Part shown: positions 1 through 64,000 of the stretch, one piece after another
Position numbering within the stretch: position 1 is the first letter of the stretch
How the letters are laid out: every line of letters starts with the position of its first letter
Assembly (NCBI RefSeq): GCF_000828475.1
Contig: NZ_AP014648.1
Span: 1,364,001 to 1,428,000, forward strand
Direction of reading: 5' to 3'
DNA length: 64,000 nt
Source: Methyloceanibacter caenitepidi
GTDB lineage: Bacteria > Pseudomonadota > Alphaproteobacteria > Rhizobiales > Methyloligellaceae
The notes under the pieces: generated by a model
Databases searched by the model: none
What the model was told of the DNA's origin: nothing
What the model saw: only the letters and a program-made list of their open reading frames with translations
Position numbers and translations under genes: made by a program

Positions 1-118
1 GCCGCGCCGGTGCGGCAGGCGGCGGTGCGGCTGCAGCCGCCGCCGGCGTCGAGCGGCGCCTCGGCTTTGCCGCGCGCTTACGGGCGGTCGGAGTAGCCTT
101 TTTCTTTGCGGTTGCCAT
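1..118 (-). CDS. N-terminus of a Lys/Arg/Ala/Pro-rich protein (partial, runs off the left edge)
   Basis: An ATG at 118 on the minus strand opens a frame with no stop to the window edge, 39 codons. A GAGG ribosome-binding sequence lies about 4-7 bases upstream of it. The visible peptide begins MATAKKKATPTARKR and continues as an Ala/Pro/Arg stretch, a typical disordered basic N-terminus. Many alphaproteobacterial proteins with such leaders bind nucleic acid, but no domain is visible here, so no function is assigned. It is divergent from the P460 cytochrome gene. Confidence 0.45.
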   Translation of the reverse strand, partial: MATAKKKATPTARKRAAKPRRRSTPAAAAAAPPPAAPAR

Positions 119-297
119 GCGCCTCACGCCAGATAGTGCGTCCCGTGGGCAGGCTACAATATGGTTGGGCATGAAAACAGGGGCGTCAGCGCTTGACTGT
201 GGTCGCGCGTAACGGATGATCGTTCCGGGCGAGGTGAGCTGACAGTCCTGGCTCGCATGACGGAATCGTGTCGTGCGATGCGAGGCATAGGACTCGT

Positions 298-3264
298 ATG
301 AGCCAGAGAACGGGTGCCACACATTCTATGCTCGGTGCGGGTGCCGCGAGGGCCCGGGGTTTACGGAGCCCGATCCGGCTCGGCGCGCGCGCGCTTCTCG
401 TGGCCGGTCTTTTGATGGCCGCCGGGCCCGCGACCCAGGCGGCGGAGTCTCAGCATCGAGCAATCCCCAGTTATTGTGCCAATGCGAAGTCTTCGGGCCT
501 GCCTCTTCCGACAAGTCTTCCGCAGGATGATTACGAGTCCCGGCTCAAGGCCTTCGTGAAAGACCGGCGCTATGTGAATCTGGGCTGGTGCGTCGACAAA
601 GAGACGGCGGGGAATCTCGTCCGCGACACGGGGCCTTTTATCGACGGGGTCTATTACGGCACTCATCCCGCGGTGCGAGTCTACTATTCGCCTGAGGCCA
701 TGGCGTGGATCACCGGCAACCGGGAATCGCCGATGCCCGATGGCGCCATCATCGTCAAAGAGATGTTCCCGCCGCCCGCGGCCCGCTACGAAGGGCTGAG
801 CGAAGATGAGGTCGTGGACAAGCTCTCCAACTGGACCGTCATGGTCCGGGACGCCGCCGGCGCCAAGGACGGCTGGTACTGGGCCGAGTTCAGCCGATCG
901 GGCGATCAGGCCCACAATGAGCCCTTGGTGCACTTGAACTACCCCGATGCGGGCTTTGGCCAATACTGCGTTCGCTGCCACGCATCGGCCAAGCATCAGT
1001 CGACCTTCTCGACTACGCGCAACATCAAGGGCTTTCCGGGCGAACCGATCCGCTACCGCGTCGATGACTCATGGCGCGAGGGCGCGGTGGCGGCGCCTCA
1101 TGTCCATGAGCCGAAGAACACCCAAAGGGGCTCTCATAGGATGGCGGGGCACGGACTTTCCGAGTTCGGCAAGGCGCCCCCGCGGCTCGGGTCGCCGAAT
1201 CCCGAGTTCATCGCCCTGTTCTCGCCCGGACGCTTTCCGAAAGACGCGCCGCTGCAACTCCTCCCCAAAGAGACTGGAGATCGCGTGGTCGCGCCAGGGA
1301 AGGGCAAGCCGGGCTTTGTCACCTCCGATCAATGCATGAGCTGTCACGGGGGTCTGAATAGCCAGGGCCTGTCGGGTCCCAACCTGTTCATTGCGCTGAG
1401 CCCTGAATACGGCGATGGCTATAATCTCTCACATTACGGCGAATGGCGATGGTCGCCCATGGGGCTCGCCGGCCGCGATCCCATTTTTCACGCGCAACTC
1501 GACAGTGAGATTTCGCTCCTCGAGAAACAGTTCTCTTCGGACCCGGAAAAGGGCAAGACCTATGTGCGCCATTTGGAGAATCTGTGCTTCAGCTGTCATG
1601 CGCCCATGGGGCAGCGGCAGCTCAGCCGCGACGCCGAGACGCTGGACCTCGATCCCCTTTTCAAACGGGAGTACCTGTTTCTCACCGAAGACCACCGCGA
1701 CGACCCGTATTACAAATACGGTGCGCTCGGCCGCGACGGTGTGAGTTGCGCGCTATGTCACAGTGCCCGGTCGGACAAGTTCGCCTCGGCCGATATCGGC
1801 AAGTTGCGCGCCTACCTGACAGAGGTCACGACAGGCCGCCTGCCGAGGGGCGAACTGGGCGAGATCTACGGGCCTCTGAAGGAGGACGACATTGCCGCCG
1901 AGCCCATGAAGAATGCGCTCGGGCTGACACCCAAGCACGATCCCTTCATCAAGAGTTCGCGCCTATGCGGGTCATGCCACACGGTCAATCTCCCTAATGT
2001 GGATCAGCCGATTCCGCCCGATCAACGGACCATGCTCGACGATCTGCCGAACGACGCCCTATTCCGACCGTTCAAACACACGATCGAGCAGGCGACCTAT
2101 CTCGAATGGCTCAATAGCGCTTATCAAGACGAGTATCCCGAGTTCAACAAGACGCCCCAGCATGCGCAAAGCTGTCAGGGGTGTCATATGCCGGAAGGCT
2201 TCACGAGCGCCGACGGCAAGATCCATGTCCAACGTTTACAAGGACGCATCGCTTCCGTTCAGGACCACACCCACCCGGAGGCCGACCACCTGGTCGAAGC
2301 CGACGGCATCAACGTCCGCTATCGCGAGGAGGGCATCAGCCGTCACAAATTTCGCGGCCTCAATGCCACGCTCCTGATGATGTTCGAGCAGTTCAACGGC
2401 ATGCTCGGCGTTCGCAAGGACGATTTCATGACGGGCGCCAAAGGGCTTTCGCAAGCCCTCGAGGGCTACGTCCAGCAGGCGCGCGACAATACGGTCGATC
2501 TCGAAGTTCAAGCGGCGTTCGACGGCGCCAACAGTCTCACCGTCGACGTGGACGTCACCAACAAAGCAGGGCATCGATTCCCGAGCGGGGTCGGTTTCCG
2601 GCGCGCGTTCCTCGAGCTTCTGGTCGTTGAGGATGGCGTGGATGGGGAGCGCACTCTGTGGAGCTCCGGCAGGACGAATACCGTCGGCGCGATCGTCGAT
2701 GGCGACGGCAACGTTCTGCCCACTGAGTTCTTCGACCGCGATGCGGACGGGAAAGAGCAGTATCAGCCTCATCACGAAGTGATCTCGCGGCAAGACCAAG
2801 TGCAGATCTACGAAGAACTGATCCAGGACACGAAGGGCGACTTCACGACCAGCTTCATTCGCCGCCACAAGCACGTGAAAGACAATCGGCTCTTGCCGTT
2901 GGGCTGGCAGCTGCGCGGGCCTTTCCCCGATCGCTACGCCGAGCTCGAATACTATATCGAAGCTACGCATCCCGGTCAGGATGCCATACGCGACCCGGAC
3001 TATACCGACGGCAAGGGGAGGGACCGTATACGATACGAGATCTCTCTGCCCGAGGGGACGGACCCCGACAAGGTGAGCGTTCGCGCAACGCTTTTCTACC
3101 AGTCCATTCCGCCCTATTGGCTGCGCCAACGTTTTGAGACCGCACCGCATATGCCGGCGACACAGCGTCTTTACTACATAGCGAGCCACTTGAATCTCGA
3201 CGGGACGCTTCTCGAAGACTGGAAGCTGCGTCTCGCGTCGGTGACCGCGAAGCCCTCTCGTTAG
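298..3264 (+). CDS. Exported cytochrome P460-domain / multihaem cytochrome c fusion protein
   Basis: 988 aa from the ATG at 298; the frame is also open from a GTG at 268, and an ATG at 328 is possible. A signal peptide is clear: basic stretch, hydrophobic core ALLVAGLLMAAG, then an ATQAA cleavage region. Residues about 60-230 look like a cytochrome P460 domain: VNLGWCVDK, DTGPFIDGVYYGTHPAV, DGAIIVKEMF, WTVMVRDAAG and a closing CVRCH haem motif (224-228). Five further CXXCH motifs follow: CMSCH 346, CFSCH 430, CALCH 484, CGSCH 557, CQGCH 626. The last 300 residues have no haem motif and look beta-rich. P460 proteins bind a Lys-crosslinked haem and oxidise hydroxylamine or related N-compounds. 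Whether this protein does so is inference; it could be a general periplasmic electron-transfer enzyme. The next gene is an MFS carrier. Confidence 0.8.
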   Translation: MSQRTGATHSMLGAGAARARGLRSPIRLGARALLVAGLLMAAGPATQAAESQHRAIPSYCANAKSSGLPLPTSLPQDDYESRLKAFVKDRRYVNLGWCVDKETAGNLVRDTGPFIDGVYYGTHPAVRVYYSPEAMAWITGNRESPMPDGAIIVKEMFPPPAARYEGLSEDEVVDKLSNWTVMVRDAAGAKDGWYWAEFSRSGDQAHNEPLVHLNYPDAGFGQYCVRCHASAKHQSTFSTTRNIKGFPGEPIRYRVDDSWREGAVAAPHVHEPKNTQRGSHRMAGHGLSEFGKAPPRLGSPNPEFIALFSPGRFPKDAPLQLLPKETGDRVVAPGKGKPGFVTSDQCMSCHGGLNSQGLSGPNLFIALSPEYGDGYNLSHYGEWRWSPMGLAGRDPIFHAQLDSEISLLEKQFSSDPEKGKTYVRHLENLCFSCHAPMGQRQLSRDAETLDLDPLFKREYLFLTEDHRDDPYYKYGALGRDGVSCALCHSARSDKFASADIGKLRAYLTEVTTGRLPRGELGEIYGPLKEDDIAAEPMKNALGLTPKHDPFIKSSRLCGSCHTVNLPNVDQPIPPDQRTMLDDLPNDALFRPFKHTIEQATYLEWLNSAYQDEYPEFNKTPQHAQSCQGCHMPEGFTSADGKIHVQRLQGRIASVQDHTHPEADHLVEADGINVRYREEGISRHKFRGLNATLLMMFEQFNGMLGVRKDDFMTGAKGLSQALEGYVQQARDNTVDLEVQAAFDGANSLTVDVDVTNKAGHRFPSGVGFRRAFLELLVVEDGVDGERTLWSSGRTNTVGAIVDGDGNVLPTEFFDRDADGKEQYQPHHEVISRQDQVQIYEELIQDTKGDFTTSFIRRHKHVKDNRLLPLGWQLRGPFPDRYAELEYYIEATHPGQDAIRDPDYTDGKGRDRIRYEISLPEGTDPDKVSVRATLFYQSIPPYWLRQRFETAPHMPATQRLYYIASHLNLDGTLLEDWKLRLASVTAKPSR

Positions 3265-3359
3265 ACTCCAAGCGAGTTTCATGGTTGCGTGCGGTCATGA
3301 CGGAGGCAGCACGTTCTCCAGGCTGAGGGGCAAAAAAGCGTGACGCGGGGTGGTCAGCG

Positions 3360-4619
3360 GTGGAGATGAGCAGGGCGCGTCGCGTATTGTCGATCGCGGC
3401 GCTGGTCATTGCCGGCGAGTCTGTCTTTCTCCTTCCCTTTGTGCTTGCGCGCGTTTTCCGCCCGACACTCCTCGAAGTTTTCGATCTGACCAACTTGGAA
3501 CTGGGCACGGCCTATTCCGTGTACGGCGTCGTGGCCATGGCCGCCTACTTCTTCGGCGGCCCGCTCGCGGACAAGTTTCCCGCGCGCATCCTGTTGGCTG
3601 TCGCCTTGGTATCCACCGCCGCGGGCGGCCTCGTGATGGTGACCGTGCCGTCGTTCACCACGCTGGTGATGCTCTATGCGTATTGGGGCGTGACGACCAT
3701 CGCCCTATTTTGGGCGCCGTTGATCCGCGCGACGCGCCAGTGGGGCGGCAAAGACGAGCAGGGCCGCGCCTTCGGCTTTCTCGACGGCGGTCGCGGGTTG
3801 CTGGCGGCCTCGATGGGCTCGATCATGGTGCTGCTGTTCGCAGGACTGCTTCCGGCCGACAGTAACGCCGCGACGCTTGCGGAAAAGACCGACGCCCTGC
3901 GCCGGATTATCCTGGTTTTATCGGGCATGACCTTTGCGGCTGCGGTTCTGGTCATGTTTGCGATTCCCCATAGAGACCCATCCGAAACAGCCGCGGGAGA
4001 GCCTTTGTCTCTGAGGGGCGTAGCGCGCGTGGCAGCCATGCCGACGGTGTGGCTGCAAGCCGCAATCATCCTGTGCGCCTATGTCGGCTTCAAAGCGATT
4101 GACGACTTTTCGCTCTACGCAAACCAAGTCGTCGGGCTCGACGAGGTTGACGCTGCGCGCGCCGGCGTCTTGTCGCTGTGGATACGCCCGTTCGCTGCTG
4201 TGGGAGCAGGGCTTCTGGCAGACCGGATCGGCGCTACTACCATGACGGTGAGTTCCTTCACGCTGCTCGCGCTGGGTAGCCTGATTTTGGCGAGCGGGCT
4301 GATCGGGGCCGGGATGGTCTGGGTCTTCCTGCTCACGATCGTCTGCACAAGCATGGGCATCTTCGCTTTGCGTGCGCTTTATTTCGCGATCATGCGGGAG
4401 GGAAAGGTGCCGCTCGCTTACACGGGCGCCGCTGTCGGCCTTGTGTCCGTGATCGGCTATACGCCGGATGTCTTCATGGGCCCGCTCATGGGCTATCTGC
4501 TCGACCAATCGCCGGGTGCGGCTGGGCATCAACACGTCTACTGGGTCGTCGCGTGCTTTGCGCTGTTCGGGCTGATCGCCAGCTGGCGCTTCGCTCGACA
4601 AACGTCGAGCGCGCGCTAG
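3360..4619 (+). CDS. MFS transporter, 12-TM type
   Basis: 419 aa from GTG at 3360 (an ATG lies two codons downstream; GGGG sits about 9 bases before the GTG). About twelve hydrophobic segments are visible, with the MFS loop 2-3 signature in YFFGGPLADKFPARILL near residues 60-80, and a central charged loop around 200-215. It belongs to the carboxylate/nitrate-like branch of the Major Facilitator Superfamily by general appearance, but substrate cannot be read from sequence. It follows the P460 cytochrome by 95 bases on the same strand and could move a substrate or product of that enzyme; that link is inference. Confidence 0.8.
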   Translation: MEMSRARRVLSIAALVIAGESVFLLPFVLARVFRPTLLEVFDLTNLELGTAYSVYGVVAMAAYFFGGPLADKFPARILLAVALVSTAAGGLVMVTVPSFTTLVMLYAYWGVTTIALFWAPLIRATRQWGGKDEQGRAFGFLDGGRGLLAASMGSIMVLLFAGLLPADSNAATLAEKTDALRRIILVLSGMTFAAAVLVMFAIPHRDPSETAAGEPLSLRGVARVAAMPTVWLQAAIILCAYVGFKAIDDFSLYANQVVGLDEVDAARAGVLSLWIRPFAAVGAGLLADRIGATTMTVSSFTLLALGSLILASGLIGAGMVWVFLLTIVCTSMGIFALRALYFAIMREGKVPLAYTGAAVGLVSVIGYTPDVFMGPLMGYLLDQSPGAAGHQHVYWVVACFALFGLIASWRFARQTSSAR

Positions 4620-4640
4620 CGGGGACGGATGGACCGCCGC

Positions 4641-4656
4641 CGGCCGATCTCGGCCG
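4641..4656 (+). terminator. GC-rich hairpin after the MFS gene
   Basis: CGGCCG-ATCT-CGGCCG forms a perfect 6-bp stem with a 4-base loop 22 bases after the MFS stop codon. There is no T-run, so an intrinsic terminator is only a possibility. Confidence 0.3.
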
Positions 4657-4731
4657 CTGCGGTGATCCGGACGCGTCCAGGTTCCGTACCCTGCAAGTCC
4701 CGTGTTCCACCTCGGCTCTGGAGAGGTAACC

Positions 4732-5076
4732 ATGTCGCGTGCTTTTTGCCTGATCGTCCTGCTCATTGCGCTCGCCCCCATGCCCGTCCACGCAAAGTCG
4801 CTCACGGCTGCGGAAGTCCTCGACGAGATGCTCAACAAGACAATCGTGACGCGCCAATTCGGGATGAACGTCACCATGCGCTATCGGCCCGGGGGTGTCG
4901 TCTCGGCCAAGGCCTTGATTGGGTCGGTGGATGGCACTTGGCGTGCCAAAGGGAACAAAATCTGTTCGACCTTTCCGAGCGGGCCCGCCAAGGGCACGAG
5001 CTGCGTGAGCTTCACCCGCGTCGGGCCCAATCAATATGTGAGCTCCGAAGGCGTCCGCTTCCGCGTCCTCGACTGA
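4732..5076 (+). CDS. Small secreted protein of unknown function
   Basis: 114 aa from ATG 4732, preceded by GAGAGG; the frame extends upstream to 4702 but the ribosome-binding site favours 4732. A cleavable signal peptide ends at VHA-KS around residue 21. The mature part contains a repeated GT.R/GT.C pattern with two cysteines (KICSTF, TSCVSF) that could form a disulfide, and ends with YVSSEGVRFRVLD. I do not recognise the family. It lies between the MFS carrier and modA on the same strand. Confidence 0.65.
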   Translation: MSRAFCLIVLLIALAPMPVHAKSLTAAEVLDEMLNKTIVTRQFGMNVTMRYRPGGVVSAKALIGSVDGTWRAKGNKICSTFPSGPAKGTSCVSFTRVGPNQYVSSEGVRFRVLD

Positions 5077-5211
5077 TCCTGACGGCATCGCAGGCCGGCA
5101 CGAGCCGAAAGACGAGGCATGTGCCCGCTGCTTTAGTGCCGCCCCCTCTTGCCACGCCGTCGGGCGCCTGCCAATTCTGTCGCCATCGGTCTTCTTACGC
5201 GGCGGAGCACA

Positions 5212-5982
5212 ATGCCACGTACACTGGTGAGATTCTGTCTCGGCCTCGTCGCGGGGGCACTTGCATGCCTTCCGGTAAAGTCTGTCCGCGCTGCAGAGGC
5301 AACGGTTGCGGTCGCCGCCAATTTCACGTCGGCCGCGAAGCAACTCGGCGCAGCCTTCGAGAAGTCGACGGGGCATCGTGTGGTGTTCAGCTTCGGATCG
5401 ACCGGGCAACTCTTCACCCAGATTGCGCATGGGGCTCCGTTCGATGTCTTCTTGGCGGCGGATGAAGCGCGTCCGCAGCGGGCCGCAGCAGAGGGGCTAG
5501 GCGTCGCGGGAACGCGTTTCACATACGCGATCGGGGTCCTTGTTCTTTGGAGTGCGGACCCCGCTCGGATCGACGGCACACCGGCGGTATTGTCTGACCC
5601 CAACCTGCGCCACGTCGCCATCGCCAATCCGGCTACCGCGCCCTATGGCGCGGCCGCGATCGACACGATGAAGGCGCTCGGCGTCCTCGAGGCGCTTGAA
5701 CCGCGGCTCGTAGAGGGGAAGAATGTCGGTCAGACCTATCAGTTCGTGGCAACGGGCAATGCGCCGGTGGGCTTTGTCGCCGCCTCGCAGGTCAAGAACA
5801 ACGACACGGGTTCAAGTTGGACCGTGCCCGACGACATGTACCGCCCCTTGCGGCAAGATGCGGTTCTCTTGACGCGTGGCCGCAACAACGAGGCAGCCAA
5901 GACCTTTCTGGCGTACCTGAAAGGCTCCGAAGCCCTCAAAGTCATCGAGGGGTTCGGATACAAGATGCCGGGAGAGGACTAA
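5212..5982 (+). CDS. modA: Molybdate ABC transporter, periplasmic binding protein
   Basis: 256 aa from ATG 5212 (GGAG upstream); an in-frame ATG at 5149 would spoil the signal peptide. The precursor has a leader ending VRAAEA. The mature protein starts with the ModA pattern ATVAVAANFTSAAKQL, followed by GSTGQLFTQI and APFDVFLAADEARP, which form the oxyanion pocket in this family. It binds molybdate or tungstate in the periplasm and delivers it to ModB. modB starts 15 bases downstream, so modABC is one operon. No ModE-like palindrome was noticed upstream. Confidence 0.93.
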   Translation: MPRTLVRFCLGLVAGALACLPVKSVRAAEATVAVAANFTSAAKQLGAAFEKSTGHRVVFSFGSTGQLFTQIAHGAPFDVFLAADEARPQRAAAEGLGVAGTRFTYAIGVLVLWSADPARIDGTPAVLSDPNLRHVAIANPATAPYGAAAIDTMKALGVLEALEPRLVEGKNVGQTYQFVATGNAPVGFVAASQVKNNDTGSSWTVPDDMYRPLRQDAVLLTRGRNNEAAKTFLAYLKGSEALKVIEGFGYKMPGED

Positions 5983-5997
5983 AGGGGGACTGCCGCC

Positions 5998-6666
5998 ATG
6001 TTCGATGCAGCGCTGATTGAGACGATCCTACTCACGTTGCAGCTCGCGGTGGTCACCACCCTCGTTCTTCTCATCATCGGCATCCCGCTCGCATGGTGGC
6101 TCGCGCGCAGCACGGCGCGCGGCAAGGAGATCGTCGCGGTCCTGGTCGCGCTTCCCATCGTGCTGCCGCCGACTGTCCTCGGTTTTTACCTTCTCATCGC
6201 CATGGGCCCCAATAGTCCGCTCACGACTCTGATCGGCCGGTCGCTACCCTTCACCTTCGAGGGGCTTGTCGTAGGCTCTGTTCTCTATTCTATGCCCTTC
6301 GTCGTGAATCCGATCCGCACCGCGTTCGAGGCGATGGGTGAGCGCCATTGGGAAGCGGCCGCAACCTTACGCGCAGGGCCTCTGGACGCTTTCTTCAACG
6401 TCGCCTTGCCGTTGGCGCTGCCGGGCATTCTGACCGGCGCTATTCTGGGATTTGCGCATACGATGGGCGAGTTCGGCGTCGTGCTGATGATCGGTGGCAG
6501 CATCCCCGGCGAGACCAAGGTCCTTTCCATCGCCATCTTCGACTTCGTGGAAACGCTGGAGTGGGGCAAAGCCCACGTGCTGGCCGGCGCGATGCTGGCG
6601 CTGTCCTTCGCGGTGATCTTCGCGATGCGCATGGTCGAAACGCGTTTCAAAAGCGAGCGCCCGTGA
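5998..6666 (+). CDS. modB: Molybdate ABC transporter permease
   Basis: 222 aa, five to six membrane segments. The binding-protein-dependent transport EAA loop is visible as [26 protein letters not shown] (about residues 119-145), the contact point with Mod[16 protein letters not shown] is typical of ModB. It forms the inner-membrane channel for molybdate. Its stop codon overlaps the GTG start of modC (GTGA), implying translational coupling. Confidence 0.93.
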
Positions 6667-7751
6667 TCGAGGCACAGTTTTCAGGACAGCAAGGCAGCTT
6701 CAAGCTCAATGTAGAGTTTGCCGCGCCAAGTGAAGGGGTCACGGCTTTGTTCGGCCCCTCCGGCTGCGGCAAGACCACGGTGTTGCGGTGCGTGGCCGGT
6801 CTCACCCGCTTGGCGCAGGGCAAGCTCGTGGTCGACGGCGAGGTGTGGCAGGAGGGGCGGCGCTTCGTGCCGGTGCACCGCCGCGCGATCGGCTACGTTT
6901 TCCAGGAGGCTAGCCTATTTCCGCATCTGTCGGTGCGCGAAAATATCGAGTTCGGCCAGAAGCGCGCCAAACGGGCCAAAGGCAGCAGACAGACGATCGG
7001 CTTTGATGATGTCGTCGATCTCCTCGCCATCGCACCGCTTTTCGATCGGCCCACATCACGCCTGTCCGGCGGCGAGCGTCAGCGCGTCGCAATCGGCCGC
7101 GCGCTTCTCTCGCAGCCCCGTCTGCTCTTGATGGACGAGCCGCTGTCTGCGCTCGACCGTATGGGACGCGAAGAGATTCTCCCGTATCTCGAGCAACTGC
7201 ACAGAACTTTATCGATCCCGGTGCTCTATGTGAGCCACGACATGCGCGAGATCGAACGATTGGCGGACACTTTGGTTCTCATGCGGCACGGTGCGGTCCG
7301 CGCTGCGGGGCCCATTGCCGACCTGCTATCCGATCCGAGCTTGCCTCTGGTCCGCATGCCGGAACCGGCGTCTGTGCTCGATGGAACCGTCAAGGAGTAC
7401 GACCCCGGTTACGGCCTCGCGACCATCGAGGTGCCGGGCGGTACGCTTCTCGTGGCCGGCGATATAGGGCCGACCGGATCGACCCGGCGCCTGCGGATTG
7501 AGGCAAGCGATGTGAGCCTCAGTCGGCATGCGGTGAAGGACATCACGATCTTGAACGCGCTGCCGGTCCGCATCGACACGGTTCAGCCGATCGGCGAAAC
7601 GCAGATGACCGTCCGGCTCAAGCTCGGAGAGGACGGGAGCGGGGCGCCGCTTCTCAGCCGTGTCTCGCGCCTGTCCTGGGACCGGCTCGGGTTCAAGCCC
7701 GGGGACACGGTCGTTGCGCAGATCAAGGCCGTCGCCCTCGCAAGGACCTAG
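6663..7751 (+). CDS. modC: Molybdate ABC transporter ATP-binding protein
   Basis: 362 aa starting at the GTG that overlaps the modB stop; the frame is open further upstream but inside modB. Walker [10 protein letters not shown] at 31-39, Q-loop near 81, signature LSGGERQ at 134-140, Walker B LLLMDEP at 154-160 and the switch His in YVSHDM. The C-terminal 70 residues match a MOP/TOBE molybdate-binding domain, e.g. [12 protein letters not shown] followed by ILNALPVRI, which separates ModC from other importers. It energises molybdate uptake and senses intracellular oxyanion. Confidence 0.93.
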
Positions 7752-7779
7752 CGGGCGTAGCCGTGGCGGAACGCGGTCG

Positions 7780-9339
7780 TTAGCCCGGCGTCTTCCGCGC
7801 ACGGATAAGAACAGCGCATAGAACCACGCCAAGCAGCGCCGCGCCGGTCATCAGGCTCATGACCCCGGAGAAGCCGGCATCGAACGCCCTCAAAAGTGCT
7901 GACTGGACCTTCTCCATGTCGCCAGCCGGGAGTTGGGCCAGAGCCTTGCTAACTTGGCTCTCGGAGCCGTGGACCAACGTGACTTTCAGCGCATCCGCGT
8001 CCGGCAGCACGCTGCTGGCGCTATCCACAAACGGATCGATAATGCGGCGCTTGATCTGCAGCGCGACGACGGCGCCGAGTGCCGTTCCGACCGCGAGCCC
8101 CGAATAAAGGCATGTGTTGACGACACCGGAACCTTGCCCCGCATTGGTGTCGGGCAGGGCGTCCAAACCGATACGGGGCAGGAGGGTCATCGTCAGTCCC
8201 ACGCCGACGCCGATGAAGGTCAGCCTCCACCAAATGTCCTCGAACGGCGTCTGGTGATCGACGCCGTGCATCAGCCGGAACCCGATCGCGAGGGCGGCCA
8301 TGCTGACGGTCGCCCACACGCCGTAGCGGCTTGGTGAAATGGTATGTGGCGCCACCAGGGAGACCACGAACATCACGGCCGTGAAGGGCAGGAGCGCGAG
8401 TCCCGCTTGGAGTGCACTGAAGCCCAGGCCTTCCGGGGCCTGGATGTAATAGTTGATGAAAAAGAGAATCCCGATCTGCGTGAACCCGCTCAAGAACATG
8501 CCGGCCGCTGCCGCCGAGTAGTTCCGGTAGCGGAAGAAGTCGAAACGGACGAGCGGGTCCGCCGAATGGAGTTCCCTAGCGGCAAACCCGGCGCCGGCCA
8601 GCAATGTGAGCGCAAACAGGCCCAACGCTGGCAGTGAGGTCCAGCCGTAAAGGGGGCCGCAGGTCAGGGCGTAGAGGAACGCCGCGAGCGTCACGAACAG
8701 CAGGGCGATCCCGGCAAAGTCCGTGCGCTTGCCGCCCTCGAGCACGGCGGGCGTCAATCCGGTGCGCATCACCCACAGGCACAGCAGGGCAGCCGTTCCG
8801 AGGATCACCAGATCGAGAATGAAGATCGCCCGCCAGCTGATGCCGTCGGTCAACGCGCCGCCGATCAGCGGACCTAGAGCGAAGCCCAAGGCCACGGCGG
8901 CGGCCCACACGCCGTGGGCGGAGGCGCGCTGCTCGGCGGGAGTTGATCGGCTGATCAAAGCGACCGAAGCGGCCATGACGGCGGCGATGCCAAGCCCTTG
9001 GAGCGCACGACCCACAAGCAGCAGGATCGCCCCGTCAGCGATGACGATTCCGATGGAGCCGAGCGCGAAAAAGACAATGCCGCACAGGAAGATTCGGGCC
9101 ATGCCGTACGTGTCGCCGAGATGACCCATGGCCGCCAGCGTCGCCGCGCCGAACAGCATGTAGACATTGATCACCCATTGCAGCGCGTCGAGATCGAGGT
9201 CGAGTTCCGACTTCATCGCGGGAAGAGCGGTCATGACGGCGGTCGTGTTGTACGCGACTGCGAATGCGCCCACGCAAGCCGCTACGACAACCAGCCAGAA
9301 ACTGTGCTTCCGGCCGGCAGTATCGGTCGCCGGTGTCAT
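7780..9339 (-). CDS. MFS exporter of the DHA2 (14-TM, EmrB/QacA-like) type
   Basis: 519 aa from the ATG at 9339, chosen because AGGGGAC lies just upstream; the open frame reaches 9381. The N-terminus has the DHA2 features TALPAMKSEL.DLDALQWVINVYML, GHLGDTYGMARIFL (motif A) and GPLIGGALTDGISWRAIFILD (motif C). About 14 hydrophobic segments are spread over the length. Such proteins export drugs or hydrophobic compounds by proton antiport. It converges on modC with a 28-base gap and has no adjacent regulator or membrane-fusion partner, so the substrate is unknown. Confidence 0.85.
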   Translation of the reverse strand: MTPATDTAGRKHSFWLVVVAACVGAFAVAYNTTAVMTALPAMKSELDLDLDALQWVINVYMLFGAATLAAMGHLGDTYGMARIFLCGIVFFALGSIGIVIADGAILLLVGRALQGLGIAAVMAASVALISRSTPAEQRASAHGVWAAAVALGFALGPLIGGALTDGISWRAIFILDLVILGTAALLCLWVMRTGLTPAVLEGGKRTDFAGIALLFVTLAAFLYALTCGPLYGWTSLPALGLFALTLLAGAGFAARELHSADPLVRFDFFRYRNYSAAAAGMFLSGFTQIGILFFINYYIQAPEGLGFSALQAGLALLPFTAVMFVVSLVAPHTISPSRYGVWATVSMAALAIGFRLMHGVDHQTPFEDIWWRLTFIGVGVGLTMTLLPRIGLDALPDTNAGQGSGVVNTCLYSGLAVGTALGAVVALQIKRRIIDPFVDSASSVLPDADALKVTLVHGSESQVSKALAQLPAGDMEKVQSALLRAFDAGFSGVMSLMTGAALLGVVLCAVLIRARKTPG

Positions 9340-9484
9340 GAAGTCCCCCTGATGCTCGCTCGCCCCGACCCCGTCTAGCACAAAGTGAGGATCATTGCGC
9401 GCGGCGGCGCGCTTGCCGGAATCGCGTGACCTGTGGCAAATCGCCTACGAGGCTTCGTGAGCGGAGCCCTTGAGGCGCGATATC

Positions 9485-9498
9485 TTGATGGGCATCAA
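9485..9498 (+). promoter_or_regulatory. Perfect FNR/FixK box (TTGAT-N4-ATCAA)
   Basis: TTGATGGGCATCAA is an exact match to the FNR/FixK palindrome. Its centre is about 90 bases before the ATG of the Cys-rich protein at 9581. With activator spacing of 41.5 bp, transcription would start near 9533. The fixK gene lies 3.6 kb downstream. Confidence 0.75.
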
Positions 9499-9580
9499 CG
9501 CCATGACGAGAGAATAGCGTAGGTGTGATCGCCGCCACCCCGGGGGAGCAGCACCAAGACAACCGGGAGGATAGTTCGTT

Positions 9581-9850
9581 ATGAAGAATTTCGTCATCGT
9601 CGCGATCGTTTCGTTCTTGGCAGGCGCGGCCCACATGGGAAGCGCCAACGCCTCCGCCTACAGCGAGGCCGTGCGCAAGCATTGCCGGGCGGACTACAAG
9701 AATTATTGCGGCGAGTATGGGCTGGAAACAAATGCCTTGCGCAACTGTATGGACCGGCACGGCGACAAGTTGTCGGACGCCTGCGTGCGTGCGCTCGTCC
9801 AGTCCGGGGAAGTAAGTCAGCGGGAAGTCGACCGGCGCAGAAAGAAGTGA
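9581..9850 (+). CDS. Small exported cysteine-rich repeat protein
   Basis: 89 aa behind GGGAGG. A signal peptide ends near SANA-SA (residue 25). The mature part carries HCRADYKNYCGEYG...NCMDRHGDKLSDAC, four cysteines in the spacing of the bacterial Cys-rich (GLG1-type) repeat, which usually forms two disulfides. Function of this family in bacteria is not established. A perfect FNR/FixK box 83-96 bases upstream suggests induction under low oxygen by the FixK encoded at 13122. The tail is strongly basic (RREVDRRRKK-like). Confidence 0.75.
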   Translation: MKNFVIVAIVSFLAGAAHMGSANASAYSEAVRKHCRADYKNYCGEYGLETNALRNCMDRHGDKLSDACVRALVQSGEVSQREVDRRRKK

Positions 9851-9897
9851 CGCTAGAATCGCTAAGCGGGCAGATGAGCCTTTAGGGAGAAACATCC

Positions 9898-10251
9898 ATG
9901 ACAAAGCACGAACGGCTTCTCGGCATCGCCGCCGCCCTGCTTCTGACGCTGCTTAGCGTCAGCGCCGTGGTCGCCGGCGACTGGGCGGGGAAGTATGTGA
10001 CCGAGGATACGAAGGGCAACACCTTCACGATCACCCTCGCGGCCGATTCCAAAGCGCATGGCGAGAAGCAGGGCCATGTCCTCGAAGGGGAGTGGTCGGT
10101 GGACGGCGCAAGCGCCGTCATCAAATGGACCACCGGCTGGACGACGAAACTCACCCAGGACGGGGACGGCTACACCAAAACTGCCTATCGGCCCGGGGCG
10201 CAGGTCACGGACGAAGGGGCGAAGGCAACCCCCGTCAAGCGGGTCGATTAG
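9898..10251 (+). CDS. Small secreted protein, lipocalin-like size, unknown function
   Basis: 117 aa, preceded by AGGGAGAAAC. Signal peptide MTKHERLLGIAAALLLTLLSVSAVVAG, cleaved near VAG-DW. The mature 90 residues contain alternating beta-type stretches (GKYVTEDTKGNTFTITL, HVLEGEWSVDG, VIKWTTGWTTKL) resembling a small META/lipocalin-like barrel that binds or displays something in the periplasm; the family is not recognised. It is 47 bases after the Cys-rich gene and may be co-transcribed from the same FixK-controlled promoter. Confidence 0.65.
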   Translation: MTKHERLLGIAAALLLTLLSVSAVVAGDWAGKYVTEDTKGNTFTITLAADSKAHGEKQGHVLEGEWSVDGASAVIKWTTGWTTKLTQDGDGYTKTAYRPGAQVTDEGAKATPVKRVD

Positions 10252-10312
10252 GGCACCTTAGGAACCGACGCTCGGCCTTCGCGCGGCGCGCGAAAGTGCT
10301 AATCTCCGGGTG

Positions 10313-11854
10313 ATGCATGGACCTGTGCCGAACAAGCGTCCCCTCGGCTCAGTAGAGCGGTTGCGGCGTGCGATACTCAGCCCCGAGACGGGCGCCGTAC
10401 ATTATGGCGTGGCCGTCGCGGCCGTGGTGGGCATGGCCTGCCTTGCCTGGGGGCTGTATCCGTGGCTTGAAGGGCGCGCGTCCTTCCTCATTTTCATCCC
10501 TGGTCTGGCCATTGCGGCCGGTTTCGGCGGTATCGGTCCGGGCTTTCTCGCAACATTTCTGTCGGCGGCAATCGGCTATGCACTGATTCCGCACAGCACG
10601 GCGGCCATTCCGGATCTGGCCGAGCTCGGCATTTTCACCGGTGTGGGGATCGGGATTGCCTGGCTGGGCGAGCTGCTGCGCCGCACGCGCCTGCGCAGCC
10701 GCCGCAGTGCCAAGGAAGTCCGCGCGCGCGAGGCTCATCTGCGCTCAATCCTGGACACCGTTCCCGATGCGACCGTGGTCATTGACGAGACCGGCATGAT
10801 CCGCTCCTTCAGCGCCGCGGCCGAGCGCCTCTTTGGACATAAGGAAATAGAGGTTGCCGGCAAGAACGTGGCTATGCTGATGCCTTCGCCGTTCCGCGAC
10901 GAGCATGATTCTTATATCTCGCGTTACCTCGAAACGGGGCAGAAGCGCATCATCGGCTTCGACCGGGTGGTGACCGGGGAACGCAAGGACGGATCCACAT
11001 TCCCGATGAAGCTCGAGGTCGCGGAAATGCGATCGGGCGAGCAGCGGTTCTTCACCGGCTTCATACGCGACCTGACCGAACGTCAGAGAACGGAGAAGCA
11101 GCTTCAGGATCTGCAGACCGAGCTGGCGCGGCTATCCCGCCTGACTGCCATGGGCGAGATGGCCTCGACCCTGGCGCATGAAGTCAATCAGCCGCTGACG
11201 GCCATCTCCAACTACCTACAAGGCTGCAACCGGCTGCTGGAATCCATCGAGGACCAGAAAGTCGCCATGGTGCGCGAGGCGTTGGCGGCCACGACGAAGC
11301 AGACCCTGCGCGCCGCCGATATTATCCGGCAACTCCGCGATTTCGTGACGCACCACGAAACGATCCGCCATCCTGAGGACATCAACGATCTTGTCGAGGA
11401 GACCAGCGCCTTGGCCCTGATCGACGCCAAGGACGAGGGCGTGAAGCCGAGCTTTCAGTTCGATCGGTCTGTCTCGAACGTGATGGTCGTCAAGGTCCAG
11501 ATCCAGCAGGTTCTGCTGAACCTGATGCGCAACGCCATCGAGGCGATGGAAGGGTGTGACCCGAAAGTCCTATTGGTTTCGACGTCCCGCTCCCCCACGG
11601 ATACGTACGAGACGGGGGAGCCTATGGTGCAGGTCATGGTCGCCGATACCGGGAGCGGTCTCTCAGAGGAGATCGCCGATCAGCTCTTTCAGCCCTTCGT
11701 CACGACCAAGGCCAATGGCATGGGTGTGGGCCTGTCGATATCCAAGCGCCTGGTCGAGGCGCACGGAGGGCGCATGTGGGTCGAGAAGAATCCCGGTGGC
11801 GGCACGGTGTTCCGGTTTACGCTGGAGCCGGCCGAAGGCGAGGACGCGGCGTGA
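10313..11854 (+). CDS. fixL: Oxygen-sensing haem-PAS histidine kinase FixL
   Basis: 513 aa from ATG 10313 (a GTG lies directly before it). Order: four membrane helices (DUF4118-type, residues 30-115), PAS domain 140-260, DHp and HATPase. The PAS domain keeps the FixL haem signature [22 protein letters not shown]: His198 aligns with the proximal His200 of Bradyrhizobium FixL, and Arg218, twenty residues on, with the distal Arg220. H-box [14 protein letters not shown] has His289; G1/G2 boxes are DTGSGL and [17 protein letters not shown]. Loss of O2 from the haem turns on autophosphorylation and transfer to FixJ. Its stop overlaps the fixJ start (TGATG). Confidence 0.93.
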
Positions 11855-12477
11855 TGCCTGCCAATCCTATCGTGCATATCGTCGATGACGACGAGGCGGT
11901 TCGCCAGTCCTTGGCGTTCATGCTCGGTTCGGCGGGCCTTCCCGTTCGGCTCTACGATTCGGCCGGCGCATTTCTGGATGCCCTCGATCCGATGGTGTGC
12001 GGATGTCTCGTCACGGATGTCCGCATGCCGGATATGACGGGGATCGAGCTGCTCGGCCGGGTGAAAAGCAAAGCGCATTGCCTGCCGGCGATCGTCATTA
12101 CGGGACACGGCGACGTTCCGCTTGCCGTCGAAGCCATGAAGGCCGGCGCGGTGGACTTCATAGAGAAGCCCTTCGAGGACGCGGTGCTGCTCAGGGCGGT
12201 GGAATCGGCGCTCAAAACCGCCGGTGGGGATGGTGACACCCAAATGCAGGAGGTCATGAGTCGGCTTTCAACCCTATCGGAGCGTGAGCGCCAGGTTCTT
12301 GAAGGCTTGGTGGCGGGCCAGGCGAACAAGGTCATCGCCGCTGCTTACGGCATCAGTCCGCGAACAGTTGAAGTCTATCGTGCGAATGTCATGACCAAGA
12401 TGCAGGCGAAGAGTCTGTCTGAACTCGTGCGAATGGCGGTACGTGCCCATGTCGGGCCAGCCTCCGACACAGGCTAG
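11854..12477 (+). CDS. fixJ: Response regulator FixJ
   Basis: 207 aa from the ATG overlapping the fixL stop. Receiver domain with acidic residues DDD 11-13, phospho-acceptor Asp55 in VTDVRMPDMTG and the conserved Lys in DFIEKPFE. The C-terminal LuxR/FixJ-type HTH runs about 137-195 (LSERERQVLEGLVAGQANKVIA...RTVEVYRANVM). Phosphorylated by FixL at low oxygen, it activates fixK-type promoters. A FixJ-like element is present in front of fixK at 13028. Confidence 0.93.
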   Translation: MPANPIVHIVDDDEAVRQSLAFMLGSAGLPVRLYDSAGAFLDALDPMVCGCLVTDVRMPDMTGIELLGRVKSKAHCLPAIVITGHGDVPLAVEAMKAGAVDFIEKPFEDAVLLRAVESALKTAGGDGDTQMQEVMSRLSTLSERERQVLEGLVAGQANKVIAAAYGISPRTVEVYRANVMTKMQAKSLSELVRMAVRAHVGPASDTG

Positions 12478-12514
12478 CAATGGATAGCCAGCTGTTTTCA
12501 ATGTCGATTTCCAT

Positions 12515-12528
12515 TTGACGTGGCTCAA
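12515..12528 (+). promoter_or_regulatory. FixK-type box upstream of the orphan receiver
   Basis: TTGACGTGGCTCAA fits the FixK2-type consensus TTG[A/C]-N6-[T/G]CAA. Its centre is 83 bases before the receiver's ATG (12605), so a class II promoter would start near 12563. Confidence 0.5.
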
Positions 12529-12604
12529 TGCCGCAGGCGCGTCGCTGCCTAGACTGCGGGTGTCGGTACGGGGTGACCTGCGGGACGAGGGCGGACGTTG
12601 GGGA

Positions 12605-13015
12605 ATGAGGCATATGAGCCAGGGTGGTACGGTGCTGATCGCCGTTGGTGACGGGACTCTTGCCGACAGCATGCGGTTTTCGTTGGAGTTAGAAGGATAT
12701 GAGACACGTTTCTGCGATGAGCACGCGCTATCGCCCCTCCTGCGGGCGCCCTGTATCCGCAGTGCCTGCGTGGTGCTGGACCAAGACGTCTTTTCGCGGG
12801 TCGCAGAAGCTGGCGACTCACAGCTTCCCTGCGATCCCTGTGTCCCGGTCATCCTCATGGTCTCCCAGAAAACCGAGCGGCTCATGGCCAAAGCCAGGAC
12901 CGGCGGGGTCACCACGGTCCTCGAAAAGCCGATCCTCGGCGGGGTCCTGTTAGAGACCATCCGGCAAGCAATTGAATCCAAAGGCAGTTCTGGCCAGCCC
13001 GTGCTGCCGTCCTGA
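12605..13015 (+). CDS. Degenerate single-domain response regulator (RrpX-like position)
   Basis: 136 aa from ATG 12605; an ATG three codons later (12614) is also possible. It has receiver-domain layout with no output domain: VLIAVGDG in place of the acidic VDDD pair (only Asp16 remains), a potential phospho-acceptor Asp59 in CVVLDQDVF, and Lys108 in VLEKPI. Loss of one acidic residue may weaken Mg2+ binding. It sits between fixJ and fixK, the place where Bradyrhizobium carries rrpX (from memory). A role as phosphate sink or modulator of FixL is inference. A FixK-type box lies upstream. Confidence 0.75.
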   Translation: MRHMSQGGTVLIAVGDGTLADSMRFSLELEGYETRFCDEHALSPLLRAPCIRSACVVLDQDVFSRVAEAGDSQLPCDPCVPVILMVSQKTERLMAKARTGGVTTVLEKPILGGVLLETIRQAIESKGSSGQPVLPS

Positions 13016-13027
13016 TTTAGGCTGGGC

Positions 13028-13043
13028 TACGTAGTTTCCCTTA
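13028..13043 (+). promoter_or_regulatory. FixJ-type activator element upstream of fixK
   Basis: TACGTAGTTTCCCTTA differs at only two positions from the TAAGTAATTTCCCTTA element I recall from FixJ-activated fixK and nifA promoters of rhizobia. It also contains CTACGTAG, close to the GTA[A/C]GTAG core of high-affinity FixJ sites. It is 79-94 bases before the fixK ATG, putting the transcription start near 13097 if the rhizobial spacing holds. Confidence 0.6.
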
Positions 13044-13060
13044 GGGAGCCGGACCGAATT

Positions 13061-13074
13061 TTGATCGAGCGCAA
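13061..13074 (+). promoter_or_regulatory. FixK-type box inside the fixK promoter
   Basis: TTGATCGAGCGCAA matches TTG[A/C]-N6-[T/G]CAA. It lies 18 bases after the FixJ-like element, so its centre would be near -30 relative to the start predicted from that element. That position favours repression, i.e. negative autoregulation. Confidence 0.5.
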
Positions 13075-13121
13075 ACATCTCTATCTCTGACGTCAGTCAA
13101 ATAAGCCTTCCGGGGGTTATC

Positions 13122-13802
13122 ATGCTGACGCCAAATCCCGCCGTCGAACTTTCTCAGACTCAGATGCCGCCCGCGCCGCCGGTGTTTCCGCAGCCGCGCG
13201 ACGAAGGTGACTTCCACACATCGAGCGTCCCGCTCAATTTCGCCCGCAACAGTGAGATTTTTGCCGAGGGCGAAAGCGCTGGCTACGTCTACAAGATCGT
13301 CTCGGGCGTCGTTCGCGTATCGAAGCTTCTGCCGGACGGACGCCGGCAGATCAGCGCCTTCCACCTTCCGGGCGATATGTTCGGCTTCGAGGTGGACGAC
13401 GTGCACCACGTCTCGGCCGAGGCGATCGGGCCCGTAAAGGTCCTCGCCTACAAATGGCAGAGCCTGCTCAGCAACACGTCGTCGAGTGGCTTCGTCCACG
13501 AACTACTCAACCGCACCATGATCGGCCTCCGGCAGACACAGGATCATCTGCTGCTGCTCGGCCGGAAGAACGCGCTGGAGCGGCTGGCAGCGTTTCTCAT
13601 CGAGATGGTGCGCCGCACGGGTTCGGATCGCTCGCTGCAGCTGGCCATGCCACGACACGATATCGCGGACTATCTCGGGCTGACCCTTGAGACGGTGTCC
13701 AGGATGTTTGCCGAACTGAAAGACGCCGGTATCATCAAGCTCGAATCGGCCCGGCAGGTGTCGGTGCTCGACATGCAGAAGCTGGAGGCAATGGCTACAT
13801 GA
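13122..13802 (+). CDS. fixK: Crp/Fnr-family transcription regulator FixK
   Basis: 226 aa. The N-terminal cAMP-binding-like beta roll spans about 40-150 (EIFAEGESAGYVYKIVSGVVRVSKLLPDGRRQISAFHLPGDMFGFE). A Crp-type HTH follows at 178-220 (MPRHDIADYLGLTLETVSRMFAELKDAGII), whose E-SR recognition residues fit TTGAT-type boxes. It lacks the N-terminal Fe-S cysteines of Fnr, so it is the FixK class controlled through FixLJ rather than a direct O2 sensor. FixJ and FixK sites precede it. Its stop overlaps the next start (ATGA). Confidence 0.92.
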   Translation: MLTPNPAVELSQTQMPPAPPVFPQPRDEGDFHTSSVPLNFARNSEIFAEGESAGYVYKIVSGVVRVSKLLPDGRRQISAFHLPGDMFGFEVDDVHHVSAEAIGPVKVLAYKWQSLLSNTSSSGFVHELLNRTMIGLRQTQDHLLLLGRKNALERLAAFLIEMVRRTGSDRSLQLAMPRHDIADYLGLTLETVSRMFAELKDAGIIKLESARQVSVLDMQKLEAMAT

Positions 13803-14158
13803 TTTTTCGCGGATCTCGGCAATCGCTTGGCGTTAGCGCGCTCCTGGCAGTCGGACTGCTGGTTGGTTTTGCTTCGGCGGCGCAAGCGGAAGAGCCGGTC
13901 GCGAACAAGCAGCGTCTCGAACAAGGCCGGGCGCTCGCCGACAGCGTCTGCTCGAATTGCCACCTAGTCTCCGGCGACCAGACGAAAGCCGTCGCTGACG
14001 TGCCGAGTTTCCAAGAAATTGCAGATCAGCCCGGTCAGACCGAGGGCGCGATCATGGCACGGATCGCCATCCCCAAGCATCCGATGCCCGTCATTCCGAT
14101 CACCAAAAACGAGCTCGAGGACGTCGCAGCCTACATCATGAGCTTGCGAACCGAATAA
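13799..14158 (+). CDS. Small periplasmic c-type cytochrome coupled to fixK
   Basis: 119 aa beginning at an ATG that overlaps the fixK stop codon. Signal peptide ends AAQA-EE near residue 31. One haem motif CSNCH (residues about 51-55) and a downstream axial Met candidate in KHPMPVIPIT give a class I mono-haem cytochrome c of about 9 kDa. It lies between fixK and ccoN, so it is co-expressed with the regulator. It could donate electrons to the cbb3 oxidase; that role is inferred from position only. Confidence 0.85.
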   Translation: MIFRGSRQSLGVSALLAVGLLVGFASAAQAEEPVANKQRLEQGRALADSVCSNCHLVSGDQTKAVADVPSFQEIADQPGQTEGAIMARIAIPKHPMPVIPITKNELEDVAAYIMSLRTE

Positions 14159-14201
14159 GCAGCAAGCGAACGATCCTACTATCGTATGGGATCGCCGAAG
14201 C

Positions 14202-14215
14202 TTGCGCTGGATCAA
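14202..14215 (+). promoter_or_regulatory. FixK box in front of ccoN
   Basis: TTGCGCTGGATCAA matches the FixK2-type consensus with a perfect ATCAA half-site. Class II spacing predicts a start near 14250, leaving a leader of about 100 bases before the ccoN ATG. Confidence 0.7.
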
Positions 14216-14349
14216 GGTAGGCCGGCAGCGGTCGGCGTGTAACGAATGTGTACGGAACCGCGACGGCTGACGCGGCTCTGATGACGCTTCCGGGGCTCGG
14301 CGCCGCCGGTGGGGGTCTGGGCAAGGCTTGAGATTAAGGGGTTGGGAAC

Positions 14350-16023
14350 ATGGCCGCATCGACTCAGCGCGATGAGTGGAAAGCGCTATCGGATATTCTC
14401 GCGATTGGGGCCGCGGCGTTTCTCGTTATTATCGGTCTCGTCCTTGCGATAGCAGGAGACGGCTTGGCCATGAAGTTTCATGGCTGCGTCCTGCTTGGCG
14501 CATCGGGCCTTGCACTTCTTTATATGCTGACTCAGTTCGTCGAGGCGCGTGAGCCGGCGGACACGACCGGATACGCGGATGGCGTCGTCCGGGCCGGCGT
14601 CATCGCGACGGTATTCTGGGGCATAGCCGGGTTTGTCGTGGGCGATCTTATTGCCTGGCAACTGGCGTTTCCCGCGCTGAACTTCGATCTGCCGTGGACA
14701 AGCTTCGGGCGTCTGCGGCCGCTCCACACATCTGCCGTGATCTTTGCCTTCGGCGGCAACGCCCTGATCGCGACCTCGTTCTACGTCGTGCAGCGCACCT
14801 GCCGCGCGCGGTTGGCGGGCAAATGGTCCCCGTGGTTCGTGTTCTGGGGCTATCAGCTGTTCATCGTTCTGGCGGCCACCGGTTATCTGCTCGGCGTCAC
14901 GCAGAGCAAGGAATACGCAGAGCCTGAATGGTATGTGGATCTGTGGCTGACCCTCGTTTGGGTGGTCTATTTCCTCGTCTTCATCGGCACCATCGCCAAG
15001 CGCAAGGAGCCGCACGTCTACGTCGCCAACTGGTTCTACCTGGCGTTCATCGTCACCGTCGCCATGCTGCACATCGTCAACAATCTGGCGGTGCCGGTGT
15101 CGCTGCTCGGGACGAAGAGCTACATCCTGTATTCAGGCGTCCAAGACGCCATGACCCAGTGGTGGTACGGCCATAACGCGGTGGGTTTCTTCCTGACGGC
15201 CGGCTTCCTCGGCATGATGTACTACTTCGTGCCGAAACGCGCCGAGCGGCCCATCTATTCGTACCGCCTGTCGGTGGTCCATTTCTGGTCGCTGATCTTC
15301 ATCTACATCTGGGCCGGCCCGCACCACCTGCATTACACGGCTTTGCCGGACTGGGCGCAGACGCTCGGCATGACCTTTTCGATCATTTTATGGATGCCGT
15401 CTTGGGGCGGCATGATCAACGGCCTCATGACGCTGTCTGGTGCCTGGGACAAGCTGCGCACCGATCCGGTCATTCGCATGCTGATCGTGGCCGTCGCCTT
15501 CTACGGCATGTCGACCTTCGAAGGCCCGCTGATGAGCATCAAGTCTGTGAACTCGCTGTCTCACTACACGGACTGGACCATCGGTCACGTGCATTCCGGT
15601 GCGCTCGGTTGGGTGGCCTTTATCAGCTTCGGCGCGATCTACTGCCTCGTGCCCTGGCTTTGGCACCGCAAGGCGCTCTACTCGCAGCGTTTGGTCGAGT
15701 GGCACTTCTGGATCTCGACGCTCGGCATCGTGCTCTACATCACATCCATGTGGGTCTCGGGGATCCTGCAAGGGTTGATGTGGCGGGCCTACAACTCGCT
15801 CGGCTTCCTCGAATACTCCTTCGTGGAGACGGTTGAGGCCATGCACCCGTTCTACATCATCCGGGCCATCGGCGGACTGCTCTTCGTCATTGGCGCGCTG
15901 TTGATGGCGTACAATTTGTGGCGCACGGTCCGCGGCGATGAGCCTGTCGATGCGACCGATCAACCGCCCGTCGCCGCGGCTCCCGAGTTCCGCCCTGGCG
16001 AATACACGGCGCCGGCGGAGTAG
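14350..16023 (+). CDS. ccoN: cbb3-type cytochrome c oxidase subunit I
   Basis: 557 aa, about 12-14 membrane helices. The haem-copper oxidase fold is clear: [59 protein letters not shown] with the CuB/haem ligand His, [15 protein letters not shown] with the His pair for CuB, and [14 protein letters not shown] with haem b ligands. Those motifs define CcoN, the catalytic subunit of the high-affinity oxidase. It is the first gene of ccoNOQP and sits behind a FixK box. The C-terminal 25 residues are Pro/Ala-rich and cytosolic. Confidence 0.96.
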
Positions 16024-16033
16024 GGAGAGACCA

Positions 16034-16768
16034 ATGAGCTGGGGAAAACACGAGGTCCTGGAAAAAAGCCCGATGCTGATGCTGATCGGCATCCTCATCG
16101 TGGTGAGCATTGGCGGTCTGATCGAGATCGCGCCGCTGTTCTGGCTGAGTTCCACAGTTGAGAAGGTGCAAGGCATGCGGCCGTACTCGCCGCTGGAGCT
16201 GGCAGGGCGCAACATCTATGTGCGCGAGGGCTGCTATCTATGCCACAGCCAGATGATCCGTTCGCTGCGCGACGAGGTCGAACGCTACGGTCATTACAGC
16301 CTGGGCGCCGAGAGCATGTATGACCATCCGTTCCAATGGGGATCCAAGCGTACGGGCCCCGACTTGGCGCGGGTCGGCGGCAAATATTCCAATGAGTGGC
16401 ACCGCGAGCACATGATCGACCCGCGCGCGGTCGTGCCGGAATCCGTGATGCCCGGCTATCCGTTCCTCGCGGAAAATGCGCTCGACTACGACGACATCCA
16501 GGATCAATTGAAGACCAACGTGGCCGTCGGAGTTCCTTATACGGAGGAGATGATCGAGTCCGCGAAGGCCGATCTCGAGGCGCAGGCTGGCAAGGACACA
16601 GGTGACGTGGAGGCGCTGCTCGCTCGCTACCCGAAGGCGCAGACCGGGCCGTTCGACGGCAATCCCGACGAAATCACCGAGTTGGATGCCCTAGTCGCGT
16701 ACTTGCAAATGCTCGGAACGCTCGTCGACTTCGCCAGCTTTGACGAAGCCGGCCCCAATCTGAGGTGA
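16034..16768 (+). CDS. ccoO: cbb3 oxidase monohaem cytochrome c subunit
   Basis: 244 aa from ATG 16034, after GGGAGAG and 10 bases past ccoN. One N-terminal membrane anchor (residues 14-38) is followed by a periplasmic domain with a single haem motif CYLCH at 67-71. [30 protein letters not shown] and VMPGYPFL are the standard CcoO landmarks, the last holding the axial Met. It passes electrons from CcoP to CcoN. Confidence 0.96.
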
Positions 16769-16778
16769 GGACGGGACG

Positions 16779-16955
16779 ATGGATTACGAACAAGTTGCTT
16801 CGATCAGCCAGGTAGCCGCGCTCATCTTCTTCATCGTGCTTTTCGCCGGTGTCGTTCTGTACGCCTTTTGGCCCGGCAACAAGAAGCGCTTCGATGAGGC
16901 GGCGAAACTGCCTTTGGAAGACGACCCAGAGTCCGACAACGGGAAAGACAGCTGA
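16779..16955 (+). CDS. ccoQ: cbb3 oxidase small subunit CcoQ
   Basis: 58 aa, too short for simple ORF cut-offs. It begins MDYEQVASISQVAALIFF, has one membrane helix (about 10-30), then the CcoQ turn YAFWPGNKKRFDEAAKLPL and an acidic tail. It lies 10 bases after ccoO and 3 bases before ccoP. CcoQ stabilises the assembled oxidase. Confidence 0.93.
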   Translation: MDYEQVASISQVAALIFFIVLFAGVVLYAFWPGNKKRFDEAAKLPLEDDPESDNGKDS

Positions 16956-16958
16956 GCC

Positions 16959-17825
16959 ATGGCCAAGAAGGACACCAACACCTCGGAGGACGTCGGAACC
17001 ACCGGTCACGAGTGGGACGGCATTGAGGAATGGAACAATCCGCTGCCCAAGTGGTGGCTGTACGTCTTCTATGCGACGATCGTATGGGCGATCGGCTATT
17101 GGATTGTCTATCCGGCCTGGCCCACGGCCTCGTCCTATACGAAGGGATTCTTCGGCTACAGCCAGCGCGGCCAGGTGACGAAGGACGTGGCCGCCTCTCA
17201 AGCCGAGAAGGCGGTTTACCGTGACAAGATCGCTGCAAGCGATCTCGAGGCGATCAAGGCCGATCCGGAGTTGTTCAACTTCGCGCTGGCCGGTGGTCAG
17301 GCGGCTTTCGGCGATAACTGCGCGCCGTGCCACGGCCGTGGTGCGCAAGGGGCTTTCGGATATCCGAACCTGCGTGACGACGCCTGGCTGTGGGGCGGCT
17401 CGCTTGAGGCAATCCATCAGACCATCCAGCACGGCATTCGCGCCGAGGATTCGGCTACGCGCATGAGCATGATGCCGGCTTTCGGCAAGCTCGGCATGCT
17501 GAACCGCGAGCAGGTCTCCGACACCGCCGAATATGTGATGTCGTTGTCCGGCAACGAGGACGACGCCGAGGCGGCGGCGCGCGGCAAGGAGATTTTCGCG
17601 ACGAATTGTGCCGCTTGCCACGGTCCCGACGGCCGAGGAAACCAAGCGCTGGGCGCGCCCAATCTTACGGACGAGTTGTGGTTGTACGGCGGAGACAAAG
17701 ACACGATCGTCGAAACGATCAACTACTCCCGAGCGGGCATGATGCCGGCCTGGTCGGGGCGGCTCGACCCGGCGACGATCAAGGAGCTTGCGATCTACGT
17801 GCACTCCCTGGGTGGCGGTCAGTAG
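16959..17825 (+). CDS. ccoP: cbb3 oxidase dihaem cytochrome c subunit
   Basis: 288 aa. A cytosolic start with TGHEWDGIEEWNNPLPKWW, the usual CcoP signature, precedes one or two membrane helices (about 30-55). Two cytochrome c domains follow with CAPCH at 121-125 and CAACH at 217-221, each with a downstream Met (MMPAFGKLG, MMPAWSGRL). It receives electrons from bc1 or soluble cytochromes. ccoG starts 19 bases after its stop. Confidence 0.96.
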   Translation: MAKKDTNTSEDVGTTGHEWDGIEEWNNPLPKWWLYVFYATIVWAIGYWIVYPAWPTASSYTKGFFGYSQRGQVTKDVAASQAEKAVYRDKIAASDLEAIKADPELFNFALAGGQAAFGDNCAPCHGRGAQGAFGYPNLRDDAWLWGGSLEAIHQTIQHGIRAEDSATRMSMMPAFGKLGMLNREQVSDTAEYVMSLSGNEDDAEAAARGKEIFATNCAACHGPDGRGNQALGAPNLTDELWLYGGDKDTIVETINYSRAGMMPAWSGRLDPATIKELAIYVHSLGGGQ

Positions 17826-17844
17826 CGTCCGGGCGTACTTTGGA

Positions 17845-19317
17845 ATGAAGATGGCGAATGTCGAGCTGGGCGGCGGCGGCGGCGCGTCCCCCTTCAATGA
17901 GGGACCGCAGCTCTATGCCGGGCGCACCAAGATCTATCCGAAAGAGGCCCACGGCCGGTTCAGGACGACCAAATGGATCGTCATGGCCGTCACGCTGGGT
18001 ATCTATTACCTGCTGCCCTGGATACGTTGGGACCGCGGGCCCTATCTGCCCGACCAGGCTGTCCTGATCGATCTGCCGGCGCGCCGCTTCTATTTCTTCT
18101 TTCTCGAGATCTGGCCCCAAGAATTCTATTACATCACCGGCTTGCTGGTGCTGGCCGCATTGGCGCTGTTTCTCATTACGTCGGTAGCGGGCCGCGTGTG
18201 GTGCGGTTACACCTGCCCGCAGACGGTTTGGACCGACTTGATGATCGCTGTAGAGCGGTTCTGGCAAGGAGACCGCAACGCGCGCCTGCGGCTCGACAAG
18301 CACCCTTGGTCCTTCGAAACGATCTGGCGGAAGGGCGCCACGCATCTGACCTGGCTTGCGATCGCGGTGGCGACCGGGGGCGCTTGGGTCTTTTACTTCG
18401 CCGACGCGCCGACGCTGGCAAATCAGCTGGTGACATTCAGTGCGCCGACTGCCGCCTACTTCTTCATCGGCCTGTTCACGGTGTCGACCTACGTCCTGGG
18501 CGGTATCGCGCGCGAGCAGGTGTGCGTCTACATGTGTCCTTGGCCGCGCATTCAGGGCGCCATGTTCGATCGCGACTCCCTGTTGATTTCGTATCGCGCC
18601 TGGCGCGGCGAGCCGCACGGTCCCCATAAGGCCGGACAGTCTTGGGAGGGGCGCGGCGATTGCGTCGATTGCCGTCAATGCGTCGCGGTCTGCCCGGCCG
18701 GCATTGATATTCGCGACGGCGCGCAGCTCGAATGCATTCAGTGCGCGCTCTGTATCGATGCCTGCGACGAAATCATGGACAAGGTCGGCAGACCCCGCGG
18801 TCTGATCGCCTATGACACGATCCGTAATCTCGATGCCGGTGCGGAGGATGCCGAACCGCTGCGGCTGCTGCGGCCGCGAGTGCTGCTCTATGCCGGCGCT
18901 ATCGCCCTGGTGAGCATCATCATGATCGTTGCACTCGTGCTACGCCCGGTGCTCGAGGTCAACGTGCTGCACGACCGCAATCCTCTGTTCGTGAAGCTGT
19001 CCGACGGCGGCGTGCGCAACGGGTACGAGGTCAAGCTTCTGAACAAGCAGTACGTCCCGCGGGCTTTCAAGATCGGTGTCTCCGGTCTGACGGGCGCCAG
19101 TGTACAGATGGTCGGTCACGAAGGCGGTGTCGTGCCGGTTCCGCCGGACCAATTGCAGGCCGTCAAGCTCTACATCACCCTGGATAAAGCAGGCGTTCGC
19201 GCGTTGCCCGAACAGGCGACGCCGTTCCAGCTCGTCGTGACCGACATCGCGACAGGAGCGAGCACCGAGCATGACGCGACCTTCCAGGGGCCGCCCAAGC
19301 AAGAGGCAAGACGATGA
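17845..19317 (+). CDS. ccoG: cbb3 oxidase assembly protein CcoG (FixG), polyferredoxin-like
   Basis: 490 aa from ATG 17845; an ATG two codons later is possible. Five membrane helices. Cysteine motifs CGYTCPQTVWTD and CVYMCPWPRIQG are followed by two [4Fe-4S] ferredoxin motifs (CVDCRQCVAVCP from residue 273, then CIQCALCIDACD). The C-terminal 140 residues form the periplasmic domain typical of FixG. CcoG reduces Cu(II) for insertion of CuB in the oxidase. Its stop overlaps the ccoH start. Confidence 0.94.
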   Translation: MKMANVELGGGGGASPFNEGPQLYAGRTKIYPKEAHGRFRTTKWIVMAVTLGIYYLLPWIRWDRGPYLPDQAVLIDLPARRFYFFFLEIWPQEFYYITGLLVLAALALFLITSVAGRVWCGYTCPQTVWTDLMIAVERFWQGDRNARLRLDKHPWSFETIWRKGATHLTWLAIAVATGGAWVFYFADAPTLANQLVTFSAPTAAYFFIGLFTVSTYVLGGIAREQVCVYMCPWPRIQGAMFDRDSLLISYRAWRGEPHGPHKAGQSWEGRGDCVDCRQCVAVCPAGIDIRDGAQLECIQCALCIDACDEIMDKVGRPRGLIAYDTIRNLDAGAEDAEPLRLLRPRVLLYAGAIALVSIIMIVALVLRPVLEVNVLHDRNPLFVKLSDGGVRNGYEVKLLNKQYVPRAFKIGVSGLTGASVQMVGHEGGVVPVPPDQLQAVKLYITLDKAGVRALPEQATPFQLVVTDIATGASTEHDATFQGPPKQEARR

Positions 19318-19817
19318 TGGCGGCCGCGCCCTTCCCACGGAGCGTGACGGGCCGTCATGTGCTGATCGGCCTCGTCATCTTCTTCGGCGTTATGTTCGTG
19401 GCCAACGGACTGCTCGTCTACTACGCAGTTTCTACCTTCAGCGGCGGCGATCGCCCGAACCCGTATCGCAGCGGCCTCAACTACAACGAGACCATCGCCG
19501 AGGCGGAGCAGCAGGCGGCGTTGGGCTGGTCCGCGAAGGCGGACTATGACGAAAGCGCCTCCCGGATCACCTTGCAGTTCACCGATGCCGCCTCGGCGCC
19601 CGTCACGGGGCTGGCGCTGTCCGGCACGCTCGTCCGGCCGGCCGCCGATACGGACGACCGCGCCGTGACGTTCCGGGAATGGCGTGAAGGGGTTTACGTG
19701 TCCGATGTGACCCTCGATCCCGGCAATTGGGTTCTCAGCGTGGAGTCGTCGAAGCAGGAAGGCGGTTTACCGGTCTATCGCCTGAAGAAGCGATTGATCG
19801 TTGCCGACGGGCCATGA
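19314..19817 (+). CDS. ccoH: cbb3 oxidase assembly protein CcoH (FixH)
   Basis: 167 aa starting with ATGATG, the first overlapping the ccoG TGA. One membrane helix (about 17-40) is followed by a periplasmic domain containing NPYRSGLNYNETIAEAEQQAALGW, the diagnostic FixH stretch. CcoH is needed for stable oxidase assembly and binds the CcoP subunit in related bacteria. Its stop overlaps the ccoI start (ATGA). Confidence 0.92.
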   Translation: MMAAAPFPRSVTGRHVLIGLVIFFGVMFVANGLLVYYAVSTFSGGDRPNPYRSGLNYNETIAEAEQQAALGWSAKADYDESASRITLQFTDAASAPVTGLALSGTLVRPAADTDDRAVTFREWREGVYVSDVTLDPGNWVLSVESSKQEGGLPVYRLKKRLIVADGP

Positions 19818-22009
19818 CCGAGGCTCATGGCGCACGTCTCAAGGACTCGGCGTCGCGCGCGCAGCCACTCCAGCACGCTGAACCCTCCACCATGACGCTG
19901 GCCGTCGAGGACATGCACTGCGGCGGCTGTCTCCGATCCGTAGAACGCGCCGCCTTGCGTGTCCCCGGCGTTGCCACAGCGCGGGCCTCGCTCGCCGCCA
20001 AGCGGCTGACGGCGACCTACGACCCTGCCACGACGTGCGAAGCCGATGTCATCGCGGCGCTGGACCGCGTCGGGTTTGAAGCGGCGCTGCTGGAGGAATC
20101 CAAAGAGGATCGCGGAGACCAGCGCCAGAAATACCTGCTCCGGCGCGTCGCGGTCGCGGGCTTCGCCGCCATGAACATCATGCTCATCTCTATCGCCGTG
20201 TGGTCCGGCGAAGGGGGCGACATGGATCCGGCGCTGGCGCAGATGTTCCGTTGGCTGTCGGCGCTGATTGCCTTACCGACCGTCATCTATGCCGGCGAGC
20301 CCTTCTTCGTATCGGCCTACGCGGCGCTCAAGGGGCGCCGGCTCAACATGGATGTGCCCATCTCGCTCGCAATCATCCTAGCGACGGGCATGAGCATCTA
20401 CCAGACGACGGAGGCGAGCGAGCAGGTCTATTTCGATGCCGCCGTCACACTACTGTTCTTCCTTCTCGTCGGCCGTTATCTCGACGAAGCCTTGCGGGTC
20501 CGCGCGCGCGGCGAGGCGCAGAATCTCCTGAGCCTGCAAAACGGCATCGTCACCCTCGTAGCTGACGACGGGAAGCAGGCAAAGGTCGCAGCCAGCACGC
20601 TTCGTCCGGGCGACCGGATTCTCGTTGCCGTGGGCGAGCGCGTCGGCGCGGATGGCGTTGTCGCGCACGGGACCGGGGAGGTGGATCAAAGCTTGATCAC
20701 CGGCGAGACGTTTCCCGTGACTGTTGCGGACGGAGCCGAAGTCTATGCAGGCACGCTGAACCTGACGCGCAGTCTCGAAGTCGAGGTGACCGCGGCGGAC
20801 GACGCCACGCTTCTCGCCGAGATTAGCCGTCTGATGATGGCCGCCGAGCAGGGCAAGGCCCGCTATCGAGTCCTGGCGGATCGGGCGGCACAGATTTACG
20901 CGCCGGCCGTGCATGGGCTGGGGCTCGCGACATTTGTCGGCTGGCTGGTCTTCGGCGCGTCCTGGCAGACGGCGCTCACCTACGCCATCGCGGTGTTGAT
21001 CATCACCTGTCCTTGTGCGCTCGCGCTTGCCGTGCCGGTAGTTCAGATTGCGGCGGCCTCGCGGCTGTTCAAACGCGGCGTGATGGTGAAGGTGCCGGAC
21101 GGGCTCGAGCGTATCGCTGAGATCGACACCGTCGTCTTCGACAAGACGGGCACGCTGACGCTTGGCGAGCCGCAACTGCTCGATGCCGAGACCATTCCGG
21201 CGGAGATGCTCGCTGCTGCTGGGGCGCTCGCGAGTGGGAGCCGCCATCCGTTTTCGCGCGCTCTCGTCGCCGCGGCGCAAGAGCGGCTCGGATCGGTCGA
21301 GGCCGCGAGGAGCGTTGAGGAGACGCCCGGCGAAGGCCTGTCGGTCGAGACGGCCCATGGCGAAGAGCGCCTCGGCTCTGCGGCCTGGTGTGGGGTCCAA
21401 GGAGCAGGCGGACATACCGCGGAGGTTTGGTATCGCCGCGGGGCCGAAGAACCCGTCTGCTTCCGGTTTGCCGACCGACTACGCGCCGACGCGGGCGAAA
21501 CCGTCGCGGCACTCAAGGCGCGAGGACTTGGCGTCGCGCTCCTGTCCGGCGACCGGGAGGGGGTCGTCGCCCGCACGGCCCAAGAGGCCGGGATCGACGA
21601 CTTTGTCGGCGAACTCAAGCCGGCCGGCAAGATTTTGTGGTTGGAAGAGCGCGCCAACGAGGGCCGCAAGGTCCTGATGGTGGGGGACGGACTGAACGAC
21701 GCGCCCGCGCTTGCTGCCGCGCACGCCTCCATGTCGCCGGCAACGGCAGCGGACATCAGCCAACGGGCGGCGGATTTCATCTTCCAGGGGCGGGCGCTGT
21801 CGCCGGTTCTCGAGGCTGTAAAGACAGGCTGCCGCGCCCGCACCATGGCCTTCCAGAATTTCGGTGTAGCGCTGGTCTATAATGCGATCTGCGTGCCCCT
21901 TGCGATGGCGGGGTTCGTGACCCCCTTGATCGCGGCCATCGTAATGTCGAGTTCGTCCATTCTCGTAACGCTCAATGCGACCCGGCTAGCCGGAGGACCG
22001 AGATCATGA
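19814..22009 (+). CDS. ccoI: Copper-transporting P1B-type ATPase CcoI (FixI)
   Basis: 731 aa from ATG 19814, which overlaps the ccoH stop. The N-terminal heavy-metal domain has MHCGGC near residue 36. The metal channel motif CPC is at 399-401 (ITCPCALALAVP). Phosphorylation site Asp443 lies in FDKTGTLTLGE, and the hinge is GDGLNDAPAL. CPC-type P1B ATPases in cco operons deliver copper for CuB of the oxidase. Its stop overlaps the ccoS start. Confidence 0.95.
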   Translation: MTEAHGARLKDSASRAQPLQHAEPSTMTLAVEDMHCGGCLRSVERAALRVPGVATARASLAAKRLTATYDPATTCEADVIAALDRVGFEAALLEESKEDRGDQRQKYLLRRVAVAGFAAMNIMLISIAVWSGEGGDMDPALAQMFRWLSALIALPTVIYAGEPFFVSAYAALKGRRLNMDVPISLAIILATGMSIYQTTEASEQVYFDAAVTLLFFLLVGRYLDEALRVRARGEAQNLLSLQNGIVTLVADDGKQAKVAASTLRPGDRILVAVGERVGADGVVAHGTGEVDQSLITGETFPVTVADGAEVYAGTLNLTRSLEVEVTAADDATLLAEISRLMMAAEQGKARYRVLADRAAQIYAPAVHGLGLATFVGWLVFGASWQTALTYAIAVLIITCPCALALAVPVVQIAAASRLFKRGVMVKVPDGLERIAEIDTVVFDKTGTLTLGEPQLLDAETIPAEMLAAAGALASGSRHPFSRALVAAAQERLGSVEAARSVEETPGEGLSVETAHGEERLGSAAWCGVQGAGGHTAEVWYRRGAEEPVCFRFADRLRADAGETVAALKARGLGVALLSGDREGVVARTAQEAGIDDFVGELKPAGKILWLEERANEGRKVLMVGDGLNDAPALAAAHASMSPATAADISQRAADFIFQGRALSPVLEAVKTGCRARTMAFQNFGVALVYNAICVPLAMAGFVTPLIAAIVMSSSSILVTLNATRLAGGPRS

Positions 22010-22173
22010 CCGCACTTGCCTGGCTTGTTCCCGCCGCGCTCTTCCTCGGGGCCTTGGGCCTCGGCGCGTTCTTGTGGGCCTTGCGCTCCGGACAGTTCGA
22101 GGATCTGGACGGCGCAGCCTATCGCGCGCTTGAGGATCTGCCCCCGGACGACGAGGACGAGCAGCCCAACTAG
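22006..22173 (+). CDS. ccoS: cbb3 oxidase maturation protein CcoS
   Basis: 55 aa. The start ATGA overlaps the ccoI stop. One membrane helix (WLVPAALFLGALGLGAFLWAL) is followed by the CcoS motif RSGQFEDLDGAAYRAL and an acidic tail ending in DDEDEQPN. CcoS is required for cofactor insertion in the oxidase. It is the last gene of the operon. Confidence 0.92.
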   Translation: MTALAWLVPAALFLGALGLGAFLWALRSGQFEDLDGAAYRALEDLPPDDEDEQPN

Positions 22174-22192
22174 TCCTTCGAATGATGTGCAG

Positions 22193-22213
22193 GCGCGGAG
22201 GCTTCCCCCGCGC
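22193..22213. terminator. Hairpin between convergent ccoS and alkB-like gene
   Basis: GCGCGG (22193-22198) pairs with CCGCGC (22208-22213) over a 9-base loop, in the 43-base gap between two convergent genes. No clear T-run, so termination is plausible but not shown. Confidence 0.35.
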
Positions 22214-22216
22214 GCA

Positions 22217-23371
22217 TCACCCCGTGATCGGCCTATCGCCGGCTGGCCGTTCGGCGACCTCCCAGCCGCGCGAACGCATAATCTCGAGCTCGGCGTCGCT
22301 GGCAAAGCGCCTGTCCCAGTCCGCCAGCAGCGGACGCATGATGTACCGCCAGAGCGGAAATACGAGCGCGAACGTGGCCATCGTCTGATAGCCGTAGGGC
22401 AGCATCGGTACGTTCTCCGACGTGTCCAATCGCCAAAAGGGCTTTGTCGCGAACATGTGGTGATCGGAGTGCCGCGGCAGATTGTAATGCAGCACGTTCG
22501 AGAGCCGGTGGTAGCAGTCCCAGCTGTGGCGCGGCCGTATCGGAGCATTCTCGGCGCGGACGATGCCGTAATGCTGCACGTAATTGATCAACTCGTGGAA
22601 GAACCGCCCCAGCAGCGCGGCCAGAACGAATAGTAGGAGCGCGTAAGCGCCTCCGATAAGCGTCACCACCGCGACGATGGCAAGCGGCGCCGCCAGGGCC
22701 TGGATGAATTTGTTATGGCGCGACCAGACAGGCAGGCCCTTGCGGCGAAGCCGCTCCGCCTCGACGCTTGCTGCTTGCGCGTACTGTCCGTAGACGGCAC
22801 GCACCAGGAACGGGAACAGCCGCTCGCCACGGCGGGCCGTCGAGGCCTCGTCGTAGCTGCCCACCCGGCGGTGGTGCACATGAACATGGTAGATGACGAA
22901 GGAAGTATTGAAGGTAAAGCCGAGCAAGACATGGGCGGCTGCTTGGGGAATCCAGCCTTGCCGGTGCGTAAGTTCGTGGCCCACCGTGGCGCCTACCAAG
23001 GCAAAGAGATAACCGACAACCCAGACGGCCCCGACCGTCTGCAGAGTGTGGTCCGCGACGGCGGTATTTCGTGCGTAGACCGCGAGCAGCACGGCCAGGA
23101 GGCACATGAGCGGCAGCGCCAGATAGAGATTGGCGTTGTAGAAGGTGCGCGCCCCGTCTCCCAACCGGTCCAAGTCTTCGCCGCTCAACTCATCGGCGAA
23201 GGAGCCGAACACCATGATCAAAAGGATGACCACGAACGGCATCCAGCCGCCGACCAGCAGCGAGACGGCACCCAGCAGCAGTAGAATGTTTGCGGACGCA
23301 TATTGCCCGGCGGCGAGAATACCGGACCCCCACGTCCGGCGCCTCTTCACCTCGTTGGTGGACGAAACCAC
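22217..23371 (-). CDS. AlkB-type membrane di-iron monooxygenase
   Basis: 384 aa from a GTG at 23371. Several membrane helices and the histidine clusters of alkane 1-monooxygenases: HELTHR at 132-137, YHVHVHH ending at 167, NYVQHYG at 263-269 and LPRHSDHH at 298-305. The stretch [32 protein letters not shown] and the later [10 protein letters not shown] follow AlkB closely. The second box is HVHVHH rather than the usual EH..GHH. AlkB hydroxylates terminal carbons of alkanes or fatty chains using rubredoxin electrons; no rubredoxin is in the window. It is divergent from an SDR gene. Confidence 0.85.
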
Positions 23372-23563
23372 GGCCCTTCTCTTTGTGCGCTCTGACGGTT
23401 GCTTGTGCGTGCGGTCCCTATGCTACATATCTGGAAGCCGGGGAAAAGCCATAGTTTGACGTCTGACAGCACGGTGCCGGCTTTCGGAACAACCATGCGG
23501 ACCGGTATCGCGCTGTTCGGACGACAGGCCGGCATGACCACGGCGCGGCGGGCACGGAGTCAC

Positions 23564-24409
23564 ATGCGAACGGTACTGATCACAGGGACATCCTCAGGGA
23601 TTGGTCAGATCACGGCCAAGGTCTTGGTGTCAAAGGGCTGGCACGTGTTTGCCACCATGCGGAATCTTGAGAAGAAGGGACCGCTGGAGAAATCGGTCGA
23701 GGAGGCCGAGGGCCCCGGACGCCTGACGTTCGTGGCGCTCGACGTGACCGACCCTGCCTCGATCGAGGCTGCCGTAGCGGACATATTGTCCCAGACCGGC
23801 GGCACGCTCGACGCGGTCGTGCACAATGCCGGGGTCGCGATCGCCGGGGCCCATGAAGACCTCCCCGACGCCGAAATACGGCGTGTCATGGAAACGAACT
23901 TTTTCGGCGTGCTCGGCCTGACCCGAGCGCTCTTGCCCACATTCCGGGAGCAAAGGCACGGCCGGATCGTCTGTATCTCCAGCCAGTCGGCCTTTGCAGG
24001 CCAGCCCACCAACTCGATCTATTGCGCCTCCAAATGGGCCCTGGAAGGCTGGGCTGAGTCCATTGCCTATGAGCTGGACCCGTTCGGCATCGACGTCGTC
24101 CTTGTCGAGCCTGGCCCCTACAAGACCGAGATCTGGGAAGCGACCGAGCGGGTCACGCCGCCTGGCGGTCCCTATACCAATTGGGTGCGTTTGGTGATGC
24201 GCGGTGCCGACGCCCATGCGGAGAAGCATGCGCGCGATCCGGAGGAAGTGGCGCAAGTCGTAGCCACGGCCCTGGAGACGCCGAATCCGAAGTTTCGGTA
24301 TCCGGTCGGCTTTTTCGCCAAGCTGGACTTCTTCCTGCGGGGGAAGGTGCCGAGCCGTTTCATTCGGCGCGGCACCACACGCTATCTCGGCATTCCGCGT
24401 ACGCGCTGA
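23564..24409 (+). CDS. Short-chain dehydrogenase/reductase (classical SDR)
   Basis: 281 aa from ATG 23564 (GGAG upstream); the frame is open from 23399. Glycine motif TGTSSGIG at 7-14, Asp60 in LDVTD, NAG at 88-90, catalytic Ser139/140 in CISSQSAF and Tyr153/Lys157 in YCASK. The basic residues MRNLEKK after beta-2 suggest NADP(H). The C-terminal 40 residues (FFAKLDFFLRGKVPSRFI) resemble SDRs acting on lipids or sterol-like substrates, but substrate is not readable. It is divergent from the AlkB-like gene and converges on the exporter with a 2-base gap. Confidence 0.85.
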   Translation: MRTVLITGTSSGIGQITAKVLVSKGWHVFATMRNLEKKGPLEKSVEEAEGPGRLTFVALDVTDPASIEAAVADILSQTGGTLDAVVHNAGVAIAGAHEDLPDAEIRRVMETNFFGVLGLTRALLPTFREQRHGRIVCISSQSAFAGQPTNSIYCASKWALEGWAESIAYELDPFGIDVVLVEPGPYKTEIWEATERVTPPGGPYTNWVRLVMRGADAHAEKHARDPEEVAQVVATALETPNPKFRYPVGFFAKLDFFLRGKVPSRFIRRGTTRYLGIPRTR

Positions 24410-24411
24410 GC

Positions 24412-26766
24412 CTACGCGGACTTCGCCTCGGCCTCTTCGGTGTCTTTGGGGTCCGCTCCGGCTTCGCGTTCCTCGCGCGAGGGCCAGTAGCGCTCCATTG
24501 TCGACATCACGGCAGGAAGGAACAGGAGCGCTCCGACCACCGCCGACGTCAGCACAATGACGACGATAGTTCCGTACAGGGCAACTGTCGGCAGCTTGCT
24601 CAACATCGTCGTACCGATGCCGCCGGCGATGAGCACCGTGGCCATTATGACGACGGGCCCCACATCCATGGTGGTCTTCCTGAGGGCGGCAGCCACGGAG
24701 TCCAGGCTCGCGCGCTCCAGGCGGTAGCGGGTGAGGTAGTGGATCGTCGCGTCCACGGCGATGCCGAACCCGACCGCGAAGGCAACGAGGCTGGTGAACT
24801 CGAGGCCGCCCTCCACGAGGTGGAGATAGGCTCCGCCCATGGCAATCGGGAACAGATTGGGCAGGACGCTGGCAAGCCCGGCCCGCAGAGACCGCATGCC
24901 GACGCCGATCAGCACGAGAATGAGCCCGATTGCCGTGATCAGGCTGATGTTGAGCTGCTTGATCATTTCATGGCTAGCCGCCGACGACACCGGCACGATG
25001 CCAGTGACGGCGATTTCGAGTCCCGGGTTCTTGGCCTCTATCTTCCCCATCTTTCGTTCGACGTCGTCGAGGATCGGTGTCATCTGGTCGGACGTCATGG
25101 CGTGGAACTGCGCCGAGATGCGGATCGCGTTCTCGTCTAGAGCCACGAAACTCGCGGCGAAGTCCCGCGTGTTCGTCGCCTCCAGAAAACCGATCAGCCG
25201 GTCCTCGCCGACCTCGCCGCCACCGAGCCACTCCTCGACCGTGTGGAGAGAGGTAACAGCACCGAATGCAGGCTCGTCGTCGAGGACCTTATGGACCTCC
25301 CGAATGATCTCAATTGTCTTGTACGACTTCAGAGCGTGATCCTTGGGGAAGTACAACAGCACCTCGAGCGTACTCGCGCCCGCAAGCTTGCTGTCGTAGG
25401 CCTGGATTGCCTTCAGGGCCGTACTTTCCGGTGGCATGTTGTTGGCATAGCTGTATTGCGGCTCGTTCAGGAAATGAAGCCAAAGGCCGCCTACGGTCAG
25501 CGCTAGTCCGATCAGAGCAATGCCCCTCGGGAACGACGTGACGGCGTCCGCGGCCTTGGCGCAAAGACCGTCGATGCCTTGGCGGAACATGTCGCTCTTC
25601 TGCGTCTTGCCGTGGACCTTCTTGGCGAAGCCGCGAAGGAGGAGCACGGACAAAGCCGGGACCATCAGCAGCGTGAGGATCAGCGACATGGCCGTTCCGG
25701 ACGCCGTGGTGATGCCGAAATGTGCGATGAACGAATGCGGCATCCAGATCAGCGATGACATCGCCAGAGCCGTTGTCAAGGAAGTCAGCACGCAGGCCGG
25801 TCCGACGCGCTTCACAGCCCGCTCGATTGCCTCCTCCAGGGAGTCGCCGCGCTCGAGGCCTCGGCGTATCGAAAACAGCAAGTGCAGGCAGTTGGACAAC
25901 ACGATCACGAGGATGATCGTCGGCGCGATGCCTGTGAGTAGGTTGATGTCTTGGCCGAACAGCCACATGCCGCCCCGCAGCCAGGCCACGGCAAGGATCG
26001 CGGGCACGACGGCGATAATAATGAGCGGAACGCTGCGCAAGAAGATCCAGCAGACGATGATCCCAAGTCCGACCGCGACAAGACCGAACATCTGTTGGTC
26101 GCTAGAGAGCCCCGACAGAATCTCGTCGCGGATCACCGCAAGCCCCGTCAGACGCGCCGTCACGTTCGTTCCGGCCAAGGTCTCCTGAGTGGTCTTTCCG
26201 ATCTCGGCGACGAGCGCGCGCTCCGCTGCCTGTCCCTCATTGTCCTGCGCTAATTGCTCCAGCGTCAGCGCGAAGACGGCGATGGTCCAGTCGTCGTTCA
26301 AGAGCTTGCCCTTGACCAGCGGATGACTGGTTATCTCTTTTCGCGCGGCGTCGTTGTCTTGGAGTTTCGAGAGGTCTTCCGGAAAGACCGGCAGCGGCTC
26401 GGCGTCTTCATCCTCGGGCGCCGTGACCGCGGTGAACATGGACAGCACGCCGGTGACGCCGTCGATCTTCAGCAGTTTTTCGCGAAGAGTGCGGAGAGCC
26501 TCGAGATCCTTCGTGTTGAATGGCGTCTCGGACTCGGTGACGATCTGAAGGTCGGGCTGGCTGGCGGGGAAACGCTCGTTGAGGAGGTCGAGCTGAACGA
26601 AGGCCGGATCGTCCGAGCGAAAGATCTCGCGAACGTCGCTTGAAAAGCGGTTATGGGTGGCGCCGAAAATTGCGAACGGCGTAATCACCGCGATGATTAG
26701 GAGGCATATCCAAGGATATCGCAGAGAAACGAGCCCGAGTTTCTCTATTCCGAAACCAGCCGTCAT
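24412..26766 (-). CDS. MMPL/HAE3-family RND exporter
   Basis: 784 aa from ATG 26766, with AGGAAG upstream. Two repeats of one helix, a large periplasmic loop and five helices are apparent. The membrane motif GIAPTIILVIVLSNCLHLL in repeat 1 and GFGIAVDATIHYLTRYRLER in repeat 2 carry the RND polar residues. Size and layout fit the HAE3/MMPL group, which includes the hopanoid transporter HpnN and lipid exporters. The substrate is probably hydrophobic (family inference). It ends 2 bases from the SDR stop. Confidence 0.85.
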   Translation of the reverse strand: MTAGFGIEKLGLVSLRYPWICLLIIAVITPFAIFGATHNRFSSDVREIFRSDDPAFVQLDLLNERFPASQPDLQIVTESETPFNTKDLEALRTLREKLLKIDGVTGVLSMFTAVTAPEDEDAEPLPVFPEDLSKLQDNDAARKEITSHPLVKGKLLNDDWTIAVFALTLEQLAQDNEGQAAERALVAEIGKTTQETLAGTNVTARLTGLAVIRDEILSGLSSDQQMFGLVAVGLGIIVCWIFLRSVPLIIIAVVPAILAVAWLRGGMWLFGQDINLLTGIAPTIILVIVLSNCLHLLFSIRRGLERGDSLEEAIERAVKRVGPACVLTSLTTALAMSSLIWMPHSFIAHFGITTASGTAMSLILTLLMVPALSVLLLRGFAKKVHGKTQKSDMFRQGIDGLCAKAADAVTSFPRGIALIGLALTVGGLWLHFLNEPQYSYANNMPPESTALKAIQAYDSKLAGASTLEVLLYFPKDHALKSYKTIEIIREVHKVLDDEPAFGAVTSLHTVEEWLGGGEVGEDRLIGFLEATNTRDFAASFVALDENAIRISAQFHAMTSDQMTPILDDVERKMGKIEAKNPGLEIAVTGIVPVSSAASHEMIKQLNISLITAIGLILVLIGVGMRSLRAGLASVLPNLFPIAMGGAYLHLVEGGLEFTSLVAFAVGFGIAVDATIHYLTRYRLERASLDSVAAALRKTTMDVGPVVIMATVLIAGGIGTTMLSKLPTVALYGTIVVIVLTSAVVGALLFLPAVMSTMERYWPSREEREAGADPKDTEEAEAKSA

Positions 26767-27318
26767 CGAAAATCTTCCTCTTAGTCGCGCGCCCCGAATC
26801 GATTCTACTTCTGCCCACCGGCGCAAACCATTGGCCCCGACCTGTAGCCTTAATTGGCGGACTTGAACAGGTGCCTTGGAATAGGTGCCTTATAGGACAC
26901 CCCGTCCCGAAAACCCTGGCTTTTCTGCCCGCGCTGCCCCCCCCTCGCGGGCGTCTCGTTGCCGGTCATTCGGTGGCAGCCGGGGGTGAACTGCTTACGA
27001 GACACTACTGACGGAATCTCTAAGGCATCTCAAAGGCGCCGCAAGCCATGGAGCGGCCCTGGTCGTCCCCTGAAACGACCTCGACTGGACGCCCCGCGCG
27101 CCCAACTGAGCTTGGCACCATTTATACCGTGGTCTGTGTGGCAATCCAGAGAGGGCAGGGGAGGGCACCGTCGGCGTCCGGCGGGTCCGACTGCGGCGAC
27201 ACGGCGCAGTTGGGAGGCCTGTCACGTCGGTACACTCGGTACTTGCGAGGACTGGCGTGCATGTCACGGGGTGACGCGGGCAGCGCAGATCTTCGGCTGC
27301 GCAACTGGGGGAACTGGC
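26767..27318. other. 552-base gene-free stretch before the CoA-transferase operon
   Basis: No convincing coding frame. The one recognisable element is a direct repeat AGGTGCCTT at 26869-26877 and 26883-26891, 14 bases apart. The remainder, GC-rich and irregular, should hold the promoters of the MMPL exporter and of the CoA-transferase, but neither could be placed. Confidence 0.4.
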
Positions 27319-27975
27319 ATGAGGGAAGCAATTTCGGCCGCCGCCGCTGCGGAGCTGATCCGGGACGGCGCAACCGTTCTGATCGGCGGCTTCATGGGCG
27401 TCGGCTCGCCTCTCCGGCTTATCGATGCTCTTGTTGAGGCGGGACGCAAAGATCTCACCGTCATCGCGAACGATACGGCAATGCCGGGGCGGGCAATCGG
27501 CAAGCTGGTGACGGCCGGCGCCGTCACAAAGGCAATCGTGAGCCATATCGGGCTCAACCCCGAAACCCAAGCCAAGATGATCTCGGGTGAGATGGAAGTC
27601 GAACTCGTGCCGCAAGGCACGCTGGTCGAGCGCATTCGCGCAGGCGGCGTTGGGCTCGGCGGTGTACTGACTGCCACCGGCATCGGGACGCCGGTCGAAG
27701 AGGGCAAAGAGAAGGTCGAGGTGAACGGCAAGCCGTACCTTCTCGAGATGCCCATCAAAAGCGACTTCGCTCTCCTGGCGGCAAGCCGGGCCGACTATGT
27801 CGGTAATCTGGAATTCTCCCTGACGGCTCATAACTTCAATCCTGTCATGGCCCTCGCAGCCGAGACCGTCATCGCCGAGCCGACGAGTATCGTCCCCGTC
27901 GGCGTCATCCCGCCCGATGCGGTGAAGACGCCCGGCATTCTGATCGACCACCTGATTGAGAGGGCACCGGTATGA
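27319..27975 (+). CDS. 3-oxoacid CoA-transferase, alpha subunit
   Basis: 218 aa from ATG 27319 (GGGGG upstream); upstream frame extension is not protein-like. It has the class I CoA-transferase alpha features DGATVLIGGFMGVGSPLRLIDALVEAG and KMISGEMEVELVPQGTLVERIRAGGVGLGG, followed by GTPVEEGK. The enzyme pair moves CoA between succinyl- or acetyl-CoA and a 3-oxoacid such as acetoacetate; exact substrate is not readable (AtoD, ScoA or PcaI type). It overlaps the beta subunit by ATGA. Confidence 0.9.
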   Translation: MREAISAAAAAELIRDGATVLIGGFMGVGSPLRLIDALVEAGRKDLTVIANDTAMPGRAIGKLVTAGAVTKAIVSHIGLNPETQAKMISGEMEVELVPQGTLVERIRAGGVGLGGVLTATGIGTPVEEGKEKVEVNGKPYLLEMPIKSDFALLAASRADYVGNLEFSLTAHNFNPVMALAAETVIAEPTSIVPVGVIPPDAVKTPGILIDHLIERAPV

Positions 27976-28625
27976 ATCCGAAGGAACGCATCGCGCGCCG
28001 CGTCGCGCTCGAGGTCCAGCCGGGCTCGCTCGTCAATCTCGGCATCGGCTTGCCGAGCATGGTCGCGAATTACCTGCCCGAGCACGTGGACGTCTTCTTT
28101 CAAGCGGAGAATGGGGTGATCGGCCTTGGGGCCCGTCCCCCCGAAGGCATGGAGGATCCGAACCTGACGGATGCGGGCGGCGGTTTCGTCACCGCCGTCC
28201 CCGGCGCGGCCTCTATCGACTCGGCCATGTCGTTCGGGATCATTCGCGGCGGGCATCTCGACATGACGGTGCTCGGCGGACTGCAGGTCGACGAGCGCGG
28301 CTATCTCGCGAACTGGATGGTGCCGGGAAAAATGGTGCCGGGTATGGGCGGCGCCATGGATCTGGTCGCGGGCGCAAAGCGCGTCATCGTCGCCATGGTC
28401 CATACCGCAAAGGGCACGCCCAAGATCGTGCCGGAGTGCGCGTTGCCGCTCACGGCCGAACGCCGTGTCAGTTTGATCGTGACGGAGATGGCCGTGATCG
28501 AACCGACGGAGGAGGGGCTCGTCCTGCGTGAGGTGGCCTCCGATTCCAGCGTGGACGACGTCATCGCCGCCACCTCGGCGAAGCTGATCGTCGACGAACC
28601 GCCGTCGGAAATGAAGCTCGCCTAG
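27972..28625 (+). CDS. 3-oxoacid CoA-transferase, beta subunit
   Basis: 217 aa. The catalytic glutamate is Glu46 in FFQAENGVIGLG, the ENG motif of class I CoA-transferases that forms the glutamyl-CoA thioester. VNLGIGLPSMVANYLP and GGHLDMTVLGGLQVDERGYLANWMVPGKMVPGMGGAMDL are strongly family-typical. It is translated with the alpha subunit through a start-stop overlap. Use in ketone-body or PHB-derived acetoacetate breakdown is a reasonable inference. Confidence 0.92.
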   Translation: MNPKERIARRVALEVQPGSLVNLGIGLPSMVANYLPEHVDVFFQAENGVIGLGARPPEGMEDPNLTDAGGGFVTAVPGAASIDSAMSFGIIRGGHLDMTVLGGLQVDERGYLANWMVPGKMVPGMGGAMDLVAGAKRVIVAMVHTAKGTPKIVPECALPLTAERRVSLIVTEMAVIEPTEEGLVLREVASDSSVDDVIAATSAKLIVDEPPSEMKLA

Positions 28626-28661
28626 GCCCGAAAGGCTAGGCGCGGCGTGCCGGCGACCTGA

Positions 28662-29366
28662 CTACCGGGGCGCCGCGGTCCCTCGTCCCCGGAACAGCAG
28701 CACGAAGACATAGAACAGCCAGACGCCGATGGCCGACACGGCTGCGGCCACGTAGGTCCAGGCCGCCGCATCGAGAACGTGATCGACGCCGTCGATCTGC
28801 GTGTCCCCCTCGATAATGCCGTGGGTCACGAGCAGGTTCTTCGCGCGGCGGCTGGCGTCGAACTCGACCGGCAGCGTGAGTAGCGCGAAGACGAAGGACG
28901 CGCCGAAGAGAATGACCCCGCTCCAGGTCAGGGCGTTGGTCTGAAGGACCAGACCGGCCACGAACAGCCATGGCGCGATCTGCCCCGCGAATTGCACGAA
29001 CGGCACCACATGGGTGCGGAATTCCATGGGCCCGTAATCCTCGGCGTCCTGGATCGCATGCCCCGTTTCGTGCGCGGCGATCCCTGCGGCTGCGACGCTC
29101 GGCGTGAAATATACGTCCTGGCTCAACCGCAGCACCTTTGCAGCTGGATCGTAGTGATCGCTAAGGACGCCCGGCGTGGATTCGATGGCAACGTCGTGCA
29201 GCCCTTTGGCGTCAAGCAGGCGGCGCGCCACCTGCGCGCCGGTGATCCCGCTGGTGGTCCGAACCTGGGAGTATTCCGTGACGTTTTTCTTGATCCGTGC
29301 CTGCGCGTAAAAGCCCAGCAAGAGACCGGGCGCGACCAAGATCCAAAATAGCGGGTCCTCGAACAT
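28662..29366 (-). CDS. Membrane zinc metallopeptidase, YugP family
   Basis: 234 aa. The zinc-binding motif HETGHAIQ is at about 99-106, with upstream VLRLSQDVYFTPSVAAAGIAAHE, the classical neutral zinc metallopeptidase layout. An N-terminal helix (PLFWILVAPGLLLGFYAQ), two central helices after the motif and one C-terminal helix anchor it in the membrane. The physiological substrate of this family is unknown. A tiny membrane-peptide gene lies upstream on the same strand. Confidence 0.88.
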   Translation of the reverse strand: MFEDPLFWILVAPGLLLGFYAQARIKKNVTEYSQVRTTSGITGAQVARRLLDAKGLHDVAIESTPGVLSDHYDPAAKVLRLSQDVYFTPSVAAAGIAAHETGHAIQDAEDYGPMEFRTHVVPFVQFAGQIAPWLFVAGLVLQTNALTWSGVILFGASFVFALLTLPVEFDASRRAKNLLVTHGIIEGDTQIDGVDHVLDAAAWTYVAAAVSAIGVWLFYVFVLLFRGRGTAAPR

Positions 29367-29454
29367 GGCTCTCGCGGAAGGCTTTGGAGCGGACTACCCG
29401 GGCAACTGGCTGGAGAGCCTCGAAGATCTCTGCCGCCGGGACGCTCCTTTTCGT

Positions 29455-29565
29455 CTACCCGCGCCTCTTCCAGGCGTTGACGGCGAATGCAATCAGAATG
29501 GCGAGGATGACGCCAATCCCCACGGCAGCTAGCACGCCCCAAATCGTGACGGTTTCGCCCTGCAT
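29455..29565 (-). CDS. 36-aa single-helix membrane peptide
   Basis: An ATG at 29565 with GGGAGG nine bases upstream opens a 36-codon frame: MQGETVTIWGVLAAVGIGV, then a hydrophobic run and the basic end NAWKRRG. One membrane helix with a positive cytosolic end is the only feature. It lies 88 bases upstream of the Zn-peptidase gene on the same strand, so a shared transcript is possible. The evidence is the ribosome-binding site and the clean helix. Confidence 0.5.
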   Translation of the reverse strand: MQGETVTIWGVLAAVGIGVILAILIAFAVNAWKRRG

Positions 29566-29667
29566 GGTGCGGATCCTCCCAAGACAACACGCCGTACGCG
29601 CTCGTGCGCGCGACGCACGGAGTCTACGCTATTTTCGCGTACCGCCTAGAGTCTTGGTTGTCAGGAT

Positions 29668-30252
29668 TTAGCGCGCCGGTCCCAGGGCCCAGGCGCGTGT
29701 CGGCTGCTTGCCCCGCCCCAGGAGACGCTTGAACAGACCGCGATTGCGCGGTGCCGCTCGGACTTCGCGTGTTTCGCGCGGATCCTGGGCAGCTTGGGGG
29801 GCTAAGGCCCGGCTGAAGAGGCCCCGCCGCTGAGGCGGAAGCGCCGCGGCGATGCGGTCGACAGCGGGTTCGGCCACCGGCGGCTTATGAGTTGTGGGCT
29901 CCTGGACGCTCGCGACTGTTGTTGGCTTGTGCCGCTGGACGTCGGGGTGATCCTCCGCCAGCGTCTTGGCTGCAACGGCTGCCGTCTGGACCGTGCCCGT
30001 AGAACTCGAGCTGTCGCTGCCGTACGGCTCGGAGGTGTCGTTCGCGGCCAGCATGTTGGACGCGGGGGCCCGCGGGCGTACGCGAATGCCATCCCGGAGC
30101 GACCCGAGAGTCGGACCCCAAGACGTCAGAAGCGGCTTGTCATTGTGGATGGGAATCTCGTTCGCACTGAGTGCCATCTTGGACTCAGGGGGTTCGGTCA
30201 GCACATAAGCGATGCCGACGAGCAGAGCGATAAAGAGTACAAACCTTGTCAT
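29668..30252 (-). CDS. Exported or membrane-anchored Pro/Ala-rich protein of unknown function
   Basis: 194 aa. It begins with a short hydrophobic helix (FVLFIALLVGIAYVLT) used as signal or anchor. The rest is low-complexity, rich in Ser/Thr/Pro/Ala, with no known domain. Two basic-hydrophobic motifs near the C-terminus, RRGLFSRAL and NRGLFKRLL, repeat each other. A similar motif ends the L,D-transpeptidase at 37168-39039, suggesting a shared contact site. Function unknown. Confidence 0.6.
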   Translation of the reverse strand: MTRFVLFIALLVGIAYVLTEPPESKMALSANEIPIHNDKPLLTSWGPTLGSLRDGIRVRPRAPASNMLAANDTSEPYGSDSSSSTGTVQTAAVAAKTLAEDHPDVQRHKPTTVASVQEPTTHKPPVAEPAVDRIAAALPPQRRGLFSRALAPQAAQDPRETREVRAAPRNRGLFKRLLGRGKQPTRAWALGPAR

Positions 30253-30625
30253 GGCCAGATCTCCGAACCTGGCCCCCCGTACCTCTTAGATGGGGGAGCG
30301 CGCCTCGCGTTTCAACCGGGCCCCTCGATTGATTGGGCGACAGGCCGTCTGTCCCTCCGAATCCGGACACCGGCGCGACGCCACGAAGACGCTAGCGGAT
30401 CGGTGCCGCCGGCGCTTCTTGTTCTTTCCCCGATGGTTAGCTGGGTTGGTTAGCGGCGATGGTTAGCGAAATCTTTGGGGCCGTTGCTTGGCCCGCATAG
30501 ACCCGCGCACGCCGGTCCATTGTCCCAAAGGACGAGACAGGGAGGCCCTTGCGGGGAGCGCGGAGACTGTCATTCTTGCACTGCAGCAAAACCCGTGATT
30601 CCCGAGAGCCAGGAAGGGGTACCCG
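30253..30625. other. 373-base gap upstream of serA
   Basis: No coding frame supported. It contains a three-copy direct repeat (see 30435-30467). A TTGC-N6-GCAA palindrome at 30576-30589 lies too close to the serA ATG for an activator site. The serA promoter was not pinned down. Confidence 0.4.
30435..30467 (+). repeat. Three GGTTAGC direct repeats with a 13-bp period
   Basis: GGTTAGC occurs at 30435-30441, 30448-30454 and 30461-30467, exactly 13 bp apart. Copies one and three share the longer CGATGGTTAGC. The array lies 159 bases upstream of serA and could be iterated half-sites for a regulator. Confidence 0.55.
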
Positions 30626-32218
30626 ATGAGCGCGCTCTACAGTGTCCTGATCGCCGATCCGATCCACGAATCGGGCCGCAATATTCTCGACAGCGACGCC
30701 CGCATTCGCGCCGATGTCGAAACGGGGCTCGACGAAGGCGCATTGGTCGCGCGGATCGGAGACTATGATGCGCTGATCGTCCGTTCCAAGACCAAGGTCA
30801 CGAGACCTGTCATCGAGGCGGCGAGCCGCCTGCGGGCCGTGGGGCGTGCGGGGATCGGTGTCGACAACATCGACATTCCGTCCGCCACCGAACGCGGGAT
30901 CGTTGTGTTCAATACGCCGGACGCGAACGCCACGACCACGGCGGAACTCTCCATCGCCCATTTGATGTCGCTGAGTCGCAATCTGCCCCAGGCCGACCGT
31001 GCCGTACGGGGCGGCGAGTGGAAGCCCGCGCGCTACTCCGGCGTTGAGCTCTCCGGCAAGACCATCGGCGTGATCGGCTTCGGGACGATCGGGCGCCTTG
31101 TCGCCGAGCGCTGCGCGGCTCTGAAGATGCGGGTTCTCGCATACGATCCGTTCGTTGCGCCGGAGATCATGTCGGGCCACGGCGCTGAAGCCGCCAATCT
31201 CGAGACCTTGCTCGCAAGCGCGGACTACGTCACGCTTCATTGCCCCTTGAGCGACAAGACGCATCATCTCCTCGACGCGCGTCGTTTGGCCTCGATGAAG
31301 CCGGGCGCCCGGATCGTGAATTGCGCACGTGGCGGCCTGATCGACGAAGTGGCGCTGCTCGACGCCCTGCGAAACGGCCACCTCGCCGGCGCCGCGCTTG
31401 ATGTTTACGAAGCCGAGCCGCCAACCGGGTCGGCGCTCCTGACCCTCGACAACGTCGTCTTTACGCCTCATCTCGGAGCATCGACGGAGGAGGCCCAGCA
31501 GGCCGTGAGCCTTCGCATCGCCGAGGACATGATCAAGTTTCTGACCACCGGCGCCGCGGAGACAGCCGTCAATCTGCCCCGCGTCACGGCCGACCAACTC
31601 ACGCAGACCGGACCGTACCAGGGCTTGGCGTACGCGCTCGGCCGTCTCGTGGGCGCGCTATGCGAGGGTCCAATTTCACGACTGGACGTGCATTTGTTCG
31701 GCCGCGTGGCGGAGTTGGATTCGCGGCCCATTACGGCCGAGGCGTTGGTTGGGCTGCTGAGCCAGCGCATGACCGGACGGGTCAACCGGGTCAACGCCGG
31801 CCATCTCGCCAGGGAACAAGGCATCGAGGTGACCGAGTCGAGAACGGAGGAGGCGCGGGATTTCGTTTCTCTCGTGGAGATTTCGGCGCAGTGCTGCGGG
31901 CAGACGACGACCGTGGCCGGCACGTTGCTCGGCGGCAGCCATGCGCGCCTTGTGCGGATCGACGGTTACGACGTGGAAGCCGTGCCGAAGGGGAACTTCC
32001 TCTTCACGCGCCATCAGGATCAGCCCGGCGTCGTCGGCGCACTGGGCAGCATACTGGGGAGGGAGAACATCAATATCTCCCGGATGCAGGTGGGCGTGGG
32101 CTACGACTCAGATACCGCCATTGCGCTGATCAGCATATCGGCCTCGCTGTCGGCTGCCGCCATGGACGAGATCCGGTCGTTGCCGCCCATCGAGCAGGCT
32201 GTGGGCTTTGCGCTGTGA
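30626..32218 (+). CDS. serA: D-3-phosphoglycerate dehydrogenase
   Basis: 530 aa, the long SerA form. The N-terminal substrate and NAD domains include ADPIHESG, GVDNIDI, the dinucleotide motif GVIGFGTIGRLVAERC near 150, the catalytic Arg in NCARGG and the Glu/His pair in the later FTPHLGASTEEAQ. An intervening ASB domain and a C-terminal ACT domain (GNFLFTRHQDQPGVVGALG) follow, typically for serine feedback. It oxidises 3-phosphoglycerate in serine synthesis. Its stop overlaps the serB GTG (GTGA). Confidence 0.95.
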   Translation: MSALYSVLIADPIHESGRNILDSDARIRADVETGLDEGALVARIGDYDALIVRSKTKVTRPVIEAASRLRAVGRAGIGVDNIDIPSATERGIVVFNTPDANATTTAELSIAHLMSLSRNLPQADRAVRGGEWKPARYSGVELSGKTIGVIGFGTIGRLVAERCAALKMRVLAYDPFVAPEIMSGHGAEAANLETLLASADYVTLHCPLSDKTHHLLDARRLASMKPGARIVNCARGGLIDEVALLDALRNGHLAGAALDVYEAEPPTGSALLTLDNVVFTPHLGASTEEAQQAVSLRIAEDMIKFLTTGAAETAVNLPRVTADQLTQTGPYQGLAYALGRLVGALCEGPISRLDVHLFGRVAELDSRPITAEALVGLLSQRMTGRVNRVNAGHLAREQGIEVTESRTEEARDFVSLVEISAQCCGQTTTVAGTLLGGSHARLVRIDGYDVEAVPKGNFLFTRHQDQPGVVGALGSILGRENINISRMQVGVGYDSDTAIALISISASLSAAAMDEIRSLPPIEQAVGFAL

Positions 32219-32871
32219 CCACGCTGGGCAAGCCCTTCGACATCGTCTGCTTCGACTGCGACAGCACCCTCAGCCGGGTCGAGGGCATCGACGAATTGGC
32301 GCGCCGCGCCGGTGCCGAGACTGAGGTCGCGCCGTTGACCGCGGCGGCGATGGCCGGCGAGTTGGCGCTCGACGCCGTGTACGGGAAACGTCTCGACCTT
32401 GTGCGCCCCGACCGTGCGGCTGTCGAATGGCTGGCGAAGCTCTATGTGGAGAAGATGGTGCCGGGCGCAGTCGAGTCCGTCCAAACCCTGCGCGGCGCCG
32501 GGACGGACGTTCACATTATCAGCGGGGGGCTGCGCCAGGCGATCCTGCCCTTGGCGGATACGCTCGGCGTACCGGTCGCGAACGTCCACGCCGTCGACGT
32601 GATGTTCGGCGGCAACGGCGCCTATGTGGATTTCGACCGGGACTCGCCGCTCGCCCGGCCTGGGGGCAAGGCCGAAGTTTGCCGCCTGCTGGGTAGCAAC
32701 GAGCGGTCGGTTGCGCTCGTCGGCGACGGCGCGACGGACCTCGAAGCGCGCGAGGCGGGCGCTTATGTCGTCGGCTTCGGCGGCGTCGTCGTCCGCGACA
32801 CCGTGAAATTGCGCGCCGACATCTTCGTCGCCGGCCCATCGCTTACGGCGGTCCTCGACGCGCTCTTGTAA
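32215..32871 (+). CDS. serB: Phosphoserine phosphatase (HAD-IB, short form)
   Basis: 218 aa from a GTG overlapping the serA stop. HAD motif I is FDCDSTLSRVEGIDELA (nucleophile Asp in DCDST), motif II is IISGGLRQAI and motif III/IV is ALVGDGATDLEAREAG. It lacks the N-terminal ACT extension of E. coli SerB and so resembles the short, plant-like type. It hydrolyses phosphoserine to serine. Coupling with serA makes a serine pathway operon lacking only serC. Confidence 0.9.
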   Translation: MTTLGKPFDIVCFDCDSTLSRVEGIDELARRAGAETEVAPLTAAAMAGELALDAVYGKRLDLVRPDRAAVEWLAKLYVEKMVPGAVESVQTLRGAGTDVHIISGGLRQAILPLADTLGVPVANVHAVDVMFGGNGAYVDFDRDSPLARPGGKAEVCRLLGSNERSVALVGDGATDLEAREAGAYVVGFGGVVVRDTVKLRADIFVAGPSLTAVLDALL

Positions 32872-32895
32872 CGACCGCGCGGCTGGAGACGCGCA

Positions 32896-32923
32896 AAGGG
32901 AGGCACCGAATGGCGCCTCCCTT
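32896..32923. terminator. Strong bidirectional hairpin terminator between serB and the phasin-like gene
   Basis: AAGGGAGGCACC pairs with GGCGCCTCCCTT around a GAAT loop, 12 bp with one mismatch. It sits in the 88-base gap of two convergent genes, 25 bases past the serB stop and 36 before the other stop. Short T tracts lie at its edges. Confidence 0.7.
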
Positions 32924-32959
32924 GGACGTGTGGCGTCAGCGGCGTGACGCGTGAGCCGA

Positions 32960-33577
32960 CTAGCTCTTCATCGCATCGTTGAAGTTCTTGGCTGCCGTCT
33001 CGAGCGATTTCGCAAAGGCATTGCGGGACTGGTCGAGTGCGTCGCTCATCGCCGCCCAGGACGATTGGCCCGCTTTGGTCATCTCGTCGACTTTCGCAGC
33101 GAGGTCGGCCTGGGCTTTCTTGGCGTCTGCCTGAAGCTGTGCGACCTGTGCCTGCGCTTGCGCCTTGTTCTTGTCGTGGACGTCGTTGACGCGCGCCATG
33201 TAGGCATTGACCGTGTCCTGCCACGCCTGAACTTGCGCTTGGGCCCGCGCCTGGAACATCGCCTGATTGTCTTTCAGAAGACCAGCCCAGTCGCCGGCGT
33301 TGTTTTGAAAGTTGGCCCAGAGAGTTTCCATATCGGCCTTGGCCTGAGCGACAGAAGCCTCGCCCTGCGCCTGCGCGGTCTTGATGTCGCGCTGGCCTTG
33401 CTCGACCCATTGATTGAGTTGCGCAATGGCCTGTTCGGCTTGCGCGCGCGAATTCGCGTCGAGCTTGTCGAGATTGGCCTGCAGCGCTCCGGCGTTGGCA
33501 GCCATCTCGTCGAGACGTGCTTTCGCCCAATCGACGAAGACATTCACACTGTTCTGAAGGGGAGATTGTTCACTCAT
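32960..33577 (-). CDS. Phasin-like coiled-coil protein
   Basis: 205 aa with no signal peptide. Almost the whole length is amphipathic helix rich in Ala/Gln/Lys with heptad-like spacing (AQAQAQVAQLQADAKKAQADLAAKVDEM, LNQWVEQGQRDIKTAQAQ). This is the look of granule-associated phasins that coat polyhydroxyalkanoate, but it also fits other helical adaptor proteins. The C-terminus ends AAKNFNDAMKS. No PHA synthase is in the window. An inverted repeat lies 40-60 bases upstream of its start. Confidence 0.6.
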   Translation of the reverse strand: MSEQSPLQNSVNVFVDWAKARLDEMAANAGALQANLDKLDANSRAQAEQAIAQLNQWVEQGQRDIKTAQAQGEASVAQAKADMETLWANFQNNAGDWAGLLKDNQAMFQARAQAQVQAWQDTVNAYMARVNDVHDKNKAQAQAQVAQLQADAKKAQADLAAKVDEMTKAGQSSWAAMSDALDQSRNAFAKSLETAAKNFNDAMKS

Positions 33578-34017
33578 ATCTCAGGCCTCACTTGCTTGGA
33601 GTTTCCAGGGATATCGAATTGGATACCAAATCCAATTGCCGCTCATTGCTCGTGTGGCGGCTGGCCGAAAGCCACGTTGCTGCAGCACTAGAAGTGCCTT
33701 CCGGATTCTGCAGTGATACGGGGCTCCCGTAACACCAATGTGGTGGCTCCCGGCCGGGCTGCACAGAGCAATGGACTGAGCCGCGCGAAAAACTTTAGCT
33801 GCGCAGACGTGGTGACGCCGAGCCCGGCACCGCAACAATCGGCATGGCGAAGCATTATCCGGCGGGGACGCGCCCGTGCGTCACGGTGCGGCCCGCAAGC
33901 CATAACGTTTGCAACATTTTCCCACCATTTTTGCCAGACGCGCGTTTTGGCACGGTTTCGGAGGGCATGTTACCAAAGCCGACCAAGTTGCACGGGCTGC
34001 CTTGATGGGGGTTTAGG
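33578..34017. other. 440-base divergent intergenic region
   Basis: Lies between the phasin-like gene and a TetR gene, read away from each other. Apart from the 8-bp-arm inverted repeat at 33617-33637, nothing is recognisable. Candidate frames in it have no protein character. Confidence 0.4.
33617..33637. promoter_or_regulatory. Inverted repeat upstream of the phasin-like gene
   Basis: AATTGGAT-ACCAA-ATCCAATT: perfect 8-bp arms around a 5-base spacer, centred about 50 bases before the phasin-like start. The symmetry fits a dimeric repressor operator, possibly for the divergent TetR protein. Confidence 0.5.
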
Positions 34018-34638
34018 TTGCTGAAACGAAGGGTTGAATCTGGTTCGCGCTTCCATCGTGAGGAGTGGCTCGCCGCCGCGCTGAATGTTCTGGCCGAGGA
34101 GGGACAGGCAAAGCTGCGGATCGACAAATTGGCGGCCGATCTCGGCGTCACCAAGGGCAGCTTCTACCATCACTTCAAGTCGCGGGACGATTTCGTCCAG
34201 AAACTGCTCGACTACTGGTCCCGAAGGTACACCGACCGGGTCATCAAGGAGATCGGGGCTCTGCAGGTGCCTGCCCGCGAACGCGTCCTCGAGATGATGC
34301 GTCTCATCGTCCGCGAGCGGTTGGACAGGTACGATATCGCATTTCGCAGTTGGGCGGCGCAGGAGCCGTCCGTAGCCGAGATGGTTCGGAAGGTCGATGC
34401 CAGGCGGCACGTCTTTTGCCGTTCGCTTTTTGCGGAAATGGGGTTCGAAGGCGCCGAGCTTGAATTCCGCACCCATGCTTTCCTGGCGTATCAGGTCGGC
34501 AAGGGAGTCATCTATGTCCCCGAGGCTTTGCGCGACCCCGACGAACGTCTGCGGTGGGCGGAAAGCTTTTTTGCCAATCCGTCTTTACCTGGCGACACTC
34601 GCATGTCGGCGGAAGCCGAGGCCGACGCGCCTGTCTAG
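34018..34638 (+). CDS. TetR-family transcription regulator
   Basis: 206 aa, starting with TTG at 34018 because no ATG or GTG is available in frame before the HTH; GGGGG lies 7-11 bases upstream. The N-terminal TetR HTH spans about 18-62: ALNVLAEEGQAKLRIDKLAADLGVTKGSFYHHFKSRDDFV. The ligand domain has no further motifs. It is divergent from the phasin-like gene across a 440-base gap containing an inverted repeat, so that gene is a candidate target. Confidence 0.85.
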   Translation: MLKRRVESGSRFHREEWLAAALNVLAEEGQAKLRIDKLAADLGVTKGSFYHHFKSRDDFVQKLLDYWSRRYTDRVIKEIGALQVPARERVLEMMRLIVRERLDRYDIAFRSWAAQEPSVAEMVRKVDARRHVFCRSLFAEMGFEGAELEFRTHAFLAYQVGKGVIYVPEALRDPDERLRWAESFFANPSLPGDTRMSAEAEADAPV

Positions 34639-34700
34639 ACCGGCAGCGGCACAAGACTTCGCGCCCCTTAGAGTCGAGCCTTCCACGCGGGCCCGTCTCG

Positions 34701-35822
34701 TCAGTCCGCCTGAGGCGGTATTGCTCCGAAACGATCGAATATTTCCTGCAAGCTCGCCGTGTCGCGCTCATCGATGCTCGTGCCGTGTTCGAGCGCGTCG
34801 CCGAAGACAAACGCGCCCGCGCCCGAGGCGGCGAGGGACTGACGTGCTGCGGGGCCTTGGCCGAGAGCGCTGCCGAGTATCTCTTTCAGGATATCCCCGA
34901 GGATGCCGCCGCCTTGAGGTTGGGGCTGCGCCTTTCCGCCCCCCGGCGCTTGCTGGCCCGGCTCGACGATCACTGGCTTGACGCGCCCGTCCTGAACGGC
35001 CTTGCCGAGTTCCTTCAGGATCTGCCCGAAGATGTCGCCGCCCGGCGTCGCGGGGCCGCCCGGGAAGGTTTGATCACCGCCGGACGCGGGCGGACGGGGA
35101 ACCGGCTGCGATTGGCCGCCAGTGTTGGGCAGTTCGCCGGTGACATCCGGGATGGGAAACTTCGGCGTCGCGGGTTCGGCAGGCCTACGGCGCCCATCGC
35201 CGATCGAATCCAGGATGTCGCCGATCGGCGGTACCGGACTTTGCCCCGGTTGATCGGGGGCCGACGAGCCGCCGCCCTGCTGGAAGATCTCCCGGAAGAT
35301 GTCGAAGATCCCGCCACCGCCCGGACCCGGTTGTTGTGGCGCCGACTGTCTCGGCATAGGTTGCCGTGGCATGGGTTCGCGCGAGGCAGGCTCGGCCTGG
35401 CCAGAGCCGCCGCGCATGAGGCCGGACAGAAGCATCCCAACCAAAATAGGCAGGATCTTCTCGAGGATCGCACCGCCGACCCCGGACAACCGCTGTGCGT
35501 GAGCGGCGACGGCCCGGCTGGCCTCCGGCGACCCGAACAGATTGGCCAAGACCGCATTGCCCGAGGCGACTCCCTCCGGCGAGAGCGCGACATCGGGGTC
35601 GTCGTACATGGTGTAAAGGCTGGGCTGGCGGCCCGCCACATCGAACAGAGCAGCGAGTCCGTCGGGCGTAGCCGTGGAACGCTTCAGGCCCAGCGAGATT
35701 GCAGGCAGAAGGGCGGCAACGGCAGCCTCGGTCTGTTCAGGGCTGAGGTCGTAGGCGCGTGAGATGAGCTCCATGGCTTCGCCGTGCTGAGAGCGGGCGA
35801 GTATCTCCTGCAAATTTGCCAT
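34701..35822 (-). CDS. DUF937 protein
   Basis: 373 aa. The N-terminal 130 residues (MANLQEILARSQHGEAMELIS...LAALFDVAGRQPSLYTMYDD...AHAQRLSGVGGAILEKILPILVGMLLSGLMRGG) match the DUF937 pattern of alphaproteobacteria. The rest is a Gly/Pro/Gln-rich low-complexity region with repeated PRQPMPRQ and short IFDIFREIFQQ, ILDSIGDG, IFGQILKELGKAVQDG and ILGDILKEILG helices, five similar amphipathic pieces. Function unknown. It follows a 164-aa gene by 33 bases and probably shares its transcript. Confidence 0.75.
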   Translation of the reverse strand: MANLQEILARSQHGEAMELISRAYDLSPEQTEAAVAALLPAISLGLKRSTATPDGLAALFDVAGRQPSLYTMYDDPDVALSPEGVASGNAVLANLFGSPEASRAVAAHAQRLSGVGGAILEKILPILVGMLLSGLMRGGSGQAEPASREPMPRQPMPRQSAPQQPGPGGGGIFDIFREIFQQGGGSSAPDQPGQSPVPPIGDILDSIGDGRRRPAEPATPKFPIPDVTGELPNTGGQSQPVPRPPASGGDQTFPGGPATPGGDIFGQILKELGKAVQDGRVKPVIVEPGQQAPGGGKAQPQPQGGGILGDILKEILGSALGQGPAARQSLAASGAGAFVFGDALEHGTSIDERDTASLQEIFDRFGAIPPQAD

Positions 35823-35855
35823 ACTGGAATCCTCCTTCCGTCAGTTGCCCGCGGC

Positions 35856-36350
35856 TCACGCACTGAGGGTCTTCTGTATGTCGGCCAATGTTGCTTTTTC
35901 GGCGTCGCTCACCCGGACCCCGCCAAAGCCGAGAAAGCCGCCCTCCTTGGAGGCCTCCGCAACCTTTAAGCTGATCTCTTCCAGCCAGGCCTTGAAGGCG
36001 GCGGCGTCCTCGGGTGCTTTGGCATCCAGAATGCGGGCGACATCGGCAAGGGCGGACAGCGCCTTGGGCACGACTTCGTCCGGCGTGGCGCCGGCAAAGC
36101 GCGTTTTTAGGGCGTCTATGATCTCACTGCGCCCATCGGCGGACTCGAAGTCGGTCACGACGGCCTTGACCAGCGGATTGGCATTCGGATCGGACTTGGC
36201 CGTGACGAGGGCTGTGCCGCTTGCAAACGACTCCTTGAGCATTCCCCATAGCCCGCTGGGGTCCGCCGCCGTGATCGCCATGCCGGCGATCGTCGGGCTC
36301 GTTAGAATCGTGATCCATTCGTCGGGTGTGAAGCTTTGTTTATCGGCCAT
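35856..36350 (-). CDS. Cytoplasmic protein of unknown function, partner of DUF937 gene
   Basis: 164 aa, preceded by GGAGG. No signal peptide or membrane segment. It is helical, starting ADKQSFTPDEWITILTSPTIAGMAITAADPSGLWGMLKESFA, and a loop GGFLGFGGVRVSD lies near the end. I do not recognise the family. It lies upstream of the DUF937 gene with a 33-base gap, so the two are likely one operon. A GGAAC-GTAA-GTTCC hairpin is 15 bases upstream of its start codon. Confidence 0.65.
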   Translation of the reverse strand: MADKQSFTPDEWITILTSPTIAGMAITAADPSGLWGMLKESFASGTALVTAKSDPNANPLVKAVVTDFESADGRSEIIDALKTRFAGATPDEVVPKALSALADVARILDAKAPEDAAAFKAWLEEISLKVAEASKEGGFLGFGGVRVSDAEKATLADIQKTLSA

Positions 36351-36613
36351 CGGCGCCTCCTCACGGAACGTAAGTTCCTATCGAAAGAACTGCACAATAT
36401 CGAAGCAACGCGATCTTCGCGGGGGGCGATGTGAGCGCCCGACAATCTAATTCTGACAGTCTATCCTGATCCTTCTGCGGCGTTCGGCAAACTTTTTGGC
36501 GAACAAAGTCCACGCGTGGCGGTTAATGACAATGATGGCCTTGTAAATTGGCGTAGTTGGTTACACTTACCGGGGTATTCGTGGCAGGCAACGGGCATCA
36601 GAGGGGGGGATGT

Positions 36614-37069
36614 ATGCGCGGTGGAGCATTCGGCGTTGGCGTGGGACGCGCCCGTCTCGCAGTCGCGGCGATCGTCGTGAGTGCATTCGTGGCCGGACAG
36701 ACGTCGGCGAAGGCGGCTACGGACGAGGTCGGCATGGAACTCAACAAGTTGAGCAACGAGGCGGCCGGCTGTCAGGCCTATTTCGTTTTCGATAACCAGG
36801 GTGCCTCCGAGTACGACAAGCTCAAGATCGATCTGGTGGTTTTCAATTCCGAAGATGTTTTCGAACGCCGGTTCGCCATGAGCGTCGCGCCACTCGATGC
36901 CAAGAAGCGCACCCTGCGGATGTTCGAGTTCAAGAAGATCGCGTGCGACAAGATCGGAAGTTTCTTGATCAACGGCGTGCTCGAGTGCCAGCAGGGCAAG
37001 AAAACCAAGACAGATTGCGTTCAACGCCTCGTGCCGTCGAGCCGGGTCGATGTTGAACTGACGAAGTAA
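36614..37069 (+). CDS. Secreted protein of unknown function with paired cysteines
   Basis: 151 aa from ATG 36614 (GAGGGGGG upstream; the frame opens at 36557). Signal peptide about 1-35 ending SAKA-AT. The mature part has CQAYFVFDNQG near its start, with later cysteines in KIACDK, LECQQG and TDCVQRL, probably two disulfides. The beta pattern YDKLKIDLVVFNSEDVFERRFAMSVAPL suggests an immunoglobulin-like sandwich. Family not recognised. A probable envelope protein upstream of the L,D-transpeptidase. Confidence 0.65.
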   Translation: MRGGAFGVGVGRARLAVAAIVVSAFVAGQTSAKAATDEVGMELNKLSNEAAGCQAYFVFDNQGASEYDKLKIDLVVFNSEDVFERRFAMSVAPLDAKKRTLRMFEFKKIACDKIGSFLINGVLECQQGKKTKTDCVQRLVPSSRVDVELTK

Positions 37070-37167
37070 ATCGGCGCAGAAAACGAAATTTGCGTCACGT
37101 TCTTGTAACCAGTTTCCCGGAAAACGGGTGTGTGATTCCACTCGTTTGACCGCAGCGAGGAAGAATT

Positions 37168-39039
37168 ATGAGGTTTATCTGCCTCTCCACCATGGCCATT
37201 CTGTTCGCCCCGGCGCTCCCACTGAGCGCAGGTGCGACCGATATATACTCTTCGGCAACGCACCTTCCGGCCATGAGTGCTTCGGACATGAGTGCTTCGG
37301 ACGCCGCAGAGATCTCCAAGGCGCCGCTGGTGGAGTTGATCGATACGGGGCCTGCGGGCGTCGCCGAGGCAGCTACTCCAGCTGGCGACGACGAGTCCCT
37401 CGCTGAGACTTCCGAACTCGACGCACAGGAAGCAGAGCTGACCGACGGGATCGAGGCGGTTCAGGTCATGCAGCCGATTGCGATGTCCGAGGACCTTGAT
37501 TCCGCGGAGCCGGCCAACGAGAAATTGGCGGGCCTGCAGTTGCCCGACGCCGTGCCGCTCGAGCCCGCCAAGCTCGTTCCTGTCTCGCTGACGACCCCAT
37601 CCCTCAAGGAAATTGCCCTCCAGTCAAAGGCGACGCCGGAGCCGTTGGATGAGACGGTCGCGCGCGACGATCTGGTGGAAATGGAACCGAGTGAACCGGT
37701 TGAGCCCGTGGAGATCGCGTCGACGGAGATCACCGGGCGGCATATCGCCGAGCCGCTGACGCTCATCATCTCCCTGAAGGATCAGCAGCTGCACGTGTAC
37801 CGCGGACTTGACCGTGTCGAGAGCACGCGCGTGTCGAGCGGGATGCGCGGCTACCAGACGCTGACCGGTGTTTTCGGCATCCTTGAGAAGAAGCCGGAGC
37901 ACTACTCGAACCTGTACGACAACGCACCGATGCCATGGATGCAGCGGCTGACACGCTCGGGAACCGCGCTGCACGCGGGCGTCGTGCCGAACTACCCGGC
38001 GTCCCATGGTTGCGTCCGGATGCCCTACAAGTTTGCGCCAAAGCTTTTCCGCATGACGGAGGTTGGCGGCAAGGTCGCCATGATGACGGGGCCGATGGTC
38101 GAGCCGAAGCGCATCGAAAGCGCCGCCCTGGTGAAGCCCGCGGCGCCGGCCGACACAGACGAAGTCCCGGTTGACGACAGCGTCGACGCGGGCCTTCGCG
38201 CAGGCGCCCTGGCGGCCGCCTTCGCGCCCGAGGAGAAGCTTGCGGCCGCGACCGGCGACGGCAGCGACGCCGAAGAAGATGAAAGGCCCTGGCATATTCT
38301 CGTGACCCGCCGTGAGGAGCGGGACATTGCGATTGGCACACAAGAGGCCCTCGCGGCCATGGGTTATCTCGAACCTCAGGATCAATTCGTCGGCTATCTC
38401 GGCGACGGCACCAGGAAGGCCATTCGTGCCTTCGAAAAGGATCATGGTCTGCGGCAGCGAGGCGTTTTCAGCGAGGATATCGCGGCCAAGGTCTACGAAG
38501 CCGCCGGCAAAGGGCCGCTTCCGGACGCCTATCTGTTTTTGCGCAAGGGTTTCAGCCGGGTCCGGCATGTGCCGGTGCAACTGAGCGATCCCAAAAAGCC
38601 GCTCGGAACGCATCTCTTCACTTACGTGCACCCTAGCGACGGGAGCGACCCGGGCTGGGTCGGCATCAGCCTCGAGGGCGAGGACTCCAAGGAGGTGCTC
38701 GACCGGATCACGATCCCTGAGGATATGCAGGAAGAGATCGCCGGCGGCTTGACGTCGGGTGCCTCGTTTATCGTCGCCGATGTCGCTAAGCATTCGTCTG
38801 TCCTGCCCGAGGGAGACGATTTCATCGTCCGGACCAACGACTCGGCAAAGTCCAACGTGGTCGCGGAGAAGGCCAAGGCCGAGCAGCGTAAACTTGCGCG
38901 CCAGCGGGCTGCCGCGCAGAGAGAGCGTGTCGCAGAGCGCGAAGTGCGGCGTCGTGGGATATTCAGCCAGCAGAGGGCGAGGACCAGGAGCCCGGTATCT
39001 TCCCCGCGCGGATTCGGCCTCTTCCGGCGCGGTCGCTAG
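37168..39039 (+). CDS. L,D-transpeptidase (YkuD) with a peptidoglycan-binding domain
   Basis: 623 aa with GAGGAAG upstream. Signal peptide 1-25. Residues 30-170 are acidic and disordered. The YkuD catalytic domain spans about 190-310 (LTLIISLKDQQLHVYRGL) with His269 in ALHAGV and nucleophile Cys282 in SHGCVRMPY. A peptidoglycan_binding_1-like domain lies at about 390-445 (GYLGDGTRKAIRAFEKDHGL). A basic tail carries RRRGIFSQQ and RGFGLFRRGR. The enzyme makes 3-3 crosslinks or anchors proteins to the wall. Start chosen by ribosome-binding site. Confidence 0.88.
   Translation: MRFICLSTMAILFAPALPLSAGATDIYSSATHLPAMSASDMSASDAAEISKAPLVELIDTGPAGVAEAATPAGDDESLAETSELDAQEAELTDGIEAVQVMQPIAMSEDLDSAEPANEKLAGLQLPDAVPLEPAKLVPVSLTTPSLKEIALQSKATPEPLDETVARDDLVEMEPSEPVEPVEIASTEITGRHIAEPLTLIISLKDQQLHVYRGLDRVESTRVSSGMRGYQTLTGVFGILEKKPEHYSNLYDNAPMPWMQRLTRSGTALHAGVVPNYPASHGCVRMPYKFAPKLFRMTEVGGKVAMMTGPMVEPKRIESAALVKPAAPADTDEVPVDDSVDAGLRAGALAAAFAPEEKLAAATGDGSDAEEDERPWHILVTRREERDIAIGTQEALAAMGYLEPQDQFVGYLGDGTRKAIRAFEKDHGLRQRGVFSEDIAAKVYEAAGKGPLPDAYLFLRKGFSRVRHVPVQLSDPKKPLGTHLFTYVHPSDGSDPGWVGISLEGEDSKEVLDRITIPEDMQEEIAGGLTSGASFIVADVAKHSSVLPEGDDFIVRTNDSAKSNVVAEKAKAEQRKLARQRAAAQRERVAEREVRRRGIFSQQRARTRSPVSSPRGFGLFRRGR
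37273..37302 (+). repeat. 15-bp perfect tandem duplication inside the L,D-transpeptidase gene
   Basis: ATGAGTGCTTCGGAC appears twice without a gap, encoding MSASD-MSASD in the disordered region after the signal peptide. It keeps the frame and looks like recent slippage. Confidence 0.9.
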
Positions 39040-39047
39040 GCAACGGT

Positions 39048-39083
39048 CCTAGCATCCGGCCGCATGCTCTAGGTTTGGCTTTT
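39048..39083 (+). terminator. Bulged hairpin with T-rich tail after the L,D-transpeptidase gene
   Basis: CCTAGCAT pairs with ATGCTCTAGG (two extra bases bulged) over an 8-base loop, then TTTGGCTTTT. It lies 9 bases past the stop and overlaps the end of the convergent acyl-CoA synthetase gene. Confidence 0.4.
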
Positions 39084-40607
39084 AGCGCTGGTCCCGGAAT
39101 TCTCGTATTCTTCGCGCAAGCGGCGTCTGAGCAGCTTGCCGTTCGGCCCTTTCGGTAGCGTCTCGACTTGCGTGTAGATGCGCGGGCACTTGTAGCGCGC
39201 GAGCTTTTCCGCCGCGTGCCGCTCGATATCCGCCAGATCGACAGGCCCGTGCGGAACATAGAACGCCGCGATCACCGTCGTGTCCGCCTTGACCAGTACC
39301 TCGACGGCGGCGCTCTCGGCGATGGCGGGGTGGGCGTTGAGAACGTTCTCGACTTCCAGCGGCGAGACCCGGATCCCGCCGGCATTCATCATGTCGTCGG
39401 CGCGTCCGAGATAGGTGAGCGCACCGTCCGGCGCCATGCTCACAAGGTCGCCCGTTAAGAACCACTCGCCGTCGAAGCGGGCTGCCGTCTCCGCCTCGGC
39501 GTTCCAATAGAACAGCATCACGCCGGGGTCGCGGCGCGAGACGCTGAGCACGCCGGGTTCGCCGCGGGCAACGCAGCCGTTATCACCAAGCACGGCGATC
39601 CGCCGTCCGGTTTGCGGAAACCCCAGCGTTCCTGGAGGAGCCGGGTGGGCCGGACTGCCCGAAACGAAGGTGGAGCATTCGGACATGCCGAACGCCTCGA
39701 AGATCGGCGTGCCCGTGGCCTCTTCCCACGCCGCCCGCGTCGCGTCCGGCAGCTTCTCGCCGGCCGACAGGCCATGGCGAAGCGCGGCGGAACGGCTGGG
39801 CGGCGTGCGGAGAAGTTGCCGGTAGACCCCTGGCGAGGCCGCGAACATCGTGGTCTCGTGCGCGCCGATGAGCGCGCCGAGCTGGTCGGACGTGACGCCT
39901 TTTGCGGGGATCAGAGAGGTGGCGCCGCGCGACCAGGGGTCCAGCAATCCCGTCCCCAGTGTGTAGGTCCAGTTGAACGAGCCCGCATGCATCAGCCTGT
40001 CGTTTTCGGTCAGGCCGTACCAGCCTTCCCACATCATGCGGCGCGCCCAGATGGCACGATGGGCGTGGGTGACCGCGCGCGGACTGCCCGATGTGCCGGA
40101 CGTGTAGATGATGTAGGCGGGACGGCTCGGGTCGCCGAGCGCGTAATCAGCCGGGGGCAGCTGGTATAGTTCCCGAAAGTCTTCCTCTCCGAGAATTGGG
40201 CAGGGCGGGGCCGCAGGCACGGCGATCCCGGCGCCGGCGACGATCAGCCGGGGCGAGACGTCTTCGCAAATTTGCGAAACCTCGTCGGCTGTCAGCAGCG
40301 CGGAGGTCGGAACGGGAATGATGTCGGCGGCAAGCGCCGCCAGGTAGCAGATGGGAAACTCGACGCTGTTGCCGAGACGCATAAGCAGCCGGTCACCGGG
40401 CTCAAGCCCTTGTTCCTTGAGACCCGTTGCCGCGCCGAGCACAGCCGACTCCAGGGCCCCATAGGTCCAGGTCTCCGCGCCATCGGGTGAAACCACGGAA
40501 AGCGCTGTTTTCTCGCTGAGTTCGCCCGCCCGGGACAGGACATAGGCCGCCAGGTTGAACGGTTCGGGGCAGGGAGGCGGAGGGCCCTGATCGAAAATCG
40601 CATCCAT
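39069..40607 (-). CDS. Acyl-CoA synthetase (ANL superfamily)
   Basis: 512 aa from ATG 40607; an upstream ATG at 40643 is also in frame. AMP-binding motif YIIYTSGTSGSPRAVTH, adenine motif EAFGMSECS, hinge-region GEWFLTGD and the C-terminal catalytic Lys in PKGPNGKLLRRRL are all present. It activates a carboxylate as acyl-AMP then acyl-CoA. Sequence character is between acetyl/benzoate-type ligases, so the acid is not readable. It lies 81 bases downstream of glgB on the same strand but without a metabolic link. Confidence 0.9.
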   Translation of the reverse strand: MDAIFDQGPPPPCPEPFNLAAYVLSRAGELSEKTALSVVSPDGAETWTYGALESAVLGAATGLKEQGLEPGDRLLMRLGNSVEFPICYLAALAADIIPVPTSALLTADEVSQICEDVSPRLIVAGAGIAVPAAPPCPILGEEDFRELYQLPPADYALGDPSRPAYIIYTSGTSGSPRAVTHAHRAIWARRMMWEGWYGLTENDRLMHAGSFNWTYTLGTGLLDPWSRGATSLIPAKGVTSDQLGALIGAHETTMFAASPGVYRQLLRTPPSRSAALRHGLSAGEKLPDATRAAWEEATGTPIFEAFGMSECSTFVSGSPAHPAPPGTLGFPQTGRRIAVLGDNGCVARGEPGVLSVSRRDPGVMLFYWNAEAETAARFDGEWFLTGDLVSMAPDGALTYLGRADDMMNAGGIRVSPLEVENVLNAHPAIAESAAVEVLVKADTTVIAAFYVPHGPVDLADIERHAAEKLARYKCPRIYTQVETLPKGPNGKLLRRRLREEYENSGTSAKSQT

Positions 40608-40688
40608 GCGAGGCCTGCTACGCGCTTCGTCCGTTCCGTGCAAGTCTTCCGCGTCGCTGTTCGGCGCGGTCTCGACATCGGCGGCGGG

Positions 40689-42932
40689 TCAAGCCTCGAG
40701 CGTTAGAATGAGTGTCGACAGCGGCGGCAAGGTCAGCTTCACGGAGTAGGGGCGCCCATGGCAACGCACCTTGTCGGCCTTCACCGCTCCAAGATTGCCG
40801 ACGCCGGAGCCGCCATAAAGCTTGCAGTCCGTGTTGATCCGTTCGAGCCAGCGTCCTGCGGACGGCACGCCCACGCGGTAGTTCTCGCGCGGCACCGGGG
40901 TGAAATTGCAGACCACGAGTGCGGGCGCATCGCCGTCATTCCCCAGGCGCAGGAAGGAAATCACGCTTGCTTCGTTGTCGGTCGTGTCGACCCATTCGAA
41001 GCCGCGCGCTTCCGTGTCGTAGACGTGTAAGGCGGGCGTCTCGCGGTAGAGCTTATTGAGATCGCCAATGAGCTTCTGCACGCCCCCGTGCATGCCGTCG
41101 GCGAGCAAGTGCCAATCGAGACTCTGGTCGTGGTTCCACTCGGCCTCTTGCGCGAACTCGCCGCCCATGAAGAGAAGCTTCTTGCCCGGATGCCCCCACA
41201 TGAAACCGAAATAGGCGCGCAGGTTCGCGAACTTCTGCCAGCGGTCGCCGGGCATTTTGTTGAGGAGCGAGCCCTTGCCGTGCACGACCTCGTCATGGGA
41301 TAGCGGCAGCACGAAGTTTTCCGAGTAGGCATAGAGCAAGCCGAAAGTGAGCTTGTCTTGATGATGACTGCGATGGACCGGCTCGTTCTGCATGTAGACC
41401 AGAGTGTCGTGCATCCAGCCCATATTCCATTTGAAGCCGAAGCCGAGCCCGCCGACATAGGTCGGCCGCGAGACGCCGGGCCAGGCGGTCGACTCTTCGG
41501 CGACCGTCGTCGCGCCGGGCTCTTGTGCGAACACGAGCTCGTTCAAGCGCTTCAGGAAGGCGATGGCCTCGAGATTCTCGTTGCCGCCGAACTTGTTGGG
41601 AATCCACTCGCCGTCCTCGCGGCTGTAGTCGAGGTAGAGCATCGAGGCGACCGCATCCACGCGCAGTCCGTCGATCCCGAACCGTTCCATCCAGAACAGC
41701 GCGTTGGCCAGGAGGAAGTTCATCACTTCGCGGCGGCCGTAATTGTAGATCAGCGTGTTCCAATCTTTGTGGAAGCCGAGCCGCGGGTCTTCGTGCTCGT
41801 AAAGAGCCGTGCCGTCGAACCGGCCGAGCCCGTGGGCGTCCGTCGGGAAGTGGGCCGAGACCCAGTCGACCATGACGCCGATACCGGCGGCATGAAACCG
41901 CGCGACGAAATCTGAGAAGTCTTCCGGCGTACCGAAGCGCGAGGTGGGTGCAAACAGACCGATGGGCTGATAGCCCCAGGATCCGTCGAACGGAAACTCG
42001 CTCACCGGCATCAGCTCGATGTGGGTGAAGCCAAGCTTTTGCACGTAGGGAATGAGCTTGTCGGCAAGTTCGGCGTAGGACAGGTAGTCATTGCCGGGTC
42101 CGCGCATCCACGACCCCAGATGAACCTCGTAAATCGAGATGGGCGCGTGAATGTTCTGAGCCGCTTCCCGGTTTTTTCGCCACGCGCCGCCGCCGGCCGG
42201 GCGTCGGGGCATCGGATGAACGATGGAGGCCGTGGCGGGCGGGAGCTCCTGCTGGAAGCCGAACGGATCCGACTTCAGCGGCAACAGTTCGTTGCCGGGC
42301 CCGAGAATCTCGTATTTGTAGAGCGCACCGGCTTCGAGACCCGGCACGAAGATCTCCCAGACGCCCGCCTCGGGCCGCTTGCGCATGACATGACGGCGGC
42401 CGTCCCATTCGTTGAACGGGCCGACCACGCTGACACGGGCGGCATTGGGCGCCCAGACGGCAAAGCCGACACCCTCGACGCCCTCGTGCCGGATGAGATG
42501 GGCGCCGAGCTTCTCGTAGAGCCGCAAATGAGTGCCTTCACCCAACAGATGCAAATCCAGTTCGCCGAGGATTGGACCGAACCGGTACGAGTCGTCGATT
42601 TCTTCCGTCTCGCCGTCGCGCACACAGCGCTTGAGATAGGCGCTCGTGAAGGTCATCGGCACTTTGGCGCCGTAAAATCCCGCCTCGTGCAGGCGGACGA
42701 GTGGAATTTCCTCGCCCGTCTCCGGATCGAAAGCGCTGACGGAGTCCACGTCGGGCAGAAAGGCGCGGACCGATGCGCCGTCGCGGGAGCGCTTCAGCCC
42801 GAGCACCGCGAATGGATTGCCGTGCTCACCGCGCGCAATGGCGTCCATGTCGGCTTGGCTCGGCATCCAGCTCTTGCGAGGCAAAGGAATGTTGGAGGTC
42901 GGGGCGGGTCGCGGCACGATAGGATCTTTCAC
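40689..42932 (-). CDS. glgB: 1,4-alpha-glucan branching enzyme
   Basis: 747 aa from GTG 42932. N-terminal CBM48-type domains ([23 protein letters not shown]) precede the GH13 barrel. Catalytic nucleophile Asp426 is in [17 protein letters not shown] and acid Glu479 in [11 protein letters not shown]; the 53-residue spacing matches E. coli Glg[16 protein letters not shown] is the third hallmark. It builds alpha-1,6 branches in glycogen. Other glg genes are not in the window. Confidence 0.95.
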
Positions 42933-43030
42933 GGGTTCTACGATCTTGGGCTTAGGATTTCATGTGGACTAGGTAAGGATGACGATACTGCGGCGCACGA
43001 GACGATCTCGGCCCAACAGTTGTGTATCGT

Positions 43031-43189
43031 CTAGCTGTCCGTACGAGACAGCCTCGCGCGTAAGCGCTCTACGTCGCTCAACGCGATACGGCGTGGGCCC
43101 GACTCAATCAAGCCCTGATTGGCGATATTCCGCAGAAGCCGCGCGATGACCTCTCAGCGGGTGCGCAAATGATATGCGATTCCGATGCG
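43031..43189 (-). pseudogene. Remnant of a Crp/Fnr-family regulator C-terminus
   Basis: On the minus strand, in one frame, the translation is RIGIAYHLRTR-stop-EVIARLLRNIANQGLIESG, then PRRIALSDVERLRARLSRTDS and a natural stop. This matches the end of a Crp-type HTH: recognition helix with E..ARLLR, wing QGLIE.G.RRI and the LSDVERL terminal helix. An in-frame TGA (43154-43156) interrupts it just before the recognition helix, and everything upstream is replaced by the 3' end of pgl. It has no start codon. It is either a decayed gene or a truncated insertion scar. Confidence 0.5.
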
Positions 43190-43191
43190 CC

Positions 43192-43923
43192 TCAGGCCCA
43201 GCGGCCGGCCGCCGCGCGGTCTGCAAACCAGAGCACGTCCCCTAGCGCACGGATATGGGAGGCAGGGAAAGTTTCATCGCCGGACAGAATCTTGTCGAGG
43301 ACCTCGCGCTTACTTTCGCCGGAGACGAGAAAGGCGACGATTTCGCTCGCGTTGATCGCCGGATAGGTGAGTGTGACGCGTTCCTCCACCCGGCCCTTGG
43401 GCACCGGCGCCACCCAGCGATCGCGCACCCGCAGCACCGGTTCGTGCGGCAGGAGCGACGCGGTGTGGCCGTCATCGCCGAGGCCGAGCAGCGTGATGTT
43501 CAACAGCGGCTTGCCGGGCTGAAGCGTGTCGGCCCCGTAGAGGCCCTGCAGCATCGCCTCGTAGTCCCGCGCGGCCTCGTCGAGCGTGACGCCGTCTGTC
43601 TTCACCGGGTGCACATTCTGCGGCGGGACAGGCACGTGATCGAGAAACGCCGCCCGGGCCATGCCGTAATTGCTGGCGGGGTCGGAAGGCGGCACGAAGC
43701 GCTCGTCGCCGAGGATCCAGTGAACCCGGTCCCAGGGCATCACCGACTTGACTGGCTCCTGGGCGAGGAGCTCGTAGAGCGGCTTCGGGGTATTGCCGCC
43801 GGACAAGGCGACGATCGTCCGCCCGGATCGCGCCGCCGCATGCTCGCAAAGAAACTTCGCGCCCTTGTGCGCCAGATCGGCGGCGTCCTCGCAAATCCGC
43901 AATGTGCCAAATGCCGGTGTCAT
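43192..43923 (-). CDS. pgl: 6-phosphogluconolactonase
   Basis: 243 aa. Family motifs include RTIVALSGGNTPKPLYELLA near the N-terminus, WDRVHWILGDERFVPPSDPASNYGMAR and LLNITLLGLGDDGHTASLLPHEP, the SugarP_isomerase-like fold of the DevB/Pgl type. It hydrolyses 6-phosphogluconolactone between Zwf and Gnd. Here it is separated by 6 kb from the zwf-gnd operon and lies divergently from rpe (166-base gap). Confidence 0.92.
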   Translation of the reverse strand: MTPAFGTLRICEDAADLAHKGAKFLCEHAAARSGRTIVALSGGNTPKPLYELLAQEPVKSVMPWDRVHWILGDERFVPPSDPASNYGMARAAFLDHVPVPPQNVHPVKTDGVTLDEAARDYEAMLQGLYGADTLQPGKPLLNITLLGLGDDGHTASLLPHEPVLRVRDRWVAPVPKGRVEERVTLTYPAINASEIVAFLVSGESKREVLDKILSGDETFPASHIRALGDVLWFADRAAAGRWA

Positions 43924-44088
43924 ATCGCCTGCCTCTTCTTGCTCAACGGTCGGGACACGATAGGGGCAGAAAGTGACACGTGCCGCAACCGTGCGTTGGG
44001 AAGATGCTTAGGACGCTTTCCCGGTTTCGACACCGCACGTCGACTCGCTATAGGGTGAGCCGCGCCCGGATCGATCCGAGGGACCTCT

Positions 44089-44784
44089 ATGACCCAAGAC
44101 ATCGTCATCGCCGCGTCGATCTTGTCCGCCGATTTTGCCAAGCTCGGGGAAGAGGTTCGGGCGGTCGACCGCGCCGGCGCCGATTGGATTCACATCGACA
44201 TCATGGACGGCCACTTCGTGCCGAACATCACCATGGGGCCGAATATTGTGAAGGCGATCCGGCCATACACACAGAAACCATTCGACGTTCATCTCATGAT
44301 CGCGCCGTGTGATCCCTATCTCGAAGACTTTGCCGAGGCCGGGGCGGATATGGTGACCGTGCATGCGGAAGCCGGACCGCATCTCGACCGGTCGGTTCAA
44401 CTGATCCGCAGCCTCGGGATGAAGGCCGGGGTCGCCTTGACGCCGTCGGCCCATGAGAGCGCACTTGAGTACGTGCTCGACAAGCTGCATCGTGTCCTGG
44501 TGATGACCGTCAATCCGGGCTTCGGTGGGCAGTCGTTCATCCCCGAACAGTTGCACAAGATCCGCGCGATCCGACGGATGATCGGTGATCGGCCCATCCA
44601 TCTCGAAGTGGACGGCGGCATCCATTTGCAGACGGCGCCGCTGGTGGCGCAAGCGGGCGCAAATGCCCTTGTCTCCGGGTCGGGTGTGTTCGACGGCGGC
44701 GACTATGCGGCCAACATCGGCGCCATTAGGAGCGCGGCTGCATCGGCATTCGATTGTGGGGGCAGACAAGGGAATCGCCGCTGA
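44089..44784 (+). CDS. rpe: Ribulose-phosphate 3-epimerase
   Basis: 231 aa. TIM-barrel signatures: [35 protein letters not shown] with the metal ligand Asp, [21 protein letters not shown] and [20 protein letters not shown]. It interconverts ribulose 5-phosphate and xylulose 5-phosphate, feeding transketolase. The C-terminal tail (CGGRQGNRR) is about ten residues longer than usual. Confidence 0.95.
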
Positions 44785-44823
44785 CGGACGGGCTGCCGCC
44801 AGCGGCGCGTTGACGGCACGTCC

Positions 44824-45318
44824 CTACCGATTGACTTCTGAGACGGCGACGTGATGCATCGCAGGCCAATTCTTCTCGGCCTTGGCAAGCGTCCCGGCTT
44901 TGTCCTCTTTGTATTTCTCGAACGCGCCGGCGTTGAGGAAGACATAGAGCTTGCCGTCGACGATGTCGGCATAGCGTGGCGCTGCGTCTAGCTTCTTGCC
45001 GATTGCGACACCGAAGGCGCAGAACCCGCCATACTGCGGCATGTACTTCTCCGGAGCGGCCTCAAACGCCTTCTGCGCGTCCGCGGTTTCGAAGTAGTAG
45101 GCAACGCCGTCGCGGACCGCCGCATGTTTCGCGTAGCCGTCGGCAACTTTCAGTCCCGTGGCCAACGCCACGGCATCGACACCGCGTAGGGCAACGCGCG
45201 CGCCGTCGACAGTGGTGCCGGTCGACACATTGTACTCGTCCACGGCGAAGGCGGCGGAACTGGCGGAAACGGCACCGACGAGGGTTGCCGCGGCGATCAG
45301 AGTTTTGATGGTCTTCAT
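44824..45318 (-). CDS. Exported YHS-domain protein
   Basis: 164 aa with a signal peptide ending AFA-VD near residue 26. The mature part carries a YHS-like domain: GTTVDGARVALRGVDAVALATGLKVADGYAKHAAVRDGVAYYFETADAQKAFEAAPEKYMPQYGGFCAFGVAIGKKL, where YMPQYGGFCAFGVA is the tell-tale segment. YHS domains often bind copper or other metals; the Cys/His set here is sparse (one Cys, a few His). It converges on rpe with a 39-base gap. Function unknown. Confidence 0.8.
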   Translation of the reverse strand: MKTIKTLIAAATLVGAVSASSAAFAVDEYNVSTGTTVDGARVALRGVDAVALATGLKVADGYAKHAAVRDGVAYYFETADAQKAFEAAPEKYMPQYGGFCAFGVAIGKKLDAAPRYADIVDGKLYVFLNAGAFEKYKEDKAGTLAKAEKNWPAMHHVAVSEVNR

Positions 45319-45514
45319 ATTCGTAGTCCTTTCTCAAGTGTTGACCCAGGTCGGATAGCTGCCTGTGGGCCGGTTAGGTTGTCCGCCTGGCATCTGGCCG
45401 AGCGGGATCGTTCGCCGCCGAGCACGGCGGTCTCAGAGCGCGTCGAACGCGCCGCTGAACTTGAGGCCGCGCCTTTAGACCTGCGCGGCCAGGTGGTTGA
45501 GGGGCATCCGCGGC

Positions 45515-45979
45515 TTACAGGCCGAGATCGGATAGGCCCGGATGCTCGTCGGGCCTGCGCCCGAGTGGCCAGTGAAAGAGGCGATCGCTCTCGCTGATTT
45601 CGAGGTCGTTGATCGAAGCACGCCGCTCGGCCATGAGACCGTCGGGTGCGAATTCCCAGTTCTCGTTGCCATAGGCGCGGAACCATTGCCCGTCCGGACG
45701 GCGCGCCTCATAGGCGAAGCGAACCGCAATGCGTGCGTTGTCGAAGCTCCACAGCTCCTTGATGAGCCGGTAGTCGTGCTCGCCCTGCCATTTGCGCGTC
45801 AGGAACTGGACGACCTCGTCGCGGCCGTTGAGGAACTCACTGCGGTTCCGCCACACCGTGTCTTCTGTGTAGGCGGCGGCTACTTTGGCCGGATCCCGTC
45901 GATTCCAGGCGTCCTCTGCGGCGCGGACTTTGACGGTGGCGGAAGCTCTGTCAAAAGGCGGTAACGGTGGTCTGCTCAT
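45515..45979 (-). CDS. DUF1348 protein, NTF2-like fold
   Basis: 154 aa from the ATG at 45979. That start is preferred to the ATG at 45985 because GGAGA lies about 7 bases away rather than directly adjacent. The pattern [62 protein letters not shown] and the later [18 protein letters not shown] are highly typical of DUF1348, a SnoaL/NTF2-like barrel probably binding a small molecule. It is divergent from a TetR gene with shared operators. Confidence 0.88.
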
Positions 45980-45994
45980 GATCATTCTCCAATA

Positions 45995-46033
45995 TGTACC
46001 GATCTGTTCACTTATAACAAACCGATCGGTACA
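45995..46033. promoter_or_regulatory. Paired TetR-type operators between DUF1348 and TetR genes
   Basis: TGTACCGATC (45995-46004) and GATCGGTACA (46024-46033) are perfect 10-bp inverted arms. Within them, ACCGATCTGT (45998-46007) and the perfect palindrome ACCGATCGGT (46021-46030) lie 23 bp apart. They sit 16-54 bases upstream of the DUF1348 start. Confidence 0.7.
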
Positions 46034-46151
46034 GTTTGTCAAACGAAAAATCCCACATGATCGGAGTCTGGTTCTGTCGCGCCCCTCGAAAACACTGATT
46101 TTAAATGAAAATTATCTTTTGCGCTTGTGCTGAAAGTCGCCCTAAAGGTAT

Positions 46152-46161
46152 ACTGATCTGT
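46152..46161. promoter_or_regulatory. Third operator copy at the TetR gene
   Basis: ACTGATCTGT differs by one base from ACCGATCTGT at 45998. It lies 17-26 bases before the TetR ATG, overlapping the leader, which fits autorepression. Confidence 0.45.
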
Positions 46162-46177
46162 GCAGAAAGGAGGCGGC

Positions 46178-46750
46178 ATGCGCGCAAGCAAGCGAGACGA
46201 GTTGGTGCAGAAGGCGCTTGAGATCTTTTACCGAGAGGGATTCCACGCGACCGGCATGGACCTGCTGGCCGCCGAGACCGGGATCTCCAAGACCACTATG
46301 TTCAAGCATTTCCGGACCAAGGAGGATCTGATCCTCGCGGTCCTGCGGCTGCGTGATGAGAACTTCCGCAACTGGCTCTTGCGTCGCATGGAACAGGCGG
46401 GTGCGCCGCGCGACCAATTGCTAGCGATGTTCGATGCGCTGGCCGAGTGGTTCGCGGAGCCGAAATTCCGATCCTGCATGTTTATCAAGGCAGCGTCCGA
46501 ATATCCCGACCCGAGCCACCCGATCCACGCTCATGCGGCGGAGCACAAGAGGCTTTTGTTTTTGCAGCTTGAGAGGATTGCCGCCGATGCCGGCGCGCGG
46601 GAACCGGCGGAACTGGCGCGCGCACTCCTCCTTTTAAAGGAGGGGGCTATCGTGACCGCCCATTTCGGGCACGAGGCCGACCCCGCGGGCGATGCGAAGG
46701 CAGCAGCGGCGATCCTGATTGCCGAGGCGCTTCAGACGCGTTCAGCTTGA
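46178..46750 (+). CDS. TetR-family regulator, divergent from DUF1348
   Basis: 190 aa from ATG 46178, placed by AAAGGAGG six bases upstream; a GTG at 46160 is in frame but weaker. HTH at about 6-50: ASKRDELVQKALEIFYREGFHATGMDLLAAETGISKTTMFKHFRTKEDLILAVL. The ligand domain contains a conserved-looking FRSCMFIKAASEYPDPSHPIHAHAAEHK, with a Cys and several His. Three copies of an AC[C/T]GATC[T/G]GT-type site lie in the intergenic region, implying repression of both genes. Confidence 0.9.
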   Translation: MRASKRDELVQKALEIFYREGFHATGMDLLAAETGISKTTMFKHFRTKEDLILAVLRLRDENFRNWLLRRMEQAGAPRDQLLAMFDALAEWFAEPKFRSCMFIKAASEYPDPSHPIHAHAAEHKRLLFLQLERIAADAGAREPAELARALLLLKEGAIVTAHFGHEADPAGDAKAAAAILIAEALQTRSA

Positions 46751-46871
46751 GCGCGGTGTTGAACCAGTCTTCACGCCCGTCGACGCTCAGTCATGGCTTT
46801 GCGTGACCGTTGCCGCGCCACACCTGTTCCAGAAAATTGCGGTGCCGGGCATCTGCGTCGCGTGAGCGGCG

Positions 46872-48494
46872 TTAGCCCTTGTGTGCCCGGTAGCGCTCGA
46901 TCAGCGCATTGGTCGATGAGTCGTGGCCAAGCGTCGGTTCGTCCTTGGCTTCGAGCTCGGGGATGATGCGGTTGGCAAGCACCTTGCCGAGCTCCACGCC
47001 CCATTGATCGAACGAGTCGATATTCCACACAGCGCCTTGCGTGAACACGCTGTGCTCGTAGAGCGCCACGAGCCGGCCCAGCGTCTTCGGGTCGAGCTTT
47101 TCGGCGAGGATCATGTTCGTCGGCCGGTTGCCTTCGGTGACGCGGAAGGGCGTCTGCGCCGCCGGCGAGCCTTCCGCCGTCAGCTCCGCCGCGGTCTTGC
47201 CGAAAGCCAGCGCCTCGGCCTGCGCGAACAGATTCGCCATCAAGAGGTCGTGGTGGTGGGCGAGGGCGCTTAGAGGCGTCAGGAAGCCGATAAAATCGCA
47301 AGGGATCAGCTTCGTGCCCTGGTGAATGAGCTGGTAGAACGAGTGCTGGCCGTCCGTGCCCGGCTCGCCCCAGATGATGGGGCCGGTCTGCAGGTCCACA
47401 TGCTTGCCGGCCATGTCCACATGCTTGCCGTTGCTCTCCATCTGCAGCTGCTGCAGATAGGCCGGGAAGCGCTTCATATGCTCCGAGTAGGGGAGCACGG
47501 CGAGCGTCTGCGCCCCGAAGAAATTGTTGTACCAGACCGTCAGCAGCCCCATCAGCATCGGCAGGTTCTTCTCGACCGGCGCGGTGCGGAAATGCTCGTC
47601 CATTTCGTGGAAACCGGCGAGCATGTCGCGGAACCCGTCCGGGCCGATGGCGATCATGGTGGACAGGCCGATCGCCGAGTCCATGGAATAGCGGCCGCCG
47701 ACCCAGTCCCAGAACTCGAACATGTTCGCGGTGTCGATGCCGAACTTCTCGACTCCTTGGGTGTTGGTCGAGTTCGCGACGAAGTGCTTGGCGACGGCGT
47801 CCTCCGAGCCGAGGTGCTCGACCGCCCAGGCGCGCGCGGTCGCGGCGTTCGTCATGGTCTCGAGCGTCGTGAACGTCTTGGAGGAGACGATGAACAGCGT
47901 CTCTTCGGCATTCAGGTCGCGCGTGGCTTCGTCGAAGCAGGCGCCGTCGACGTTCGAGACGAAGCGGAACGTCATGTCCCTGTCCGAATAGGGACGGAGC
48001 GCCAGATACGCCATTTCGGGCCCGAGATAGGACCCGCCAATGCCGATATTGATGACGTTCTTGATGCGTTTCCCCGTATGGCCGACCCATTCGCCGCTGC
48101 GGATCTTGTCGGCGAAGGCGGCCATGCGATCCAGAACGCCGTGGACGTCCGGCACGACATCGTGCCCGTCCGTCTCGATGACCTCGCCGCTGGGGGCGCG
48201 CAAGGCCACATGCAGCACGGCTCGATCCTCCGAAACGTTGATCTTCTCGCCGCGGAACATGGCGTCGCGCCGCTCGGCGACTTTGCGCTCCTTGGCGAGC
48301 TCGGCGAGCAGCGCCACCGTCTCTTCGGTGATCCGCTGCTTCGAGTAATCGAGCGTGAGCCCCGCACCCTCGACCGTGAACTTGGCCGCGCGCGACGCAT
48401 CCTTGGCGAAAAGATCGCGCAAATGCACGTCCTTGATCTTGTCGTGGTGCGCGGCGAGCTTCTGCCAGGCAGGCGTATCGGTGACATTGGACAT
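46872..48494 (-). CDS. pgi: Glucose-6-phosphate isomerase
   Basis: 540 aa from ATG 48494 with GGAG upstream; the longer frame into tal is not real. Landmarks: [71 protein letters not shown] and the catalytic Glu region [18 protein letters not shown]. The C-terminal [17 protein letters not shown] is standard. It interconverts glucose 6-phosphate and fructose 6-phosphate. It is the last gene of the tkt-gnd-zwf-HAD-tal-pgi operon, 11 bases after tal. Confidence 0.95.
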
Positions 48495-48505
48495 GGCGGA
48501 AACTC

Positions 48506-49582
48506 CTAGCCGAGCGCCTTGCTCTTGGTTTCGATGGACTGCAGCAGGTCCTCCCAAGACTTCACGAACGAGGCCGCGCCTTCTTTCTGCAACTCCGCCG
48601 CAAGATCGGCGACGGAGATACCGGCCTTCTCGAAGGCGCCAATCGTCTCTTCGCAGTCGCCGCCGTTCGCGGGCAGCACGCCGCCCAGCTTGCCGTGGTC
48701 GCCAAAAGCCAGCAGCGTCTTGTCGGGCATGGTGTTGACCGTGTTGGGCGCGGCGAGCGCTTCCACATAAAGCGTGTCCGGCGCGGAGGGGTCTTTGGTG
48801 CTGGTCGAGGCGAAGAGCAGCCGCTGCGGCCTTGCGCCCATGGACTCGAGCCGCTGCCAGCGGTCGCTGTCCAAGAGGTTGCGGTACTCCCGATAGGCTT
48901 GGGTCGAGACAGCGATGCCAAGCTTGTCCTTCAGCTCCGCCGGCACCGTATCGATGACGGCCTTGTCCCAACGGCTGACGAAAACCGAGGCGACCGAGCG
49001 CACGTCAGGGGAAAGCCCTTCGGCGACACGCCGCTCCAGCCCTTTCATATAGGCGTTGGCCGCATCGATGCAGTGCTGCGAGGAAAACAGCAGCGTCACG
49101 TTGACGGACACGCCCGAATAGATCGCTTCCTCGATGGCGGGCAGGCCTTCTTCCGTGCCGGGGATCTTGATGAAGAGGTTCGGCTTGTGCGCGCGTTCGA
49201 ACAGGCCCTTGGCAGAGGCGACGGTCGCTTGCGTGTCATATGCGAGCAGCGGCGAGACTTCGAGCGAGACATAGCCGTCGACGGTGCCGGTGCGTTCGTG
49301 GACGGGCAGGAACATGTCCGCCGCGCGCGACAGGTCTTGCAGGGCAAGCTCGAAGAACAACGCTTCGCCGGAATAACCCGCTTTGAACAGGCGCTTGATT
49401 TCGTCGTCGTAGCTGTCGCTCTTCGAAATGGCGTTGTCGAAGATGGTCGGATTCGACGTAAGGCCCGTCACAGAGTACTCGTTGATATACTTCGTGAGCG
49501 TGCCGCTATCGAGCATGTCGCGGGTAATGTCGTCGATCCACAGGCTTTGACCGAGATCGTGCAAGGCTTTCGTGGGCTTCAC
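48506..49582 (-). CDS. tal: Transaldolase (type with 358 residues, TAL subclass of mycobacteria/cyanobacteria)
   Basis: 358 aa. Motifs: [57 protein letters not shown]-type segment [18 protein letters not shown], the Schiff-base Lys in [21 protein letters not shown] and [25 protein letters not shown]. These mark the long monofunctional transaldolase, distinct from E. coli TalB. It moves dihydroxyacetone units between sedoheptulose 7-P and glyceraldehyde 3-P. Flanked by a HAD hydrolase and pgi with 11-23 base gaps. Confidence 0.93.
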
Positions 49583-49605
49583 GGGTCTATCTCCTCATTG
49601 GGCCG

Positions 49606-50271
49606 TCAGAGCGTACTGAAATCGCACGTCATCAGTTCGGCGATGTTGGCGATTTCGATATCCGCAGGCGGCAAGTCTTTCAATCTTGCAGGGTCGTTGG
49701 CGTAGTGGCCTTGGCGCGGGAACACGGTGGTGACCCTATCGCCCCACGCGCGTTTGACCGCATCAAGAACACTGAGCTTGTCGTCGATAAGAACGTAGTG
49801 CTGCGCAGGAAAGGCGCGCTCTACGGCGTCCAGTTCCGTTTCCTTGTGCACATAGTTCAGGACACGCCCGTCGAAGGCCGTGATCAAGCCGGCCCGCTCC
49901 AGTTTGTGCGGCTGGTAGACGCCGTCGCCGTCGGTGAGGATCACGGGCAGGCCCCATTGGCTGACATGGCGCACGGCGGCCAGCGCGTCGGGGAACAGCC
50001 GCTCGGCGAACGGGTAGTCGATGACCCAATTTGCCAATTGCCCGATGCGCATGTCTTCCAAATGGGCGAGACGGAACCGCTCCAGCGTGCCGAGAAAATC
50101 GGCGTAACCGTGCTTGTCCCGCTGCTCCTCGTAGATCGCCCAAAGCTCGTCTCGCGCGGCATCGCCAAAAGTCAACGCAACGTAGTCGCCCAAGTCCGAC
50201 TTCATGCGGTCGTTGTCCAGCAACGTGTCGTCCACGTCGAACAGAAAAACGGCCTTGTGCGTTTCGGTCAT
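49606..50271 (-). CDS. HAD-superfamily hydrolase inside the pentose phosphate operon
   Basis: 221 aa. HAD motif I is FLFDVDDTLLDNDRMKSDLG with nucleophile Asp12 and acid Asp14. Motif II is PVILTDGDGVYQPHKLERAGL, with Lys, and motif IV is YVLIDDKLSVLDAVKRAWG. A helical cap domain lies at about 20-100, so the class is C1. The substrate is unknown; place between zwf and tal suggests a sugar phosphate or a repair role, which is inference. Spacing to zwf is 24 bases and to tal 23. Confidence 0.85.
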   Translation of the reverse strand: MTETHKAVFLFDVDDTLLDNDRMKSDLGDYVALTFGDAARDELWAIYEEQRDKHGYADFLGTLERFRLAHLEDMRIGQLANWVIDYPFAERLFPDALAAVRHVSQWGLPVILTDGDGVYQPHKLERAGLITAFDGRVLNYVHKETELDAVERAFPAQHYVLIDDKLSVLDAVKRAWGDRVTTVFPRQGHYANDPARLKDLPPADIEIANIAELMTCDFSTL

Positions 50272-50295
50272 GGCGTTTGGCGTTTTTGCGTCCGG

Positions 50296-51684
50296 CTATT
50301 TCGGGCTTGGGTTGAGCCAACGCCCGTCCGCGCCGAAGAGCTGGTCGGCCTCACTCGGGCCCCATGTGCCTTGGTCGTAGCTGTAGACGGGTGTGACGTT
50401 GTCGAGGATGGGCCCGACGATGCGCCACTCCGCATCCACGATGTCCTCTCGGGTGAAAAGGTCGGCGATGCCCTCCATGGCGTCGCCGAGGAGCCGCTGA
50501 TAGGGCGGCCGGTCGACGCCGGGCTGCCGCGTCAGCACCAGTTCCACGTCGTCGCCGATCATGCGGTCGCCCGGCACCTTCACGCGCGTGCCGAGCGCAA
50601 TGGCGACGTCGGGCTGAATCCGGAAGCGCATATGGCCGCAGCCGATGGCTTTGATCTCACCGAAGGTCTCGCGTGGGGGCCGTTTGAACTCGACGACCGC
50701 CTCGGCCACGCTGACGGGCAGGCACTTGCCCGTGCGAATGAAGATCGGCACGCCTTCCCAGCGCCAGCTGTCGATGTAGAGTTTGGCGGCGGCGTAGGTC
50801 TCCACCGTCGAGCCTGGCTTGACCCCGGGAACGCCTTGGTAGCCTTTGTACTGCCCGCGCACGATGTGATTTGCATCGAGCGGACGTACGGACTTTAGGA
50901 GGCTGGCTTTGCGGTCGCGCAGCGCCTCATGCTCCTGACCTGTCGGCGGATCCATGGTGAGCGAAGCGAGGATCTGCAGCATGTGGTTCTGCAGCACGTC
51001 GCGGATGGCGCCGGCGCTGTCGTAAAAGGAGCCGCGGTCCTGCACGCCGAAATTCTCAGCCATGGTGATCTGGATACTGCGCACATAGTTGCGGTTCCAG
51101 AGCGGCTCGAAGATCGAGTTGGCGAAGCGCGTGTACAGAATATTCTGCACCGGCTCCTTGCCGAGATAGTGATCGATGCGGAAGATGTTCTTCTCGGAGA
51201 AATACTTGTCGAGGATCTGGCTGAGTTCGTCCGCCGATTCCCGGTCACGCCCGAACGGCTTCTCGACCACGAGCCTGGCATTTTCCGCGCAGCCCGACTG
51301 CGCAAGCTGACCGGCGACCTCGGAAAAGAGGAACGGTGGAATAGCCAGATAGTGCAGGGGACATTTGGCGTCGCCCAATTCCTTGCGCAGCTGCGCGAAG
51401 ACCTTCGGATCGGCGTAGTCGCCCGATACGTAGTGAAGAAGACTCAGGAGCTTCTTGAAGGCATCGCTTTTGATGTCGCCGCCGTGGGTCTTGACGCTTT
51501 CCTCGGCGCGCTTCTTGAACTCATCGAGAGACCATTGCGTGCGTGCGACCCCGATAATGGGAATGTCCAATCCCTCGTCGCGGACAAGGCCGAGAAGCGC
51601 GGGAAAGATCTGCTTGAACGCGAGATCGCCGCTGGCGCCGAAAAAGACGAAGGCGTCGGAATGCGTTTGGTTCGGGATGGCCAT
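50296..51684 (-). CDS. zwf: Glucose-6-phosphate dehydrogenase
   Basis: 462 aa. The coenzyme domain starts [24 protein letters not shown], a GXSGDLA motif. Substrate/catalytic segment [22 protein letters not shown] includes the RIDHYLGK signature with catalytic His, and [10 protein letters not shown] precedes it. The C-terminus holds [27 protein letters not shown]. It is about 30 residues shorter than E. coli Zwf. It oxidises glucose 6-phosphate to the lactone. It lies 12 bases after gnd. Confidence 0.95.
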
Positions 51685-51696
51685 GGCGCTGTCTGT

Positions 51697-52710
51697 CTAG
51701 TCCTTCTTCTCGAGATGGCCGCCGAATTCGAAACGCATGGCGGACATCAGCTTATCGGCGAACTCCGCATTGCCGCGCGAGGCGAAGCGCGAGAACAAGG
51801 CCGACGAGATAACGGGTGCCGGCACGCCTTCGTCGATGGCGGCGAGCAGGGTCCAGCGGCCTTCGCCGGAGTCCGAGACACGGCCCTCGAAATTGGCGAG
51901 GTCCGGGCTCTTCCGCAGCGCGCTCGCGGTGAGGTCCAGCAGCCACGAGCCGATCACGCTGCCGCGCCGCCAGACTTCGGCGACTTCGGGTAGGTTGATG
52001 TCGTACTGATAATATTCCGGGTTCCGCAGCGGCGTCGTCTCCGCATCCGTGGTCTGCGTAGTCTTGCCGATATTGCCGTGGTGCAGAATGTTCAGGCCTT
52101 CGGCATAGGCGGCCATGATGCCGTACTCGATGCCGTTGTGAACCATCTTGACGTAGTGCCCCGCGCCGTTCGGCCCGCAATGCAGATAGCCGTTCTCGGC
52201 AGTAGAGGGCTCGCCGGTCGCACCCGGCGTCCGCGGGGCTTCGTCCACGCCCGGCGCCAGTGTCTTGAAGATGGGGTCGAGCCGGGCGACCACGTCGTCT
52301 TCGCCGCCGATCATCATGCAATAGCCGCGATCGAGGCCCCAGACGCCGCCGCTGACGCCGACATCCACATAGTGAATGCCTTTGTCCTTGAGTTCGCCGG
52401 CGCGGCGGATATCGTCGTGATAGTAGGAGTTGCCGCCGTCGATAATAATGTCGCCGGTATCGAGCAGCGGCGTGAGTTCGGCGATGACCGCGTCCACCGC
52501 GCCCGCCGGCACCATCATCCAGATGGCGCGGGGCTTATCGAGCCCATCCACGAATGTCTTCAGATCGGTGCTGCCCTTGGCGCCCTTGGCGACGAGGCCG
52601 TCGACCGCCTCGGCGTGGGTGTCGAAGACGTGGCAGTCATGTCCCGCCTTCATGGCGCGAATGACCATGTTGGCGCCCATCCGGCCGAGGCCGATCATGC
52701 CGAGTTGCAT
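51697..52710 (-). CDS. gnd: 6-phosphogluconate dehydrogenase, decarboxylating (short, probably NAD-dependent form)
   Basis: 337 aa, much shorter than the 470-residue E. coli form. Dinucleotide motif GMIGLGRMGANMVIRAMKAGH is followed by Asp in CHVFDTHAEAV, where NADP enzymes carry Asn-Arg; Asp favours NAD (inference). IDGGNSYYHDD, VDVGVSGGVWGLDRGYCMMIGG and the catalytic Lys in HYVKMVHNGIEYGIM are the family motifs. It decarboxylates 6-phosphogluconate to ribulose 5-phosphate. Downstream of tkt by 62 bases. Confidence 0.93.
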   Translation of the reverse strand: MQLGMIGLGRMGANMVIRAMKAGHDCHVFDTHAEAVDGLVAKGAKGSTDLKTFVDGLDKPRAIWMMVPAGAVDAVIAELTPLLDTGDIIIDGGNSYYHDDIRRAGELKDKGIHYVDVGVSGGVWGLDRGYCMMIGGEDDVVARLDPIFKTLAPGVDEAPRTPGATGEPSTAENGYLHCGPNGAGHYVKMVHNGIEYGIMAAYAEGLNILHHGNIGKTTQTTDAETTPLRNPEYYQYDINLPEVAEVWRRGSVIGSWLLDLTASALRKSPDLANFEGRVSDSGEGRWTLLAAIDEGVPAPVISSALFSRFASRGNAEFADKLMSAMRFEFGGHLEKKD

Positions 52711-52772
52711 TGCGTCTCTCCTCGATTCGTCATCTCAAGACATGCGCTCCGGGGTTGCGGAGCGCGGCAGTT

Positions 52773-54845
52773 CTATCGTCCCAATGTTTTCTTCGCGGCT
52801 TCGGCGACTTTCTCGGGCGTGAAGCCGAAATGCTCCGAGACGACCTTGAGCGGCGCCGATAGGCCGAACGTGTTCATGCCGAGCACGATGCCCTCCGGCC
52901 CCGCGTATCGATCCCAGCCGAGCGGCGAAGCTTCCTCGACCGTAACGCGCGCGCCGATCTCCGGCGGCAGAACCGAACGCTTGTAGTCGTCGCTCTGCTC
53001 CTCGAATAGCTCGCGGCAGGGCATGGACACGACGCGCGCCTTGATGCCATCCTTGGCCAGCATGTCCCGCGCGGCCACGCACAGCGCCACTTCGCTGCCG
53101 GTACCAATCAAGATGACGTCCGGCTTGCCGCCATCTGCGTCGACCAGCACATAGGCGCCCTTCGCAAGGCCCGATGCGGGCGCCATCTTTGAGCGGTCGA
53201 AGGTCGGAACGGCTTGCCGCGTGAGGACCAGCGCCACGGGGCGGCTCTTATGCGGCATCATGAGGCGATAGGCTTCCGCAGTCTCGTTGGCATCCGCCGG
53301 CCGGATCACGACCAGTCCCGGCATCGCCCGCAGCGAAGCCAGCTGCTCGACCGGCTGATGCGTCGGCCCGTCTTGCCCGAGGCTGATGGAATCGTGCGTC
53401 CAGATGTGAAGCACGGGAAGATCCATCAGCGAGGATAGGCGGATCGACCCGCGCGCATAGTCCGTGAAGATCAGGTAGCAGGAATCGTAGGCCCGCAAGC
53501 CGGACAGCACCATGCCGTTGACCACGGCGCACATGCCGTGCTCGCGAATACCGTAGCGCATGTTGTGGCCGGCATAGTCGCCGAGTTCGCCGTAAGACTG
53601 GAACTCGCCGGCGTCTTCATAGTCGAGAACGACCTTCGTGCTGCCGGCCACGTCTGCCGCGCCGCCAAGGACCCAGGGGACCTTCGCGGCGATGGCGTTC
53701 AGAACCTTGCCGGAGGCCTGGCGCGTCGCAATCCCGGTGGGGTCCGCATCGAAGCTCGGGATGTCCGCATCCCAGTCTTCTGGCAACTCCCGGTCGCGGA
53801 TCAGCTCGATCTGCTTGGCTTGTTCAGGATGCGCGCGGGCATAGTCAGCGAACAGCGCCTCCCATTTCGCGCGCAGGTCCGCACCGCGGCTTCCCATATG
53901 AGACGTGAAGTGTTCGCGCACGCCGTCCGGCACCACGAAGAATTTGTCCGGATCGAACCCGAGGAATTCCTTGGTCCGGCGCACTTCGTCCGGACCGAGC
54001 GGTTCGCCATGGGCGGCGGGCGTGTCGTGCTTGCCGGGGGAGCCGTAGCCGATATGGCTGTGGATGATGATGATCGTCGGCTTGTCGTCCGTCGCTAGAA
54101 ACGCGTTCAAGGCACCGGCCAGCTCGCCGATGTCGTTCGCATCCGAGACGCGTACGACATTCCAGCCATAGGCGTCGAAGCGCTTGGCCACATCCTCGGT
54201 GAACGTGATGTTCGCGTGACCGTCGATGGTCACGTTGTTGTTGTCGAAGATCCAGCACAGATTGGACAGCTTGAGATGTCCGGCGAGGGACGCGGCTTCG
54301 CTGCCGACGCCCTCCATTAGGCAACCTTCGCCGCACAGCGCATAGACATTGTAATCGAAGAGCTCGAAGTCGGGCTTGTTGTAGGTCGCGGCCAGCCATT
54401 TGCCAGCGATGGCCATGCCGACACTGGTGGCGACGCCTTGGCCGAGCGGGCCCGTGGTCGATTCCACGCCCGTCGTCCAGCCATATTCGGGGTGACCGGG
54501 GCAGCGGCTGCCTTCCTCACGGAAGCTCTTGATATCGTCGAGCGTGACGGCAAGGCCGTCTTGGTCTTGATAGCCGATATCCGCGGCTTCAATCCCTGCC
54601 AGGTGGATCAGGCTGTAGAGCAGCATCGAGGCGTGACCCGCCGAAAGAACGAAACGGTCACGGTTGATCCAATGAGGCGATTTGGGGTCGTAGCGGAGAA
54701 ACTGCTGCCACAGCGTATAGGCGACGGGCGCCGCGTCCATGGCCGTGCCCGGATGTCCGGAATTGGCCTTCTGGATGGCGTCGATCGACAGAGTTCGGAT
54801 CGTGTTGATCGCCAGCTCGTCGATCTTGTCTTGAGTCTGCGCCAC
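52773..54845 (-). CDS. tkt: Transketolase
   Basis: 690 aa from GTG 54845, placed because AGGAGG lies ten bases upstream; ATG 54872 is an alternative start nine codons earlier. Motifs: [48 protein letters not shown] and the TPP/Mg motif CGEGCLMEG...[10 protein letters not shown], in which the usual GDG Asp is Glu. The C-terminal TPP part reads [16 protein letters not shown] and [22 protein letters not shown]. It transfers two-carbon units in the pentose phosphate cycle. First gene of the minus-strand operon. Confidence 0.93.
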
Positions 54846-55172
54846 GGGTCCCGAACCTCCTACGCTTCTCATGCTCGAGCCTTCAGCTGCGCGAAGGCTT
54901 CCGCCAAAGTCACAAACGTGAATGACAGGCCGGTGAAGCTTGAAGTTCACCGCTTGTGCCAGCCTGATAAGCCGATGGCGGCTCCGAGGAGACCGGAGCC
55001 AGTACGCACAGTGTCCGTCTATCGCCTTTCGATCAAGTCTTAGAACTGACGCATGAGTCTTGTACGCGATAATTTTGCACAATGTCTCGGGAAGCCTGGA
55101 GCATGGTAAGCAGATCGCGCATCATGCGGGCTCTTCAGTCGACCAGGCGGGCTTGGACGGGGAGGGCGACCC
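54846..55172. promoter_or_regulatory. Divergent promoter region of tkt operon and H+-ATPase with two inverted repeats
   Basis: Two perfect 7-bp inverted repeats are present: CGGTGAA/TTCACCG (54931-54937, 54946-54952; 8-base spacer) and GGCTCCG/CGGAGCC (54980-54986, 54994-55000; 7-base spacer). They are candidate operators or leader hairpins. No other feature recognised in this region. Confidence 0.45.
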
Positions 55173-57713
55173 ATGGCGGATGCGAAAGGCGATACAACGG
55201 CGCGTTCACACGCGCAGACGCGATCCGGCTCCGGTCACAGCTCCGCGACTGTTAACCAATCCAACTTGGCGAAACTCGATCTAGGCAAGCTCGAGCAGAA
55301 GCTTGGCACTTCGCCCGAGTCGGGACTGAGCAAAGCGGAAGCCGACAAGCGGCTTGCGCGCTACGGCGCGAACGAGATCGCCGAGAAGACGACCAGCCCC
55401 GTTCTGAAGTTCCTGTCCTACTTCTGGGGGCCGATTCCCTGGATGATCGAGGCGGCGGCCATTCTTTCCGGTATCGTCCATCACTGGTCCGACTTCGTCA
55501 TTATCATGGTGCTGCTCCTCGCCAACGCCATCGTGGGCTTCTGGGAGGAGTATCAGGCCGGCAACGCCATCGCCGCGCTGAAGGCCAAGCTCGCGCCGCA
55601 TGCGCGCGTCAAGCGCGACGGCGCCTGGTCCGACGTGCCCGCGCGACTTCTCGTGCCGGGCGACATCGTCCGTTTACGTCTCGGTGACATTGTGCCGGCC
55701 GATTCGCGGTCACTCGGACCCGACGCCGTCGAGGTCGACCAGGCCGCGCTGACGGGTGAGTCGTTGCCCGTTTCGAAGGCCAGCGGCGACGTTCTTTATT
55801 CCGGAGCGATCCTGCGGCAGGGCGAGGCCGATGCGATCGTCTATGCCACGGGCGGCGATACGTTCTTCGGCAAGACCGCCGCGCTGGTGCAGGAAGCGCA
55901 CACCACGAGCCACTTCCAAAAAGCGGTGATGAAGATCGGCGATTACCTGATCGTCATCGCCATCGCGCTGGTGACGCTGATCTTCGCCGTCGCGCTGTTC
56001 CGTGGCGATCCCGTCATGGAGACGCTGCAATTCGCGCTCGTGCTGACGGTGGCCGCGATCCCGGTGGCTATGCCCGCCGTGCTGTCGGTGACCATGGCTG
56101 TCGGCGCCCGGCGTCTAGCGGCCCGTCAAGCTATTGTCAGCCGGCTCGCGGCCATCGAGGAACTGGCTGGCGTCGACGTTCTGTGTTCGGACAAGACCGG
56201 CACGCTCACCCAAAACAAGCTGACGCTCGGCGACCCCGTCTCCGTCGGCGGCGAGAGCCAAGACGATCTGGTCCTCGACGGCGCGCTTGCCTCTCGCGCC
56301 GAAGACCAAGACACCATCGACATGGCGGTCATTGCGGGCGTGAAGGACGCGGCAGAGCTCAAGAACTACACCGTCGGCCACTATCAGCCCTTCGACCCGG
56401 TTCACAAGCGCACCGAAGCGACGGTCGCCGACAAGAGCGGCAAGACGTTCAAGGTCACGAAGGGCGCCGTCCAGGTGATCCTCGCGCTGTCGAAGAACGC
56501 GGACGCCGTCAAAGAGGATGTCGACAAGACGACAAATGCGTTGGCGAAGCGCGGCTACCGGGCGCTTGGCGTGGCGAAAGCCTCCGATGGTGGCGACTGG
56601 GAGTTCCTCGGCGTACTGCCGCTCTACGATCCGCCGCGCCCGTCCTCGAAGGACATGATCGCGCAAGCCGAGGAACTCGGCATCGACGTGAAGATGATCA
56701 CGGGCGATCAGCTTGCCATCGCCAAGGAGATCGCGAGCCAGCTCGGCCTCGGTACGGACATTCTCGATGCCAGCCAGTTCGGCGACACCAAGGCGCACGA
56801 AACGTCGAAGCTCGACCACGACATCGAGACGGCGGACGGCTTCGCGCAGGTGTTCCCCGAGCACAAATTCCACATCATCGATGTCCTGCAGAAGCACGGT
56901 CATATCGTCGGCATGACCGGCGACGGCGTGAACGACGCGCCCTCGTTGAAGAAAGCGGACTGCGGCATTGCGGTTTCGGGCGCGACCGATGCGGCCCGCG
57001 CGGCGGCAGCCATCGTGCTGCTGACGCCAGGCCTCACCGTGATCGTCGATGCGGTCAAGGAAGCCCGAAAGATCTTCCAGCGCATGAACAGTTACGCAAT
57101 CTACCGCATCGCGGAGACGATCCGCGTGCTGCTGTTCATGACGCTCTCGATCATCGTCTTCAATTTCTATCCCGTCACCGCGATCATGATCGTGCTGCTG
57201 GCGCTTCTGAACGACGGTGCGATTCTCTCGATCGCCTATGACAATGTGAAGCCGTCGCCGAAGCCCGAGGCCTGGAACATGCGGCGCGTGCTGGGCGTCT
57301 CGACCCTGCTTGGCCTTGCCGGCGTCGCCGCATCCTTCGGCATGTTCTATATCGGCGAAGAGGTCTTGAAGCTGGACCGCGAAGTAGTTCAGACGCTGAT
57401 GTATCTGAAGCTCTCGGTGGCGGGGCACTTGAACATCTTTGTCACGCGCACGCGCGGGCCGTTCTGGTCGATCGCACCGGCAAAGATTCTCCTGATCGCC
57501 GTGTTCGGCACCCAGGCCTTGGCCACGATCATCGCGGTCTCCGGCGTGTTGATGCCGGCCATCAGCTGGGAACTCGCCGCGATGGTCTGGGGCTATGCGC
57601 TTCTCTGGTTCCTGTTCAACGACCGGGTGAAGCTGCTCGCCTACCGCATCTTCGATCCAGCGGCCAAGCCCGTGATCGACCAGCGCAAGACGGCCGCGCC
57701 TGCGGCGGCATAG
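55173..57713 (+). CDS. P3A-type plasma-membrane H+-transporting ATPase
   Basis: 846 aa. N-terminal cation-ATPase domain SGLSKAEADKRLARYGANEIAEKTTSPVLKFLSYFWGPIPWMIEAAAILS, as in yeast/plant H+ pumps. TGE motif in QAALTGESLPVSKASG, phosphorylation Asp340 in VLCSDKTGTLTQNKLTLG, and hinge MTGDGVNDAPSLKKADCGIAV. About ten membrane helices. P3A pumps expel protons at the cost of ATP; in bacteria they often help acid tolerance (family knowledge). Divergent from tkt. Confidence 0.92.
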   Translation: MADAKGDTTARSHAQTRSGSGHSSATVNQSNLAKLDLGKLEQKLGTSPESGLSKAEADKRLARYGANEIAEKTTSPVLKFLSYFWGPIPWMIEAAAILSGIVHHWSDFVIIMVLLLANAIVGFWEEYQAGNAIAALKAKLAPHARVKRDGAWSDVPARLLVPGDIVRLRLGDIVPADSRSLGPDAVEVDQAALTGESLPVSKASGDVLYSGAILRQGEADAIVYATGGDTFFGKTAALVQEAHTTSHFQKAVMKIGDYLIVIAIALVTLIFAVALFRGDPVMETLQFALVLTVAAIPVAMPAVLSVTMAVGARRLAARQAIVSRLAAIEELAGVDVLCSDKTGTLTQNKLTLGDPVSVGGESQDDLVLDGALASRAEDQDTIDMAVIAGVKDAAELKNYTVGHYQPFDPVHKRTEATVADKSGKTFKVTKGAVQVILALSKNADAVKEDVDKTTNALAKRGYRALGVAKASDGGDWEFLGVLPLYDPPRPSSKDMIAQAEELGIDVKMITGDQLAIAKEIASQLGLGTDILDASQFGDTKAHETSKLDHDIETADGFAQVFPEHKFHIIDVLQKHGHIVGMTGDGVNDAPSLKKADCGIAVSGATDAARAAAAIVLLTPGLTVIVDAVKEARKIFQRMNSYAIYRIAETIRVLLFMTLSIIVFNFYPVTAIMIVLLALLNDGAILSIAYDNVKPSPKPEAWNMRRVLGVSTLLGLAGVAASFGMFYIGEEVLKLDREVVQTLMYLKLSVAGHLNIFVTRTRGPFWSIAPAKILLIAVFGTQALATIIAVSGVLMPAISWELAAMVWGYALLWFLFNDRVKLLAYRIFDPAAKPVIDQRKTAAPAAA

Positions 57714-57741
57714 GGCAGGCGGGCATGTCGTTTGGTGCGGG

Positions 57742-58242
57742 CTACTCGCGTTTGGCTTCGACGATCGCCATGAGGGTGGCCCGCGGCGGGCGCCCGGAAT
57801 CGGCTGCGATCTGAGACACGCTGAGATCGGTCGACAGAACGGTGAAGCCTTGCTGCTCGAGAATGTCCGCGATGCCGTCTGCGGGCAGTTTCAGGACGCG
57901 CCCGAGGTCGTCCAGCGACGCCTTCTCCAGCGACTGGAACAGGACCGGCATCGGATTCTCACGTCCGGAGAGCGCCCCGGGAACGATAAAGGCCGCGGCG
58001 GCAACGGTCGCGACGGCGACCGGGGCGATGATTATGCCGCGCCGGAAATATGTCTTCATCCCACCCCAATTCCGGACGATATGCAGGCCGATGGCCACGA
58101 CAAACATCACCGCGAGCCATTCGTGCATCTCTTTCACGAGGTCCTTGCCGATGCCGAAGAACATGGCAAGGCCGGAGAGGGCCACGAAGAGGAATAGAGC
58201 CGCGGAGATTGCGGTCATGTATTTCTTCAAAGGTTCGCTCAT
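57742..58242 (-). CDS. DUF4405 membrane protein
   Basis: 166 aa. Three membrane helices lie at about 8-30, 43-62 and 70-92. The segment KEMHEWLAVMFVVAIGLHIVRNWGGMKTYF has two His one helix-face apart, the DUF4405 pattern that resembles haem-b binding in cytochrome b-like membrane proteins. The C-terminal 70 residues are soluble and contain two HTH-like repeats of the form LGRVLKLPADGIADILEQQG and VSQIAADSGRPPRATLMAIV. Converges on the H+-ATPase with a 28-base gap. Confidence 0.8.
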   Translation of the reverse strand: MSEPLKKYMTAISAALFLFVALSGLAMFFGIGKDLVKEMHEWLAVMFVVAIGLHIVRNWGGMKTYFRRGIIIAPVAVATVAAAAFIVPGALSGRENPMPVLFQSLEKASLDDLGRVLKLPADGIADILEQQGFTVLSTDLSVSQIAADSGRPPRATLMAIVEAKRE

Positions 58243-58400
58243 CTCGACTTTCTCATGTTGTTAGTCGTGCTCTTCGAGGCGCTGGCTATCCAGGCTCGGC
58301 GCGTTCGCTGCCACGCAGGAGAAAGGATCGGCCAAAGGACGCCAATCGTCAGCACGGCGGCGACGATGCGAAGCGCTGCAATTGTGAACTCGATCTGCAT
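58239..58400 (-). CDS. 53-aa single-helix membrane protein overlapping the DUF4405 gene
   Basis: From ATG 58400 the frame reads MQIEFTIAALRIVAAVLTIG and continues to a basic Ser/Asn-rich tail. Its stop codon overlaps the ATG of the DUF4405 gene (ATGA), the coupling style used for real genes elsewhere in this window. One membrane helix with a positive tail is visible. Possibly an accessory subunit of the DUF4405 protein. The upstream ribosome-binding site is weak. Confidence 0.5.
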   Translation of the reverse strand: MQIEFTIAALRIVAAVLTIGVLWPILSPAWQRTRRAWIASASKSTTNNMRKSR

Positions 58401-58480
58401 CGGCAATCCGCAGGTTGGGCGATCCCTCAAGGGGCGAGCCTGAGACTAGGCGCCGATCTTTGCCGGGGTCGTGCTGATGC

Positions 58481-58560
58481 GTTTCGGAACGTTTCTCGCG
58501 CCGGAATTTTGTTTCGAAACGTTGCTGGAGTTCGAGTTGCTTGGTTTCGTTACAAAATTC
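58481..58560. promoter_or_regulatory. Palindrome cluster upstream of the MacAB-like operon
   Basis: GTTTCGGAACGTT (58481-58493) and GTTTCGAAACGTT (58511-58523) start exactly 30 bp apart; GTTTCGAAAC is a perfect palindrome. A third related site GTTTCGTTAC is at 58544-58553. In addition GAATTTTGT (58504-58512) and ACAAAATTC (58552-58560) are perfect inverted arms. The cluster ends 91 bases before the adaptor's ATG. Confidence 0.6.
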
Positions 58561-58651
58561 TCCGGCAACAAGTGCTGCGAGACGCTAATTTGACAATCGT
58601 CGACGCGGGTGCCGAGTGCTCTCGCTCAAGGCTGTGAACCGAAGGATATCC

Positions 58652-59947
58652 ATGAACGAAGTCGTGCCCCCAGAGAAGATCAAGCCGGACGACGCAAGGG
58701 CCGAACTAGAGTCGGTGCTGGGCCTCGGCAAACCGGCATCGCGCGTTCGCCGGTTGCGTCCTGTCATCATTCTGGGACTTGTGGCCGCTACCGCGTTCCT
58801 CGCTTACGCGCTCATCGGCGGCGGCGGTTCGGCAAACGGTGTCCAGTACGTCACGGAGCCCGCCACGCGAGGCGATCTCACCGTGACCGTCACGGCCACG
58901 GGCACGGTTCAGCCGACCAACGACGTCGAGATCTCGAGCGAACTGTCCGGCATCGTCCGCACGGTTCTCGTGGACTACAACAGCGCCGTGACCGAAGGCC
59001 AGGTTCTGGCCGAACTCGATACCCAAAAGCTCAAATCCGCCGTCGACAGCTCCAGCGCCAGGCTGCAGGCCGCCAAGGCCAAGGTAAGCGAAGCGCAAGC
59101 CAGCGTGGCAGAGACGCGGCTGGAGTTCGATCGCAAGGCCAAGCTGGCCAAGACCCATGCGGGCTCCATCCTCGATCTGGAAGTGGCCGAGGCCAATCTT
59201 AAGCGCGCCCTGGCGTCCGAAGAAAGCGCCAAGGCCGACGTGGCCGCCGCAAGCGCCGATCTCGCCCAGGCCGAGACCGACCTTGAAAAGGCGCAGATCC
59301 GTTCGCCCATCACCGGCGTCGTGTTGAGCCGTAATGTCGAGCCCGGCCAAACCGTGGCGTCGTCGCTGCAGGCGCCCGTCCTGTTCACCATCGCCGAGGA
59401 CCTCAAGAAGATGGAGGTCCAGGTGGACGTCGACGAAGCGGACGTCGGCAAAGTTCGCGAAGGCCAGAAAGCGCGTTTCAATGTCGACGCCTATCCCAGC
59501 CGACACTTCGATGCCGAAATTCGGGAACTCCGCTACGGGTCGGAGGTCGTCCAGGGCGTCGTGACCTACAAGGCCGTGCTGACGACGGACAATTCCGAAC
59601 TGCTGCTACGGCCCGGCATGACCGCGACGTCCGAGATCATCGTCGCCGAAGTCGACGACGCGCTGACTGTGCCTAATGCGGCCTTGCGGTTCACGCCGCC
59701 CAGCGCCGAACCGCGCGACCAGCGCAGTTTCCTGCAGAAGCTAATGCCGGGGCCCCCGCGGCTGCGCAAACCGAGCAGCACAGGCCAGCCGGCGGGCCCC
59801 GAGCGCACGGTCTGGACGCTCAGCGACGGCACGCCCGAAGCCCGGTCCGTCACCATCGGCGCCACCGACGGCAAACGCACCGAGATCGTGAAAGGCGACC
59901 TCATGGTGGGCGAGCCTTTGATCGTCGACACGGAGACGGCCAAGTGA
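58652..59947 (+). CDS. Periplasmic adaptor of a MacAB-like tripartite efflux system (HlyD/MacA family)
   Basis: 431 aa from ATG 58652 (GAAGGA upstream). One membrane anchor lies at about 48-68. Lipoyl half-motifs flank an alpha-helical hairpin from about 125 to 220 (SSSARLQAAKAKVSEAQASVAETRLEFDRKAKLAKTHAG), and the beta-barrel ends LLLRPGMTATSEIIVAEVDDALTVPNAAL. A Pro/Arg-rich insertion (about 355-385) precedes the last strands. It links MacB to an outer-membrane channel. Overlaps the ATPase gene by GTGA. Confidence 0.9.
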   Translation: MNEVVPPEKIKPDDARAELESVLGLGKPASRVRRLRPVIILGLVAATAFLAYALIGGGGSANGVQYVTEPATRGDLTVTVTATGTVQPTNDVEISSELSGIVRTVLVDYNSAVTEGQVLAELDTQKLKSAVDSSSARLQAAKAKVSEAQASVAETRLEFDRKAKLAKTHAGSILDLEVAEANLKRALASEESAKADVAAASADLAQAETDLEKAQIRSPITGVVLSRNVEPGQTVASSLQAPVLFTIAEDLKKMEVQVDVDEADVGKVREGQKARFNVDAYPSRHFDAEIRELRYGSEVVQGVVTYKAVLTTDNSELLLRPGMTATSEIIVAEVDDALTVPNAALRFTPPSAEPRDQRSFLQKLMPGPPRLRKPSSTGQPAGPERTVWTLSDGTPEARSVTIGATDGKRTEIVKGDLMVGEPLIVDTETAK

Positions 59948-60671
59948 GCAGCGACAAGGTCCGCCGCAGCGCCGCGTCGAAGGTCATAGACCTGCGCAAC
60001 GTCTCGAAGATCTACGGACGCGGCGAGGCAGAGGTGCGGGCGCTCGACGGCATCGATCTGGCCGTCCCCAGGGGCGAGTTCGCGGCCGTCATGGGACCGT
60101 CCGGGTCGGGCAAGTCCACGACCATGAACATCATCGGCTGTTTGGATCAGCCCACCTCCGGCAGCTACCTCTTCAACGGCGTGGAGGTTGGCGGGCTCGA
60201 CCGCAGCCAGCGCGCGCTTCTGCGTCGCAACTATCTCGGCTTCGTGTTTCAGGGCTTCAATCTTCTCGCCAGGACGTCGGCCGTCGAGAATGTCGAGCTG
60301 CCGTTGATCTATCGCGGGATGCGCCAGGCGGAGCGCCGCTCGCTCGCGATGGAGGCTCTCGAGCGCGTCGGTCTCGCAGGGCGCGCCGGACACACGCCGG
60401 CGGAACTGTCGGGTGGACAACAGCAGCGCGTCGCCATCGCCCGGGCCATCGTGACAAACCCCGCGGTGCTGCTGGCCGACGAACCGACCGGCAATCTCGA
60501 CACCAAAACCAGCGGCGAGATCATGACCTTGCTGGTGGACCTCAACCGGTCCCGTGGGATCACGGTCCTCATGGTCACGCATGAGCTGGAAATGGCCCGC
60601 TATGCCAGCCGCGTCGTCGAGTTTCTCGACGGCCGCATCGCCAGCGACAGTGCCGTTCAGAAGGCCGCCTG

Positions 60672-60672
<1 letters not shown>
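59944..60672 (+). CDS. ABC transporter ATP-binding protein, MacB/LolD type
   Basis: 242 aa from GTG 59944. Walker A GPSGSGKSTT at 51-60, Q-loop FVFQGFNLLART, signature ELSGGQQQRVAIARAI and Walker B LLADEPTGNLDTKTSGEIM. The FQGFNLL and ADEPTGNLD features are standard in MacB and LolD. In this operon the ATPase and permease are separate proteins rather than the fused E. coli MacB. It drives mechanotransmission rather than channel transport. Its stop overlaps the permease start (TGATG). Confidence 0.93.
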
Positions 60673-61877
<1,205 letters not shown>

Positions 61878-61879
61878 CG

Positions 61880-62248
61880 CTAGGGCGCTTGCGTGATCCA
61901 GAGCCGGGCCTGAGCCGCCTCGGCGAGCGGGTAGACGCGGACCGAACTCGGCAGGAACACGCCGAAGATCTTCACCGCGCCCGCGATCCACTCGATGTCG
62001 GTAATGACGGCGATACGATCCCACTTGGTGAAGTGCACCATGCCGGTCTTGAAGTCCTCCCAAGCCGCGCCGGCATCGTATCCGGTAAAATCGGGCGCGA
62101 CCTCGTACAGCATGCGGACCTTGTCGTGGGACTGAAGCGCTTTCTCCACCGCCGGGATCAGCACGTCATCATAGTCCTGCCGCGAGACATTGCCGTGGCA
62201 GGCAATAGCCACGACGTTGCTCGGGAAGCCTTTGAGCAACTCGATCAT
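61880..62248 (-). CDS. SpoIIAA-like STAS-domain protein
   Basis: 122 aa. The whole protein is the SpoIIAA-like domain: VVAIACHGNVSRQDYDDVLIPAVEKALQSHDKVRMLYEVAPDFTGYDAGAAWEDFKTGMVHFTKWDRIAVITDIEWI. This family binds or regulates partners in stress or lipid contexts; no specific role is established. The conserved acid/aromatic pair DFTGYDAGAAWED is present. No anti-sigma factor lies nearby. Confidence 0.88.
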   Translation of the reverse strand: MIELLKGFPSNVVAIACHGNVSRQDYDDVLIPAVEKALQSHDKVRMLYEVAPDFTGYDAGAAWEDFKTGMVHFTKWDRIAVITDIEWIAGAVKIFGVFLPSSVRVYPLAEAAQARLWITQAP

Positions 62249-62278
62249 GAAACGCTCCGCGTATCGGAGGAGTGATCC

Positions 62279-62566
62279 TCAAGGAGCCTTGGAAACGCAC
62301 TTCTCGTCGCCGGCGTTCCACGTGCAGCCGAAGCTGCTCGTATTGCAAATGGACTCGCCTGAATGATTGGAGCACGGGTCCGAATCCGGGGCAGGACCGG
62401 GAAGGCAACCCTTGTTGTTTGCCGCGTCGTACCAGCATTCAGGCTGGGCCGCGCACATGGCGGAGTCGCGGATGGCTTGGCAGCGGATCTCTTCGGCTTG
62501 GGCGCCGGTCCCGCAAAGGGTGAGCGCGACGACGGCAATGCCGAAAGCAATAAAACCCGAGCGCAT
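62279..62566 (-). CDS. Small exported Cys-rich protein
   Basis: 95 aa. Signal peptide ends AQA-EE near residue 24. The mature 70 residues contain eight cysteines in IRCQAIRDSAMC, PECWYD, GCLPG, DPCSN, SICNTSSFGCTW and KCVSKAP, giving up to four disulfides. The repeated C-x2-3-W and CxW-type spacing suggests two Cys-rich modules of similar layout. Family not recognised. Upstream of the STAS gene by 30 bases on the same strand. Confidence 0.7.
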   Translation of the reverse strand: MRSGFIAFGIAVVALTLCGTGAQAEEIRCQAIRDSAMCAAQPECWYDAANNKGCLPGPAPDSDPCSNHSGESICNTSSFGCTWNAGDEKCVSKAP

Positions 62567-63143
62567 GAATCCTCCGATTTGTTTTGTTTGGGCGTCCGAT
62601 CCTTTTACTTACCGAAGCGCGCGGGCGGTGAACAGCCCTGGCGGCGGCTTGCGTCCTGGAACGGCCGGGCGGACCAAAGACGGCGGCGGATGGCGTCCTA
62701 CTTTAGGCTTCTAGACCGACAGGTGCGGACCGGGGTAAGGCGTGCGGCGCATGTGCTGAACTCTCGCAGGACCGGCAGCCGCTGTGGTGACCCGGCAGGA
62801 CTTTGGCGGCTTTTGGGAGCTGATCGTGAACCAGGCGCGGAGTGGGGCTGGAGGCCGGTGCGACGTGTTATCAATTGCACGGATATGGGCCTGGAAACCT
62901 GCCCGGGACGTGCTATCAGCATCGGGACTTCAGACGCGGCACGGTGCCGGATCCAGTCCCAGCGGGACGCGATATGCCGGTCTTATCAGCGACTTGGATG
63001 CACAAGGACGTTTTCGGGCGCCGTGGCTGCGCAATGCCCCTCGGCACATCCAGACCGGATGCGGCACGGGGGGCGTCAGGTTTGACTAAGGTGTCGGGGC
63101 TGGATCTGCCGGCCGTTCAACGAGCTTAGGAGAGAGCGTTTCT
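62567..63143. other. 577-base gene-free stretch before ppa
   Basis: Read in all six frames, nothing looks like a protein. A short near-repeat GACGTGTTATCA (62862-62873) and GACGTGCTATCA (62908-62919) is the only pattern. The ppa promoter must lie near its end but no -10/-35 pair stands out. Confidence 0.4.
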
Positions 63144-63674
63144 ATGGATATCCCTCACATTCCGGTCGGCGATAACCCGCCCCATGAAGTCAATGTGATC
63201 ATCGAGATTCCGCAGGGCGGATCGCCGGTGAAGTACGAAGTCGACAAGAAGTCGGGCGCGCTCTTCGTCGACCGCTTCCTGCACACGGCGATGTTCTATC
63301 CGGCGAATTACGGATTCATCCCCCACACGTTGTCCGAAGACGGAGATCCCGTCGACTGTATCGTGATCACGCCGACGCCTGTTGCTCCTGGCGCGGTTAT
63401 TCGTGCCCGCCCGGTCGGTGCTCTTCTCATGGAGGATGAGTCGGGCATTGACGAAAAGATTATCGCCGTTCCGATCGACGAACTGCATCCCTACTACAAG
63501 CGTGTGACCAGCTACCGCGATCTTCCCGAGATTCTCGTCGAGCAGATCGGCCATTTCTTCGAGCACTACAAGGACCTTGAACCCGGAAAATGGGTGAAGG
63601 TCACGCGCTGGGCCGAGGTCGGCGAGGCCGGAGAGCTCATCCGCGCCGGTATCGAGCGCAATAATGCGTCTTAG
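63144..63674 (+). CDS. ppa: Inorganic pyrophosphatase
   Basis: 176 aa with AGGAGAG upstream. Active-site landmarks are present: [62 protein letters not shown] with the metal-binding Asp residues, and [15 protein letters not shown]. Family I soluble enzyme that hydrolyses PPi from biosynthetic reactions. Length fits the family. Confidence 0.96.
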
Positions 63675-63689
63675 TGGGCCCTGGATCGC

Positions 63690-63703
63690 TTGATCCAACT
63701 CAA
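63690..63703 (+). promoter_or_regulatory. FixK-type box upstream of the DUF6455-like gene
   Basis: TTGATCCAACTCAA differs from TTGAT-N4-ATCAA at one position and fits TTG[A/C]-N6-[T/G]CAA. Class II spacing puts the start near 63738, 38 bases before the ATG at 63776. Confidence 0.55.
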
Positions 63704-63775
63704 GGTGACGCTTTTTACTCTGTCGTCCATTACCCGGATTGCGCGGCATCAATCCGCGCGGCCCGGGGAAACGTC

Positions 63776-64000
63776 ATGACCGATCCAAAGCCTGAACTCG
63801 CCGGCTTCCACCGTCAGGTCCTTATGGAGGACATGATGGAGACAGTCGGGGTGGAGCAATTCGACGTCGTCGATCTCGACGGCGGTCAATCCTACATACG
63901 CGCTCGCGCCAATTGTCATGCCTGCGAGTGCAAGGACGCTTGCTCAAATTGGCTCTCCGCCAACGCCGCCGGCGACCCGCAACCGTTCTGCCCGAACGCC
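63776..64000 (+). CDS. DUF6455-like Cys-rich protein (partial, runs off the right edge)
   Basis: 75 codons visible from ATG 63776, with GGGGAAAC upstream, no stop before the edge. After a helical lead MTDPKPELAGFHRQVLMEDM there is a cysteine cluster NCHACECKDACSNWL (Cys47, 50, 52, 56) and later PFCPNA (Cys72). The C..C...C..WL and FCPNA pattern matches DUF6455 proteins as I remember them; a metal or Fe-S role is plausible but unproven. A FixK-type box lies 73-86 bases upstream, suggesting low-oxygen control. Confidence 0.65.
   Translation, partial: MTDPKPELAGFHRQVLMEDMMETVGVEQFDVVDLDGGQSYIRARANCHACECKDACSNWLSANAAGDPQPFCPNA

Follow-up and report, generated by a model that had tools for sequence, protein, structure and literature searches.

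The locus and its gene

The window analysed here is a 64,000-nucleotide stretch of the one-contig, 3.42 Mb genome of Methyloceanibacter caenitepidi (NZ_AP014648.1, positions 1,364,001 to 1,428,000), and all coordinates below refer to it unless stated otherwise. An open reading frame on its plus strand (298-3264) runs without internal stop from an ATG at 298 to a stop codon at 3262-3264 and encodes a protein of 988 amino acids; an alternative in-frame GTG start at 268 is possible. The protein contains exactly six CXXCH motifs (C224, C346, C430, C484, C557 and C626), the first inside a cytochrome P460 domain and the remaining five downstream of it, which agrees with the original prediction of a P460 domain with its own motif followed by five more. 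The product is probably a six-haem fusion protein exported to the periplasm, and its parts are listed in Table 1. The full-length AlphaFold model, from which the haems are absent, has a mean pLDDT of 76 and a pTM of 0.75. Confidence is very low in the linker between the P460 and the pentahaem domain, where the pLDDT falls below 50 (residues 263-296) and where the fused proteins share a mean identity of 19% (residues 263-325), compared with 45-51% in the domains.

Table 1. Features of the fused gene and its product (window coordinates)
Feature	Coordinates	Strand	Basis
Whole gene, six-haem P460-pentahaem (PHC)-Ig fusion, 988 aa	298..3264	+	sequence, Pfam, alignment, dN/dS
Putative Sec signal peptide, residues 1-48, hydrophobic core ALLVAGLLMAAG, AxA-like site	298..441	+	read from sequence; N-terminus poorly conserved
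Cytochrome P460 domain, residues ~60-262	475..1083	+	PF16694; Foldseek of isolated model; profile vs McP460
His123	664..666	+	invariant in fused proteins; at most one residue from the position aligned to the NsP460 distal capping Phe76
Lys154	757..759	+	aligned to haem-cross-link lysine (McP460 Lys78, NsP460 Lys106)
Thr180	835..837	+	position of proton-accepting carboxylate (McP460 Asp102, NeP460 Glu96; Ala131 in inactive NsP460)
Haem 1 motif CVRCH, residues 224-228, P460 domain	967..981	+	CXXCH invariant, 26/26
Linker, residues 263-325	1084..1272	+	low model confidence, poorly conserved
Pentahaem cytochrome (PHC) domain, residues ~330-720	1285..2457	+	Foldseek and profile match to 5ze8
Haem 2 motif CMSCH, residues 346-350	1333..1347	+	sequence and PHC alignment
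Haem 3 motif CFSCH, residues 430-434	1585..1599	+	sequence and PHC alignment
Haem 4 motif CALCH, residues 484-488	1747..1761	+	sequence and PHC alignment
Haem 5 motif CGSCH, residues 557-561	1966..1980	+	sequence and PHC alignment
Haem 6 motif CQGCH, residues 626-630	2173..2187	+	sequence and PHC alignment
His683, likely distal haem ligand	2344..2346	+	invariant across PHC family outside CXXCH
Ig-like C-terminal domain, residues ~733-988	2494..3261	+	beta-rich model; His759 (loop GHRFPSG), His825

Upstream of the gene no FNR-type boxes were found, and a single weak sigma-70-like site (193-220) does not count as evidence. The nearby genes include modABC for molybdate transport (5149-7751; ModA scores 248 bits, ModB and ModC were assigned by reading). 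A putative microaerobic-respiration cluster (10310-13802 and 14350-19317) begins about 7 kb downstream with FixL, a FixJ-like regulator, FixK and a small cytochrome c, followed by apparent genes for a cbb3 oxidase (ccoNO, ccoP and ccoG) and for a copper P-type ATPase that extends to 22009. Beyond it, on the minus strand, lies an apparent membrane AlkB-type alkane hydroxylase or desaturase (22217-23371; histidine-box motifs HELTHRQ, HVHHRR and HSDHH), for which there was no NCBIfam match at 1e-5.

Clustering of flanking ORFs from the window and 23 further loci revealed no neighbour common to the fused genes across phyla. This is in line with a function carried out by a single protein, and without a conserved partner gene the context favours no single substrate. 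Two candidate clues were discarded. The MFS gene downstream, which reaches just 47 of the 312 bits set for the NarK family, is common only to the nearest species and is missing beside the gene at another locus (L006). At L024 a fused gene has a stand-alone P460 gene 2 kb away, but this is a single case.

The P460 domain

The N-terminal domain is a member of the cytochrome P460/c'-beta superfamily, as originally predicted. Pfam family PF16694, whose cut-off is 27 bits, matches residues 127-234 with 51.9 bits (E=1.2e-13). When the domain was modelled in isolation (residues 56-262, mean pLDDT 83), the top 20 Foldseek matches in the PDB were all cytochromes c'-beta or P460 (best E=2.6e-4, probability 1.00, TM about 0.5 by target), and proteins of both kinds are also among the next matches of the full model, at its N-terminal domain, after the pentahaem structure described below. 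As a single query in phmmer the sequence weakly matches Methylococcus capsulatus P460 in the PDB (E=0.04); a profile of the fused family matches McP460 with E=3e-7.

P460 proteins had been described as usually short and stand-alone, and this is borne out by about 70 P460 matches in 240 Alphaproteobacteria, of which only four, apart from that of the window, lie in frames of about 1000 amino acids. A scan of the whole M. caenitepidi genome found three P460-type genes, of which that of the window alone is fused. The two stand-alone proteins differ from each other in their haem pocket: the first (L001, G000:C1:3227238-3227630) has the cross-link lysine and a Phe at the carboxylate position, the second (L002, G000:C1:1182646-1183050) a Gly at the lysine position.

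The pentahaem module and the Ig-like tail

In Foldseek the full model has a single significant PDB match, 5ze8 (E=7.8e-9, probability 1.00, TM 0.61 by target), which is the structure of Thermochromatium tepidum pentahaem cytochrome c552. Sequence profiles agree, with E=4.3e-7 against 5ze8 and E=1.8e-10 for a profile of the pentahaem part plus the tail, which also matches the multihaem selenoprotein MccSep (9wt8, E=1.3e-4); the strongest local profile match to 5ze8 falls within the C-terminal region 733-988. The multihaem part and the tail together thus belong to the pentahaem cytochrome (PHC)/c552 family with an Ig-like C-terminal domain, a family that includes Geobacter ExtKL, Gsu2801 and the cable-bacterial sPHC and lPHC, and whose structural homology to T. 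tepidum c552 has been noted (PMC11976967). The fusion shares with these proteins the order of five CXXCH motifs followed by an Ig-like domain with a conserved GHxFPxG loop. Unlike them it carries an N-terminal P460 domain and a large PHC domain, and it scores 29.2 bits with the ExtKL equivalog NF040886, whose curated cut-off is 250.

The tail had been predicted to be haem-free and beta-rich. Residues 733-988 are indeed beta-rich and contain no CXXCH motif, but they form an Ig-like domain of a known family that probably takes part in haem ligation, because His759 and His825 are conserved. In an alignment of 28 PHCs, both fused and unfused, no exceptions occur at His683 and His759, and at least 90% of the proteins have His825; all three are likely distal haem ligands, judging from this conservation. 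The GHRFPSG loop with His759 aligns with 5ze8 and with the MccSep loop that bears Sec325. MccSep has a PHC-type module in common with the fusion, and the position of Sec325 in the same Ig loop (GHRFPSGV, 2569-2592, residues 758-765) is taken here by the nearly invariant Val765. A related group of pentahaem proteins of about 1050 amino acids from Myxococcota, Comamonas and Rhodobacter (L043, L061-L065) has no P460 domain and no Pfam name; in these proteins an insert separates the haem domain from the Ig-like one.

Distribution and evolution of the fused gene

Of 50 relatives that the collection scan yielded, about half are fused over the full length, with identities of 30-77%. The gene is not unique to the organism: a survey of the same domain order found P460-PHC-Ig in 26 aligned proteins from six phyla. 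The closest named relative, from Methyloceanibacter sp. MO_226.B1, is 77% identical over its whole length. The fused form nevertheless is sparse. A relative of the gene occurs in five of the 17 genomes of the genus that were searched, M. caenitepidi included, the fused form in about 2% of the sampled Pseudomonadota genomes, and in five of 199 sampled genomes of the Acidobacteriota, where unfused PHCs are commoner. A gene present in only about one genome in fifty of the phylum must have an accessory role, which may not be the same in every host.

In a tree of the PHC domain 25 of the 26 fused proteins group together (SH-aLRT 92), and within this clade those of Methyloceanibacter fall with proteins of Planctomycetota, Rhodobacterales and Bacteroidota. 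This mixture of phyla suggests that the gene has moved between lineages, as does a copy of the fused gene on a plasmid of 600 kb in Paracoccus. The exception in the tree is a degenerate protein from an Acidobacteria contig (L042, 1572-4952), which lacks the cross-link lysine and groups with unfused large PHCs; since it falls outside the clade, the fusion must have been gained twice, or gained once and lost once. Its gene, which encodes Ala in place of the lysine, is followed on that contig at a distance of about 3 kb by a second fused gene (7956-10682), and the two are divergent.

The evolutionary distances of the P460, PHC and Ig domains are correlated at 0.83-0.90, values reached by none of 2000 permutations; the domains diverge in step, and hence appear to work as a unit. 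Each domain is under purifying selection, with dN/dS well below 1 relative to the nearest relatives (dN about 0.14 and dS about 1.7 against the nearest species, the latter near saturation). In two related genomes of the genus (G012, at L008/L011, and G007, at L012) the reading frame changes between the P460 part and the pentahaem part. Their reading as split genes was rejected, as homology is continuous through the break, which is therefore a frame break. Both breaks fall within the same linker stretch. They reflect sequencing error or decay, as do the four single-base deletions in an otherwise conserved gene of a third genome of the genus (G004, L010).

The haem pocket and the proposed function

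The residue numbering of the characterised proteins McP460, NeP460 and NsP460 follows Table 2 of PMC11928373. Alignments to McP460 Lys78 and NsP460 Lys106 agree in placing Lys154 at the position of the cross-link lysine. The original prediction looked for this residue, and it is retained in 25 of the 26 fused proteins, compared with eight of 25 alignable stand-alone superfamily members from Alphaproteobacteria, the rest of which mostly have Met or Phe. Neither of the two findings named beforehand as refuting the prediction, an N-terminus without a P460 fold and homologues that all lack this lysine, was thus made. The lysine is not proof of a cross-link, and a Lys-haem bond is assumed here from its position. 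The distal carboxylate (Glu96/Asp102 position), which accepts protons in the P460s that oxidise NH2OH, is absent: the alignments to McP460 and NsP460 place Thr180 there, and Thr is found in 24 of the 26 fused proteins. NsP460, which is cross-linked and has no carboxylate, does not oxidise NH2OH (PMC11928373, Table 2), and activity is lost when the Glu of NeP460 is changed to Asp at this position (PMC11928373). By the rule that follows from these data, the retention of Lys154 and the replacement of the carboxylate by Thr180 lead one to expect a P460-type haem without the NH2OH oxidase activity known from other P460s.

Asp100, His123, Tyr130 and Trp137 do not vary among the fused proteins, Asp100 and His123 being specific to them, and position 127 is Arg or Lys in all 26. 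If the family has a distal residue of its own, His123 would be the strongest candidate. Its exact equivalence with NsP460 Phe76 was dropped when three alignments placed Thr122 at this position and His123 one residue on.

The preferred reading, to which we give an even chance, is a self-contained extracytoplasmic redox enzyme in which a P460-type haem handles a small ligand and the pentahaem relay moves the electrons. Haem 1 would be five-coordinate and cross-linked via Lys154; the ligand bound there would most likely be NO or another nitrogen oxide, possibly peroxide; and the five PHC haems would act as a built-in relay that feeds or drains the haem 1 site. Direct passage of electrons from the P460 haem to the chain, as first proposed, is plausible. 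Thr180 tips the preference, with modest confidence, away from NH2OH oxidation and towards a small oxidised ligand (NO, another N-oxide or peroxide) that would be handled reductively or detoxified. It is possible, if doubtful, that the fusion marks an undescribed, widespread family that combines a cross-linked P460 haem, a new distal pocket (Thr and the invariant His) and a hard-wired relay to perform new chemistry such as NO or peroxide reduction.

His123 could also ligate the iron and thereby make haem 1 a pure electron carrier. The whole protein would then serve electron transfer or storage only, with the P460 domain as a sixth carrier haem; electron transfer is the role discussed for the PHC relatives ExtKL and T. 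tepidum c552 (PMC11976967). Such a role is unlikely: the distal site is open in known P460-fold haems (PMC11928373), and a lysine that is kept in nearly all fused proteins and missing from most stand-alone members would be needless in a simple carrier.

Improbable, too, is a periplasmic peroxidase-like enzyme, in which the relay would feed the open P460-fold haem and His123 with the basic Arg127 would form the distal acid-base pair that acts on H2O2. Both positions are conserved throughout the 26 proteins and lie near the distal capping position; however, the register of His123 is ambiguous by one residue, homology to known cytochrome c peroxidases was not found, and we know of no P460-fold peroxidase. 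Peroxide chemistry as such is not foreign to P460 haems, since peroxide takes part in the formation of their cross-link (PMC11928373).

We hold in equally low regard a wired hydroxylamine oxidase, in which the P460 haem would oxidise NH2OH with Asp100 or His123 as proton acceptor, the five haems would take the electrons, and the enzyme would clear NH2OH arising from ammonia co-oxidation in this methylotrophic host. The conserved Lys154, a host close to methylotrophs and methanotrophs, and a built-in electron acceptor that suits an oxidase are all compatible with it, and the invariant Asp100 or His123 could stand in for the missing carboxylate. Against it stand the rarity of the gene within the genus and, to our knowledge, the nature of most fusion hosts (Acidobacteriota, Verrucomicrobiota, Bacteroidota and Myxococcota), which are not known as ammonia or methane oxidisers. 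The threonine at the carboxylate position also weighs against this role, since P460s with the carboxylate absent or shifted are inactive (PMC11928373), and it is unlikely that the protein oxidises NH2OH by the mechanism known for P460.

Relation to known systems and significance

The self-contained redox enzyme proposed here resembles several characterised systems in part. With cytochrome P460 (NeP460, McP460 and NsP460) it shares the fold, the one CXXCH motif and the Lys at the cross-link position, and its pocket is nearest to that of NsP460, both having no distal carboxylate. It differs from the stand-alone P460s of about 200 amino acids in the Thr at the carboxylate position, the invariant Asp100 and His123, and the pentahaem partner. 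Like hydroxylamine oxidoreductase (HAO), it has one special haem inside a multihaem protein, whereas HAO is unrelated in structure and uses a Tyr cross-link (PMC11928373). In architecture it is analogous to lPHCtX of cable bacteria, an lPHC fused to a truncated haemoglobin that was suggested to be a terminal oxidase (PMC11976967) and likewise joins a large pentahaem cytochrome to a gas-binding haem domain. The Pfam matches of the 988-residue protein include no haemoglobin domain; in place of the truncated haemoglobin with its b-haem, reported only from cable bacteria, the fusion has a P460 domain with a covalent c-haem and occurs in six phyla.

The fusion had been put forward as uncharacterised. 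This stands, and its annotation goes no further than hypothetical protein, the name given to the Paracoccus homologue in RefSeq; its multihaem part, however, can be assigned to an established family, that of the PHC/pentahaem c552 cytochromes. No report of a P460 domain fused to a multihaem cytochrome was found in the open-access literature searched. Both modules are known; their fusion appears to be a new combination and does not constitute a new class.

The characterised P460 proteins are single-domain proteins that depend on external electron carriers. A wired P460 allows the purpose of the Lys-haem cross-link to be asked directly, in a protein from which the NH2OH-oxidising carboxylate is missing, and, after the lPHC-truncated haemoglobin, is the second case in which a gas-binding haem domain is attached to a pentahaem relay. 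If NO or N2O precursors are what it handles, the fusion would be relevant to the way in which soil and marine bacteria other than nitrifiers turn over nitrogen oxides.
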